Positions 1 to 64,000 of a stretch of DNA of 64,000 bases are shown piece after piece. The position numbers and the translations under genes were made by a program. Below the pieces are notes generated by a model. The model was not told the origin of the DNA and did not search any database. It saw only the letters and a program-made list of their open reading frames with translations. This stretch comes from Fragilariopsis cylindrus CCMP1102 (taxonomy: Eukaryota; Bacillariophyta; Bacillariophyceae; Bacillariales; Bacillariaceae). The number at the start of each line of letters is the position of its first letter. Within the stretch, counting starts at the first letter, position 1. The stretch is from the NCBI GenBank assembly GCA_900095095.1, contig FMBT01000489.1:1-64000 (forward strand), read 5' to 3'.

Positions 1-1365
1 CTACAAACGAAGGAATTGATCGAGAGTCATAAGAAGAAGATTGATAGCTTACTGCTAGAGATTGAAAAAATTCGAACCAATCATGAAGCTGAGTTCACTC
101 TCACAAAGACAAAATCCAAGGAGGAAATTGATGGTCTTCACGACGAACATCGTCAAATGAAGATAGAGTTCGATGCCAAATCCAAAGTAGCTGAAGAACT
201 TGAAGGTCAGATTAAAGTCATGCATGAAATGCATGGGGAAGAAAATGAACTTATTCGAAGCAAAAGTCGCGAGGAGGTTGACGATTTCAGGGATAAATTG
301 AATAAACTTCAAAAGGATCTTGACGCAAATCCTTCCGAAGCTGCTACGGAAGAAATAATGAAAACGATGAAATCCAAGTTTGAAGAAGATCTGGAACAGG
401 TGAAGGGAAAAGCCAAGATTGATCAAGATCGGCTACAATCCGAAATTGATTCCTTAATGGCTGAGAAGAATGGAGCGACCCAAAAAGCAAACAAGTTTGA
501 GTCGCAAATAGGGGAAATTCAAGAGCGAAATACAGCCAGAATAGAAAAAGACAAAATCGAATATGATCACCTTGTCCGTGAAATAAGAGATGGGCATGCA
601 AAGGAGGGGGATGAAATGCTTGCTCAATTGGATCTCATTGAAGCCGAGGCAGTTGAACGATGCAAGAATGCAGAAAATACTGTGAAAGACAAAGATGCAG
701 TGATTACAGCAATGGGATATCAACTCGCCGAATCCTCTCAACAGCATGATATGCTGAAAAAAGAAATTGAACCTTTGCGAATTGATTTAGAGAAGATGAA
801 AGCCGAAAATAGTACGAATCTACAAGAAATCGCTAAGCTCCTCGCGCAACATAGTAAGGAAATTGAGGATCAAATTGTCCTAAGAGAAAATGCTTGTAAC
901 GAAGCTAGAGAAGAAATGATTGAAATGGCAGAGAAGCAACTTGAGGATAGGCAGGAATATTATAGGACTATCAAGAAAGAACTTGATAATGCTCAATCCC
1001 GCATATCTGTGCTTGATCGAGACTTGCGTTTTACTAAGAAAGAATTGGAGGAGATGAGTACACGGCATGAGGCACGCGAAGCTGATCTTAAAGATGAAAT
1101 AGCACAAGCAAGAGCGCAAAGCGCTACTAGGGAAGCAAACCTGATTCGAGCGGAAAGGGTACATCATGTGGAACTCAAGAAAGCAAAGGATGCCGAAAAA
1201 ACGACGAAGTCAAAATTGGAGGAATCGCAAGCTACAAGTCAGTCTATCCAGACAACTTTAGCAGCGTTAGTGTCCGAGAAACAAAGAATGAGTCAAGAGT
1301 TAGTCGAGGTCACAGCCATTAGTGAAGAACTGGCTGCTCTTTGTGAGCAGAATAATTTGATGTAA
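1..1365 (+). CDS. Coiled-coil protein, 3' part only
   Basis: The reading frame is open from the first base of the window to the TAA at 1363-1365, so the 5' end lies outside and the true start is not visible. The roughly 454 visible residues are almost wholly charged heptad-type sequence, rich in Glu, Lys, Gln and Leu, with essentially no proline and no hydrophobic membrane segment. That is the composition of a long continuous coiled coil of the myosin-tail, SMC-arm or golgin/centrosomal kind. No motor, ATPase or other enzymatic motif is present in the visible part, so a family cannot be named. The final residues are the least charged and may end the coil. A structural or tethering role is an inference from the fold alone. 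A run of 20 C follows the stop codon directly. Confidence 0.8.
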   Translation, partial: LQTKELIESHKKKIDSLLLEIEKIRTNHEAEFTLTKTKSKEEIDGLHDEHRQMKIEFDAKSKVAEELEGQIKVMHEMHGEENELIRSKSREEVDDFRDKLNKLQKDLDANPSEAATEEIMKTMKSKFEEDLEQVKGKAKIDQDRLQSEIDSLMAEKNGATQKANKFESQIGEIQERNTARIEKDKIEYDHLVREIRDGHAKEGDEMLAQLDLIEAEAVERCKNAENTVKDKDAVITAMGYQLAESSQQHDMLKKEIEPLRIDLEKMKAENSTNLQEIAKLLAQHSKEIEDQIVLRENACNEAREEMIEMAEKQLEDRQEYYRTIKKELDNAQSRISVLDRDLRFTKKELEEMSTRHEAREADLKDEIAQARAQSATREANLIRAERVHHVELKKAKDAEKTTKSKLEESQATSQSIQTTLAALVSEKQRMSQELVEVTAISEELAALCEQNNLM

Positions 1366-1385
1366 CCCCCCCCCCCCCCCCCCCC
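1366..1385. repeat. Poly-C run of 20 bases
   Basis: Twenty consecutive C residues start immediately after the TAA of the coiled-coil gene and would lie in its 3' UTR. The exact length is unreliable, because homopolymers elsewhere in this window appear to be miscounted. Confidence 0.9.
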
Positions 1386-3384
1386 TCGAAAAATGCTTGT
1401 AGTGATAATACAATAACATCTTCTTAAGTAGAAATATATCGACTATACTGCGGTAACAAGGGATATTCATATTAAATGTGTAGGTAGTTCATATGTTTTC
1501 CTAAATATTTCATAACCACTCTGTAAATTACCTGTTGATACTTGCATTGGATTTTTGTTAATATAGAATATCTTCCTCTTTTATCTATACAATAATGTAG
1601 CCAGCCACATTGATATTGTTCCCAATGAAAAGGATGAATATGATAGGGATGATACCATGCAATGCCTATATATGATCTTGGATAGTCATCATACTATACT
1701 ACTAGAACAGAAGTTGGTAGAGAAAATATAGAATGTGTTATGTTTACTGTGCAAGACTCGTGGCTGTCTGAAATTGCACATCTCAAATACTCAAAGAAGA
1801 AGGAGAGGAGCTATTATTGTGAGAGACGCAAAGTTATATCTTTTTGTAAACGGGGAAGCAAAGGAAAACTAACAAAACCATTACTGCACCTCCTACCCTA
1901 CATCACACTACTATCAATTTTGAATGCATTAGTCCTAATCCCATATACATCTAACTTGTCAAATAGGGACATGTCAGATGACACACACACATACATACAC
2001 AGACGCACACACCATGATAAACCTTCTTATCATTCTCTTCATCATCTTACAAACGAAGTAAGAAGCAGTGTCGTCACATTGACTCTCCAAGTAAGGCAAC
2101 TAAACTATTAATAGTCATTGTACTACAAGAACAATTCACTTGGATCTACAGAAATACAAATAAAATGCACAGTGCAATACTACTTGTCTTTCTGTTGTGT
2201 TTATCACCAAACACAATACTTGTACCCGTTTTTAATTAAGTACAGTAACGTTACACTTTGTACTGGCAGTTTTGCGCGACTACAATCGATCGAGACTTAA
2301 TTCAGTCACGGTCGCATTCAGAAATATACAGCAGATAAAATAAATTCCCTCGCTGCAAAATGTCGTCGTTAGAAAGCGTGAGAGATACGGTACTGTAGAT
2401 GATGTTCACAATAATACAACCGGCAGTTTTACATAGAACATCACAACGTTACATCGTAAAGTTCAAATACGAATATGAACACGAAGATTTATTCCTATAA
2501 ATCATGTTCACACGTGAGATTAATACAATTGATTTGGTCTTTGGCCTGCAGGAATTCTCCTATGTTTGCTTTGTATTGCTTGCTAACATCATCGAATTCA
2601 GCACTCGTTCCGTCGCAATAACTCTTCTCTTCGTAGACATTTCATTATGGTAAGTTTGTCCCTTTATACACAGAAGTTCATCTCTTGTATCCTTTCTGTT
2701 TTAAACTTGATCTCTGACACACGACCTCCCTCTCTGTTCTCTCGCTTTCCTCCCATACAGCAACAATATATCGATCGAGGTAAGAAAAACGTTCGTTACA
2801 CCCGTCTGATCGTCGCAATAATCTCTATATCGTTTCTGATAGCTACTCTTTACTTCGAAAACGTTTCATTCCGATACGTTCGTCCTCTTATAGGAATATA
2901 TGTATACGATTGTGCCATTTATTCTCGTCCTATTCTTTCCCACCTAACAGCCTCCCTATCGTTTCTCGTGCTTCCTCCCCGTTAAAACGAACAGGTTGAA
3001 TTCAACATTTAAATTCATCCATCGTCGCGAGTTTACAGTTTGATTTTCTTACTCGTGACTGACCGAACACATATGTGTCCCGGGTATGATGATTTGTTTT
3101 TAACGTATCAACAAATAGAGTTAAGGTTTCTGAACTATACGTTTTCTTGTTGGGCCTACAATAGTACCTCGGTATCACTACGCTACTGTACAAGTAATAA
3201 GTCAAGGGTCTAATATGCTGGACAAGTAAATAATATGGTACGCTTATCAAAATAAGAGATGCAGAAACAGCAAAATACGAACTGCATTATTTTAAGTAAC
3301 CACTGTATTGAATATTGTCTAACTGTTACCTGCTGGATTTATCTCTACTCCTACGACGATCTTGATTTCTCTTCTTATTATTTT
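1386..3384. other. Intergenic, no supported gene
   Basis: AT-rich sequence without a recognisable protein on either strand. An ATG directly followed by gtaagt lies at 2647-2655, then a pyrimidine-rich stretch ending in acag at about 2757-2760, a 19-base segment and another gtaag. This resembles a start codon at the end of a first exon, as seen in the V-ATPase F gene, followed by a micro-exon, but no conserved peptide could be assembled. The stretches around 2600-2650 and 2800-2880 are diffusely similar, as if from an old tandem duplication. Confidence 0.5.
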
Positions 3385-6300
3385 CTAAGACGAAAGTAAG
3401 TCTGCTTTCATCCTATCAAGTACCACTCGGTGACGAGCAAGTATAGTTTCGTCAGTAAGATCTTCCACTTCATCATCTGACTCTTCCTCGTCATCATCGA
3501 TAACAGGGATTGATCAAGCTTGCGGACAACAGGAGCGAAGATGGTACGCTCTTTCGCTGATAATTTGGCTTCTTTCTCCTTTTGTTCCTTAATTGCGTCT
3601 GGAAGTTGAACTTTCTGAATATCCCTGCAATGTCTCTCCAAGGAATTTCTCGCGTACTTATTCGAGATTTAACATCTCTGGGCTTTGGTTTTCCATCTCC
3701 TTCTACGTTTGATGATTTATCGAGAACTACTGCTTGTTCTTTCTGCTGAACAGCACTCACTACTGGTACAGGGACACTAGATAAAGATCGTCGTCGACGT
3801 GGCACTTCCCCGAATGCCTCAAGACGGCAGCACCCTGAGCTAAAGATAATGAGCGGGGTCTAATTCCCACGTTGTGTCGACCATATGCCGAATTATGAAT
3901 AGCATTGGCGTTCCATTCAAGCGGTGGAGACTGATGATTTGGTTCATAAAGAGCCCAACTTGTTGCTATTGCCGAGCCACTTCCGGTATGAATCGAAGGT
4001 TCAGAGGCAGAGGAACGGCGTCTGTGAGAGCCTCCTCGTGCTGCTGAACTAGCCTTACCTCCAGTGCTACTAGCTGAAGAACTACCAGTATCTATGTACG
4101 GTCCAGCGATCTGTGTCCCTCCCTTGACGTTCTGGCGGTCTTGGAGCTTCTTCAACGATTTCTGAATCATCGCCCTGGTATGACCTCTTCTCATCAATTC
4201 ATCGCCTGTAAGTCCTGCGGTGAACCCCAGTAGAGGACGACAAGGATCTTCCCATCCACCCGATTCATCAGTGAAAACATCATATGGGATCATTGTGGAG
4301 ACACCACAACTTTCATCTTGAACTACTTCGAAGAGTGGGCCATGTCCTAGAGCCTCTCCAGCACGAACCATTGCACTCACATACGCGTGGGAAAAACTAA
4401 AAGACATTGTTGCTTTCCGTGAAACTACAGCTGCCAACAATGCACGCTCTTGAGACTTGGCAAATAACGCAGATTTTCTGCATTCATCGAGATAGTCGAC
4501 AAGATTATCGAATTGTGGAATGGCAGAATTCATTTCTTCGTTCAATACCAATGTCATATTCAATGATTTGCTTACAACTGATGCGACAAGAAGGTCAATT
4601 TTTGTGGTTGTGGTCCTAATAGAATCTTGTTCAGCAATCCCGTTGATCCCTTTCGGTCCAACTGAACTCTTGCTCTTATGTGCAAGTAGAGCCGTGGTAA
4701 GACCAGACGCTCGAGACGTTGATCCTAGGACCTCATTAGATAATGCAGAGACAGCCTTGTTTACAGCAGTGTTCACAAACCATTTACATTCTGGATCAAC
4801 ATCGATCCTGCCGCTTTTAGCAAAAGCTCGTTGAAAGGAGCTTTCTTGATTTCGCCAAAGCCATAAGAGGATTACTGCCGCGATTATGTCTCGAGATGAG
4901 GCAGGCATGCTACCGACGTTGCTATTTTTGAAGACAAGGCCATTCATACGCTCTTTCAATGGGTTCGTGATCACTGTTTTTGGAATCGGTACCGCCATTC
5001 CTACTGCCGTGATATAATTCACCACACGCAAACCCTCAACGGCTAGATCTCTGTACACTGACACGCCGATGGCTTCATGACACCTACCTGCTAATACTGT
5101 GGACGCAAAATCTGACGATATTCCGGTTGGAGCTGGTGGAACATAATACTGTAGTCCAATTGCCACTGCTTTAACGGTAGTAGTGTTCTTTTGGATGCTC
5201 CCTTCAATATTCGTGCTAATCACGCCTTTACTTATCGATGTTGGTGTATTTTGAATTGGCTTCGACACACTCCCTTCAATATTCATGCTAATCACGCCTT
5301 TACTTATCGATGTTGGTGTATTTTGAATTGGCTTCGACATGAACTTTTTCGTTGAGCTTCCCTCACTATCTGTTCTATCACGACTTTCTTTCTTCGCAAC
5401 TGACGGTTTATTCTCAAATTTTGGGAGCTGTTTAGACGGCAGATTTGCTACAGATACATCTACTACTGCGGAAGGGCCTTTGCTTTTAGCTGCGATCAAG
5501 GTACGGCTTTTCTTTTCGGATGGGATAGCTTCCTTATGAATGTTTGGAGATATCTTTCTTTTGTTACTGATGCTTATTCCTGAAGCAGCGTCATCTTTCT
5601 TTTTATCAATTATTGTTTTTGATTCTATTACTTTTGGTTTATTCCCGTTCTTATTCTCCTTTATCTCGATCTTATCTCCCTTTTTCTCGTGCTGTTTTTG
5701 TTCTACTTTCTTAACGTTCTGTTTTGGTGGTTGCTCTTTAGGCAAAGATCGATCTACTGAAGTTGCCTTTTGTGGCGAGTTGGTGTGTTGTCGCGGGGTC
5801 TCGCGCTTCAGTTTTTGAGATTTCGCATTATGTTCGGTAGTTGGTTTCTTAGAGGGCGTTGTTGCATTATTATTATTATTAATAATAGTAATGGATCTGC
5901 TTTGATTTTGAATTCCCGGTCGACCAATCAATCCAGGAGCGGGTGCATTTAGCAATTGCCCAGGAATATTATGAGGATATCCAGGTTGGGCATATGGAGT
6001 ATTATCTACTGCAGCCATCCCTCTCATCAATGCCACAGCTTGCTGGCGTTGAGCTGCAGCTACTCGAACAGCCATATTTTGCTGCTCACGTGCCAATAGG
6101 ACCCTCCTTTGATCCTCCACGGATAGATTCATAATGCCAGCGCGGTTATTGGGATTTAGTCCGAGCGCAGCTAAAGATTGGGAAGAGGCGACGGCTGCTG
6201 CGGCGGATGTTGCCCCAACAGAAGAAGACCAGTCATACGCAGCCTGAGCTTGGGCCTGCGCCTGAGCTTGTGAATGACGCAATCCACCTATATAATCAGC

Positions 6301-9300
6301 CATATCAGCAGACATTGCATGGCCACTTGCTGAAAGTCGCGATAATCTTAACTGGTGCGCAAGTTGTAGAGCATTTGTTTGGCGGTAATGGTCGGCAGAT
6401 TGAGCAGACTGAAATTGTGCTTGCAACTGGCCAGCAGCGTGCTGTTGCACCATCCCACCAGAATTTGCAAGGAGAGGACTACCTTGCATCGATGCTAATC
6501 GTTGCTGCTGCTGTGATCGTTCATTCCAGAGCATATTTTGGTGCATTATATTCGCTTGAGTTGCAGCAGCTGCATTCATCGTTTGATTTTGCTGATGATT
6601 TTGCTGTCTACTTCCGTTTCTATTATTTACTGCTTGGCCAGCTTGGGAATTTTGGACATCAGTTTTTTCATCCTGACTATGTACAGATTTCTTTCCATCA
6701 TAGTTGGAATCAAGCAGTATATCTTTGCTACCACCACCACGCAAAGAGAGAGGAGCTGAAGTTTTAGGTTCTATTTTGGTTTCTTGGTCGATATAACTTT
6801 CAGTGATATTGTCTGAATTCAGATCTACGTTTTTGGTATCAAGTTTTTCTATGTCACAGTAAAATGCTTCTGTGCAACTTCGCTTTTGCGTAGAGAGCCT
6901 GTGTTCTAAGTCTCTCAATTTGGATACTGAGTCACTATAAAATGATTCGCTGGTCTCGGTTGTTGAATTTTCACTGAATAACGATGACGCCAAACTTGTT
7001 TGAAAACAAGATCTTTCAGAATTTTTATCTCCAGAAACTGAAGATTTGATTAATCCAACCGCTTTCAGAACATTTAAGGTCAATGAAGAATCGATACCAA
7101 CGCCACCATGCTTCCTGGAATCTGGGATTTGAATTGTACCCGTCGTGTTAAGAAGCATTGCCCTCGCTTTTTCATCGTCTTGACTATCAAGGTAAAGGCC
7201 ACGAATAAAGCCTATCTCAGAAACTCTTCTTTGTTTTTTAGGGCGACCAAGTAATGTTGCATTTGATTCTGCAGCTACACGGGATGGTTCAATACAACGA
7301 ATATCTGCACCTTTGATGGCGGAAGAAGTGAATTGATCCAAGATCTTTCGAATGGATAATGTTGCTCGGGTCGTTCCTGCCTTTTCTTTAGGCAAAACTG
7401 TGATTTTCTTATGACGTCGTCGATCTTTCACTGATGGTATAGGAGGCAGCAACAATTGAAGCTGTGTTGATTGCGAAGCATCGCCTCGTGATGATGTTGC
7501 TTCGTTTTGCTTTGGGACACTACTACTACTAGTCACAGGACGGCGACGACCACCAAGTGAGTCGGGAAAAGGATGTTTAAATCGATGTGGAGTATTTTTA
7601 TGGTATTGAGTTGTCGGCCCTTGAAACGTCCCAACACCACGCTCCATCATGGCCAAGGTAGCTGCACTGTACTTGGTATCCGTTCTTAACTCCTCGTGAA
7701 TAGGATTCAAATTCAGCAATGTATTTAACGACATCGTCGCTTGTACTTTGGCACGAATAGCCTTGGCACTTGCGGGTGTATTATTTTTTTGAGCTCCTCC
7801 ACGCTTAACTCCACTTCCTTTCTTACCGTCCGCTGTTTTGGAGGAAGCACGTGCGCGTGGACCAGTGACTTTTGTCTTTGGCTTTTGAACTAATAACGAC
7901 GATGATACCAAAGAAGGATTTGTTTTAATTGTTGATGTTGAAGCTACTACTGCATTAACAGGTGGTGATTTGAGAGTAGCCATGGTAGTGGCAGTTGTTA
8001 CCGACGGAAGTGATCGTATTAGTGGCGCTGCTACTGGTGTACCACTTCGTTTTATTATTTGGGGCGGCTTTGAATAATTCTTGCTATCGAAGAAATTGTG
8101 TGCTTGTTCCATTCCTTTCTGCTGTGATCGCTTCTCTCGCTCAATTTTTGCAACTTTACCATGTCGGGCACGCTCTAATACAGTTTTTCCGGAAGTGGCA
8201 GCAGCTGCACTTATACCTCGAACTTTCTGTCCTGTTTTGGGATATGTTGGTCCCCGATCTTGGTACATGCTCAAGTCTATACTGGATATGTCATCTTCTG
8301 GTAAAACAACCAAACTCAAACCTGAAGTTACATACATTTTTTGTTCGGCGGCATTGTCAACATTATTAATTGAAGCGGTGATTATATTATTATTGGGATC
8401 TTCAACGGTAGCGGTGGCATCGGATGCAGAGGAACTACCACCGACAGAGTTGTCCTTGGAAGAAGCAGGAGCGTCGGTGGAGGTAGACGAAGAAGGCAAC
8501 GCCGTTGCTGTTGCGGTGGCATCACTATCAGGTTTTTGGGACACTTCTCTCTTTTCAACGTTCTTCACCTCCTTTATCAATTTAATCTCCTTAAGAATTT
8601 TTCGATACATACCGTTGGGATCATTCTCAATCGTTTTGATGATATCATTGGTTTGAGATGGTGGCTGGAGACATATGCGGTATTTTCCATATACTCGTTC
8701 CGTAAAGGCTGCTCGGAGCTGTCGAGTCTGGTCCAAAGCAATCTGCAATCTACTTCGAGCGTCCCCCAAACATGTATCGGTGTAGGTAACATATGGATTG
8801 TACTTTTCTGTCAACGGTGCTCGTTGTCTCTGATATTCCTCGTCAGGAAGGGATGGGGTCGATTCATCTGCAGCAGTGGAATCAGTTTTGGCTGCAGTGG
8901 AAACATTATTATTATTCGAAACGTTTGCTATGATTTTTTTAGCAGTATTTATTTCGGTCGTTGATAATGATAATGGAACGGCGATGGGAGGGATCGATTC
9001 TCTAACGGTAACTTGATGATTGTGAGGTGGAGCTACGGCATGTAACGGCGGTTTCTTTTGAGGAGGACTAATTATACCTGTGGTTTGTGTCGATTTGAGT
9101 CGATGTATTTCTGTCGCTGTCGTCAACATCTTTTTCTTGTCTGCTGTTATCGCATTAGAATTTAGAGAAGCTACGGAACTTTTGTCGTCGGTTTTGATAC
9201 TACGTGGTACCAAAGGCTTGTTAGGCTTTTTGTCTATTGTGACTCTATCGTTCCCATCATCGTTTTTCTTTTCTACTGCATTTGTTTTGCTTACTGCGTC

Positions 9301-9569
9301 GTTATCGACTTTCTTTTCGACCACCGCCACCGACTCGTTCCCTTTTTTGCAATTGCACTGACACTACCTTCTGCAGTCGTCATCTTATGTATACTATCAG
9401 GAAGTGTTGTTGCTACTGCTGCTACCTTACTTATTGTAGTAGTTTCTCGGATTGTTGTTGTACTATTGATTGAAGTCGTGTTTATTATTTGCGCGTTTGG
9501 TACCGTCTTATTTACCGTAGTTTCCATTCCCACCGTCGCGGAAGTGGTTAACTCTTCCGACTTTTTCAT
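3385..9569 (-). CDS. Very large low-complexity protein, function unknown
   Basis: A frame of about 1,850 codons runs from 9330 down to 3760. It continues upstream in another frame to an ATG at 9567-9569, joined across an A6 run at 9343-9348. Downstream it continues through three more frame changes (about 3.80-3.83, 3.62 and 3.51 kb) to a TAG at 3385-3387. The last segment is strongly acidic (DDDEEESDDEVEDL), which supports it as true coding sequence. The protein is long, Ser/Thr/Lys/Asn-rich and mostly disordered. It has an N-terminal folded-looking block (EEYQRQRAPLTEKYNPY), a central Gln/Ala-rich region, a 24-residue tandem repeat, Lys-rich linkers, and a C-terminal block with more hydrophobic residues (DIIAAVILLWLWRNQE). 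No known domain was recognised. The basic and Q-rich make-up suggests a nuclear protein, which is inference only. Confidence 0.75.
5201..5344 (-). repeat. 72-bp tandem repeat, two units, coding
   Basis: Two nearly identical 72-bp units (5201-5272 and 5273-5344) lie inside the large minus-strand gene. Each encodes 24 residues containing KPIQNTPTSISKGVIS and differs at only a few positions, so the duplication is recent and in frame. Confidence 0.9.
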
Positions 9570-10924
9570 GGTCTATAGAATACTTTCCCTTCTTTTCATT
9601 TGGGCTGTTCATACAAATGTACTAATAAGAATTAATAAAATGGTGTCTTTATTGTCTTTAATCTATTTTTTGTATTGATTATTTACCGTTACAACTACCT
9701 TCGTTCAGGTTGAAATTGAAAAAAATCGATTGATTATTCTACGTCTCAAAACGCTGTACAATTCCTACCAAGAAAAAAAAGGTAGGTAATGTGTCTGTTG
9801 TTTCATGTTGTTGCGTTAGCTAGCTGGGTCTACAGTACCTCAGCGATCTGCGTTTTCTGGCATTCTTAGATTTTTTTTGGTGGGCGGTAGGAAATCTTCG
9901 CGCATAGCTAGAAGTACTTGAGCACGGTACTTGTATGATGTATTTCACCGAAACTATTTTTATTGCCACGTGCAACTTTGTACGCGTCCAGCGCGCGAAA
10001 TGGGATAAGACTTTAATAGTGTCTAAATAGTGCCAGTACGCACTGCCCTCACTTCTTAGTAACTTTCTACTGTACTGTATCGATGCACTGCACTTCTTTG
10101 GAGTTATCTATAATCACTAATTAGCTACACTGCTACTTCTGTCTCTTTGTTGGTGGTGGAGTATTGAATAGGCTTCTATAATTCTTTTGTGGCAATAATA
10201 TAGACACTATCGTATCAGCAATGATTAAGTTCCTCCTTCCTTGCGCTTCCTAGAACAAAACTATCTAGACTGTTTGGTAATGGAGGAAGAAGAGATAGTA
10301 CATCTTCAAAAGTTTAGCTGTGGCTTGTTTATTCTGTACGTTCTTCTTACTATTGTCTCTTATGCACATCCAATGGTTGTTCTTTGTGTAGTAGTAGTAG
10401 TAAGTAGTGTATCTTGTACTTTTTTTTGGTGCATGCTATTTGCAATATCATGCCCTTTCTACATTATTTTAGAAGTGGATTGTCATGCTATCTAGACTGT
10501 TGTAATATTAATAGTAATCAGATCTTGCTTTCTTACCTATTTGCCATACATCTTTTAACTGTAACTATGATAATATGATGTCTCCTCTAGTTTTTGTTTA
10601 CATAAAACATGATGTACCGGTGGTATGTTGTGTACGGTATGATTCCGCGCCCTCATTTTTCTTTTGCGCCACACATAATAAGCAAAACGGAACGTTAGGG
10701 AATGAGCGACAATCGAACAAGGACGACAAAAAAAAGATGAGAAAAATACACATTGAACAAAATACATATCACTTCGCTTTACCTGCTCTACCATTACAAA
10801 GATTACAACAAGGATAACCTCTTCATTATAATTGTATTGGTTGAACCGGTAAATCTCATATTGTAGTGTTCTACTGCACACCAAGTTTTCGACGAGCAAC
10901 GGAGGAGCAAAAATAACAACCCCA
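9570..10924. other. Divergent intergenic region
   Basis: Lies between the large minus-strand gene and exportin-4 and so must hold both promoters. Several open frames exist but none has gene-like composition or a recognisable motif. The region has T-rich and GTA-repeat stretches (about 10389-10405). No specific regulatory element could be assigned. Confidence 0.5.
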
Positions 10925-13900
10925 ATGACGACTCCTACCAACGCAACCGATGAATTGAGGCAGGTGTTGTCGACACCTCCCGCGGATTGGCAAGCCGCCA
11001 ACCCAAACATGGCAGGAAATACGGCCGTGATCGCTCACGCATCATTACAAGCTTTGAGAGACGAGGGTGATCCTCGATATTTGTTTCTGAGGACAATTAT
11101 AGAAATCAATGGTCTTGTTGCACAACAACCTCAATCGCAATCGCAACGACTAGTGGCGCAACAAAACGAAGAACTCATATTCCATTGCATAACAGGACTT
11201 CGACACGTCCTTCTAACTAGATGGAAGACCTTTTTACGGTCCATTTCGAAGACTGGTACGAGATTATTTCATGGCTCTCGGAAGCTGTTGCTGCACCAAC
11301 GATGCAACAGCTGCTCCGATATTTAGCAGAACAATCCGCTTGGCTCTGTACAACGCATCGACATCCTTTTGGAAAAGAGAATGGAACGAAGATTTATTGC
11401 AACCACAATCTCCAGCATCCATCAATGACGCATCAAATAGTAATATAACACCCGCAGAGCAAAGTTTGATGGAAAGTATACGAGGACAGCAAATGCAATC
11501 ACAATCATTGCGGATTCAAATACCTGAACTTCATGGAAGGAAGATCTATTTCGATTTTTGGACAATGCAATGACGACTCCAGGTCTTGAAATGTCATCGG
11601 CTGCTGGTTATCTGAATATACTTGTCGGAGAATTTGCCGGAAAATCATCCAGTCAATACAACATGCCGTTAGAATTTCACAAACGAGCACACGCCGCGTA
11701 CGAAAAAGAGGGTTGGTTGGACCGATCTTTGCAAATGAGTATGAAGGCGTTAAGTCAAGTTGTTGTTATGCTAAACGACAATAATAGCAGCTCAAATTTA
11801 GAAAAAGCAAAAGAGGACTTGGCTTTAACCGTAGTTCAGCTTACGATTGATGTCATCGGTTGGGAATTTGGAAGTAACGCTTGGGATTCGGGAGGATTTC
11901 CAACTAGCAATGGTAGTGCCTTGGTTAGACCTCCCGTCGCCTGGAGATCGGTTTTAATTCAACCCGAATTCGTCAAGGCGATATTTCTTGTACATTCACG
12001 GGTCGTCCACAACACTCCATCGCCCTCAAACGATCTCGGTCATTCAATTCGACAACTGATCCTTCTTTTGGCTTCAATATTTGGTGATATTTTCCCAACC
12101 CCTGAAGAACAAACGACATTTGCAGCATTCCTCTTGGAGGGTATCCTTCATCTATTGACCACGTCAACATCAGCGATAGCAGAACAACATGACGAACCAA
12201 CTCAACTTCTTGATACCCTCTCTATGATATCCCGTCTGATTGTCAATTACAAACTGACTATTCTCGTACAATTACCCTTGATGCAATCGCTCCTACAAGG
12301 GATGGCCAATATAGGGCGTTATTTACTGCAGGAAAATCTTAAGGAATGCCAATCCCTAGAAGGAGATATGGAAGGAATGGAAAGCCGAGAATGGCGAGAT
12401 GAGGCATTGACACTTTTAGTGGAAGGGATCGTAATGTTGTGCGGTGACCCTTGGCTATTGTATTCTGGATCGGAGGATTCTCGCAAAGCGGCACAAGCAG
12501 CGTTAGCAACGACTCTTGGTCCCCTATACACAGAATTCGTAACGTGTCGTACAAAAATGGCTTATCTAGAAGAAACATACTTGATGGCAAATGAGACCGA
12601 TTGTGATGAGGTTCGGGAAGAAATTTATGCCGTAGATCTAGAAGAAGAGATGGCATCTCTAGCGGCAGTTGGTCGATTGGACCTACAGGCTTCATTGTCT
12701 TGTTTGACGGCATTTTTTAGCGAACTCGTTCCGAAAATTCAATCACTTTGGGACGCCCCTACAACAATCGCTGTTTCGCCCGAAGCTGCAGGTGTATTGG
12801 AACAATCCCGGCTTATGACCTTGTATATAGGGCATTTGTTGACAGATGAAAATGCTGGCGAAACTCGTGTCATTCCTGATTACATATTATTAGCCTGTCA
12901 GGACAATCAGCCTGCTACCGATGCAGTTGTTTCTGCCGTTCAAATGCTACAACAGTTTGCAGAATACCAAGCATCGAAAATTGCTGCTAATCCCAGCGAT
13001 GAAAGATTGTCTCCACTCTTGGCCAAGTCCTTCCTCTGGTTCTTCACTCGATGGGCACCATCATACATTCTGCCATCCGTGTATGGGTCGTCAACAACTC
13101 CAAGTACTATAATAAATGCTTGGTCAACTCAAGAACGCGCTCAGCAATCTATTTCTTTCATTATCACACTCTGCTTACATTATAACTGCTACTGGCCTCA
13201 AGAAGGGCAGGTTCAAGAGAATGCTGCGTTAATGATACTTTCATTAGCCAAAACGGGTTCCAAGATGAGATTGGCTATGGTTGTATCTCCCTCCTTCCGA
13301 CAACTCGTTATGTATTTCAGTTTGACTTGTGGCATTCGACATAGTGCACCTCGGGAAGAGTTGGAGACAACAGTACGGACCCAAGCTAGCAAGTATACGA
13401 ACGTGAACATGGACATAAACATGATCCTAGGATTTCATCGATTACCGTACGAAATCAAAGGGAAGTTGTTGACAGGGATACTGCTAGCCTGTGGTGAAAA
13501 AGATGACGAAACTTCGACTGCTTTTCTAAATGATTGCGTAAACTCGACTCAAGATGCTTTCACGTCTTTGGTCAATGCATTATCGTGAGTACTTTGTCAT
13601 TGTGTGGCTACGCTTTTGCGTTGTAGATGATTTTTTTTGAACATTTCACTGTAATATCTACTGCATGAATAAGGGTGGCTAATCTTTATTATCACTATTA
13701 ATCCTTTCTTCTTCTTCTTCTTCTTCTTCTTCGTAACAATCCAGAACGAAACAAATTAAACCCGATAGCGTCGATGCCAAAGAAATGGCGTGCCTTTGTA
13801 TATCATTGTACGACGGCGTCGCTCTTGCTGGTGATATGGTTGGTTCTGAACGTATTCCAAAATTTATTTCTCCGCAACTTGCACATCTATCTGGATTGAT

Positions 13901-14855
13901 GGAGTTCTATGCCGATGATTTGTCTATATGCGAAGGCCTTCTACGTTTCTTTAAGAATTACTCATACCATTTTATTTCGATTCTCGACATATCGTCGTGT
14001 CTTCTACTATTTCAAGCGTCATCCAATCTATTGAAGAGTTATTCTACCAATCACTGTTCATCGAACCGTAGTGTGATAGTGAAATCAAGCACAGAAGAGG
14101 TAGAAGAAGAACAAAAATATTCCGATGTACTTTGCGCTATTGAATTATTGGTACAGCTGGGAAGTAAAGATTTCTTTTACAGTGGTGAACAATCTATTGA
14201 TTCAGCTCAGGTATCGGAGATGATTTTTGTTGGACTACAACAAATATTACCACTAATGACTCGTGGACTTCTTCAGATCCCATCACTTTGCTCTAAATTC
14301 CTACAGCTTGTGGGGTTTATGTTGGATTCGTATGCTGGACAGTTGAAAATACTCCCCTACGACTTATTTGATGCGTTACTTGAATCTCTTTTGTATGGTA
14401 TGACATATCATGATGCTGATATAGCAAAGTCTAGCTTACAAGGGATAACTGGGATTGCTCGAGAACATTTAAGTAGCAGAGTATTGGATGTTCACATCGC
14501 TGCTACACCTCAGAATCATGAGGGACTGATTGACAAATGTACCCGTCGGTTACTAACTGAGGTTGTCTTTCAAAACATTATTTGGGACCGAATCGAACCT
14601 GCGGGTATGGCGTTATTACCTCTAGCTGCAATAGATATGAATCGATTTGCAGGTGTTGTTCAGAGTATCGCCCAACAGATCCCTCTAGAACATCAACAAC
14701 GATTAATGTCAAGTTTTGAAACTCTAATGAAGGCTGATATTGTTACAAAGTTAACAACGATGAAAGGCCATGAAGGTCGGAAGAATAGAATTATATTCAA
14801 GAAAGACTTTGAATCGTTCTGTCACGACATCCATTCGTTTTTGATAATCAAATAA
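10925..14855 (+). CDS. XPO4: Exportin-4 (importin-beta family nuclear export receptor)
   Basis: An importin-beta/karyopherin HEAT-repeat receptor that acts with RanGTP at the nuclear pore. Animal XPO4 exports eIF5A and Smad3 and also imports some factors. Motifs match XPO4 in order along the protein: MPLEFHKRAHAAYEKEG, an SWRE-like motif (AWRSVLIQPEF), SIFGDIFPTPEEQ, GHLLTDENAGETRVIP, WFFTRWAPSYIL, AIELLVQLGSKDF, QQILPLMTRGLLQIPSLC and the extreme C-terminus FKKDFESFCHDIHSFLIIK. The start at 10925 gives an N-terminus of family-like length. One intron, 13585-13744 (gtgagt to ccag), restores the frame exactly. A TTC microsatellite just before its acceptor supplies the polypyrimidine tract. Three single-base frame breaks near 11.22, 11.33 and 11.54 kb fall in the N-terminal HEAT repeats; for example LAEQ continues as IRLALYNASTSFW in another frame. 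The remaining 3.3 kb is intact. Confidence 0.95.
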
Positions 14856-14993
14856 TAGAGTCAAATAAAATAATCCGTACAATTTTAAAATTGTAACGTT
14901 AATTAATAATAATATAGAAAGCAAAAGGGGAAAAAAATGTTTTACATATCAATGATTATATTGTGTGTGTATATTACTACTATTATTATTATT

Positions 14994-15776
14994 TTAGGTC
15001 CCTCCTCCACCAAGGTACATATTAACACGTTGCATAATATAATCTTGTTCTGGATCGTATGGATGTTCTTTGGATGGGATTTCAAGAACGGTTGGAATTG
15101 TTTCATTATAATCTTTGAGGATATGCCGGATATCACTAGCAATATGTTGATTGATTAAAATGATACCAACATCGTCTCTTGTTGAAAAACTTTGGAATGC
15201 CTCTTCGACTTGTTGAAGTGGTGTATCTTGTTTCACAATTAAGAAATTTGATCCATGTGCTGTTCTGTGACCGACACCAGCCAGTAAGAATCCAGTGACC
15301 GTGTCCTGTAGATTATATGATATATTATATATAATACACGAGGGAAAGTAAAAACATAGGTAAAAATATGAATTGAATTGTTAGACGTTGTTGTGTGTTT
15401 TCTGTTGTAGCTGTTGCGTTATGAACGCTTCGCTCGCTTTCGACGGACGTAAAAATCAAAGCGACCTCAACAAATTGTCATACAAGTAGCGTGCAGCTGC
15501 TCACACTCACCTCATCACCGATAACCGCTACTAATTTTCCAGCCTCCTACAAATGAGAAGAAAGAGAAGAATAAAAGGAAGATATATCAAATGAGATTTT
15601 ATAACACACCGTGGAGCAGAGTTTTTTTCTTTTTCTTGATGAAAAGATCCGTTCTTAATAAGTAAAGTAAAGTAAAATATTTTCCGTCTCTCTGAGTTGA
15701 ATTTTTCGATTCCCAAAAGCGAATCCTTCGATCGATCCCAAAGAAAACAGAAGGATAAACATAATATTCTCACCAT
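14994..15776 (-). CDS. VMA7: V-type proton ATPase subunit F
   Basis: Small subunit of the peripheral V1 sector in the central rotor stalk, needed for coupling ATP hydrolysis to proton pumping into vacuoles and endomembranes. Three exons give about 116 residues, the family's normal length (human 119). Exon 1 coding is only the ATG (15774-15776), followed directly by gtgaga. Exon 2 (15511-15546, 36 bp) encodes GKLVAVIGDE. Exon 3 (14994-15305) begins DTVTGFLLAGVG and contains TRDDVGIILINQHIA and the family signature VLEIPSKEHPYD. Introns are 15547-15773 and 15306-15510, both GT-AG and in phase, and there are no frame breaks. It is convergent with exportin-4, with 138 bp between the stop codons. 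The C-terminus ends in a short Gly run in place of the usual charged tail. Confidence 0.95.
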
Positions 15777-16170
15777 TGTGCCTATTGTTGTATATTATTA
15801 GCTGATAGAAATAAATTAATACTACTGTACAAATAAATTTTTGTATTGCGATTAAGATAGTCGTTGCTGCTGAATGTGAACGTTAAAATAATAACAAGCA
15901 TAATAATACAGTAGAAGCGAAGCCTTACACAAAAGCATACTGGAATTCGCCAATTACGGGCTTGCGCATTTATATGTCACATGTAACAATTTATTTCCCC
16001 TCAATCTTCCCCCGAAATACACATAGCAACATCTGACTCGATATTTCGGGGTTGATCGATTTGTTTGCATCTGAAAGTCAAAAGATAAAAGATACAACAC
16101 AACTTACAAACTTTCATTCACAAGAAAGAAACAAGAATTAGCAAAACAAAGAAACAACCAACCTATCACC
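15777..16170. other. Divergent promoter region between V-ATPase F and MsrA
   Basis: About 394 bp shared by the two divergent genes. It contains a 10-bp perfect dyad (listed separately) and A-rich leader sequence just before the MsrA start. No other element was recognised. Confidence 0.5.
16010..16051. promoter_or_regulatory. Perfect 10-bp dyad upstream of MsrA
   Basis: CCCCGAAATA at 16010-16019 is matched by its exact reverse complement at 16042-16051, with a 22-base loop. It lies about 120 bp before the MsrA ATG. It could be a two-half-site factor binding site or a leader hairpin. The symmetry is seen directly; the function is not known. Confidence 0.45.
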
Positions 16171-17524
16171 ATGAGAATTAGCATCAATTTGTCAGTAAAC
16201 GCATGTGTCGTATTATGCTGCCTACTTGCCATTCAAGAGATTAACGGGTATCATTTTGCCAGTCCTAACCAGAACAAAAATGTAGTACAAGTATCATCGA
16301 CGAAGAAGTTGTCGATGGAATCATCATTATTATCTGACGACGCCGAAACAACAGTACAAGCGACAACGACAACGTCAACGTCAAGTAGACGCAATTTGTT
16401 ACGCTCAGTTGCAGCTGTATCGGCGGGTGTCATGTTAGGTACAATTGATGTCAATCCTGTCAATGCTGCCGATGATGTTGATGTAGCTACTCCACTTTAT
16501 TTTGGTGTCGGTGTAAGTTTATGTTATGTTATGATTATCGTAGAATAGTCGTTCGTAATAGTTAAAGTTTTCATCTATTTTTGACGGACATATCCTCATT
16601 TCACTTTAATTTCGTTCATACATTGTTTGTTGGATACAATTCCATTATTACTATCTTTCTTTCTCTTAATTAAAGTGCTTCTGGCATATCCAACACGAAT
16701 TTGTGGAACAAGGAGAGAAACAAATGTTAGGACGGTCAATTCATGAATATACATCTGCTACTGGTTACGCTGGTGGTAAATCTGCAGATAAGGAAGGAAG
16801 AGTTTGTTATCATAATATGCAGAGCGTTGCAGATTATGGAAAATTAGGTAAGAGCGATTATTTTCATTGACAAGAGAAACAACAGCAACAACAACAACAA
16901 CGACATCAATGCATGGTAAACAAAAGGATACTAATATGTTGTTTATTTCGTTTTTCATTTTATGTTTAACCTAAAAGGGCACGGAGAAGTTGTTGGTATG
17001 ACCATCCCTCAAAGTAAGATCGGTGATTTCTCGGAACTATACTTTTCATTGTACAACCCGAAAACGAAAGGTACGTCGAAAGATGAATGATGGATGGATG
17101 GGGCTCGAACCGAATTTTACTATGAATTATTTATTTGCGATCTAACCCATACATAAAAAACTTTAATTCCAAAACAAAACAAAATACAGATCGTGTCGAT
17201 CCAGGCGATAAGGGTGGTGAATATCGTTCTCTTATCGGTCTACCTGGAGGCATGTCTCACGTTATGTACCCATCTGTTGAAAATGCAGCGGAGAAAGCTG
17301 GTTTTAAACTTGTTCAAGGCTTGGGTAATGATGGTGATACATTAGGAAAACAAACCGTATGGGTATACGATTCTAATAAGTTTCCATTTTATCAAGGTGA
17401 GATTTATCATCAATATCACAACGATTTTCAGAGTCCTAATTATGGAAAAGACTACAATAAATTGGCGGACCTAGCATTCGAAGAGGGAAGACTTAAAGTA
17501 ACAGGTTGTCCAGATCGAGTTTAA
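16171..17524 (+). CDS. msrA: Peptide-methionine (S)-S-oxide reductase, thylakoid-targeted
   Basis: Reduces methionine-S-sulfoxide in oxidised proteins. Four exons (16171-16512, 16676-16847, 16978-17070, 17190-17524) sum to 942 bp, 313 residues, with clean GT-AG introns and no frame breaks. The catalytic motif GCFW spans the exon 1/2 junction. YAGG, HGEVVGMTIP and EYRS follow in MsrA order. A Cys near the C-terminus (TGCPD) is a candidate recycling cysteine. The leader is composite: a hydrophobic signal peptide (residues about 5-27), a possible cleavage before FASP (diatom plastid import favours F at +1), a Ser/Thr-rich transit stretch, and then SRRNLLRSVAAVSAG with NAAD, a twin-arginine thylakoid signal. 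The inferred location is the thylakoid lumen. The C-terminal third differs from bacterial MsrA. Confidence 0.88.
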
Positions 17525-18644
17525 AGTTATATTTAAATAAATAGCTAAATATATAATTTGAATGAAAGAAAAAGTTAAACTAGAATTTACGATCCATCCA
17601 TAAGTTGCGTAAACTTTTGCAAAGTGCATATGATCAAAATTCCAGTAGCCAATTGACTGACTTATATAGTGTATTACAGGGACAACCAATTCATTTCCTA
17701 GGATTTTTTGCGTCAAATATTATTAATGACGATGATGGTGACTACTATTAAATACAACCGAACAAAGCACCACAGACACAAAATATTACAAACATCCACA
17801 GTACAGATTGATAGAATACAATAATAGCAAAATAGAGGATATAAATACAGCACAATGATGGTACCATGTTGAAAGTGAATTTAAGTACTATAATTTTTTA
17901 ATATAGTGATAGATAATTGGCAAGCTGTGGAGAAATTTAGATGATCGTTGGTTCTGGCTCTAAATCAGAAAAATCACTCCTACACACCGGGCATAGATGC
18001 AATATTGTGCCCATCGTTTTCATCTACAACATGCATAATGACTGTTTCATTGTTGTTGTTGTTGTTGTTGTTGCCTTCCTAGTGTTATTTTCTTTGTGAT
18101 ACTATTCTTTTCACAATTCACCAATCGTTGTCACTATTAGCACTGTATTAATGCCTTTGCTGGGTCTTGTGTAGCTGTCATTGCTTTGTCCTTGTCAATC
18201 ATTGTCATGGTAGTGTTTCTCAAATATGGAAATCTCAGGGGAGACAGCAAACTATGCAAATCTAGAAATATTTTTGATTAAAAACAAATGAGGAGTCGTT
18301 CGAAAACTGTAATACGACGCACCACGGTTGCCGGCTATCCCCCAACTGACAAGATTCGTTCACAAATTGGATGTAGTTTATGCTTTTTTTAACCATTTTT
18401 AAATTTATTTAGAAGGCCTACGTTGTAATTCTAAAAATTAGATGGTACTTGCATTTATTTGTTGACCCATACATTATTCATGGCGTATGATCTGAGGTCA
18501 GTAATAGAGAAGAAAGAATAAGTAACGAGTCACGCCCCTGGAAGAATATATGAATTCGAAGTTAGTAACTTGCTATTCCTGTTACTAACCTTTTGCTCAG
18601 TTACTTCATGAAAAGAATAGCAAAAGAAAAAGAAAAGAAAAACA
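17525..18644. other. Intergenic, no supported gene
   Basis: AT-rich sequence between two plus-strand genes, with a GTT microsatellite around 18051-18073. Short frames on both strands have no conserved features. The last 100 bp is A-rich and probably the 5' UTR of the LRR gene. Confidence 0.5.
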
Positions 18645-20567
18645 ATGGACGTTGAAGGTGGAATAGGCCCGAGGAACTTTTTGGACCTAGACCCCATCCC
18701 GGAAGATGATTCTGTTGCAGCTGCTGAACCATCTACTTCTCAACATGCTGTCAAATTATCTGCACCCTCTATGATGGCTTCGTCTGATGATTCGGGCAAC
18801 ATAACAGTAACACGTAAGAATACCGGCGGCACGAACAAGTCTTACATCAAAAATAATAACGGAGGAGGAAAGAAACGAAGAGGTGGAGGCAGTGGCAGGC
18901 GACGGAAACGAGAAGAAGAAGAGGAAATAATAGTCTCCGAAGCAGCAGCAGAAGTAGAAACCGGAAGAGATGATAACGTTTCAGATACATACGCATCCCT
19001 ATTTGGAGGAGTGACCGACCAAGAACCGGAAGGACCATTATCTTCATCGTCATCGAAAAAAAACAGAAGTATAACTATGAAATCATTTTTCACAACTTTC
19101 TCGAAATGCAAAACACGATCACTGATATTTTTGGGGATCATTTTCGTATTACTGGTCGGGATTGGAGTTGGTATGTTCTGCATAGTTCAAAAACAAGTAA
19201 AATCATCACCATCATCATCATCATCATCATCATTACCACCATCAATATCACCAGCGGAAGTTACTCCCACCGAATCTCCTAAACCGTCATCATCGAAACC
19301 TTTTCCATTTCCTGCTCCTATAGGTTTAACAGCTTTACTTTCGCCGGTTCCATCCTTCACGATTTATAGTCAAGAGGAAATTGATGTGTTAGATGATTCC
19401 TTTTTAAAAGTACACGGCACTGACGATGGAAATTTATACGATAAAAACACACCCGAAGGAAAGTGCCGAGACTGGATAATCTATTTAAATCAAATAAAAT
19501 TGAGTATTGATGATAATGAAACAGGTGAAGAACGAGCGCAACAACGGTACATACTCTGTGTTTTTTATCATGCAACTAACGGAGAATATTGGAACACAAT
19601 GAATTGGTTGAACGCAGAACTATCCGAGTGTGAGTGGTACGGTATTGGTTGTACCAATAATACAAACCTAGTCAGGAGTATAGACCTTCCAGACAAAAAT
19701 ATCACTGGACCCATACAGAAGGAAATACAATCCCTATCGCAACTGGAATATTTAAATCTGGTTAATAATTCGATATCGAGTAGCATTCCGGAAGATTTTT
19801 TTGATCTGATGGACGAAATGCAATGGCTGAAATTAGAAGATAATCAACTAACGGGTATTATTCCGCAAAAATCTTCCGGAATTTCGAAGCTGCAGTATCT
19901 CAAAGTTAGTTATAATGAGCTGGAGGGGGAAGTTCCCTTCTTTCCAAATGCAAAGAAAATATGGTTCGCTAACAACAGCATAACCTCGTTCGATCCTAGA
20001 TATTCAACAGAAGCTTTGGACCTGGTAGAATTCAAAGTCTATAACAACAAATTATCGGGATCTTTGCCTGCATTATGGAACGGACCAAATTTGACAAAAT
20101 TAGACTTCGGTTACAATTCTTATACGGGGAGTATTCCCCAATATATATGGGACATGCCAGTCTTAAAATATCTTAAACTTGATCACAATAATTTTACGGG
20201 AACCTTACCAAGTTCTTCCAGCAACGCGAAGTTGAACCATGTTTGGTTGGATAATAATCGTCTTACGGGATCTATTCCATCTAATTTTGGTTGGAATTGG
20301 ACTCATTTGCATGAGTTAACATTACAGGATAACTCACTAACTGGAAATATTACTCTCGAACATTGCAATCGCTGGAAATTACCCAAGGATTTCTTTGAAT
20401 ACCCTAAATGTACTAGCTCTTCGATGGCTTCAGAATTGAGAGAAATTGATGTTGACTGGATAATGAATACGGATTGCGACATAGATTGCGATTGTTGTAA
20501 TAATTGTAATTGTGCTGCCGATAACAATAACAATAACCGTGACACGAACAATAGACGGCGGCGATGA
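18645..20567 (+). CDS. Single-pass membrane protein with extracellular leucine-rich repeats
   Basis: Encodes 640 residues in one exon. Residues 1 to about 155 are a charged, probably cytosolic region with a basic Gly/Arg-rich block (KKRRGGGSGRRRKR) and an acidic block. One membrane segment follows at about 158-181 (IFLGIIFVLLVGIGVGMFCIV region), then a Ser/Pro-rich stalk and a Cys-containing cap (NMNWLN region, with two Cys at ECEWYGIGC). From about 340 to 565 there are plant-type leucine-rich repeats with the NxLxGxIP pattern (NQLTGIIPQ, NKLSGSLPA, NRLTGSIPS). The tail is rich in Cys, Asp and Asn. There is no kinase domain, so it resembles the receptor-like proteins abundant in diatoms. The topology is type II (N-terminus inside), judged from basic residues before the membrane segment. 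The ligand is unknown. The frame is unbroken. Confidence 0.85.
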   Translation: MDVEGGIGPRNFLDLDPIPEDDSVAAAEPSTSQHAVKLSAPSMMASSDDSGNITVTRKNTGGTNKSYIKNNNGGGKKRRGGGSGRRRKREEEEEIIVSEAAAEVETGRDDNVSDTYASLFGGVTDQEPEGPLSSSSSKKNRSITMKSFFTTFSKCKTRSLIFLGIIFVLLVGIGVGMFCIVQKQVKSSPSSSSSSSLPPSISPAEVTPTESPKPSSSKPFPFPAPIGLTALLSPVPSFTIYSQEEIDVLDDSFLKVHGTDDGNLYDKNTPEGKCRDWIIYLNQIKLSIDDNETGEERAQQRYILCVFYHATNGEYWNTMNWLNAELSECEWYGIGCTNNTNLVRSIDLPDKNITGPIQKEIQSLSQLEYLNLVNNSISSSIPEDFFDLMDEMQWLKLEDNQLTGIIPQKSSGISKLQYLKVSYNELEGEVPFFPNAKKIWFANNSITSFDPRYSTEALDLVEFKVYNNKLSGSLPALWNGPNLTKLDFGYNSYTGSIPQYIWDMPVLKYLKLDHNNFTGTLPSSSSNAKLNHVWLDNNRLTGSIPSNFGWNWTHLHELTLQDNSLTGNITLEHCNRWKLPKDFFEYPKCTSSSMASELREIDVDWIMNTDCDIDCDCCNNCNCAADNNNNNRDTNNRRRR

Positions 20568-21086
20568 ATATGAAAAAGAATTTCCGTTCTGATGTGATAT
20601 AAATTAAACGCTATCAGCGGCGTGTACGTCATGTCTGGTCCGGTTTTACTTGTATTCTACCAAGATGGTACCTATAACAGAAGTGACGTGAAATAAAACC
20701 TTGCCCTGATCACGCTATATTTATGCTATATGTCAGGTTTCACAACAACAAGTTGTTGAACAACCCCCCTGCAATAGGATGATGGGTGGCACTTGTACAA
20801 CGCTATTGAGAAGTTGTAAACTACAATGAACTGTATCAAATGAATACGTTATATTATCTGTTGAAAAGAAGATATTTGAAATATCTTCTTTTAAAAAAAC
20901 GCAACGTAACGCAACGCAAATTACAATATAAATTGTCCATTTTTCTTTTAATGTAAACTTTCTAATTTAATTATGTTTTAATCCAGTAATAATTCCAATG
21001 GCACTATCTATTACCATTCATATATAATATAGATCTATACACATACATATTATATACAGCAGATACACATCCCTTATTCTCTCTTT
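20568..21086. other. Convergent intergenic region
   Basis: Contains the 3' flanks of the LRR gene and of the Cys-rich minus-strand gene. An AACGCAACG-like short repeat lies near 20900. No gene was seen. Confidence 0.5.
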
Positions 21087-21707
21087 TTACATGATCATTC
21101 GGAAAAGTGCTACAACCATAAGCACAGTACTAGCCATGTCACTTCTTGTAGCGGCAAAAGCTGCTGATTCGACTTCGGGTGCATCAAAAGTAGTAGGTGC
21201 GATTGTATCACGACCAACTAAGTTACCAGGATCGTATGCACCATTACATTGACCAAAACAATCAAAGGATTTACATGGACCAGCAATTTCTGATGAACAA
21301 TAATACGCGAAAGCAACTTTCATACCAATTGGACATGCGAAACATACACAGTCCATTTCATCTTCAATTGGTCCACATGTTGAATCTAACAAACTAATAT
21401 CACAACTACATAATCCACGTTGTGATGCGTCAACCCAATCAGATTGTTTCACAGAATCTAATGGACATAAAATTTGTGCATCCATTGTTACTAATTCTCC
21501 CTTGTAATTGATAGAAGATGCTGCTGGACATTTATTCTTATCACCAGAAATTTTACATTCATTCGTTGCCGCGATACCATCTTTTAAAGTAAGACAATTC
21601 CCGGTAGAGACGGGTTCTTCTGTTGCAGTTTGTTGAAGAACTCGTTCTACAAAACTACTTGAACTTGTGCTTGTACTTGTATTATCCATATTGCTACTAT
21701 CTGACAT
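21087..21707 (-). CDS. Cys-rich protein with C-terminal hydrophobic tail
   Basis: From the ATG at 21705-21707 this gives 206 residues. A Ser/Thr-rich N-terminus without a clear signal peptide is followed by about 120 residues with many regularly spaced cysteines (CSCDISLLDSTCG, CVCFACPIG, SFDCFGQCNGAYD) and then a hydrophobic C-terminus (MASTVLMVVALFRMIM). The cysteine pattern suggests a disulfide-bonded extracellular module, and the tail could be a GPI-attachment signal or tail anchor. A secreted fate would need a signal peptide that is not seen, so the true start may lie in an unrecognised upstream exon. The domain family was not recognised. Its general design resembles the Cys-rich membrane protein at 33638-34519, but no specific shared motif was found. 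Confidence 0.65.
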   Translation of the reverse strand: MSDSSNMDNTSTSTSSSSFVERVLQQTATEEPVSTGNCLTLKDGIAATNECKISGDKNKCPAASSINYKGELVTMDAQILCPLDSVKQSDWVDASQRGLCSCDISLLDSTCGPIEDEMDCVCFACPIGMKVAFAYYCSSEIAGPCKSFDCFGQCNGAYDPGNLVGRDTIAPTTFDAPEVESAAFAATRSDMASTVLMVVALFRMIM

Positions 21708-22430
21708 GCTGATTATTATCGTTGACAATGTAATGATGATATTATATTTCTTGGGGTGGATAACTTCTTCAAATCGAATTTTCTTGCGGTTAGTAGGGTT
21801 TAGTTGCTAATTATAATTGTATTTATGTTACATTACTCTTGCTCTGCTAACTTACTGTATCATTCTTGCTGTTGGTGATCGTGTGTAATGTTGTTTTGTA
21901 GAAAATCAATTATGCTCATCACAAAAATTGCGACATCGAAAAAGCACAAAAACCCTGTAAAGTGTCAATAAGCAATTCTATATAACGAATGTTGGCACAT
22001 GACCAGAAGAAAAAAGTGGATGACTCGCTCGCTCACTCACTGGATCATAGTCAATTATAATATTATATACTAGTACATAGATATTTACCCAGAAGCATAT
22101 ATTTGAGTGAGTCTCCATCAGTATAGATTGGTCCAATTTTTTATGCAGTATGAGTGGATTTGAATGGAAGATCTCAATACATACATTTAATAGGGAGAAA
22201 AAGATTCGGTCATGGAGGTGCAAATGAATAGAGAGAGAAAAATGTTGAAACGTCATAAGAGGTGCATTTATAGGAGAGTAGGAGAAATACAAATTGAATA
22301 CAATCAATGAATAAGAGCTAAACTAATGGTACGGTATCATCTATAATTATTATATTGATGAACCCTGTAGCCGGTGGTTAATAATAGCATGTGTGTGTTA
22401 TCAACTCCCACAAAATAAATACAGCAGCAG

Positions 22431-22490
22431 CACCTCCATGCCACTCCATGCCACTCCATGCCACTCCATGCCACTCCATGCCACTCCATG
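22431..22490. repeat. 10-bp tandem repeat CCACTCCATG, six units
   Basis: Five perfect copies of CCACTCCATG (22441-22490) follow one imperfect copy (22431-22440). The array is bracketed by AGCAGCAG on the left and CTGCTG on the right, which could pair and present the array as a loop. Confidence 0.95.
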
Positions 22491-23295
22491 CTGCTGGGCA
22501 GATGTCATCCCCATTTACTTTCCTCTCACATTATTATGATATCATTAGTTTATTCTAAATCTACTGTCAATAGATTGATCAATTGGTGTTGTTGTTGATG
22601 TTCAAAAATATGTACAACTACAAGTTACCATGATTGTGCGTTGTTTTTACAAGCGCTATTTTATTAGATGATGTGTGTTTTTGTGCAAGCAGTATCAACA
22701 TTATGTGGAAGGAATAGGAATTCTGACAGAGTACAAATACCAGAATACACTCCATAATATTGTCTGTATGTTTAACAGCTTAAGTCCAGTTGGAATGCTG
22801 GATTTATCTATTCGAATTGCCTGTAGAGCTCACACAAAAAGTTGCTACTTTGCTGTTGGTATTGCTGGTGCTTTGATTTTTTAAATTCCAACCTCGTGCA
22901 GTAGCCCCGCTCATAGAGTTGGACCCTATCATATCTATCTATCAGAATTGTTGCTGTAGTATAATGATATTCAATGGATAAGCTTGCTAGTATTGTGGCA
23001 TATTGTATTTTCTTTGCCATCATTAATAATATGTATGGCATCATAATACTCTAATGCCAATTTTCTTCTATTGTTCTGAACTCCACTTCCAGTTCAATTT
23101 TCCCTTCTTTACTGCTGAATTGCCAGGAGGATCTAGTTTCCTAGATAGAGCGCTTTGGTAGCCACTTGTCATATAGTAATACGAGTTGACAATTCCTCAA
23201 AGCATCATTTTTGGCGGTTGATAAGGGTTTCTTTAATCCCACAAATACTTCCACCCATACTTGTAAGTAGATACCCCTCTCATTGTCCACTCATA

Positions 23296-23308
23296 CCCCC
23301 CCCCCCCC
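23296..23308. repeat. Poly-C run of 13 bases
   Basis: Thirteen C in intergenic DNA. The length is subject to homopolymer miscounting. Confidence 0.85.
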
Positions 23309-24541
23309 AGATATTGAACTTGTTTTACAACATGAAGTGTTGAATATTTCCATAAATAGGAGGTTTGCTCTAAAATCATGTAGTCTCTCCATCCCCTGCT
23401 CAATTAAAGCTTCTGGATGCACCCTTTTTTACTCTCTCCTTGTTTTTGGATGATAGTGTTGGTGCAAATATGATGGTGTGCTTGAAATCTCCCCAAGATT
23501 GTAGGTGCAAAAGAAGCACACTCTTATTCTGTTGATATCATCAACATCAATTTCTTTAACTCTTAAGTATATGATATTATCAATAGTTAGCTATGTAAAA
23601 CAAACACAGTAACATGATATCTCTAATTTCTATTCCAATATTGATTGTTGTTGACAATAGACTCACACCACATCACAGTTCTAACTTCCGCATAATCTTT
23701 GTCAATCAAATAGCTGGTGTATCAGTATAGAAACCAAAACGGAAATAATCACTGCATTGAGCCAAAGAGTATGATGATTGGCACATTACCAGCCAAATAA
23801 TATTGTAATATGATTGGGAGGCCATTCTTCTCAAACAATCACTGGACACCAGTGGAGTGCAGTAGTGTAGTAACAGCAACAGCAGATAAAGGTCAAATCT
23901 AGAGATTTCACTATTTTTGTTCTTGTTCTTTTACAAATAATAGACCAAATAAAGGACACATCCATCCATAGGTTTATGTGAAATAAAGAAGTACTGTACT
24001 ACTAATACAAGTCAAGTAAAAGAAGCGCATTTTGCTAGCTTTTCATTTGGGCCGGTCACGCGTGTAAATTGTCGGTAGAGTGTACACAGTATGTTACGCG
24101 CCACTCCTTGAAATCAAAAGAGTTTCGAAGTTTTCTTGTCAAAAGTTGTCATCAACAAATAACGACAAATCTAATAATAATACAGGACCAGGAAGGTACA
24201 CCGCCACAATGTATTGAATGTAGCAAGTCAAAAGTCCTTTGTTTATAATTGTTGAACGATCGGAGTGCCTAGCTACCACAGAGACAACATCTTGGCTCTT
24301 TATTCTCTTCCCTTTGACTTTCATATGATTCATTTCCTCGAAGGTTGGGAACTTTAGAATACGGCAACGCCTACTGTACAGTAGCATTGTAATCTTTTTT
24401 CGACTCATATTTTCTTTGATTTTTACGGTACTTCCGCTTGGTTGTGTTTCAATCGTACGGACAGTATCTATAGAGTCACTCAATCAATCATAGTGAATCT
24501 CGTTTCTCCACTACTATTTAAATCTTCAGTTTTCGATAATC

Positions 24542-27500
24542 ATGGCGCCATCGAAAAATACTAGCATGAATTCTTTGGAAGGTCAGCTCAATCATGACGG
24601 CTTTCATAGTGCAAGAGGTAGAACAGTAGGAATATTTATCACCAATACTCTAAAAGGTGCTGTGGGGAGCGCGAGAAAAAGTTTCGAAGGACGAAGACAC
24701 AGACGATCACGACGCAAATCCGAAGATATAGATCCACTCGATCGAGCTGAGGAGCTTCAAGACCATAATAATCATCGTCCTCGACAAAGTCACGAACGAC
24801 GATTTCCAGATAGATTTACAGATAAAACACCAAACGAAAAAGGCAGCGATCATCTCCTCAGCAGCCAGCAGCAGCAGCAGCATAATGATAATGATATTGA
24901 CAATGATATTGATATTGATAATGATGATGGAACAAAAAAATGTACACGATGTATTCGTGGTCCAAGTTATAAACGCGGACATGATATAACATGTCCACGG
25001 TCACAAAAACATGTCGCCAGTTGTAACAACAACAATAACCAACAAAAATCGCAACGTAAAGAGAAAGATGATCAGTTGTCATACAAACAACGAAATCGAA
25101 ATAACAACGAAAAGTACCAGAAGACAGACAACTCAATCGAATCAGTACTGGAACAACTAAGGCATAATAAATCCTCGGCAACAGTTGATTTATGTTGTAG
25201 TGATAATGAAGATAACGCGACGGACGATGGTGATAATTTGAAAGTGGAGTCGAAGTCGAAGTCTGGGGGTAAGCAACGATATCACAAACAATCAGAACGA
25301 AGTAGCGATAATGGCGATGACGACGATGACGACGACGACGACGATGATGATGAGGTACAAGTGGTGTCGAAGTCGTCGGGGTCGATACGCTGTCGTAAAC
25401 AACGACGTCACAGAAAGCCATCATTAGAACTAAGTCCAAGTGAGAATGAAGGTGAGAATGAGTCGGGTAGTAAACATTTCAAGGTATTATTAGATGCAAG
25501 AATCACAAAGAAATGTGATGATAGTGTCAATAACAATAACAACGACAGCGGTCGAGGCGGTCGTAGCAACAAAATGAACAGAGATGGATTAGACCGCCGC
25601 GAAAATTCGAATAGATCATCAGATGAGGAAGTAGGACCCAACATAAGCGGCATTTGAACATCGAGGAGGTGCATACAACAGCAGATTCTTGTTCAAACAA
25701 TGAAAAAAAGCTATCACATCGTCGACAGGAGAAAACGTCGGACGAGGGAAAGAAAAATTTATCCGACGACGAGCAAAAGTCAAACGATGAGATAAATTCG
25801 GACTCCCATCGTTCTAATTCGTGTCAACAACCGCGGGAGGAGAAAGTGGACAAGAAAAGAAGACCCCAATCATCTGACGAGCCATCGGACGAGAGGAATA
25901 CAGAATCCAATTTTCGTAACAGCAAGCAATCATCTCAACAGCAGAAGAAACGAGGGAAGTCACAAAAAAACAACAACACCTCGATTGAGTTTAAAATTCC
26001 AAAACTCAAGAATTCATCTCATTCATCTAAATATAAACCACGAACTGTTGATAGTGACAGTGATAATGATTCTGATGACGACCGAAAGCAACAACAGCCA
26101 AAACCAAAAAATGACGGGTCTTTAGATCTGTTAAAAATGGTCGAAGCTGCAGAATCAAACGACTTCGTCCTACAGAGAACAACAACTCAGAGAAGAAATA
26201 GAGATTCGGCGACCATAGATATGGATATGGATACTTCTTTAGCTTCGACCTCAGATAACATGTCACAAAACTCATCTATCAGTCTCTTCAACATTAGGAA
26301 GGTCGCAAAAAATGGGAAGAAAAAAAAATTAAAAGGAGGAAAAATAATTCCGGGACAAGCAATTATGAACAGCAGGTACAATTATTCCGAACCAATTCAG
26401 AAAAAAACACGACGCAGGGAGGAAGATCGAGATGAAAACCACGATGGTATAAAAGGTGCGACGGCATATTGTGTTTTCATAATGATTGTATGATTTTATT
26501 CTATAGTGAGATGCTCCTTCGATCATTCCGAAAAGATAATTTATTCAGATACTTTCTAATTTTTTTGCTTCTACTCATCTATTGTCACATCAAAATCATC
26601 AGGTGATAACATTCAGTATAGTGGAACGAACAACTGGAACCCACTGAATGGCTCACGATACAGTGATCAACAAAACACACGTAGTAGCTCTACTCGTGTT
26701 AATTCTACATTATCTTCATCTCTGTCACAAGAAAGCACGAATAGAACACGCTCTGCTCGTCCTAAAGCCAATCGTGATACTGAATTCTCGTCGCAAGAAA
26801 GCCCCAGAAATAATAGACGATCCAAGAGAAATAATAAAAGAACACCTGAAACCATCGATATCACAAACAGCGATAGCGATAGCGATGATGATGATATCGT
26901 TATGGAGGATAGCCAGATTGTGGAGGTAAGTTCTTGTTTTCCTTTTCTTGTCGCTTCAGTCAGCTTTTCCACTTTGTTAATTTGTCTTCCTTTATAAACA
27001 ACCTGATGTTGCCGTGTCTCTCTTTATCTACTCTTAACTTTTTAGTTCACCTTAAAGCGTGTTGCTATCAACAATAAAGTACGCAATCAAGAAGATTATC
27101 AACCCATGATAAAATGTGATTTTGAATCGAACACTATGCTTCTTAGTTATAATAAATCTAAGGTAGATGTAACTAAGGGCCGCGCAGAAATTCTTATTGG
27201 CATTGGAGATGTACAAGAAATGTCCTATTTTGAAATGAATGACGCAGCCGTGCAGAATAACATCGATCTAGACCTAGACAGCTTTATCTACTTTCGTGCA
27301 GAGGCCGAGCGCCCAGGTGCAAGAAGTAGAACTCGGGAGTATAATTTTGAACTTGAATTTGAAGAAGATGATCATCTTCGTGATTTAATCCAGGCTGTTG
27401 AGGACAGTGGCATCTTAACTCCGTTACAGACACAACCGGAAGACATTGAAATTAATGCAAAAGCATTGATTGAAGACTCGCGTATGAAATATAAATTAAG

Positions 27501-29037
27501 AAGCCAAGCAGCTCCCCAAAAGAAAGACCCCTTCATAGCCAACAAGAAGGACGACGACATCTTACTTGTGTATCCATTTGGAGAGGACAAGACCAAAATT
27601 GAAGCAGCTGCATCTGATCTTACTAAGCTTTTATACAAACAAACATATGATGACCAAGATTCAACTGAACCGAAGAAAGCTAGTACCGAAACAAAAGATT
27701 TGTCGACAACACAAGGTAGCCAAAGATCGCATCAAATTGTGATTCGAGTGGAAGATTACGAAAAGCTTGAGGACGGGCAGTGGCTAAACGATTCATTGGT
27801 CGATTTTTGGATGCAGTGGATTTCACGTGACATTAACTTTAACTGCAAATCTACCGATGTGCATTTCTTTACTTCACATTTTCATTCAACATTGGCGTCA
27901 GACGGGGTGGAGGGGGTCAAATCTTGGACTGTTCGGAAAAATATCAACATTTTTGAGAAGAAATTGATCTTTATACCAATCAACAAGACACTTCATTGGT
28001 CACTATGTGTGATAGTAAATCCAGGTGCAGTAGAGAAATCTAACCTAATATCAGTGGAAGATGACAAAGAAGACTCACCATTATCATGTATGCTATTTTT
28101 CGACTCTCTAAAAATGCATAATAAAATGAGATCTCAACGACTTCTACTTAAGTGGCTCAATTCTGAATGGCAACGGGTCAATGACATCTCTAGCACTCCT
28201 TCACCAAAAAAATTACCAAATATACGACCCTGAAGGTATGTTTGAATTGCTTTGTGTATTGTACTTGGATTTCATGGTTGCCTTTCACCCTATATTAACA
28301 TTTTTATTGATCCTTTTTCTTTTCAACTGTATCACAGTCCCAAGGCAAGATAATGGTTCTGATTGTGGCGTCTTTGTCTGTCGTTACGCCTGGCTATGTT
28401 TAAACTTCGTCACCTGGAATTCACAAACAAAGAAGCTGGTATTGAGAAAGGATCTGACTCAATTCCCACTGGTCATCGTTTTACTCGCCGCACAATTACA
28501 AGAAGGAATGGACCTTTTTCAAGACTCATCACAAATGGAGAAGATTTTAATTTTAATTGTAGGGACATTCGCCGTATTCGAATTGGCATATCAAACTTTT
28601 ATTAGGAATCTCCACCCACTGTATGATCAATTTAACAAGGCCAAAATTGAGACGGAAAAAGAAGAAAGGAAAGCTAGAAAAGAATCGAGGCGCAAGGGGA
28701 AGGTAGAAACTACGGCGCGACAGGACCATCGAGCATTGACGAGGACCAGAAAGAAAACTCAGTAACGGGCGTTCATACCTCGACGACGAATGGAACGAAA
28801 GAAAACTTAACGGACATTCATACCTTGACGATAAATGAAACGAAAGAAAGCTCAGTAGCGGACATTCACACCTTGACGATAAACGAAACGAAAGAAAAAA
28901 CTTAGTTACGGACGTTCGTACCTCTTCGACGAATGAAACAAGCGAAATTGTCAAGCACCCTTTGGAAGATACTCAAGACGAAGCTACGAAAAGAGCATTG
29001 CCGGAAGGTCCGTTAGAACAAGTAGTTGATGTATGAT
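24542..29037 (+). CDS. Ulp1/SENP-type SUMO-specific cysteine protease
   Basis: Peptidase family C48, which matures SUMO or removes it from conjugates. The first ~700 residues (24542-26450) are disordered and rich in Ser, Asp, Lys, Arg and Asn, with a poly-Asp tract at about 25310-25355. Exon 2 is about 26602-26925; exon 3 (27046-28235) holds a PH-like stretch and the protease domain (DGQWLNDSLVDFWMQW). The catalytic set is complete: His in LHWSLCVIV (27993), Asp in FFDSL (28102), and Gln and Cys in PRQDNGSDCGVFVC (28364), the last in exon 4 after the intron 28236-28337. An A7 run at 28206-28212 is one base too long; with six, SPKNYQIYDPEV runs straight into PRQDNG. Other frame breaks lie near 25.64, 28.40, 28.60, 28.70 and 28.90 kb. 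The C-terminus carries a 16-residue repeat and ends at TGA 29035-29037. The boundary of the first intron (about 26445-26601) is uncertain at the donor. Confidence 0.9.
28749..28939 (+). repeat. Tandem repeat of about 48 bp, four units, coding
   Basis: Units start near 28749, 28797, 28842 and 28890. Read in the protease's final frame, each encodes about 16 residues of the type TKESSVADIHTLTINE. Spacings of 48, 45, 48 and about 50 bp fit a 16-codon unit with one codon lost and a miscounted base in the last unit. Confidence 0.8.
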
Positions 29038-30187
29038 GAGGATGTGGGAAATGTATCTTCCACGGAAAAATATTCATTAAGGGAAGAAATGCATCGTCTC
29101 CGAAGGTAGAAATTACCATATAAAATCGATATTCGCTTTTTCTTGCATGTACAGAGAGTTTCATTCTGTGTATTTACCTGAGGAAATTTCCATTAATCGT
29201 CGAATGGTTCCATCGAAGCGATCAACAGATGAAATCCGTGAAAATTATTTTATATGACTTATATAACATATTTAAGCCACGATTTTTTCCTCTTCTTGAA
29301 TGTCATTTAATTATTAGTTTAGATCAAGGTCCTCGACTACAATCTAGTCCAATTCCTTTGCCGTGATATGGATCAAAAATAGGATTTCCTGTCAAATTCG
29401 CTTCTAGTACTAGTAGTACATAAGGCCGAACCAACTATTCTTTCTAAAGAAATTTAACAATGCATTGCATTTAGAACAAGATTGCAGCTGGAAATATTTG
29501 ATCGATTTAGTAGGTCGTTTTATCAAAAAAAAAGGGGAATAACATGAAACGAGTTAGGATGTTCGTTATGCAGACACGAATGTTCAGTATATGCAATTAT
29601 GTTGATCGACGTTCTCTTGTTTTGGTCAGAGTGGGTTTGGAGACAACTTTCTCCTGCTTTTGATTTAGATTTAAAGTCGATTCATCAAAAAATTGTCTTA
29701 ATCGAAGTATTACATAGATCCTATAAACTATGTATGTTACATCGTTACGATACAATACTATTACATAGATAATATACTAATAAACATACTACGACTAACT
29801 TACTACTGTACGACTAACTTATTATAGTATATACAATCTTTCTTATGATTTGATTCATTCGATTCAATTTCAATTTTAACCCACAAAAAACGACGTTCAC
29901 TTTTCATACATCCGTACGTACTAACTTCTCGCGTTACAGCGCGTAAAGTGCTGTGAAGAAAATACCGCTTGGATTTGTGGATGGCACGTGGTGCAATTGC
30001 CGACACGCAGTTGTCGTCAAGATTCCTTTTCTCATTCGATACTAATGCATTGCTCGTTCCAACATATAGATAAGAAAGCTTTCTCGATAGTATTGAAAAC
30101 CAGGACTATCAATCGACTCCTTGCACACAAACCTCATAAATAACTGAACACTACTAGTACGCCTACGCCTATATCCAGATTCAAACA
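29038..30187. other. Intergenic, no supported gene
   Basis: About 1.15 kb of AT-rich sequence with a TACTA/TTACATAG-type imperfect repeat around 29700-29830. No recognisable coding sequence on either strand. The 3' end is the probable promoter of the carrier gene. Confidence 0.5.
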
Positions 30188-31744
30188 ATGTCGGAACAAC
30201 CTCAAAAAGCAAATCTGATTCAGTCCATGGCCCTCGGTGGAACTTCCGCCGTATTTGCTGTGAATTTTACTCATCGTAAGTTCCATTTTTTTGTATCTGG
30301 TATATTTGATATATTATATATCATTCTATACGCTTTTTTATCTATCTTGAAAGAAGGAAACTTCCGCGTGCTAGCTATAACTAGTACCTTTTAAAAGAAT
30401 TTAAAATTAATCGAAAATAAATGCTGATTCTTTGCCGTCGCTCTTGTTTTTCCCTTCTCATATTAAAATTGTAATTTATTTTCTGACTATTTATTCTGCC
30501 AACTACTAACTTACATGTACGTACATGTAATAGCGATCGAAACTGTGAAGACTCGTATGCAAGTTTCTGGTCTTGGTATTTCTCCCACAGTTACATCCAC
30601 GTATGCCAATGAGGGTGTTGGGCATTCTATAAAGGTTTACCATTTGCATGGGGTAGAGAAATCTTTTATACAAGTATCAAACTGGGTGGTAAGTTCTTTT
30701 TTTAGAACTTTTCTAGAAACATTCTGAGAGAGAGAATAAACTATCAAATTTGATGGAATGTCAACCGTCGTCGTGTGTTGTCGTCTTCTTCGTTTTCTTT
30801 TTTTATATCTCATATAGTCATAATTTCTCGTGTGTCATTTCCCTGTATGTAGCTTACGCACCTGTCAGAGATTGGTTAGGTGCTGGTAAGGATGCACCAT
30901 TTTATATGAAATTTTTGGCTGGTGCTATTACTGGTGGTGTTGGAAGTGTGGTCGGTAATCCATTCGATGTCTTGAAGGTACGTCAAAAACGTAGAATGCT
31001 CTTATTCATTGATGTACTTAAAAAGAAGAAAAATATGAGCTGCTGCTGTAGGGACTTGCGATGAAAAATTACTTGAATATCTCTAAAAAAATTCTATTCA
31101 AAACAAACAATTACAGACACTCGCACAAACCAATAAAGATGCGGCTGTACCATTATCGACTATGGTTTCTAAAATGCATGCCGCTCAAGGTATTGGAGGA
31201 TTTTATCGGGTGTGGAAGCGAATATATTACGTGCCTGTGTCTTGAATGCCACTAAAATGGGTGTCTATGATTTAACCAAGGGTATCGTGGCCGACAAATC
31301 TGGTTGGGATCGGAAAGATATCCGTACCTCCTTCTGTTCAGTTTCGTGGCCGGATTCTTTATGACCTGCACGGTCTCACCCTTCGATCGGATCCGTACCA
31401 ATTTAATGAATCAACCGACCGATAAAAAAATCTATGATGGATTAGTGGATTGTGCTGTGAAAACTGTCAAGAGAGATGGTGTAGCATCCTTATGGCGTGG
31501 ATTCATCCCAATGTAAGTTTTATCACCTATTATATACCATACCATAACATGTCATGGGCATGGTATGTCATGTGATTACTTCATTTTTCTTCCTCTCAAA
31601 AATTTAATAATGACTGACACGTTTGTCGCGATCTTTTTGTTTTGCGTTTTTTAATTCAGATGGGCACGATTTGCTCCACAAGCTACCTTACAACTATTAG
31701 GGCTTGAGTACTTGTACAAGACTTGTGGATTCGCCACGATTTAA
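30188..31744 (+). CDS. Mitochondrial carrier (dicarboxylate/UCP-like, SLC25)
   Basis: Inner-membrane solute carrier with three repeats of two helices. Each repeat carries the PX[DE]XX[KR] signature: PIETVKTR, PFDVLK and PFDRIRTN. Five exons (30188-30275, 30534-30688, 30853-30977, 31117-31512, 31660-31744) are joined by GT-AG introns that keep phase, and the first carrier signature spans the first junction. The sequence ends [20 protein letters not shown] followed by a short tail. Frame breaks occur at a G3 run at 30620-30622 (NEGVG continues as [15 protein letters not shown]), at another G3 at 31208-31210 (GGFYR continues as [16 protein letters not shown]) and near 31.32 kb. Both G runs read correctly with four G. 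Overall it resembles the dicarboxylate/oxoglutarate/uncoupling-protein branch, but the substrate cannot be fixed from sequence alone. Confidence 0.9.
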
Positions 31745-32574
31745 AACAAAAAAAAATATTGCTATTGTTTATAGAATGAAAATCTCCGTTGGAAATGATC
31801 AATTTCGAATATTGTCGATATTTTTCGTGAGAGTTTTTTGTTCTGTGGATTGCTCTCTTCATTTCATGGTCTTAATTACTAAATGTTGAAAAAAATATAT
31901 ATACTCTAAAAATCATTACTTTTACCGTATTAAAAACTTTTTTATTTATCACGAACAAATACTAGAAAAAATAATATACTTACTATCTACTCTGTACCGA
32001 TGAATGCGCTACAATTCTTTTTGCGATGAACAATCGAAACAACACGAAGAAGAGTATGAGAGAAAATAACAATTTTCGCTCTCAAATTCTTTCTTCGTTT
32101 TGGAAAAAGATATATATCCCTTGCGTTGTTTTGATCCTGGAAGTACGGCATTACATCTACAACATCAAAAATTTATTTGATCATTAAATTAGGAGGAAAC
32201 GTCGTCAACATACTATAGATTTTAATTTTTCAATCTCGTTTTGTGTCGTGTTGTTGCTGTTGCCTTTTTTTTTCTTCTTTTTTTGTGGTTGTCGAGTAAA
32301 ATCTTCTCGAACAGCGAGCCATACCAACCACGCTGGAAAGATCAAATAGGGAGAATAGACTATATGTTGTTATTGTTATTGTTGGTTTATTTGCCGTGGA
32401 CGTACATCCCAACGTCAAACATAATGCCAGCAAAAAAGAAAAAAGGGTTGACAACGCCAACGTAGTAAAGGTTCCAGAAAGGTGAGCGAACGCGAACTAA
32501 TTATATATTTGTTGATAAAAATTCGGAAGTGGATCTAGGTTACAGTATATTATGTATTTCAAAAATTGACTTAC
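31745..32574. other. Convergent intergenic region
   Basis: Between the carrier stop and the TMEM97-like gene. Frames on both strands at 32230-32465 are low-complexity and hydrophobic by composition only. A further C-terminal exon of the TMEM97-like protein should lie here, since its last membrane segment is missing, but none could be picked out with confidence. Confidence 0.4.
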
Positions 32575-33067
32575 TTATGATCGTCGCATATTTCTGCAAT
32601 ATCGACATCTCTTGACTCATAACGAAGGTAGAAATAATAGGTACTAATGTTGTACTGACATGAGAACCATAGATGATACAAACATTCGGAACCATTCGGG
32701 ATAAACATCATCTACGTTTTTACAGGAGGATGCCGATGATGCCGATGATGCCGATGATGCCGAGGAATGTGTCGTCGTCATCATCATCATTTTGACGGCC
32801 ACAATAAAGAAGGGTAACTGGAATAAAATCTCACAACAGATCATGGAAGAAAACCAGACCAGGCTATCGTTATCATTTTTATTACTACTGCTGTCGTCTT
32901 TCATCAAGACATCTCCAAATAGATCACAATACCATGATACAACATCGATCAACAATTGAGGATAATAGGATCGGAAGGCACCCTGTCCATCGATGAGAAT
33001 TGTAATGGTATGTGTGATACGAAGAAGAGGAGAAAGGCAATTCGGCTGATCCTTGAATTAATTTCAT
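32575..33067 (-). CDS. EXPERA-domain membrane protein, TMEM97/sigma-2 receptor-like
   Basis: TMEM97 family proteins are four-helix ER/lysosomal membrane proteins linked to sterol handling and share the EXPERA fold with EBP. From the ATG at 33065-33067 the protein reads across frames as MKLIQGSSRIAFLLFFVSHIP, then ITILIDGQGAFRSYYPQLLI, WYCDLFGD, CCEILFQLPFFIVAV and, after a Ser/Ala-rich insert, IIYGSHVSTTLVPIISTF. These match the family's HIPITLFID, WYxxxF, CELVFQLPFF and IIYSVHTMTTLIPI signatures in order. The first-helix frame is restored if CTGATCC at about 33047 has lost a G, as the duplicated fragment at 33345 shows. Other breaks are near 32.98 and 32.69 kb. A GTAAGT donor at 32574 suggests a further exon, which was not found. 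A genuine pseudogene remains possible. Confidence 0.75.
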
Positions 33068-33209
33068 TATAATAATATGCTGTTACCGTATGTGTGGGTA
33101 TGTTGTTGATATCCACACTTCTCTTTCGACTTTTCGACTATCCATATAGTAGGGGTTGCTATTCTTATTGTTGAGGATTAAGATATGAAGTACAATATGA
33201 ATGTATTTT

Positions 33210-33300
33210 TGCTTGGCGTTTGTCATTTTTTGTACTAGTAGGGACACGCACGACTCAAATGTGCCGAGTCGTGCCATGTGGACATACACATAAATCTTAC
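33210..33300. repeat. Dispersed dyad-bearing repeat, copy 1
   Basis: The core GTTTGTCATTTTTTGTA plus the dyad CACGACTC(9 nt)GAGTCGTG recurs at 34970-35055. Similarity is strong over about 60 bp and fades outwards. Copy 1 has six extra bases (ctagta) in the middle. Confidence 0.85.
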
Positions 33301-33344
33301 TGTTAAAAGTTAAAACAAAGGATAGGGGGGCAAAAAAAAGTACT

Positions 33345-33412
33345 CGGTATGTGTGATACGAAGAAGATGAGAGAGATACAATTCGGCTGGATCCTTGAAT
33401 TAATTTCATTAT
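33345..33412 (-). pseudogene. Duplicated 5' fragment of the TMEM97-like gene
   Basis: About 68 bp closely matching 33006-33072, the start of the TMEM97-like gene, including the ATG and codons for MKLIQGSSRI. The rest of the gene is absent: the copy runs into unrelated sequence and then the dyad repeat. Differences include substitutions and a retained G that the main copy lacks. It is probably a partial duplication without function. Confidence 0.7.
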
Positions 33413-33637
33413 AAGAAGTACCTGTACTGTTACTATGTATGTACGTACGTACTAACTGAATTATTTATTTTTTGAGAGGCCTTTTAAAAATTTGACTCGA
33501 TTTTAATGAAAGATTTTACGTGATGTGTTTTTCTTTAAATATGTACAATGAGATTGTGAATTGTTCGTGTGTGTTGTATTACAGTACTGTATAAAGTATC
33601 AGGGGGCAGTGAAGATCAATGGTGCGACCGACTCCTT

Positions 33638-34519
33638 TTATTTGTCGTCGCTCAGAATGGAGGCGTTCTCCATATCGGCGGAATCTCCTCGGCCGTACTC
33701 ATCACCGTCGCTGCCGAAATTGCTATTCACCTCAATGGCGGTAGCAGGAGGAGCTTCTTCTTTTCCTCTCCATTCGGCGGCACGTTTGACGGCCCTCTTC
33801 GTCCGGAAGACCCTCCACAGAACCAGGCCGACGATGAAGAGAACGAACAGGGAACCTACAGTCGAACTGACAATGATAATGGTGGTGACACCGGCAGCGG
33901 AAATGTTGGAAGCGCTTTCGGTAGGCGCAGGCATCGCAATGGCTGCTGGAGATGCTTCGCGGCATAAAAAGCAATCGAATCCGACCGCAGTTTTGACCTC
34001 CTGCGCCTTAATCCAGGACTGCTCGTCGTCGCAGGCATCTTCCGACACGGCACAAAAGAGTACTTTTTCACCATTTGTGTTTAAGCGACTACAACCTCCG
34101 ACTTGGACCTTGTCGCAGGTACAGCCGTCGTCAAAGGGTGCCCAGGTGTTGTCTTCGGTGCATTGGTCGTGACTCCAGGCACACATTCCGTAATCGCAAC
34201 GTCCAAAGGATGTGGTGGCGACCGTGCATCCTGGGTCGGGGCCCTCCCATTCACTGTCGGGGGGACACGCTCCCACATCGGTAGCGCATAACAATGATTC
34301 AGTGAGTCGGTAGCCATCTGTGCTGCTGCACTGGCCCAACACGGTGTCTTGGACCTCTTCTTGCCACTGGCAGTTACCGCCATGGGCCATAACCGGTCCC
34401 TCCTGCATCTGGCGGCTTGAGCGAAAGTTCGCAGGATCGTCGCATTCTAATTTCGTGAGTGCGCAACCGGCACTGTCGGGGAAATCGCAGTAGCCTCCTT
34501 GGACGGATTTGCGGGTCAT
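33638..34519 (-). CDS. Cys-rich single-pass membrane protein
   Basis: Encodes 293 residues in an unbroken frame. Residues 1 to about 190 form a Cys-rich region with repeated CxxxxC and CxW motifs (CDYGMCAWSHDQC, CTCDKVQVGGC, FDCFLC), as in disulfide-rich ectodomains. A membrane segment follows at about 212-236 (IIIVSSTVGSLFVLFIVGLVLW), with a basic stop-transfer (RVFRTKRAVKRAAEW) and an acidic cytosolic tail. This is a type I topology, yet no signal peptide follows the ATG at 34519. In the same frame just upstream lies a hydrophobic run (ILVLLLL) followed by poly-Thr from a GTT/TAG microsatellite, which could be a signal core whose ATG is lost to a frame error or an exon. The family was not recognised. 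GC content is visibly higher than in the neighbours. Copies of the dyad repeat lie on both sides. Confidence 0.75.
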   Translation of the reverse strand: MTRKSVQGGYCDFPDSAGCALTKLECDDPANFRSSRQMQEGPVMAHGGNCQWQEEVQDTVLGQCSSTDGYRLTESLLCATDVGACPPDSEWEGPDPGCTVATTSFGRCDYGMCAWSHDQCTEDNTWAPFDDGCTCDKVQVGGCSRLNTNGEKVLFCAVSEDACDDEQSWIKAQEVKTAVGFDCFLCREASPAAIAMPAPTESASNISAAGVTTIIIVSSTVGSLFVLFIVGLVLWRVFRTKRAVKRAAEWRGKEEAPPATAIEVNSNFGSDGDEYGRGDSADMENASILSDDK

Positions 34520-35561
34520 GGTGATTGTTGTTGTTGTTGTTGTTGTTGTTGTTAGTAGTAGTAGTACTAGTATCTGGTTGTGGAAAACGGTTGGCGAGCA
34601 ACTCTCTTGATGTAATAAATATTGAGTGTGTTTGGCACAAGTTCAAAGTTGTGGGATTAAATTAATAATACTATCGAAAACGACAACTATCGATCGAAGT
34701 GCAAGTGTCCACAGAATATAATTCTTATTTTCATGTTAAATATTTATCATCAAAAAGAGTATGAAGTGTCAACGGGACCAGCTTTTTCTTCTGTCGGCGA
34801 TGTTCCTGGAGAACTCTCGCGTCGCGTCAAGTGTAGTATGTATCTTCAAAGGCTGAAATACTGGTTGAGGAAGCCTCTTCGTGCTTGGCATTCTACTTCC
34901 TTGGGAATTTTGGCGGCACGCACAAAATACCTCCTAAAATATTTTGTGAAGATGCACTTGTATTTGTATTTGCATGCGTTTGTCATTTTTTGTAGGGATA
35001 CGCACGACTCAAATGTGCCGAGTCGTGCCATGTCATACTCATTGAAAATCTTATTCCGAGAGAAAGCTAACGTTACAATGATTCTTCTTGAGAAAAATAC
35101 TAGTACTGCTAGTACATTTAGTAGTGGTAACCTCGGTGCAACTCGAGTTGCAATCCCGTCTCTGCTAGTAGCACTACCTACTACTACTATACTGGAACTG
35201 ATGCTACTTATGAATCATATCTATCTCTTTATCTCTTGTTCTATACTTCATTATACTATTCATATATGCTAGAATAATAGTAGCTGTCGTTGTTCCCCCT
35301 TTTCCATTACAAGTGCCCCCAAATCGGATTCTACAATGATCAATACGTACTTTACATTTGCGTTGTGGTGAATGTATTATCTACTAACTTTGGATTTTGG
35401 GACTAAAACCAAATATATACAATATTCTATATTGTATAAATAATGAATGCATCCACGACTGGCCTATCAAAAATCACCCGCGCCTTACAATCATGATATC
35501 ATGATCAATATTTTCTCTTTTTTTTATCGAAAGATCGGAAGATTCGAAACAGCATATTCGA
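34520..35561. other. Intergenic, contains dyad repeat copy 2
   Basis: Starts with GTT and TAG microsatellites (about 34527-34573), then AT-rich sequence and the second repeat copy. No gene was recognised. The final 40 bp lead into the menin-like gene. Confidence 0.5.
34970..35055. repeat. Dispersed dyad-bearing repeat, copy 2
   Basis: Same core and CACGACTC(9 nt)GAGTCGTG dyad as 33210-33300, in the same orientation about 1.75 kb away. On the minus strand both copies open with ATG and encode MARLGTFESCVSL, then QKMTNA. The six-base length difference keeps the frame, and the two differ by a synonymous change. Confidence 0.85.
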
Positions 35562-38026
35562 ATGAGTAACAATTCAAGAACACTTGCCTCGCCCGGGAAC
35601 TACAAGATTTCAAGCAGGATGAGTAGCAGTAACAGTAGAAGTAGTATCGCCTTCGACGACGACGACGACGACCACGATGACGGTGACAATAATGGAAACA
35701 ACAAAAGCTTGTTCTTGCCACCTTTCGAATCGGACCATTGGGAAAAATTAGGAGTCCAAGAAGGAGATTACATGATTGAAAATGTTGATGAATTAAAGAA
35801 ACGATTCCAATCCGATATCACGAATAAGAATGAGAAAGGTGAAGGTGAAAGAATAATCACTATTGATGGTAATAATAATAATAGTAATTATATTGATGAA
35901 GGCAAAGTACTGGCATTATGGAGTTGTATTGTTGGTTATTGTGAAGCTATATCAACCCACAAAGAACGAAATAGAAGATATAACATTTATCCTATACCAT
36001 ATGATGCACTACAACGATTGATTGGAACAGAATTTCATGATAAAATTATTTTAAAAGCAGGTATTATCAATAATAATTCCGGTAGTAGCACGTCGTCGTC
36101 GTCGTCGTCGCAGCAGCCTAAGCCTGATTTAGAGTTAGACCTAGATGTATTGCAGACACAGCATCGTACATTAGTTCAAAGTGTCTCGAATGCTGTTTGG
36201 GATACAGCTGTGAATAAATCCAAGAGTAGTAATAGTAGTCGAGATGAATTGCATGCCAACAATGTGTATGTCTGCCTACGAGGAGACATCGATAATAAAA
36301 GTCTGGATTGTTTTGGATCAGCTATTACCACCATCGCGGCGGTACAAATGATAGTATATTCAAAAAGAAACAACGACAACGACAAAATCAAAATCAGAAA
36401 AATCAGGATAATAATGAGGAAGCAGGAACTACTACTACTACTACGATCGTAGAAACAAAATCAATGTTAACATTAAGTGAAGATCATGCCTACGAACGAC
36501 ATACCATCACCACCACTATCGTTAATAATACTACCAATAAGGACCACGCATCGGCATCGGCACCAGCAACATCAACAGAAGCGAAACAAGAACAACAACA
36601 AGTCGTTATAACAACAACAACTAAAGAAGGAACGTGTGAGGTAGCAATACCAGGATCTACAAAAAAAGATAAATCAAAACGTGGTGGTGATATTGCTGAT
36701 ACTTTTATAGGAAAGAAGAATTCTAAACTATTAAAACCAGAATCATCCTGGTTGTATATGTCCAATAATCCGGTAATTTGTGATACACTTCTAATGGGAT
36801 TAGTTCATATTATTGGTAATATTAAATCTAATATCAATCCAAGAAAGAACAATAACAACAAAAAGTCGTCGTCAATTATGGCTGCTGGAAAAACCGGCAG
36901 TCGTAGTAGTAGTAGTAGTAGTAAATCACTTGAAAGCCGTCAATTGTACATATTCAAACGTGAATTACTTTGGGTGTTATATGACTTGAATGGAATGGAA
37001 AAATGTCCTTTCGGGTATATGGAATTAGGAGATTGTGAACAAACAGTAGAATCATCACGTGGGAATGAAGTGGTTGAAATTACTAAAAAATCACGGCCAA
37101 GATTATGGAAGGTGTGTGAGGAACTGTATGATGATTTTGGTCTCAATGATAATAACAATGAATGCCTCATGAATGAAGTGCTGTTATTGAAAGCGATTGT
37201 TATATCAAAGGAAACTTATAATGATCGTCAAGTATATCCCTATTATTATTTAGGTCATTATCATAAAGATGCTGGCAAGAATAGCAACAACAGTAGCAAC
37301 TTTTCAAGTGGTTCCACTGATGTGGATGACGATGAGCCTGAACATCAATTTATTTATGCGATCCGTATGTACGTGGAAGCTATACGTGTAACGGCAACAT
37401 ATTATAGATATGATATCGATGATTGCAAGCAATTGAATAAACATATAACAACAGTTACACAATATATTTATGAAGATATATTACAAGATCGGAAATGGAA
37501 GAATACTTCAAATGCAGTATTATGTTGTAACTGGTTATTTAAATTTATTGATCTATTATTTTACTACGAAGAATATACGCTGCTACAAAATGATAATGCT
37601 GGTATACATACTAATAATCAACATTTTGTGGATACATTGCAACTCAAACATAAATTTTCATTTCTAAAATTGATTCAAACATTTGACTATGAAAGTGTAC
37701 GAAAATGTGCTTTAAATCGTCTCTTAACCGAACAAGAAAAGTACAACGAACAACAGCAGCAACAGCAACAACAGCAACAGCAAACTGTTGATGAAATAGC
37801 TACAACGCCAACGTCTTCTACTACTAGTACAACCATTACTACATCACCACCACGACCCTTTCGATCAAAACGGATGGAAACTTTAGTATTATCCAGAAAA
37901 TTGATGAAAAATAATCCTAAAATTGTTGATATGGATTTAGTCATAATTCTTGATGATGACAATAATGACAACGAGAGCAACAACAGCAATGGGGGACGAA
38001 GCCAAAGAAAAAGGCGACGTCGATAG
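35562..38026 (+). CDS. MEN1: Menin homologue (chromatin scaffold)
   Basis: Menin is a nuclear scaffold that in animals tethers MLL/KMT2 H3K4 methyltransferases and JunD. Conserved blocks occur in family order: VSNAVWDTAVNKS (menin VSDVIWNSL), an Ala/Ile-rich helix before a long insert, LSEDHAY (menin LSEDHAW, about 36470-36492), CEVAIPGS and SSWLYM (menin RSWLYL), FKRELLWVLYDLNGMEKCPF (menin KLLWLLYDLGHLERYPM), KETYNDRQVYPYYYLGHYH (menin KTYYRDEHIYPYMYLAGYH) and NWLFKFIDLLFYYEE (menin LLRFYDGICKWEE). Low-complexity Asn, Gln, Thr and Ser inserts enlarge it to about 821 residues against about 610 in human. One frame break lies near the A5 run at about 36361. Adding one base gives 2466 bp, divisible by three. 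It is convergent with the next gene, with 75 bp between stops. Confidence 0.88.
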
Positions 38027-38101
38027 AACGGCAATAAAATATAAAATATAGCAATGTAATTTCCATTCTCTAGCTAGCAGGGAATCATAAAATCATTGCT
38101 A

Positions 38102-38929
38102 TTAATAATCGTCATTATCACCGAAGTCACGTGTTCTTCGACTTGGAGATCCATCAAACCGCCGGTCAATTGCTCGTCTCATACGGTGTTCCTTCTTAGT
38201 CGTTGGTAAATGTTCCCAAGCGGATGCTTTATCGCCGACTAGCCGATCAAGAGCAGTACTAGATGGAGCATTTTTACCATCCTGTAAGTTAGCATTATCA
38301 TCATACAGAGATAAACATCCAGGAAATTTCATATATTCAGCACCCTTCGTATTGTCTGATGCATCCTTAATGCAACGGAGCAATATATCTTCATTATTCT
38401 CCGCTGTTTCCGAATCGTCTTTTGCGGAATGAACACGAAGTAACGCAACCCAGACATAACTCCATGCATCATATGGATGACTACATCTGAATTTCAATTT
38501 TCTACCCCAGGGCATGTTGAGAGTAAAATCCTCCTCCCAGTCACGAAACTCGTCCATAGTGCTACAACGACAAGGAACAGCGAGTAAATCATAAAGCGAA
38601 TCGGAAACGATTTTGAGTATTTCGTTGCATTGAACAAGTGCTACACCTTTACCCACACCAATATCTAACACAGTTTGTAACGGTTTCTGTATAGCGCAAA
38701 ACCATTTCATCTTTGTTTCTGCTTGTTCCTCATATCCATCGTGCCAATCGTCATTTACTTCACGGGCTAGCTGTTTTACAATGGCATTAAGTTCCTCCTT
38801 GATTACATTAAATTCATGTTTGGTCAAACCGAGACTTTTTTCCGTAACCGACTTTTTACGTGGTTTCTTCGTCGCTGATTCGGTGCTGGTGGTGCTTGTA
38901 CGCTTCTTATCATTACCGGTAGATGCCAT
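38102..38929 (-). CDS. Conserved-looking protein of unknown function
   Basis: Encodes 275 residues in one intact frame. The N-terminus is basic and Thr/Ser-rich (KKPRKKSV, a possible nuclear localisation signal). A helical globular middle follows (about residues 35-180: HEFNVIKEELNAIVKQLARE, VLDIGVGKGVALVQCNEIL, WGRKLKFRCSHPYDAWSYVW). The C-terminus is Arg-rich and charged (EHRMRRAIDRRFDGSPSRR). The DIGVGKG string recalls a Rossmann or methyltransferase glycine loop, but the surrounding pattern does not fit a methyltransferase, so this is not claimed. There is no membrane segment or signal peptide. It is probably a nuclear protein. No family was recognised. Confidence 0.75.
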   Translation of the reverse strand: MASTGNDKKRTSTTSTESATKKPRKKSVTEKSLGLTKHEFNVIKEELNAIVKQLAREVNDDWHDGYEEQAETKMKWFCAIQKPLQTVLDIGVGKGVALVQCNEILKIVSDSLYDLLAVPCRCSTMDEFRDWEEDFTLNMPWGRKLKFRCSHPYDAWSYVWVALLRVHSAKDDSETAENNEDILLRCIKDASDNTKGAEYMKFPGCLSLYDDNANLQDGKNAPSSTALDRLVGDKASAWEHLPTTKKEHRMRRAIDRRFDGSPSRRTRDFGDNDDY

Positions 38930-39327
38930 TATCTTTGATTACACAATTCATTATTGTACTAGTATGAAATGAAAGAAAAAATGAAAGGTAAAATCACAAA
39001 TTTTATATCTTTCTTGTCAAGCGCGCAAAAAAATCATTTTTTCCGATTCATTCGATTCATTCATAATGCTATTTAGTCTGTCTAACGTCCGTATCGGTAT
39101 AACATACTACTTTACTGTACGTGTTACGCACAAACTCTGTCGATCTGAATAAATGCAATAACAAACAACAGCCTTAAGGTGACCTTAACATAGAGACATA
39201 ACTCTTCGTTGCTATTGTGTTCTTGTCGTCTTTCTATAGATCATCGTCGATAACATTCATTTCGTATTGTCCGCATTGAATAGTTGACGCTACTATAATT
39301 TCACCATAAACATAAAAGGATATCATC
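38930..39327. other. Divergent promoter region
   Basis: About 400 bp between the minus-strand unknown gene and CBP20. It contains a short ATTCATTCGATTCATTC repeat near 39045-39062. No other element was recognised. Confidence 0.45.
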
Positions 39328-39995
39328 ATGATGAAAGCAGAAGAAGAAGAAGTCCCCAATGTTCCTATGGGTGAAACAACCGGAGCTACTACCACCGAAT
39401 CCGCACCACCACCACCACAACCACAACCAGCTGTGGTCGCAGATATAATCGACAACGATCCTCTACCTCGAGCACCGGAACTCTTATTTGCTAATAGTAC
39501 GGAAGAAAAGAAGTTATATTGGGATAGATCCCATTATGATTCTCCTGAATCTCAAATGAAGGCACTTGCTAAATCAAGTACGTTGTATATTGGTAATATG
39601 GCATTTTCGACACGGTCTCATAACGTCTTGTCACATTTTTCACAAATCGGACCAGTACGGAAGGTTGTGATGGGACAAGATCGCTTCACTCATACGCCCT
39701 GTGGATTTGGTTTCGTGGAATACGTCCATCGAGAGGATGCCTTATTATCTATTTCGAATCTAAGTTCCACCAAGTTGGATGGACGGATCATTCGAGTAGA
39801 ATTGGATGCTGGATTCCAATCGGGACGACAATTCGGTCGTGGAAAAAGTGGTGGACAAGTTCGGATGATAAACGCAAGGGTGGAATCGATCCAGAAAGGA
39901 ATAATAACAAACGACAGAGAACAACTCAAAATTGGACACCACCAGAAAGAGTTCAACAAGAAGAACATGTGTGGGAGGAGGAGCAGGAGCACTAG
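39328..39995 (+). CDS. NCBP2: Nuclear cap-binding protein subunit 2 (CBP20)
   Basis: Small subunit of the nuclear cap-binding complex, which binds the m7G cap of new transcripts with CBP80 and supports splicing, export and quality control. A single RRM is visible: RNP2 is LYIGNMAF (about residues 88-95), RNP1 is GFGFVEY, followed by LDGRIIRVELDAGF and GRQFGRGKSGGQVR, the CBP20-specific C-terminal cap-binding signature (human LDDRIIRTDWDAGF and GRQYGRGRSGGQVR). After GGQVR a G2 at 39863-39864 appears one short. With three G the sequence continues as DDKRKGG and a charged tail to the TAG at 39993-39995, giving 669 bp and 222 residues. The uncorrected frame runs to 40032. The N-terminal ~85 residues are longer and more acidic and Pro-rich than in animals. 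Confidence 0.93.
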
Positions 39996-41779
39996 GTCCA
40001 GACGGCGGCATTATTCCCACCTCTACTGGTGATATCAGTAAATGATACAACACAACCACAGGGAGATGCGGTAATGGGAGAACTAGAAAGCAGTTCAAGA
40101 TTTCGCGATGAAAGATAAGAATAAGAATACTAGTATTAGTAGTTAGTATCAGTAGCGATTTTTTCAAAATTAAATATGAATAATTATGATGTATTGAATA
40201 TATATAGATAAACAAATACATATTATATTCGGGATAAATTTGATTAGGTTAAGCTCTTCAAAGTGAATTATTGAATCTCCAATATCCTTTTTTTCCTGCT
40301 AATTTTTAGATGCTTCCCAAAGATTATGGCTTATGGATTGATCCATCGTTGTCTCCAGGTAGAATCAATATCAATTTTATTATAATCAGTGTTCAAAACC
40401 ATTATTGACTCTCATTTCATTGCTAATAACATCCTCTTTTACTGGGCTCATCATCTACTACAAACATGAAAATTAACCCAGTGGCACATCCTCCTTGATA
40501 GATCTTTTACTAACAAAAGGGGCTGTATTAGTTATAAATTAGTGTAGAGAACCATACAGTGAGATAAGATCCTTCTTTTGTCCAGCCCAATATGAGTAGA
40601 AAAGATTGGAGATTAGTTTGTGAGATTATCCTTCTTTCAAACGGCTGGACTAGTTGGATTTTGTTCTCTTCCTACCTGTGATAGTGTGTATCACTAGTCT
40701 CTGTGCATACAACTCATTATATATTACATAGGGGTAGAAAATTATTTCTATCGAGCTTCCAAAATTGGATGAGACTTCAATCAATAATTCATGGTCCAAC
40801 AAAGAGGGAAGGTTCCTTCTTCTCTGTCCTTGCTTCTCACTCAGTAAATAATACCTGCCGGTGCTTCTAATAGTTAGTAACTATTCATTGTATTTGATCA
40901 GTGAATTTTGAACAATTTTGGGTTCCTACTTTTGCTCAGCTTGAGATGCTAATAACTACTGAATGGTGTTCTCTGATTGTTTGTAGTATCATATGATGCG
41001 TAGTACCGTATGTGTCATCTCTAATCCCTACAGTATGTATGTTAGGCTAGTACTAGTTACTAGTACAGTCGTACTGTACTACGGTAGTACTAGCAGCTGG
41101 CTAATTGTTTTGACCGGTGAGATAGACGTTAAGTTACTATCTTGCTCGGAATTGAGCAAGACCGACGTGAATTTGTTTGTTAAATGTCAATTAACTTTAT
41201 TTAGATTTAGTCGTGTTGAAAGAAATTCAAAAAACGCACAAGCACTTACAGGTATGTACGCAGAAAAAAGAACTACCATGTCACTGGAATGAGTAAAACG
41301 GACTCTTCTTGATCGAGCGAATGATCTAAAAAAAATTTCTTCGGTCTCTGTTATTGTCCAGCAAGAAGTAGATGATATTATCTAATGTGTAGATATACTA
41401 GTATATATGGCTTTACATTGTACTGTAGATGTGTTGATATATGTAGTTGGATTGCGTCATGCTAACCTAAAAAAAAAAAGGTACTAGCTAAAATATAGAT
41501 GTTGTGTTGTACGAACGGCTTTATTTAAGTATCTATATATATGTAATAAATCCCATTTAATATTATATCTTTATATCTACTTTCTTTGTAATAACGATTG
41601 TAACAAATAATAATTTTATCATTAATAATAACTGCGTGTACCGTGTAATATAATGTATGTGTAGAGCGAGTAACATAGATTCCCCAAATGCATGTGAATC
41701 CGTCATACCATACCAAGTGGTATAATAGGCATGATGTACTTCGTCGTTGTTTTGCAACGAGCTGTGCACTCCCTGCTAA
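39996..41779. other. Intergenic, no supported gene
   Basis: About 1.8 kb of AT-rich sequence with several CTAGTAC-like short palindromes at about 41046-41095. Frames such as 40993-41292 have no conserved features. Confidence 0.5.
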
Positions 41780-42290
41780 CTAATTAAAGTAACTTCTTCG
41801 AACACCTCTTGTTGTATTGTTGTTCGCATTATTGTTGTTTCTTCGAAGTGTCGTATTTGTGGCGTCTCCCAATACGCATTTCTTTTCTGATAATATTGAT
41901 ACACTATTGTTATTGTTTGCTGGTGGTGTTGAATCTTGATGATGATTCCTCTTGACCACGAACAAGGTAGTTGTTGTTCTCTGTTGTAGTATTTCTCATT
42001 GTCGACATTTCATTCCTATCATCGTCGTGATGATGACGATGTATGTAGAAATTTTCATCACTGTGTAGGTGTTGTAATCCTGATGAATTATAATCTCGTT
42101 CGTTTAGGTATTCTGAATTATAAGATGACGATGATAATGTACTAGAGGTCGAATGTGGCAATTCCCACATGTCCTCACTAGGAGATGCGTGTATTGGGTG
42201 CCAAGGGGACGACGATGACGACGATACCGTAGTCGGTGTAATTGGACTGCTTCCACTCATTGGCGAAAAGTTATTCTCTTGGGTATACAT
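41780..42290 (-). CDS. Small Ser/Asn-rich protein, function unknown
   Basis: Two overlapping minus-strand frames read as one protein of about 170 residues. The ATG at 42290 begins MYTQENNFSPMSGSSPITP; the sequence is Ser-, Asn- and His-rich throughout and switches frame near 41.95 kb into an Asn-rich basic C-terminus (RRNNNNANNN, TRGVRRSYFN). The junction falls in NYLVRG/VKRNHHQ. There is no membrane segment or recognised domain, and the composition indicates disorder. Low-complexity sequence can generate chance frames, so this is only moderately supported; continuity of composition across the break favours a real gene. Confidence 0.45.
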
Positions 42291-43109
42291 GATATTGTTT
42301 GATTTTGCTTTTGGTGTTACAAGATTGGATTTAATGTATAGAAAGAATAATTGTTTACTTGGGCAATCCGTTAATGTTGGTGGATAATTTGAGTTTTATG
42401 TTTGAGAAAGGGAGTAGACAGGTGGGATCGTTTAGATTTGTGATTTCAAATTATGATTGTTTATGTTTGTGAGGTAAATAAGATGATGCGTGTTGTTGTA
42501 CAATGACAATTCAAGATTTATGTGAAGTAACGGTACGATTTATTGGAAGTCATAACGGTAAAAAACTGCATGGAAGAACATGCTACGCAAGACCACTCCT
42601 TGCTTTACTCACGTGATCGAAGAACTGCTGTCTATCACGGTGTTCTACGTGCTGTGGCGCACTAGCAATATCCACGAATCAATAATCCAATCCCACAATC
42701 AATAAGCAAGATTGCATCGCTGTTTTTTGGAGTTGAGGCGAGTTGAAAGGGAAAACAAAGAACAAAAAGAACCTCCCCCATTCCGCGCTATTGCATCATC
42801 AAATCAATCACATCCTTCATCATTGTCGTTGGCAATATATAGTACATTCTTACTCCGAAGAATAGAAGAGAGAAGATTATTCCTTGGTACGACTCCATCC
42901 CTTCTATCTATTCTGCTCAGCTATTTTATCCTCGTCTCCTTCCCGCTCGGAAACTACTGTTCCGAAAACCATACAATCACGTCGAATGACGTCGGTCGTC
43001 AATTTGTCACTCTGAATGGTATTAGCCTCCTTGTCTACTTCTTTCAAAGATGAAGCAAAATAGTACTACGGTAGAATCATTTTTGTTCCAGGAAATAAAT
43101 AAATAAATA
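42291..43109. other. Divergent intergenic region
   Basis: Between the Ser/Asn-rich gene and the ECHDC3-like gene. A frame at 42712-43053 has no conserved sequence. The 3' end has a short AAATAAAT repeat just before the ATG at 43110. Confidence 0.45.
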
Positions 43110-44160
43110 ATGACGTCACGTTGTGCTCGTGCTCTCGTAACGACTACAAAAATTGCTCATGCTCATCGTCATCAGAAGAAGGCATCGATAGCTCGAGTGA
43201 CATTAAATAATGTCACAAAAAGGAATGCACTTTCCTATACAATGTTAAAAGAATTGCAAAATCATTTAACAAAAGTAGAAATTGATCCAAATGTACATGT
43301 TATTATTTTAAATGCAAATGGACCAGTATTTAGTTCTGGACATGATTTACATGAAATACAGCAACAGCAGCAGCAGCAACCAGCAGCAAGTACTACTGAA
43401 TAGTAGTAATAATAATAATAATAATAGTAACCAAGCACAATCAAAGATAGACACAACAGCAACATCCGATGAAGATGAATACGACAATTCTACGATTGCT
43501 GCAAGTGCTTCAGATCTGATGGATTTGTGTTCATCTGTTATGCAAACAATAACAAAAATGACAAAACCCGTTATTGCACAAGTAGAAGGAATTGCAACAG
43601 CTGCAGGATGTCAATTAGTTGCATCGTGTGATTTAGCATACGCATCCAATACTGCACAATTTGCAACACCCGGTGTTCATATTGGTGTATTTTGTTCCAC
43701 ACCAGCTGTTGCGTTGTCGCGTACAATACATACAAAACATGCTATGCATATGTTGTTAACTGGAGATATGATATCAGCAAAAGAAGCAGAACGGATCGGA
43801 TTAATTAATGCTGTTGTTGATGTTGATGTTGATGTCAATGTCGATGATAACAGTGATAGTAAGAGTAATCTTGATGAAATTGTATTAGATGTTGCAATGA
43901 AGATTGCATCTAAATCATCAGCATCTATTGGCATTGGGAAACCATTATTTTATAAACAACTTGATATGTCTTTAGAGGATGCATATACATTAACATCTAA
44001 TGTTATGGTTGAGAATATGAAACATGACGATGCTGTTGAAGGTATTGATGCATTTTTAACAAAAAGAACACCAAATTGGTCTGATACAACGACGATAACT
44101 AGCGCCACTCCCAGCAGTAGCAGCAGCAGCAGCAGTAGCAGCATACCTTTTGAGAAATAA
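43110..44160 (+). CDS. Enoyl-CoA hydratase/isomerase family protein, ECHDC3-like
   Basis: Crotonase-fold protein. Animal ECHDC3 is mitochondrial and linked to fatty-acid metabolism. The first frame (43110-43403) has a basic N-terminus that may be a mitochondrial presequence, then RNALSYTMLKELQ and FSSGHDLHEI, the oxyanion-hole segment. After a Gln/Asn/Ser insert of about 60 residues the second frame (to 44160) contains KPVIAQVEGIATAAGCQLVA, SCDLAYAS, FATPGVHIGVFCSTPAVALS, LLTGDMISAKEAERIGLIN, GKPLFYKQL and EGIDAFLTKRTPNW. All match ECHDC3 in order. The frame switch lies in the CAG/AAT microsatellite at about 43361-43430; one surplus base explains it (1050 bp). The C-terminus is poly-Ser. The long low-complexity insert inside a crotonase fold is unusual. 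Confidence 0.9.
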
Positions 44161-44597
44161 TACTTATATATGAAGACAACTAAATTCCTATTAAGGCCGA
44201 GTAAAATCATAAACTATTATAGTTATTGTTCTATAGATAAATATTTGATTAACGTTATATGTTCCAGCAATATATTGACATGCCATTACATACATTTTTT
44301 CTTTTTTCCAATGAAGTTTTGTGTTGTGATTAGCTATTGAATTTCAGCCATTGTTACTATTGTTGTACTGGAATACCAATCGCTATGACAATACGGTTGA
44401 AGGTAGAGTCTTTGTTTGACTTAGATCATTGCGATTTATCCACTGTAAATCTACTAGAAAATTTTACTAAGAGCTTTTTCTGTTTTGACAACGAGGTTCA
44501 TGGTAAGAACTATTATCATAGTATAACGATTGATCCGATCAAGTAGGTATGTATATGGTAGTGATTGTTTCAAAGTAAGAAGAGGGGAGTTGTGTTT
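44161..44597. other. Convergent intergenic region
   Basis: 3' flanks of the ECHDC3-like and SAYSvFN genes. A 69-codon plus-strand frame at 44337-44546 has no recognisable feature and is not called. Confidence 0.45.
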
Positions 44598-45065
44598 TTA
44601 TTCCTCCTTCTGGTTATTAAATCGACGTTCGGCTGCCTCAGCCGCTGCCTTTCGTCTTGCAGTTCTTTCTACATCCGATGGAGTCGATGACGTCGACTTA
44701 TCATAGTTCTGCTGGCTTTCGGCAATCGATCCTTTTACAGGATCATTCTTATCGATCTTGCTTGCAAGAGGACCACGTAATTGATTTTCAAATTGAGTTG
44801 CAGTGAATCCACCAACGATGCCTTTACCATCTTTATTAAATACGCTATATGCACTTGCTGTTGATTCATTGGAGAATTTATCACGCAAACCAAAACCAAA
44901 AATACCAACAAAAACTAGCATAACAAAAGCTATTACACCAAAATCATGGTAGATCAGCGCTGCTCCAGTTACAAAACATACGGCGAGAGTAAGGTAGAAC
45001 GAAGTTGATTTTTCATTAGCTGCTCGTACCATGGTCGATGGATTGATTGTCTTGCTGCATCGCAT
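44598..45065 (-). CDS. SAYSD1: SAYSvFN-domain protein (SAYSD1-like) with VIM-like C-terminus
   Basis: SAYSD1 is an ER membrane protein that recognises UFMylated stalled ribosomes and sends clogged translocons for clearance. Here 155 residues (144 if the second ATG, MVRAANEK, is used) give two membrane segments (about 24-41, YLTLAVCFVTGAALIY; 44-61, VIAFVMLVFVGIFGFGL). The signature ASAYSVFNKDGKGIVG and TATQFENQLRG follow, as in the family. The C-terminus is a short disordered linker ending in RTARRKAAAEAAERRFNNQ. That segment resembles the VCP/p97-interacting motif of SVIP-type proteins (Arg plus AEAAERR). If functional it would couple the ER sensor to p97 in one chain. The frame is intact. 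It is convergent with the ECHDC3-like gene and divergent from the BTB gene. Confidence 0.88.
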   Translation of the reverse strand: MRCSKTINPSTMVRAANEKSTSFYLTLAVCFVTGAALIYHDFGVIAFVMLVFVGIFGFGLRDKFSNESTASAYSVFNKDGKGIVGGFTATQFENQLRGPLASKIDKNDPVKGSIAESQQNYDKSTSSTPSDVERTARRKAAAEAAERRFNNQKEE

Positions 45066-45130
45066 GTGCTATGTGATGTGTTGAGTGCGATATTTGACAT
45101 TTCCGATCCTTCCGTGACAAAAGATTTCGA

Positions 45131-45155
45131 CGAGTCCCGTATCAATCGGGACTCG
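45131..45155. promoter_or_regulatory. Perfect 9-bp dyad in divergent promoter
   Basis: CGAGTCCCG (45131-45139) and its exact complement CGGGACTCG (45147-45155) enclose seven bases (tatcaat). It lies 66 bp upstream of the SAYSvFN ATG and about 140 bp upstream of the BTB ATG. Similar GACTCG-type dyads occur upstream of AP-4 epsilon and SIN3. Confidence 0.5.
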
Positions 45156-45292
45156 CCGTTGAGAGTCATTTTTCTTTCGTTCGAAAACTTCAAAATCTTT
45201 TGAAAGCAAGTTTTATTATGTTGTCATCTTCAATCAATATTTTTTACATCACAAACAATAGCATATCTGCCAGATTTCATCAAAGCATCATA

Positions 45293-46261
45293 ATGTCGAT
45301 GAAAAGTACATACGATGATGCACTCTCGGCTTTGACAGATGTTCTTTCAAAAAGAGAGAAGGAACTTGACGCCCGTGAAGAAAAATTACGAAAGGCAGAA
45401 GAAAGTTTTGAAGTTGATAGAACCACTGTTTACGGTGATACAAATCCGATGGATGTCCTTCATCTTAATATCGGAGGCACAAAACTACTGTTTTACGGAG
45501 AACTCTAGCATCCGTTCCCGGTAGTATGTTAGCATCTAAATTTTCTGGAAGATGGGATGATGGTCTCGAGAAAGATAAAGATGACAATTTCTTCATTGAT
45601 GAGGAGTTTTCTCTTTTCCATCCCATGCTAAAGTATCTCCGAAAAAAAGCCCATGGTATTGACAATATCCTTTGGATTCACCTAAACATTTAGGTGAAGG
45701 AAACACAACTCAAGATTTCTATCGAATGGTTGAATACTACGGGATGACGAACGGAATATATCCCATGATTTTAATATTCATACCGGATCAGAAGATTCTG
45801 TAGAATATATTGGCCCCAAAGAAGTGAATGCGAAAGAATGGACTACGTTTCAGCTAGTCGAAGAAGGAGGGCATGGTCGACGTGTCAAATCGTACGAAAT
45901 AAGACTAGAGATGATGTCAAACGTATTCAAATTGGATGGAAAACTTCAAACGGTGCTGTGACCTTTAATGAAGGAACGAGTCAAGGTGTAGGAGATGTTA
46001 CTCCACTCATGCACTTGACCTAACACGATCAACGTATCTGGTCAATGGAAACGGCAATCCAATTGATCGTCTCGAACACAAAAAAGGAACAACTATACGA
46101 TCAGAAGAATATGGTAAAGTTTGGTACGTTGACGGCGAAATTGTTTGTCCTTCTTCGGAAGAAAAATTCGAGGATAAGTAGGCCCTATTTCTAATGGTGT
46201 GCACCCAATGATCTCTATTAAAGGAGGAATGGAAATAACCTCTATAGTATTGAAAGATTAA
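45293..46261 (+). CDS. BTB (T1/KCTD-type) domain protein, frame-broken
   Basis: An N-terminal coiled coil (SKREKELDAREEKLRKAEES) precedes a T1-type BTB domain: DVLHLNIGGTK, then across a frame break at the A4 run 45481-45484 RRTLASVPGSMLASKFSGRW and DDNFFIDEEFSLFHPMLKYL. This is the potassium-channel tetramerisation type used by KCTD adaptors of cullin-3. The second half reads as a beta-rich module (IQIGWKTSNGAVTFNEGTSQ, a GVGD element, then KVWYVDGEIV) of SPRY-like appearance, which is inferred. Further breaks lie near 45.66, 45.77, 45.96, 46.01 and 46.18 kb, and the gene ends at TAA 46259-46261. ATG codons at 45218, 45293 and 45299 are possible; 45293 was chosen because the coil begins there. 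The high break density means a decaying gene cannot be excluded. Confidence 0.7.
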
Positions 46262-46441
46262 AATACAATCCTAGTCAACAAACAAAACGAGTGCTATTAC
46301 GAAACTTAAAATCCAAGCTAACCAATCTATCGTAGTGGTCTTAGACGCTTGAGTAAAAGGTTTAAAACAATTAAGATAATTATTGTTGATTATATCAATA
46401 CTATCATTCTTCTCACTTTCTTTAAAACTTCAAGTACAGAA

Positions 46442-49400
46442 TCATTTCATCATATTCTGTAGATAAAGTGCCAATGATCCGGACAGCGCTATATCTGTGG
46501 ACTTGACTGTGATATCAACTTTCGTTGCTCCGCCACCGAGTGGCGTAATCTTTCCGTGGACCAAAATAACGTTCGATCCACCATCTACCATCCCAGCGCA
46601 GATAGCTTCGTTTGTTGCTGCGATAGCTTCAATAGGATATAATCCAGAACTTTCACATTCTTTCATAAATATATCAAGCGATGTAACTTTTTGGGAAGTT
46701 AAAGAAATTGGGGATGTCGCTGGGCATCCACCCCAGTTACCTCCAAACTGTGCTGTGTCAATCTTAAGCGGAGCCATAACGACACCATTAAATTCGAATT
46801 TCGATGTAGAGCCACCAAATCCCTGCAGGGTATTCTCTGAGAGATCTCCTAAAAGGCCTTCGGCTGCGAATGGATCAACAAAAGTAGCTGGAGCTGGAGC
46901 GGGAATAGGGACTGTAGGTTCATCGTCATCGCTTACTGTCTCTACAAGCGGAGCAGCTTCGACAGGTGCTGCTGGGGTTGGTTGTAGTGTCATAGCCCCA
47001 AATATATCATCTACGGCAGTGGGTGCCGCAGGAGCGGCATCGTATCCACTACCAAAATCTAATAGATCAAATTCGGGCGCTGGAGCGGAAACTGATGGTG
47101 CAGCAGCCACAGGCGGCGCTGCTACTGGTACTGGTGGTGAGGGGGGCATAGCTCGAGGTGGTGGTGGTGCCGCTCCAGGAACCATTCCACCGAATAGGAA
47201 TGCTGCTTGTCGTTCCTTTTCAAGTTGTTCTGGTGTTTTTGTTGGGACAACAGGTGCTGGTGCTGGTGCCGATCCATATCCTCCATACGAGGATGGTCCA
47301 CCACCACCAAATGAGTTCGCCCTGTCTGTCTGGTACTGTGACGAATTGAACGCTGATGGTTGAGGAGAAGTCACTACGGCTGCTGCTGCGGGTTGCTGTG
47401 GAGAGGGAGCTGGGGCTGCTACAGGTTTTTTCCCCCACACGTTGGCGGCACCACGTGTGTTCAAACTCAATCCATCACCAACAGCATCTACACTGGTAGA
47501 TACCTGTGCTTGTGTTCCTGTATTGCTACCGGGTGGTAATGAAACACCCCCAGGACTTGCAACACCTCCACTTCCTCCTCCCGCGCGAGACATCATTACG
47601 GATCGGTTTATATTCGTTTCTGGCTTGGCGTATGGGGTCATTTTGAATGCACCAGACCCACTCGTATTGATAGCGCCGTAATCGTCGTCGTCGTCATCGT
47701 CGTCTTCAGGCTTTTCGTATGGCCGGGCACCATTTTCGAGAGCTTGATGACAAAAACCGTCCAGGAAGCTTAGATTGATGTCTACCTCCATATCTTCGGC
47801 CGACGCATCTACCGGCAAAATATCACCGAGATATTGTGGAGCAGTCATTAGTATTGCTTGAAATTCCAAGCAACGTTGCTGTAAATCAACGTCCTTACTA
47901 CGAGTATATTCATCGACAACAGCAGCCGCTTGAGGAGGACATGTTCCGACTTGCGCGACCAATTTGAAAACAGCCGATGTCAAGAATTTTCTCGTGGACG
48001 GTTGTAAAATAGCCTTGTTCCATTGACATAATTTAGACAGAATTTCTTCCAACGACATAGCAACACTCAAATAGGCGTATTCACCCAAACACCATGCCAT
48101 GGTCTCTAATAATATTTTAGGTAATTTCGCTGGTGGTTTGTCTTGCAACAACTGGACGTAAATTTCGATGGCTGTTGATCGAAGCATCATATCTGCCTCT
48201 TCCGATTCACCTGTTCCTTCGGCGATCAAACTCATGAGATTTTGTGCTACTTGTTGATCGACAACATCACCGGATACCTCGAAGAGTTGTGTGATTGTTT
48301 TAATGTACCAAGAGTTACTGGGTGCGTACCGTTCCGCAACACTACATACACGTGTTGTCAATTGCTTCTTTAAAAATACATCGGTTGTACCACTCAAAAA
48401 GAGTAAAGTTTATCGGTAATAAATTCAACATTAACGGGATTAGTCATCCGGTAGAGAAGGTCCAAAGTTTTCCGTTGTAATGTCTCGTCGCGATCTTCTA
48501 AGCAGTCCATTACGCTCATCTGATGTTGAGCTGCATATTGTGGATGTGTCTCGACGATCATCGCTAGACCCGTAACGCCCAGATACTTTAAGTTGTGCGA
48601 TCGAGAGTCAATGAATCTAGCAATGGCTTCGCCGGCTGCGTCCAAGAGTTTCGCATTGGGATAAATTTTCGTTATACACTTGACGCATTCGTATACAATT
48701 GCGTATCCTGCTTGATACCGACGTCGGCCTGTTTCATCGTTTCATTGAGTATTTCATACATGCCACTACTCGCCGTGGCATCGCCCTGTCCTACCATACT
48801 GAGGATACGAACAAGTCTAATTTGCATCCATGGTGCAGGTACTTTATGGTAATCAAATTCAGTAGGCAACCGATGTTCAGCAATTTGTTTCAAGATGCTG
48901 ACTAATGAAGGGATTAGTTCCTTAAACTTAACTGGATCTCTAATACAAAGATCTTCGATAACATTCAAACAGCAACCCATAACGAAGGATCACGATCACA
49001 TAAGATCTTTCGGACCTTTTCGTACAGATCATCAAAGGTAACAACATCTGGTGCCAATTGAAATAATCTGTGTAATGTAATGATAGCCTTTTTTCGGACC
49101 GTTTCACTGTCGTGTGTGATGAGTTTCGTTACCTCCCCAACAATCGCTGGAGCCATATCTGGGGTTATTAATGACGTTGCTGCCAATAAACCACCACAAA
49201 TCTCTAAAACATTCGCCGATTGCATATCACGTTGCATTTGATTGACAAGCATGAATCGGAATTCATGGTCCGGACTCAGACACGCTCCACAAACCAAATA
49301 TCCAGTTCTTTTGTGTATAATGAAGCTGATGCAGCCATTTCAACCGCCTTAATGTAACCGAATGAGGCATCGTGACCCAACATTTCTACATACAGTAGAC

Positions 49401-49596
49401 GGACTAAGTATTCTTTCGCTTTCTTTTTACTTTGTAAAGGATTTTTATGTCCTTGTGGAGTAGGCTCTAGCTTTTTTTTCAAACATTGTACTTCCTTTGA
49501 GATGATACGATCTTCCTCCTGTTTCGACTTCGATTCTCCTATCGCCTTTAAGAGTTCAAAGAACTCTTTGGATAAATTGACTCCACCTGTCGCCAT
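46442..49596 (-). CDS. AP4E1: AP-4 adaptor complex subunit epsilon
   Basis: Large subunit of AP-4, a clathrin-independent coat at the trans-Golgi network. The trunk begins SKEFFELLKAIGESKSKQEE and KEYLVRLLYVEMLGHDASFG and continues through KKAIITLHRLFQLAPD, LVSILKQIAEHRLPTEFDYH, PAPWMQIRLVRILSMVG and ITKIYPNAKLLDAAGEAIAR to SHNLKYLGVTGLAMIVETHP, DCLEDRDETLQRKTLDLLYRM and ETMAWCLGEYAYL, all as in epsilon adaptins. A Pro/Ala-rich hinge follows and then an appendage-like C-terminus. Four frame breaks (T4 at 49309-49312, near 48.97, near 48.66, and the A5 at 48396-48400) are each one base short. Adding four bases gives 3159 bp, exactly 1052 codons plus stop. No introns were seen. It is convergent with the BTB gene. 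Confidence 0.92.
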
Positions 49597-50570
49597 CTTT
49601 ACCCTTGCTTATAGTTTAAATTGTGGGACAACTGACAAAATAAATGACTTGCTCAAATTCGAATGTACAACGCCGATTTATATTGACGTGATAATGCCGT
49701 TGGGAGACTTTTTTCTGTCACGACTGACTCGTGACTGAGTAGAATTTTTGACAATTTTTAAAAGTTGGTGTTGCGAAGAGATTGCTCACCATCAGCACAA
49801 TGATGTATGTTGTATCAGCTTTAGAAAGTGGACCATATATTAACCAAAAGTAGAGAAAACAACCATACTAATAAACGTACCCAGTTACAGTAGGTCCTAT
49901 GTAATCATATGCATAGTCAATGTGCATTCCTACGAAAGAACAACACGTGTAGCGCAAGGAAATTATTTGTATGGGGTGTCTGTAGTACATTAAATTATTT
50001 GCATCTCACCATGAGGAATAAGATCTACTGAATGCAATCAGTGTCTCTATTACTGCTGATTGGCTGAGTACAATAGAGTAGTCGAAATATCTACCTAAAT
50101 TGGCGGAATAAATATGGTGGGGATATAGTAACACGGATTACTAGACAAAAGAAGCTCTCTGTTATGACCAACAATACACACCAACCAAACTGTTTCTAGG
50201 TATCCATAGAGTCATGGAATATCTTCAAAGAAGTGGTACCATGCAATATAAAGTAAAAGCTCGCTTTTTTGTATTCCTTCCCTAAAATATTGGTTGGTGA
50301 TAATTTCACACTTAACATAAGAAGATCATTATCAATTAGTTCGACAATAATTCAGAGTTTAATGAGATAAATTGTGTATTGAATAAATTCACTATTCAAA
50401 GTGACTCGTAGATAATTTATCTTTGGAGAGAGATTTTAAATCAAAACATAGATCAGCAATGTCAATGGCAAAGAAGGCACATACAAGTGACTACATCCAG
50501 CTATTTTATATGCTTCCAATATCTACTGTTAATATTATAAATATTTCTACTATCCTGATTAACTATGAGT
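49597..50570. other. Intergenic upstream of AP-4 epsilon
   Basis: AT-rich and without a recognisable gene. A 6-bp dyad TCACGA/TCGTGA (49718-49734) lies about 120 bp before the AP-4 ATG. Confidence 0.5.
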
Positions 50571-50664
50571 CTTAATTGAATCGGTCTGCCAAATCTTCGA
50601 TGGAAAAATTTTTTTTTTAAACTCTGCATGTTTTGTTCTGCTATTATTGTGCCTCCTTCTTCTC
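50571..50664 (-). pseudogene. Decayed duplicate of the prefoldin-4 3' end
   Basis: Aligns with 50681-50766, the last ~28 codons of prefoldin 4, immediately downstream in the same orientation. The degraded peptide still reads EQNMQSLKKKFFHRRFGRP against ERQAELKKLFLYGRFGKS in the gene. There is no independent start and many substitutions have accumulated, including a run of nine or ten T. Confidence 0.7.
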
Positions 50665-50675
50665 AATACGTTTTC

Positions 50676-51354
50676 TTAAGCTTCCAATTGAATTGATTTA
50701 CCAAATCTTCCATATAAAAAAGTTTCTTTAATTCTGCCTGTCGTTCTAGTATTGTTTGATTCTTCTCCGTCTAAGATTTCTAACTCTCCTGACATACGTT
50801 CAACTTCCGATTCACAATATTCAGTTGCGTCTCCTCGGACGTATCAAAGAATGATTCACCAATTAATAACATAACATTACACCCTCTGATCCCATCATAA
50901 TTCTGTCGAACGCATCGTCTAATCGTTCTAACGATTGCTGCAAGAAAGATTATTTTTTAGGATGAATCAACACGATGTATTACACAGCGGTTTGTTACGT
51001 TGTTATCGAAAGCAGTATATGTATCGTATTCGTATGTATCGTTTTAAAAAATAAATAATAATATTAAGTTGCATATACATCGGATGAGAGCACAAGAAAA
51101 TGTTGATGGTAAGTGACGATTTGATTGATCACAATACAAAGACTTATTCACGATTATTTGCATACATGCACATGCCTCTTTTGTCTCTGTTGTTCGTTTC
51201 TCTTTCCTCAAACCAATCGACTTACCTTGATGATTTTTCGTTCGTCTCTAAGTTCATGCAACCTTGCGTTAAGTCTAGCGAATTTGTTAATATTGTCCTG
51301 ATCTTCTCTCCGCACTTCCGTACTATTTTCTTCTGCTGCCGGTGTTACCATCAT
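50676..51354 (-). CDS. PFDN4: Prefoldin subunit 4
   Basis: Beta-type subunit of the hexameric prefoldin chaperone, which passes nascent actin and tubulin to CCT. Exon 1 (51226-51354) encodes a short head, VRREDQDNINKFARLNARL and HELRDERKIIK. A 288-bp GT-AG intron (50938-51225) follows. Exon 2 begins QSLERLDDAFDRIMMG and continues across frames through LLIGESFFDTSEE, ATEYCESEVERM, ILERQAELKKL and the family's terminal signature LYGRFGKSIQLEA before TAA at 50676-50678. The layout of two coiled-coil helices around a beta hairpin and the terminal motif are typical of PFDN4 (human about 134 residues; about 130 here). At least three frame breaks lie within exon 2 (about 50.86, 50.83 and 50.76 kb), so no single long open frame marks this gene. 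Confidence 0.88.
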
Positions 51355-52885
51355 CTTAGAAAAGAAGTAGTTTTTTTATGTATTCTCGATCTTTCGAAGT
51401 TAGTTATCTCGAAGGAGGTAGTAGGGTATGTCTTATGGTGGTGGTACTAGTATGTGTTAGTTGCTTTATTGTTTGTGTTGTCGATGGTCGAAAATATATA
51501 AACAACGTGATAAAAATCTTTTAGGGGTCAGTTTTTGACCCCCAAATCCCTCATTTCATATATCCCCGATATCAAATATTAATATTAATTCTACCGCGAC
51601 CTCCCACCATACCCCTCCCCCGTTTCAAATGGAGCGCAATCACCATCAGCGACCCAAGAGAATGCGTGAAGAAGAAAATACGGCACAAAAGAAAAGTTTT
51701 TGTGCCGCAACGCAATAGCCCGCCCGCCCATTCAAAAATTAATATCGCGATTGGACCTTACTCATACATACATCCTCTAATGCTCTTTGGATACACTACC
51801 CCGTAGAGTGAACAGAACTGGAATCAAATTTCTTTGGGAATCCTTTTAAATTCCATACTATATCTTTACTGTTATCTAGTTGATATCTGAACGTTATATT
51901 GGGATAAGGTAAGAACTCGAATGCTTTTTATTGCCATTTGATTTGAGACTCATCGTCGTAGACATCGTGGTGCATTTATTGAAAGTTTGGGTATCATTTC
52001 CGACCGTATCGAGCTTTATTTTTCCACAATTCCCCAATTCCACGCCCAAGCTGTAATCAATGTATTACAATTGACCTGTCCTGTCCATGTCATACTCCAT
52101 GAAGACCCTCTTCTACCTACTAGCGGGTGCCGAAACAGGCAACAACAGGGTACGACGTCGTTGATAAACAAGCATTTACCTCAATTGAAGTACTCTTGGA
52201 GTGTACTTTACTACTTTTTTGTTTCAACGCGCTGATTGCTCACTGAACTCACGAAAATGAATGAGTCGAGTCCTATTGCTTGGACTCGTGATTGAATGAA
52301 CCAATAGAATCGTTTCACGAACCTATTCCGACGTGTCATTTCATCAATTTCGCATACTGCTTGTGTGTGTCTTTTTGTTTTCCAACTGAATAATCTGTCG
52401 GCGCGGGCCCCTTCTCCTCGATTTTTGACTTCAACAAAAAAATACCCATAAAACGTCGTTACTATTTCGCACCACTCGTCACATCATCATTAGATAGTAT
52501 CTCGTTGATGATGATCATTCGTATGATCTTAAGGAGTTATTTTCTGATTGATTTGAAAATAATAGAGGAAAATATTCATTTGAAACAAACACAATACACT
52601 TTCAACTTATACCAATTACTTCCCATCTTTGTCCTGATAACCATATACGTTGATTTTCTTTTACATTACAGACGGTAGACGACGACACAGAACTCACAAG
52701 GATCGACGAGAATGTTGCCTCTTTCTATGATGCACAACAACGTTTCCCAAGAACCCATCGACGCGAGTGAGAGGATGGGGAGATTGCTGAGGAAGTTAAT
52801 GTCGCAGCAGTTATGGTGATACTGATGCTAATGCTGTTACGGACACCGTAGCACAATTAACAACGACGAGAAGAAGGATGTAGAA
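51355..52885. other. Divergent intergenic region
   Basis: About 1.5 kb between prefoldin 4 and SIN3. It contains an inverted repeat at 51681-51707 (CGGCACAAAA and complement, loop of seven bases) and a CGAGTCC/GGACTCG dyad at 52267-52288. A possible acceptor (acattacag) lies at about 52663-52671, so the SIN3 transcript may have an upstream non-coding or short coding exon. No gene was recognised. Confidence 0.5.
51681..51707. repeat. Inverted repeat, 10-bp perfect stem
   Basis: CGGCACAAAA at 51681-51690 and TTTTGTGCCG at 51698-51707 with a short A-rich loop. On the plus strand it ends in a T run before the second arm, so it is not a classic terminator. Function unknown. Confidence 0.7.
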
Positions 52886-54013
52886 ATGACGGATGCTGGC
52901 GCTAATGTTTCCTCTGCTACTCCACCAAACAATATTAATCATGATACAGATAATAATAATATTAATACCACAACGCAGTTTGTACAACAGGAAGAAGAAT
53001 TGCCACCAACAAAGCCTGAGCCTGAAGAACAACAGATGCAAACCAAGGAGGAGGAACCTGAATCACCTCCTGTACAAATGGATACAACTGAAAATACCTC
53101 GGTGGAAGATCATGACCCTGTTGTGACAAATACAGCGACAGCAGAAGAGGAAAAGTATATTATTGCGTCGTCACCGCCATCACCATCACCAGAACAACAG
53201 AATGGGGATACGGCAGTGCATCCTTATAAACCTGATAGTCCTACCAAAGAAGAATTTATTGCTCCTGAGGATCCTTCTAAAGAAGAATCTATTGCTCCTG
53301 CTGAGGTGGACCCCGTCGAAGTTCCGACCAAGCCTTCCACTCCTCTAACGGAATCTAATATGGTGACAGAAGAAGAACACCACCGGAGTCTGATAACATT
53401 GGTGGCAGACACAGCCGACACGACGGAAAATACGACTACTACCACCACCACCACCGAGGTTTCCGCACCTCCTACTACCACGGCGGCGGTCGAAGGTTCG
53501 GAAGATGGAGAAATTACTGGTACGGAAGCAGATAAAGGGAGGAATATATCGTCAGCGTCATCTCAAGCAGAAGAAACCATCCCAAAATTTGACGCCGACG
53601 CTACTAGTACGTCAGCGGCATCTCTGACCACTAAAGCTCCTTTGGTCGATTCTGGTGATGTTACGGAGGAGCAGAAGCCGATCAATACTTCACCATCACC
53701 AACACCCCAATCTCAACCACAACTGCCTCAAGGATCGGGATTCCAATTAGGAGAGGAAGGATCCGCATCTAATCAGAGCGGAAAGGAGGTAGAAGATAAG
53801 GTGGACGATGTCGCCGTCGATGCTACCACAAATGATCCCGTTGTGGCCTCGCTTGACGATGGAAAGGAACCGTCTTTGGCAACAAAAATAGCAGAAGATG
53901 TTCCAGTACAAGAGTTTACGTCCAAACCTTCTAGTGAGAACGGTGGCAAACCTTCTGATGAGAACGATGATGTCGAGATGACTGTCGAGAAGCAAGATCA
54001 ACACGTGACATGA
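52886..54013 (+). CDS. Acidic disordered protein, probably the N-terminus of SIN3
   Basis: Encodes 375 residues, rich in Glu, Pro, Thr, Ser and Asp (for example PPTKPEPEEQQMQTKEEEPE), without folded domains, membrane segments or cysteines. Its TGA (54011-54013) overlaps the ATG of the SIN3 frame (54010) as ATGA. Bicistronic overlaps are not expected in this lineage, and single-base breaks are frequent in this window. The simplest reading is therefore one gene in which a missing base between about 53980 and 54013 separates a long disordered N-terminus from the Asn/Gln-rich and PAH-containing part. The alternative is a separate small gene ending at the SIN3 start. Confidence 0.55.
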   Translation: MTDAGANVSSATPPNNINHDTDNNNINTTTQFVQQEEELPPTKPEPEEQQMQTKEEEPESPPVQMDTTENTSVEDHDPVVTNTATAEEEKYIIASSPPSPSPEQQNGDTAVHPYKPDSPTKEEFIAPEDPSKEESIAPAEVDPVEVPTKPSTPLTESNMVTEEEHHRSLITLVADTADTTENTTTTTTTTEVSAPPTTTAAVEGSEDGEITGTEADKGRNISSASSQAEETIPKFDADATSTSAASLTTKAPLVDSGDVTEEQKPINTSPSPTPQSQPQLPQGSGFQLGEEGSASNQSGKEVEDKVDDVAVDATTNDPVVASLDDGKEPSLATKIAEDVPVQEFTSKPSSENGGKPSDENDDVEMTVEKQDQHVT

Positions 54014-57000
54014 ACAATCACAATATGAACAACCATAATATGAACAGTCTTTTATCGAAGATTAATAATTCGTCGACTGAGAGTGCCTCCACAGCGGCGG
54101 CCTCTAATGCTGCTTCGCAAGATTCTCAACAGCAACATCAACAACGGCCACCAAGTTTCAATAATTTTCAACAACAGCAGCAGCCTATTTCAAGGAGTAA
54201 CTCGAATGATGGAGTAGGACCTTCCGGTGTTATGGCTGTTATGAATAATAATGGCGGCAATCCTCTTGGTCTATCTACGGGTGGTATGCCGATGCCAGGT
54301 ATGAATAATGACGGTAAATCCAATTTCTTTAATAACATGGCCAATAATGATATGAACAACAATAGTGGTCAACATGCGGGGTCACATCAGCCTGTACGAC
54401 CTCCGCCACCGATGGGACCTATGGGTGGGATGAGGGAGCTCCGTGTGGAAGATGCCTTGCTCTATCTTGACGATGTGAAGAGAGAATTTGGCGGCAAACC
54501 TCGTGTCTACAATGAATTCTTGGCCATCATGAAAAATTTCAAGAGTCAAGAAGTTGATACACCCGGTGTCATCGCCCGTGTATCTAAATTATTTCGTGGA
54601 AATAATCACTTGATTTTGGGATTCAACAAGTTTTTACCTGACGGATACAAAATTAGTATGGAAGATTTGAGACAAATGGATCAGGCCTATGCACGGGAGG
54701 AGGAGATTGTGCGACAACAGCAGGCAGCCATGGCTGCTAAAGGGCAACATCAGCAACATGAACACCAACAACGTCAACAGTTCGAGGCTCAGATGCAACT
54801 ACCACAGCAAAGATTATTAGCAGAGCGACAAATGCAACAGCAACTCCAGCAGCAGCAACAGCAACTACCACCCTCGCATATGGCTGGTCCCTTGTCTCAG
54901 CAACTTCAGCAGCAGCATCAACCACCGATCCAGGATGTGCAGATGAAACAAGCACAAGCAAATCGACAACGGATGCAAGTTGCCACGGATTTACAAGAGC
55001 AACAGCGCCAACAACAGGCTATCCCAAAGCCTCCGAAACAACCAAAACAAGGGGGCAAAGCGGGGAAGAGCCGCAAAGTACATGATGTTATTCCACCGCA
55101 GCAACAGCAACAACCGCAGCAACCACCACCGCAACAACAGCCTCAGCAAATACAGCAGCAAAATCAACCGCATCAAGCTGTCGAATTCGACCATGCTATT
55201 TCGTATGTGACTACGATCAAACGAAGGTTTGCGAATGATCAAAGTACTTACCATTCCTTTTTGGAGATTCTTCACACCTACCAAAAGGAACAACGAGGAA
55301 TCAAGGAAGTCTTGGAACAGGTTGCGCACTTATTTCAGGATCATCCAGATCTTTTGAAGGAATTCACCTTCTTCCTACCCGATGCTGTCCAGGAGCAAGC
55401 AAAAGAACGATTGCACCGTGCTGCAGCTGAATCTGAAAGTCGTCTATCTGCACAAAAAGATAAGAAGAATAAGCAACTTCAGGGTTCCTCAAAGGAGATT
55501 GTCGACATGACGGAGCATCCAATACCTGTCGATCAAACCGAGGCACGTGGGCAAAAGAGATACCACAAGGATGTACAGGAAGCTCCAGTCGTAATCACCT
55601 ATCCTCAGACTCCGGAGACCTTCGTGTATAATTCGGCAGTAGAACGTCAATTCTTTGATGCTGCCAAAGAAGCCCTTGCATCGTATACTCGTGATGGTGG
55701 TCAGGCATGGGCAGAATTTATGAAGTGTCTCGACATGTACGCACAGGAATTCTTTCTAGGAGTGAAATGCTTAATTTTGTTGAGCCACTTCTTGGTAAAC
55801 GAAACAATAAACTCTTTGAAGAATTCAAACGTATCCTGGCCGCGGCTGGTGGCCAAGGGACGAATACGGTCCCTTCGATGGAAGATTCTTGGTACTCTGT
55901 TCCTTTATCAGAGATCGATTTTAGTAGGTGTCGTCGATGCAGCCCATCATACCGCGCCTTACCACGTGATTATCCTGCCCCTCCATGCAGCAAAAGAAGC
56001 GACGAAGAAAGGATGGTTTTAAACGACGTATGGGTTTCTCTTCCTGTTGGAAGTGAAGAGAGTTATACCTTCCGTCACATGAGAAGGAACACGTACGAGG
56101 AGACTCTTTTCCGTGTCGAAGATGAACGATTTGAGATCGACATGACAATCGATAGCAATCTTTGCACTCTGGCACTCTTGGAGCCATTTGCACAGGAAAT
56201 GGCACAACTCTCGGGAATGATGGTCAGATGCAGATCGACAAAGAAAACGAATCGAAAACCAATATGGAACAAAAGGGACTCGGCGGGAAACGTTTTCGGT
56301 ATACGTTCGATCCAACTATTTTGGGTGTCATCCATCGAAATTCTATCACTCGTATATACGGTGACATGGTGCAGAGATGCTAGAGTTGTTGAAAACTAAT
56401 CCTTCTGTGGCTATTCCTATTGTAGTTGATCGTCTCAGGCAAAAGGACGTTGAATGGCAGAAGGTCAGAGACCGACTCAATCGTCACTGGAAGGAAATGG
56501 CAGAAAACAACTATTATAAGAGTCTCGATCATCGAAGTCTTACATGGAGAACCACAGACAAGCGAGCGATCAGTAATCGGACGCTTCTTACCGATATTAA
56601 GGATAGAGCGGCTAACGACGGGATGAAAGTGAAGCAGCGCTTCAGGTTCGTATTGACAAGGCAAAGAAGAGCACGGATTATTCTTTGAAGTTACTATGGG
56701 CAATGCGTTCCTTCAAAAAATTGATCTTTCCGTACTACCGAAACCAGATCGGAGACTTTTACACCGGACATGAGTCTCATGTACGAGGATACTGCTTGGG
56801 TTCAAAAGGATGCATACAGAATACTTTCTTTTGCATTGGAGAGGGGTTCCATATCCCCGACCGACAAGGAGAGGTGCCACCGTCTTTGGACTGAGTTCCT
56901 TGGACCTTGGTTCGACTTAAACCTAAACTGGATGTTGACGCCAGCAGTTAATTTCCAAGAAACAAAGACGTCGTCGTCCAAGATTCCACGGGTCGTCAGT

Positions 57001-58053
57001 AAAGACGATAACAGCCCAGAGGAGGATGAAGAAGAAGAAGATAGTCTCGACGAAGAAGGTGAAATCAATTCCAGAATTGTGACGGAAACTGTCCGTGATG
57101 ATGAACATGATTGTGATGATGATTGCGACTCACCTACTCATATGGATCATCATCCGCTTCCTGCGGGTTCAACTGTTACTACAATTTACGGAGAAGGTCG
57201 TATTATGAGCTGCCGCACCGATATATACGTTGTGAAATTGGCGTTTGGGACCGCCTATCTGCGACCTAGTGCCGTTCTTTGTTCTGTTCTTGCAGCCGAA
57301 AAATCTGCGTATACCACACAGCGAATGGATGACGACAATACGAAATTGGATCGTCCGAACGACAAACTTATGATTGGTACCCAAAGTCTTTACTTGTTCT
57401 TTCGGCTCCATCAAATTCTTTGTCGTCGCATTGGCATAGCAAGGAAACTTGCTTTTGAAGTAAAAAATGACCCGTCGTTGCAAACATTAGTCGAGCAAAT
57501 GCCCGGTCAATACGGTAGCGGTGCCGCTGCGGGTAAAAGACGATACGATGCATTCTTGTCGTTGGTATACGCACTACTCGATGGTGGAACTGGCGGGGCT
57601 GCAGAGGGGGGTAAATTTGAAGATCGTGTTCGATCATTGTTGGGACACGGGGGTTACGAACTTGCTACTATGGACAAGTTGATTTCTCATATTTTGAAGA
57701 ATATCCAATCTATGGCAAATGATGATACCATGTGGAGTCTGGTGCAGCTATTCCGTCGTCATCTCGATGCAGGTGGATTCAAGCCCGAGGCATTCCGTCA
57801 GGAAGCAGCATACCTATCAGATGGGGAACACATGTATGCCTTCCAGCTCTGCCCGATCCACAAAGATAGAGGGGACAAATCTGTCTTGTACGTGGAGAAT
57901 TTGGGTGTCATTGTTGGATCGGAAGAGGAAGATTCATTACCATCGGATCCTCCGTCGAAGAAACAAAAACAAAAGAACCAATTTCAAAGAGACAGAAACG
58001 ATGATATTTTCTTTGTCTATCAAAATACAATACATACATATAATAATATTTAG
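54010..58053 (+). CDS. SIN3: SIN3 transcriptional corepressor scaffold
   Basis: SIN3 bridges DNA-binding repressors and class I histone deacetylases. Paired amphipathic helix domains are clear: PAH1 (LRVEDALLYLDDVKREF to NKFLPDGY, about 54440-54660) and PAH2 (FDHAISYVTTIKRRFA to FTFFLPDA, about 55185-55390), separated by long Gln-rich tracts. A third helical repeat precedes the HDAC-interaction region, which reads across frames as CSPSYRALPRDY, VLNDVWVSLPVGSEE, YEETLFRVEDERFEIDM and DPTILGVIHRNSITRIYGD. RQKDVEWQKVRDRLNRHWKE and NYYKSLDHRSL follow. The C-terminal Sin3a_C-like part (56770-58053) includes a YGEGRI...YVVKL...AYLRPSAV beta motif not expected in animal SIN3. Frame breaks lie near 55.75, 56.21, 56.38, 56.65 and 56.77 kb. 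It is convergent with the glutaredoxin gene. Confidence 0.92.
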
Positions 58054-58274
58054 TGAATTTAAAATAATTAAAAAATAATGTTTTTAATAGGAAAATAATG
58101 ATGTGATTTCGCTTCGTCGACACATTTAAAAAAAGAAGAGCTTTAGGCAACATTTTTGATAAGAAAGGAAATATCATCGTATGAATAGATTTTATATATA
58201 TATTTTAATTTCTATTTTATATCAAGTATTCCAAGTAAGTTACGGTAGCAATTAATTAACGTTATTTTTATTTT

Positions 58275-58623
58275 TTACAACATGGAAGATAATTTACCAT
58301 TTTTGTAGGCTGCCTGTGTTTCAGAATTGCCACCAATAAATTTTCCACCAATCCAGACAGATGGTACAGTTCGTTGACCACTCATCGATCCTAATGTGCT
58401 TTGGATGCTGCTCCATTTTTCATCTTTTCGAGTTCATGTATCACAACGTCGACCTCTTTAAATTCTTTTTTCTGAAATAATTTCTTGGTATCCACACAAT
58501 AGGGACAGTATGATTTACTAAAGATAACGACCTGGTGTTGACTAATTTCGTCATCAATGAATTTTTTGGTTGTGCGTCCATATTTTCTGTTGATGCTGCT
58601 GATGATGATTGTGCTGTTCCCAT
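58275..58623 (-). CDS. Dithiol glutaredoxin (CPYC type)
   Basis: Thiol-disulfide oxidoreductase using glutathione. From the ATG at 58621-58623 the protein starts MGTAQSSSAAST, then across a break at the T6 (58562-58567, A6 on the coding strand) KKFIDDEISQHQVVIFSKSY and CPYC, the active site. After a second break near 58405 it continues IQSTLGSMSGQRTVPSVWIG and GKFIGG, which contain the cis-Pro TVP motif and the glutathione-binding GG. Adding two missing bases gives 351 bp and 116 residues, normal for a class I glutaredoxin. Gly at position 2 followed by small and Ser residues is compatible with N-myristoylation, which would put it on a membrane; this is inference. It is divergent from the MFS gene. 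Confidence 0.9.
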
Positions 58624-59193
58624 TCTTGGTGTTTGCCTTCTTTTTATTTGTTTTGAACAGTATTATATATTTTATGCGATTTCTATTCTGTACTGATCCT
58701 TCATGTTGTGGTGACAAAAATTAATGGTCTTATTTCTTTCAAGTAAACTGTAACAGCGTGAATGACGCATTATTGAGCCTCATTTTCATTTAGGCTCCTC
58801 GGCGGCGAGGCTACTATTTCAAGTACTGTACAAGACTCAAGACTGCCTAAGTGAAAGAAATTGAGCGAAAATAAATAGGAATAATCGTCTCCCCCTCTTC
58901 GCCATCACTTTGTCGACATAGCTCGTCATCAGAACACAACAACAGCACAAATGAAGGAATACACAACAACAGCGGAGTAACGAATCTTATCTTCATTCCA
59001 TTGAATCTCTTGTTCTTTAGATAAGATATTGATTCCCATATTCCAAAGGAGATCATTCCCAATAAAAACATCATACTGTTGTACTACAAGTAAAAGTATC
59101 TAGCAATGCATGCCAACACAACATGACATCTGAACTAACCATACGTTCTAGATCAACGACATCAATGACAAGCACAGCAGAGGGTGATGGAAT
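58624..59193. other. Divergent promoter region between glutaredoxin and MFS genes
   Basis: Contains two adjacent dyads: GAGCCT/AGGCTC (58775-58780 with 58792-58797) and CCTCG/CGAGG (58797-58801 with 58806-58810), a GC-rich island in AT-rich DNA. A minus-strand frame at 58847-59074 is not gene-like. Confidence 0.5.
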
Positions 59194-60670
59194 ATGTATC
59201 AGTCGCAGGAGGATACTACGACTAATAATAGTGATACAAGTAGTAACGTTACAACAAACAGTAGTAGGACTATGCTAATGCCTCCCCCTCCTCGTTATTC
59301 TGGAGTTTGGAATACATTGATATTATCTGTTGCGATTGGACTTGTTTCTGGTTCATTGTATGGATTTGGACGATATTCGAAGGATTTAAGAGAGACATTA
59401 CAATTGTCACAGATACAGGTCCAACGATTTGGGATATTATTAGATACAGGAAATTATGTGGACATCCAATAACTGGATTGCCTACGACAAATTGGGTCCT
59501 AAAGTAAGTTGTATAGCAGCAGCAATCATAGTTTTTATCAGTTACGGATCCATCCATTTGGATTATGGAATACTAGTGTACCTCTATGGCTTGTCGATAT
59601 TGGATTTTTGGTGTTGGATTTGGATCAGGGTTAGGTTATATTGTTGGTCTTGGAAGAGCTACAAAGGATTTTTATGGTACAACTATGCTTGGTAAAGCTG
59701 TTGGACTCGTTTCATCAGGATATGGACTATCATCGACACTTGTTGGTATTACATATCATATATTCGGTTTGGAACATTTTTTTCTATTTTGGATGTTTTT
59801 TGTTGCTTTCGTCTATGTTTTGGGTGCTATTATATATACCGACGACCGACAGCAAGTTGAAGAAGGCATTATTAATGAAGTTGATGATGTCCCATATACT
59901 GAACACGCTGAAGTGCAATCAACAACATCGCCTAATATGTATGCTACTGGAAGTGGTGACGAAAATATAGACGATAGACTCCTATCAACGACAACTTTAG
60001 CTTCTTCTAATGATCACGAATCTGTGCCACTTCAACAAACTTCTTTGACAATAACAACAATGGAATGGGATACATGGCGTCGGTTGGACTTTTGGTTACT
60101 CTTTTCTGCCTTCGGATGTGTAACAGGTAGTGGACTATTTGTTATAAATAATATCTCTACAATGGTCCAGAGTATTGGTGGACAGGATGCGATGTCTGGT
60201 CGTCTTATTATATTGCTGTCGATGTGTAGCGTTTCTGGTCGTTTCTTTATGGGAATACTAGCAGATCATCCTAAATTATGCAAATTAGATCTGTTTCGTT
60301 ATGCATCTTAACCATGGCATTTGGTTTATTCATTAGCGGTATCTTTGGGACATCTCCTACGGTATTGTTGTTGACAGTTGCAATGGTAGCTTTTTCGTAT
60401 GGAGGAGCATGGGTACTATTAGTTGGTATCCTGTCTGAATTTTATGGTAAATCTAACTTTGGAAAAGACTACGGATTGATTGTAATGGGACCTGCGCTTT
60501 CTGGATTTATATTCAATACCTTCAGTGCCCGACTCTATGAACAACACACTGATAATGATTCCGGTGTGTGTATGGGGGAAATTTGCTATCGCAACTCTTT
60601 TCTGATTACATCGATTGCTGCAGTGGTAGGTTGTATCATTCTATCTCGTATTTCGAAACCTACACCCTAA
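59194..60670 (+). CDS. Major facilitator superfamily transporter, nodulin-like/monocarboxylate-like
   Basis: Polytopic membrane transporter with a cytosolic acidic/Ser loop in the middle (about 59840-60050) separating two halves of about six helices. The N-terminal half reads across frames as LILSVAIGLVSGSLYGFGRY, SKDLRETLQLSQIQVQRFG, GNYVGHPITGL, AYDKLGPKVS, GFGSGLGYIVGLGRATKDF and GKAVGLVSSGYGLSS. This matches the nodulin-like MFS pattern (YGFGxYSKDLK, DxGNxxG, YDxxGP). The second half contains DFWLLFSAFGCVTGSGLFVI, GRFFMGILADH and GPALSGFIFNTFSARLYEQH. Breaks lie near 59.46, 59.49, 59.58 and at A3 60282-60284, each consistent with a missing base. The substrate is unknown; related families carry monocarboxylates, amino acids or iron-linked ligands. 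Confidence 0.85.
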
Positions 60671-61024
60671 CAATATCATTTTTTTGGTACTTTTGTAAAT
60701 TTATTAGATAAAAATAGACATAGACAATTACAATTTTAATCATTCCAATCTCTCTCTCTCTCTTCCATTCAAAGTATGCGCATATTATGCGATAAAGTAG
60801 AAAAGTAAATGTACGAGCAAACATGCTACATCGCTCTATCTACCTAGTACTGTGTAGGAAATAATGTAGACTATGCACGCTATCATAATAAAAATAATAT
60901 AGGTTATGGTCATTTAATAACGTGTAAAATACTACTGTACATTAATTGGAGACAATTAACTTTGACAAGGAACAAATGGCAGATGCCGATTCTTTTATTA
61001 AGGTGAAGAATGCTATATAGTTTA
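60671..61024. other. Convergent intergenic region
   Basis: 3' flanks of the MFS gene and the PT-repeat gene, AT-rich with a short TCTC repeat near 60750. No gene was seen. Confidence 0.5.
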
Positions 61025-62598
61025 TCAATATTGCATAAGTAGTATGCCACCAGAAACCATGATAATTACTACTGAAGCAAATTTTGATGATACTTTACTG
61101 GCGATGAGCTGCCGTCGATAATTGTACCTGGTAAGAAAGGTTGTTTTGGCCTATTTGAGTCATGATCGTGTTGTACATAGAGTCTCCAGCAATAACCACC
61201 GTAGGTATCTCTTTTTCGCCTACTATAATCAAGTTTATGATGGGATTTTGGAAACAATCACCTTCTTCCAAGACATTTTGCATCTTCTCGACCCCCCAAA
61301 AGACATATACATCAGCATGTTGTGGCATAGCGATTCTTTCAATGACGATGTGGTATTGGCAGCTACACGAACGACGACAAGTCCGTTAATAATGAGTCGA
61401 ATCGGAATTGGTATGGGTGAGAACCCAACCGGTACAGCGGAAGGTAACAATTTCTTCGCTGGTAACACGTCGTTATTTTCTTCCACATAAACATCCGAAA
61501 CCAATTCAATAGAGATGTTCCCCACTGATTTCAGATGATAACTGTACCATTCATTGCTGCTGCTCATACCCAAAATACCTTCAATAAAATCTATAAAGTA
61601 CTTTTCCAATTTGTTCATACAATTTACCGTCTGAGTAAAGTTGTCGACCGTCATATCAATTATGATTTCTGGCAATTCTTCTTCAACAACGAAGCTAGGA
61701 TATTCTGTACTGTCTGATGCCGTTGTATTGGACTTACTTGCAGCTATAACCCTCACTCCAAGTGAAGGACTGGAAGTATCCTCAAAGATGGGCGAAGGAG
61801 AGGGAGTCAACAATGCTGTAGGATTTATGGTTGTTTGGCTGCTTGGTGCTCTCGTTGGAGTATTTGTGACAACAACTACTACATCAGTGGGTGGCGCGTT
61901 GGCCTATCAGTGGGGTTCATAGATGGTATATCAATAGATGCAATAGGTGCTCTCGTTGGAGTATTTGTGACAACAACAACTACATCAGTGGGTGGCGCAG
62001 TTGGCCTATCAGTGAGGTCCAAAAAAGACATATCAATAAGTGCAATAGGTCCTCTCGTTGGAGTATTTGTGACAACAACAACTGCATCAGTGGGGGCTCA
62101 GTTGGCCTATCAGTGGGGTCTATAAAAGGCATATCAGTAGGTGTAATAGGTCCTCTCGTTGGAGTATTTGTGACAACAACAACTGCATCAGTGGGAGGCG
62201 CAGTTGGCCTACCAGTGGGGTCCATAAAAGGCATATCAGTAGGTGCAACAGTAGGTTTTGCAGTAGTAGGTGCTATAGTAGGATCAGGATCAATATCTGA
62301 TTTATCTTCCTTTTCGTCATTTTCTTTTTGTTTCCTGGTTGGAGTTTGGGTTGGATAACTAGATGGAAGTTCGGATGGACTTTCGGTACTGTCTTTATCA
62401 TCCTTTCTCACAAGCTTGTCTTTCGTCAACGAAACATCATTAGCCGACCCGAAGGGAAGCTCGTCAAGCTGTCCAGGTTCCTTATTTTCGAACAACCCTC
62501 TCAAAGTATTTTTCTGCTTTGCTGCGACGAAGACGAAAAATGTCTCTTGGGAGAGTAGCAGAAGACTTATGACCCAAAGAATATTGTCGTGGTCTCAT
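61025..62598 (-). CDS. Secreted or surface protein with Pro/Thr repeats and C-terminal membrane segment
   Basis: The ATG at 62596-62598 is followed after a few bases, in another frame, by a strong signal-peptide core (ILWVISLLLLSQETFFVFVA). A charged region (KDDKDSTESPSELPSSYPTQ) comes next, then four units of a 34-residue Pro/Thr repeat (PTDMPFMDPTGRPTAPPTDA, VVVVTNTPTRGPI). An unrecognised region with short hydrophobic strands (FVVEEELPEIIIDMTVDNFT) follows, and finally, across further breaks, VYVFWGVEKMQNVLEE, EIPTVVIAGDSMYNT and a terminal membrane segment (FASVVIIMVSGGILLMQY). The gene ends at TGA 61025-61027. The Pro/Thr stalk between a signal peptide and a membrane anchor indicates a glycosylated cell-surface or cell-wall protein. 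At least four frame breaks are present, several within the repeats. The function of the non-repeat domain is unknown. Confidence 0.75.
61845..62250 (-). repeat. 102-bp tandem repeat, four units, coding
   Basis: Units start at about 61845, 61946, 62048 and 62149 on the plus strand. Spacings of 101, 102 and 101 bp against a coding period of 102 (34 residues) show that two units have lost a base. That explains why the repeat runs through different frames. Confidence 0.92.
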
Positions 62599-64000
62599 CG
62601 TGGTAAATGGTTGAATAATTCTATCGTTGGAATAGGTGTGTAATTCATTACCAATGGTGGTATCTCATTTTCTATCGACATGTTATTTATTCTTCCGACG
62701 TAGTTCATACTCTTCTCTTTTTCATAAAGGAAGTCGTGCTGATATAAAGAATTATGGGCGACTAGTAAATGGAGAAATCCGACAGGTCGCCCATCTCGTT
62801 GGGGCTTAGATAAAAATTGTTGATTCCAATGGCTGTAATTTACGTTGGAATTATCAGTCTTGTACACAGGTCATGTGCGAAAAATAAGCTGCGAGATTTT
62901 GTCAATGTCGTGGTAGCATGGATACTTACCCTCAATGGTAGTGTTAGTACTTGACTTGTACAGTAATGCGGAAAACAAGGTACAAAGTAGAATGAATTGA
63001 ATAAATGAGTCTAAAACATGATTATGGCATGCATTATTGGCTGGACAGTTCAATAGAAAGAGGCAACGGCACCGGATTGCCCACACATATTTTTTGCAGG
63101 CACCTTTGCAGCATGCACACCAATCTTGGAATTTTTCCAACAAGATTTGGCGAAGTTAGAGGCTTGAGCGCAGTGGGTGGCTGCAGGAACAGCACATCAA
63201 CCCCTCTGTACTGCACTGTGAGAGCTTACTCTAATTAGCTTTGGTTTCAATCTAAGCCCATCTTTTGTTCATAATAATATAGACAATGTATCATTCTTCT
63301 CTACAATCTCTTTCTGCAGCATGTGAAGAAAGACTTTGTGTGATAGCCATTAGTGTGTGGAATTCCTTAGACTAGAATATCCCAACAATACAACTTCACA
63401 CCTACTGTTTTTGTAAAGTTGATCTTCAGCTGACTCACCCTCTCATTGGACAATATTTATATTGTCAATACACACCGCAATGTAATAGTACCTGATATGC
63501 TCATAATCAGCTAATAATGAATTAGTTCATCATTATTGACTGGAAAGAGCTTCAGGAGTGCATTTGACAGCCGTTTCTGTGGTCTTTAATTAATGCAAAT
63601 GCTTTCTCCCAAGGCTAAGTAACAGTATTGCATACTTTTTACTCTTCTCATTGCAAATCCAAAAAATAGAGCAGTATCATTCTAATATATCCAGCGCTGT
63701 TGTGGATTTAATTTTCCTTACAACCTATAGATCACTTCTCCAGTTCTATATGTAGGGAAATAATAAAAGCACTGCATACTTCATTGCATCATTGTTGACC
63801 TGTCCCATCAAATAAATACGCCAATCAAGCAAGATCTGCATTCATGTCACTGGTCTTCTGCTTAGCTTTTGCACACAAAATGTTGGTGCTGCATCCATTT
63901 CATGCAAAAGCTTTTTCAATATGCACTGACGAAACAAATATTAATTGATCTCTGATGTTGTTGGTATACCTCTTTGTTTCTCAATACTTAAAAGTACACT
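62599..64000. other. Intergenic to window end
   Basis: About 1.4 kb. The first part is the promoter of the PT-repeat gene. Frames at 62871-63143 and 63005-63238 are short and show no conserved sequence. No gene was recognised. Confidence 0.5.

Follow-up and report, generated by a model that had tools for sequence, protein, structure and literature searches.

The DNA analyzed here (64,000 nucleotides in full, hereafter referred to as the window) contains at 35562..38026 on the forward strand a gene coding for a homolog of menin, a protein that is best known in animals, as a human tumor suppressor. The gene encodes approximately 800 residues across one break of the reading frame and was assigned by Pfam, PDB, and hhalign comparisons. 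We estimate a probability of about 0.8 that it codes for a genuine menin, although a strongly diverged one, from Fragilariopsis cylindrus or a very closely related species, that it is a nuclear gene present at one locus, that its product likely functions as a chromatin adaptor with a central cleft, and that the frame break is likely an indel. Menin is now placed in a photosynthetic stramenopile, a polar diatom, and the diatom protein adds to a known family. No report of menin in diatoms or other protists was found in the open-licence literature among the matches listed; databases may hold an annotation.

Gene structure and family membership

The start codon (ATG at 35562) and the stop codon (ending at 38026) are located where the first-pass annotation had placed them. 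Between them, the coding DNA is split over two overlapping open frames (35505-36452 and 36299-38026). The first-frame part (35562..36353, +) encodes a low-complexity N-terminal extension, followed by the N-terminal region up to LDCFGSAITTIAAVQMI. The second-frame part (36453..38026, +) contains the LSEDHAY, SSWLYM, LLWVLYDL, and YPYYYLGHYH blocks, a helical region, a C-terminal block, a basic tail, and the stop codon. The C-terminal block (RPFRSKRMETLVLSRKL...) together with the Arg/Lys tail occupies 37853..38023 (+) and is weakly alignable to the C-terminus of human menin (6/29 residues identical in the MAFFT alignment). Read across the break, the gene yields a joined protein of 799 residues; of several possible joins, this one was scanned against profiles.

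The joined protein matched the Pfam family Menin (PF05053) with 28.7 bits (cut-off 23.6 bits, E 5.8e-7) and thereby passed the profile check that had been proposed in the first-pass annotation; no other Pfam family was listed at E 0.1. The separate halves of the protein scored 18.0 and 13.6 bits, both under the cut-off, which presumably is the reason why a frame-by-frame search of the whole genome (67.9 Mb, 818 contigs) with PF05053 at the default threshold gave no match; the controls were without a match too. A search of the PDB at E 0.1 returned 23 distinct sequences. The first was 3re2 (8.4e-7), with four matched stretches in order, followed by menin chains including the human one at E 0.0085 or weaker. 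Entry 3re2, whose PDB record reads "Predicted protein", is presumably the menin of Nematostella vectensis. It has LDCFG, SEDHA, and the Glu in TAEV/TCEV in common with the diatom protein, whereas the long low-complexity inserts belong to the latter.

Compared with human menin (MEN1, isoform 2), the diatom protein obtained an hhalign score of 80.7, versus 13.4 for its reversed sequence and at most 24.0 for 100 local shuffles. Nine blocks aligned in order with the human protein by MAFFT, with 7/15, 6/18, 7/10, 5/13, 7/18, 17/38, 13/28, 8/26, and 6/29 identical residues, and the overall identity was 29% over 507 aligned columns interrupted by many large gaps. These results bear out the initial identification of the gene as menin from the order of its conserved blocks. 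The two proteins are alike in block order and in the C-terminal block, but the diatom protein is longer by approximately 60 residues ahead of the part matching the human N-terminus. Its richness in Asn and Thr, remarked upon from the window alone, is real as well (8.8% N and 7.8% T, compared with 2.3% and 4.8% in human menin). Single-sequence structure models, one for the second-frame part and one for the helical core within it, reached mean pLDDT values of 37.1 and 36.5, respectively, and were unusable. On the level of sequence, the comparisons show that the protein belongs to the menin family, that its blocks follow the family order, and that the core blocks and a Cys-His-Glu set are conserved.

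A search of the genome with the DNA of the gene retrieved, apart from the window itself, 47 short matches, nearly all of them to the Gln-repeat part. The corresponding protein search gave the window and 12 weak matches, mostly to the low-complexity C-terminal part. Menin thus is present at one locus, without a second assembled allele. Directly downstream, a 278-residue frame at 38102-38938 (-) is convergent with the menin gene; no Pfam family matched it above the respective cut-off.

By analogy with animal menin, we infer that the diatom protein folds like menin and would hold partner proteins in a central cleft. A nuclear location is probable because of the basic tail, whose Arg and Lys residues may constitute a nuclear signal. 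The protein may work as an adaptor, probably in H3K4-methylation complexes or in other chromatin complexes.

Binding pocket and candidate partners

The part of PMC8022399 considered here names 18 residues of human menin that contact MLL or inhibitors. Six of these 18 (L177, S178, H181, A182, Y319, and Y323) are identical in the diatom protein according to the MAFFT alignment, in which the gapped parts are uncertain. The identical residues are located in the LSEDHA and YPYxYL blocks; the assignment of pocket residues at 228-241 and 329-366 is uncertain because of the low identity and the many large gaps. E359 and E363, which hold Arg12 of MLL in human menin, correspond to Gln and His in the MAFFT alignment and to two Lys in an ungapped hand alignment of region 335-380, whose fit was no better than that of neighboring offsets. 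Unlike in human menin, both positions are non-acidic in the diatom by either alignment, and the acidic pocket for Arg12 is kept in neither of them. Judged from these alignments, the diatom and human proteins have the core and the old enzyme-like site in common, more than the surface that grips MLL.

A KMT2-like protein with a menin-binding N-terminus had been suggested as a partner to look for. The genome indeed encodes a trithorax-type KMT2-like protein, which contains a PWWP domain, PHD fingers, a bromodomain, an extended PHD, FYRN, FYRC, and SET, but the second part of the suggestion found no support, as neither FPxxP nor FAxxP was detected in its frame or upstream. The same frame of 1988 residues was found on contigs C51 and C139, which are taken for alleles (locus L053, 521-6484, minus strand; L054 has a frame of equal length). 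Upstream of it lies what is likely a short first exon, beginning MSTGRGWVMTPEDKV. F[PA]xxP was absent from this frame and from the three frames over approximately 3.4 kb upstream, and also from the SET frame on contig C355; among the 86 SET stretches of the genome, the motif search covered C355 and the C51/C139 protein. FYRN matched at three places in the genome and FYRC at two, the third FYRN place (L056; C91:60500-67500) with 27.9 bits.

The menin-binding motif of MLL presumably has the RWRFPxRP-type/FPxxP form. A strict DNA pattern of the RWRFPxRP type had 0 matches in the genome, and the backward control had 0 as well. The integrase-binding domain of LEDGF (PF11467) also had 0 matches in the genome at E 1, a weak null result, since the search treated each exon separately and none of the 14 control genomes had a match above the cut-off either.

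The sequences compared lend no support to docking as in animals. Docking would differ in detail from that of the animal menin-MLL pair, because the acidic pocket for Arg12 is kept in neither alignment, and the KMT2-like protein shows no FPxxP in the frames searched and itself contains a PWWP domain. This domain could make a LEDGF-like bridge unnecessary. Since neither an FPxxP-bearing KMT2 nor LEDGF was found when sought, the diatom may offer a natural test of menin without the MLL partnership.

A candidate Cys-His-Glu set

Three residues of the diatom protein, namely Cys250 of LDCFG (model numbering; 36309..36311, +), His287 of SEDHAY (36485..36487, +), and Glu338 of TCEVA (36638..36640, +), align with Cys, His, and Glu of 3re2 (LDCFG, SEDHAW, TAEVTW) and with Ser154, His181, and Glu195 (of TAEVT) of human menin. 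The human protein thus shares the His and the Glu with the diatom, but has Ser154 where the diatom has Cys. The relevant portion of PMC10318531, where PF05053 is named, places menin in the papain-like superfamily, describes human menin as probably inactive and devoid of a catalytic cysteine, and states that some members keep the full triad. The Cys-His-Glu set of the diatom is therefore a new instance of a pattern that has already been noted.

These residues raise the question of whether the diatom protein is an active enzyme of the transglutaminase/papain fold, in which Cys250, His287, and Glu338 catalyze and partner binding is secondary, with animal menin being a relative whose cleft serves as a peptide dock. 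The complete set in both the diatom and Nematostella proteins and the superfamily assignment (PMC10318531, in the portion mentioned) are in favor of this explanation. So is the fact that Leu177, Ser178, His181, and Ala182, which are listed in the considered part of PMC8022399 as contacts of MLL Phe9 and MI-2 and are identical here, lie at or beside the triad in the sequence. However, matching three residues in pairwise alignments demonstrates no geometry and no activity, the protein is not known to have a substrate, and Glu as third residue of the triad is our own reading of the alignment. Moreover, although the candidate Cys-His-acid set resembles that of transglutaminase-like or papain-like fold enzymes, the diatom protein has no listed profile match to any enzyme family. 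We consider this explanation unlikely and prefer the interpretation as a chromatin adaptor.

An enzymatic role of the diatom protein is possible as far as these residues indicate, and because the Cys-His-Glu set is kept, a lost enzymatic function can be tested by simple mutation. A tentative evolutionary scenario, to which we give a rather small chance, is that menin of early eukaryotes was a Cys-His-Glu enzyme of the transglutaminase fold, which would have been kept in diatoms and cnidarians, whereas the human line lost the Cys and the cleft became the dock for MLL. If this were true, the pocket that is filled by leukemia drugs would be a former active site.

Host genome and origin of the gene

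The first-pass annotation had suspected a diatom-like stramenopile as the source of the window. This is corroborated by silicon transporters in the genome (best E 1.1e-226) and by the ice-binding family (DUF3494), which matched 53 stretches. The best PDB match of one ice-binding locus (L061) was 6a8k (1e-112), which we take to be a protein of F. cylindrus, and that of another (L058) was 9li0.

Menin is best known in animals, and the gene might have been gained through lateral transfer, with an animal or some other eukaryote as the donor. The strong divergence and the low-complexity inserts speak against a recent event, however, and no relative was found in scans of two non-eukaryote collections with six peptide patterns each. 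Of the 46 stretches matched in viral_contigs, where some of the patterns were of low complexity, and the 47 matched in genome_contigs, 0 were confirmed. We tentatively regard lateral transfer as very unlikely.

Frame break and neighboring genes

The change of frame takes place within 36354..36452 (+). Conserved blocks are read in the first frame up to about 36353, the next one, LSEDHAY, is read in the second frame, and the switch to that frame has to occur before 36452. Among the GT-AG pairs enumerated in this region, some restore the frame. The best candidate intron, 36354-36418, was chosen as the longest GT-AG candidate that keeps both flanking blocks; it has a length of 65 nt and contains 15% T. 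Six introns were used for comparison, namely five gaps between exons of silicon transporters (a fourth transporter locus, L065, was left out) and, from the KMT2-like gene, its first intron. These are approximately 140-280 nt long and contain 36-43% T, and the candidate was judged less likely to be an intron because it is short and T-poor in relation to them. An intron from 36354 to 36452 fails to restore the frame and is absent among the frame-restoring pairs.

A second gene in the window is also broken. The gene for the epsilon-type adaptin of the AP4 complex (AP4E; window 46445-49608, -) is split over several frames, and its frame change at 48397-48409 leaves no room for an intron, with six profile positions between the two Adaptin_N matches. 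Such a frame change points to indels in the assembled sequence. For the FALCON assembly of F. cylindrus, nine fosmid rows given in a section of PMC5634323 list 0 to 135 indels per fosmid, some of which may be allelic. Since the candidate is unlike the other introns, AP4E is broken too, and indels in the FALCON assembly are documented, an indel is likelier than an intron. The frame break in menin most likely is an indel in A-rich DNA coding for Gln and Asn, either as an error of the long-read assembly or in one allele. That the break is real and menin a decaying pseudogene is highly improbable: there is one frame break and no second copy for comparison, but the approximately 1.6 kb past the break stay open and contain conserved blocks, the break falls between conserved blocks, and the fosmid rows mentioned above (PMC5634323) document indels in the FALCON assembly.

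The SIN3 homolog and the SUMO protease that had been reported from the same window were both recovered. The former (52832-58050, +) is spread over several frames and contains PAH repeats and Sin3a_C, and the latter is represented by an Ulp1-type C48 protease domain at 27046-28230 (+). The window furthermore contains, at 3763-9363 on the minus strand, an open frame of 1867 residues that matched no Pfam family at E 0.001.
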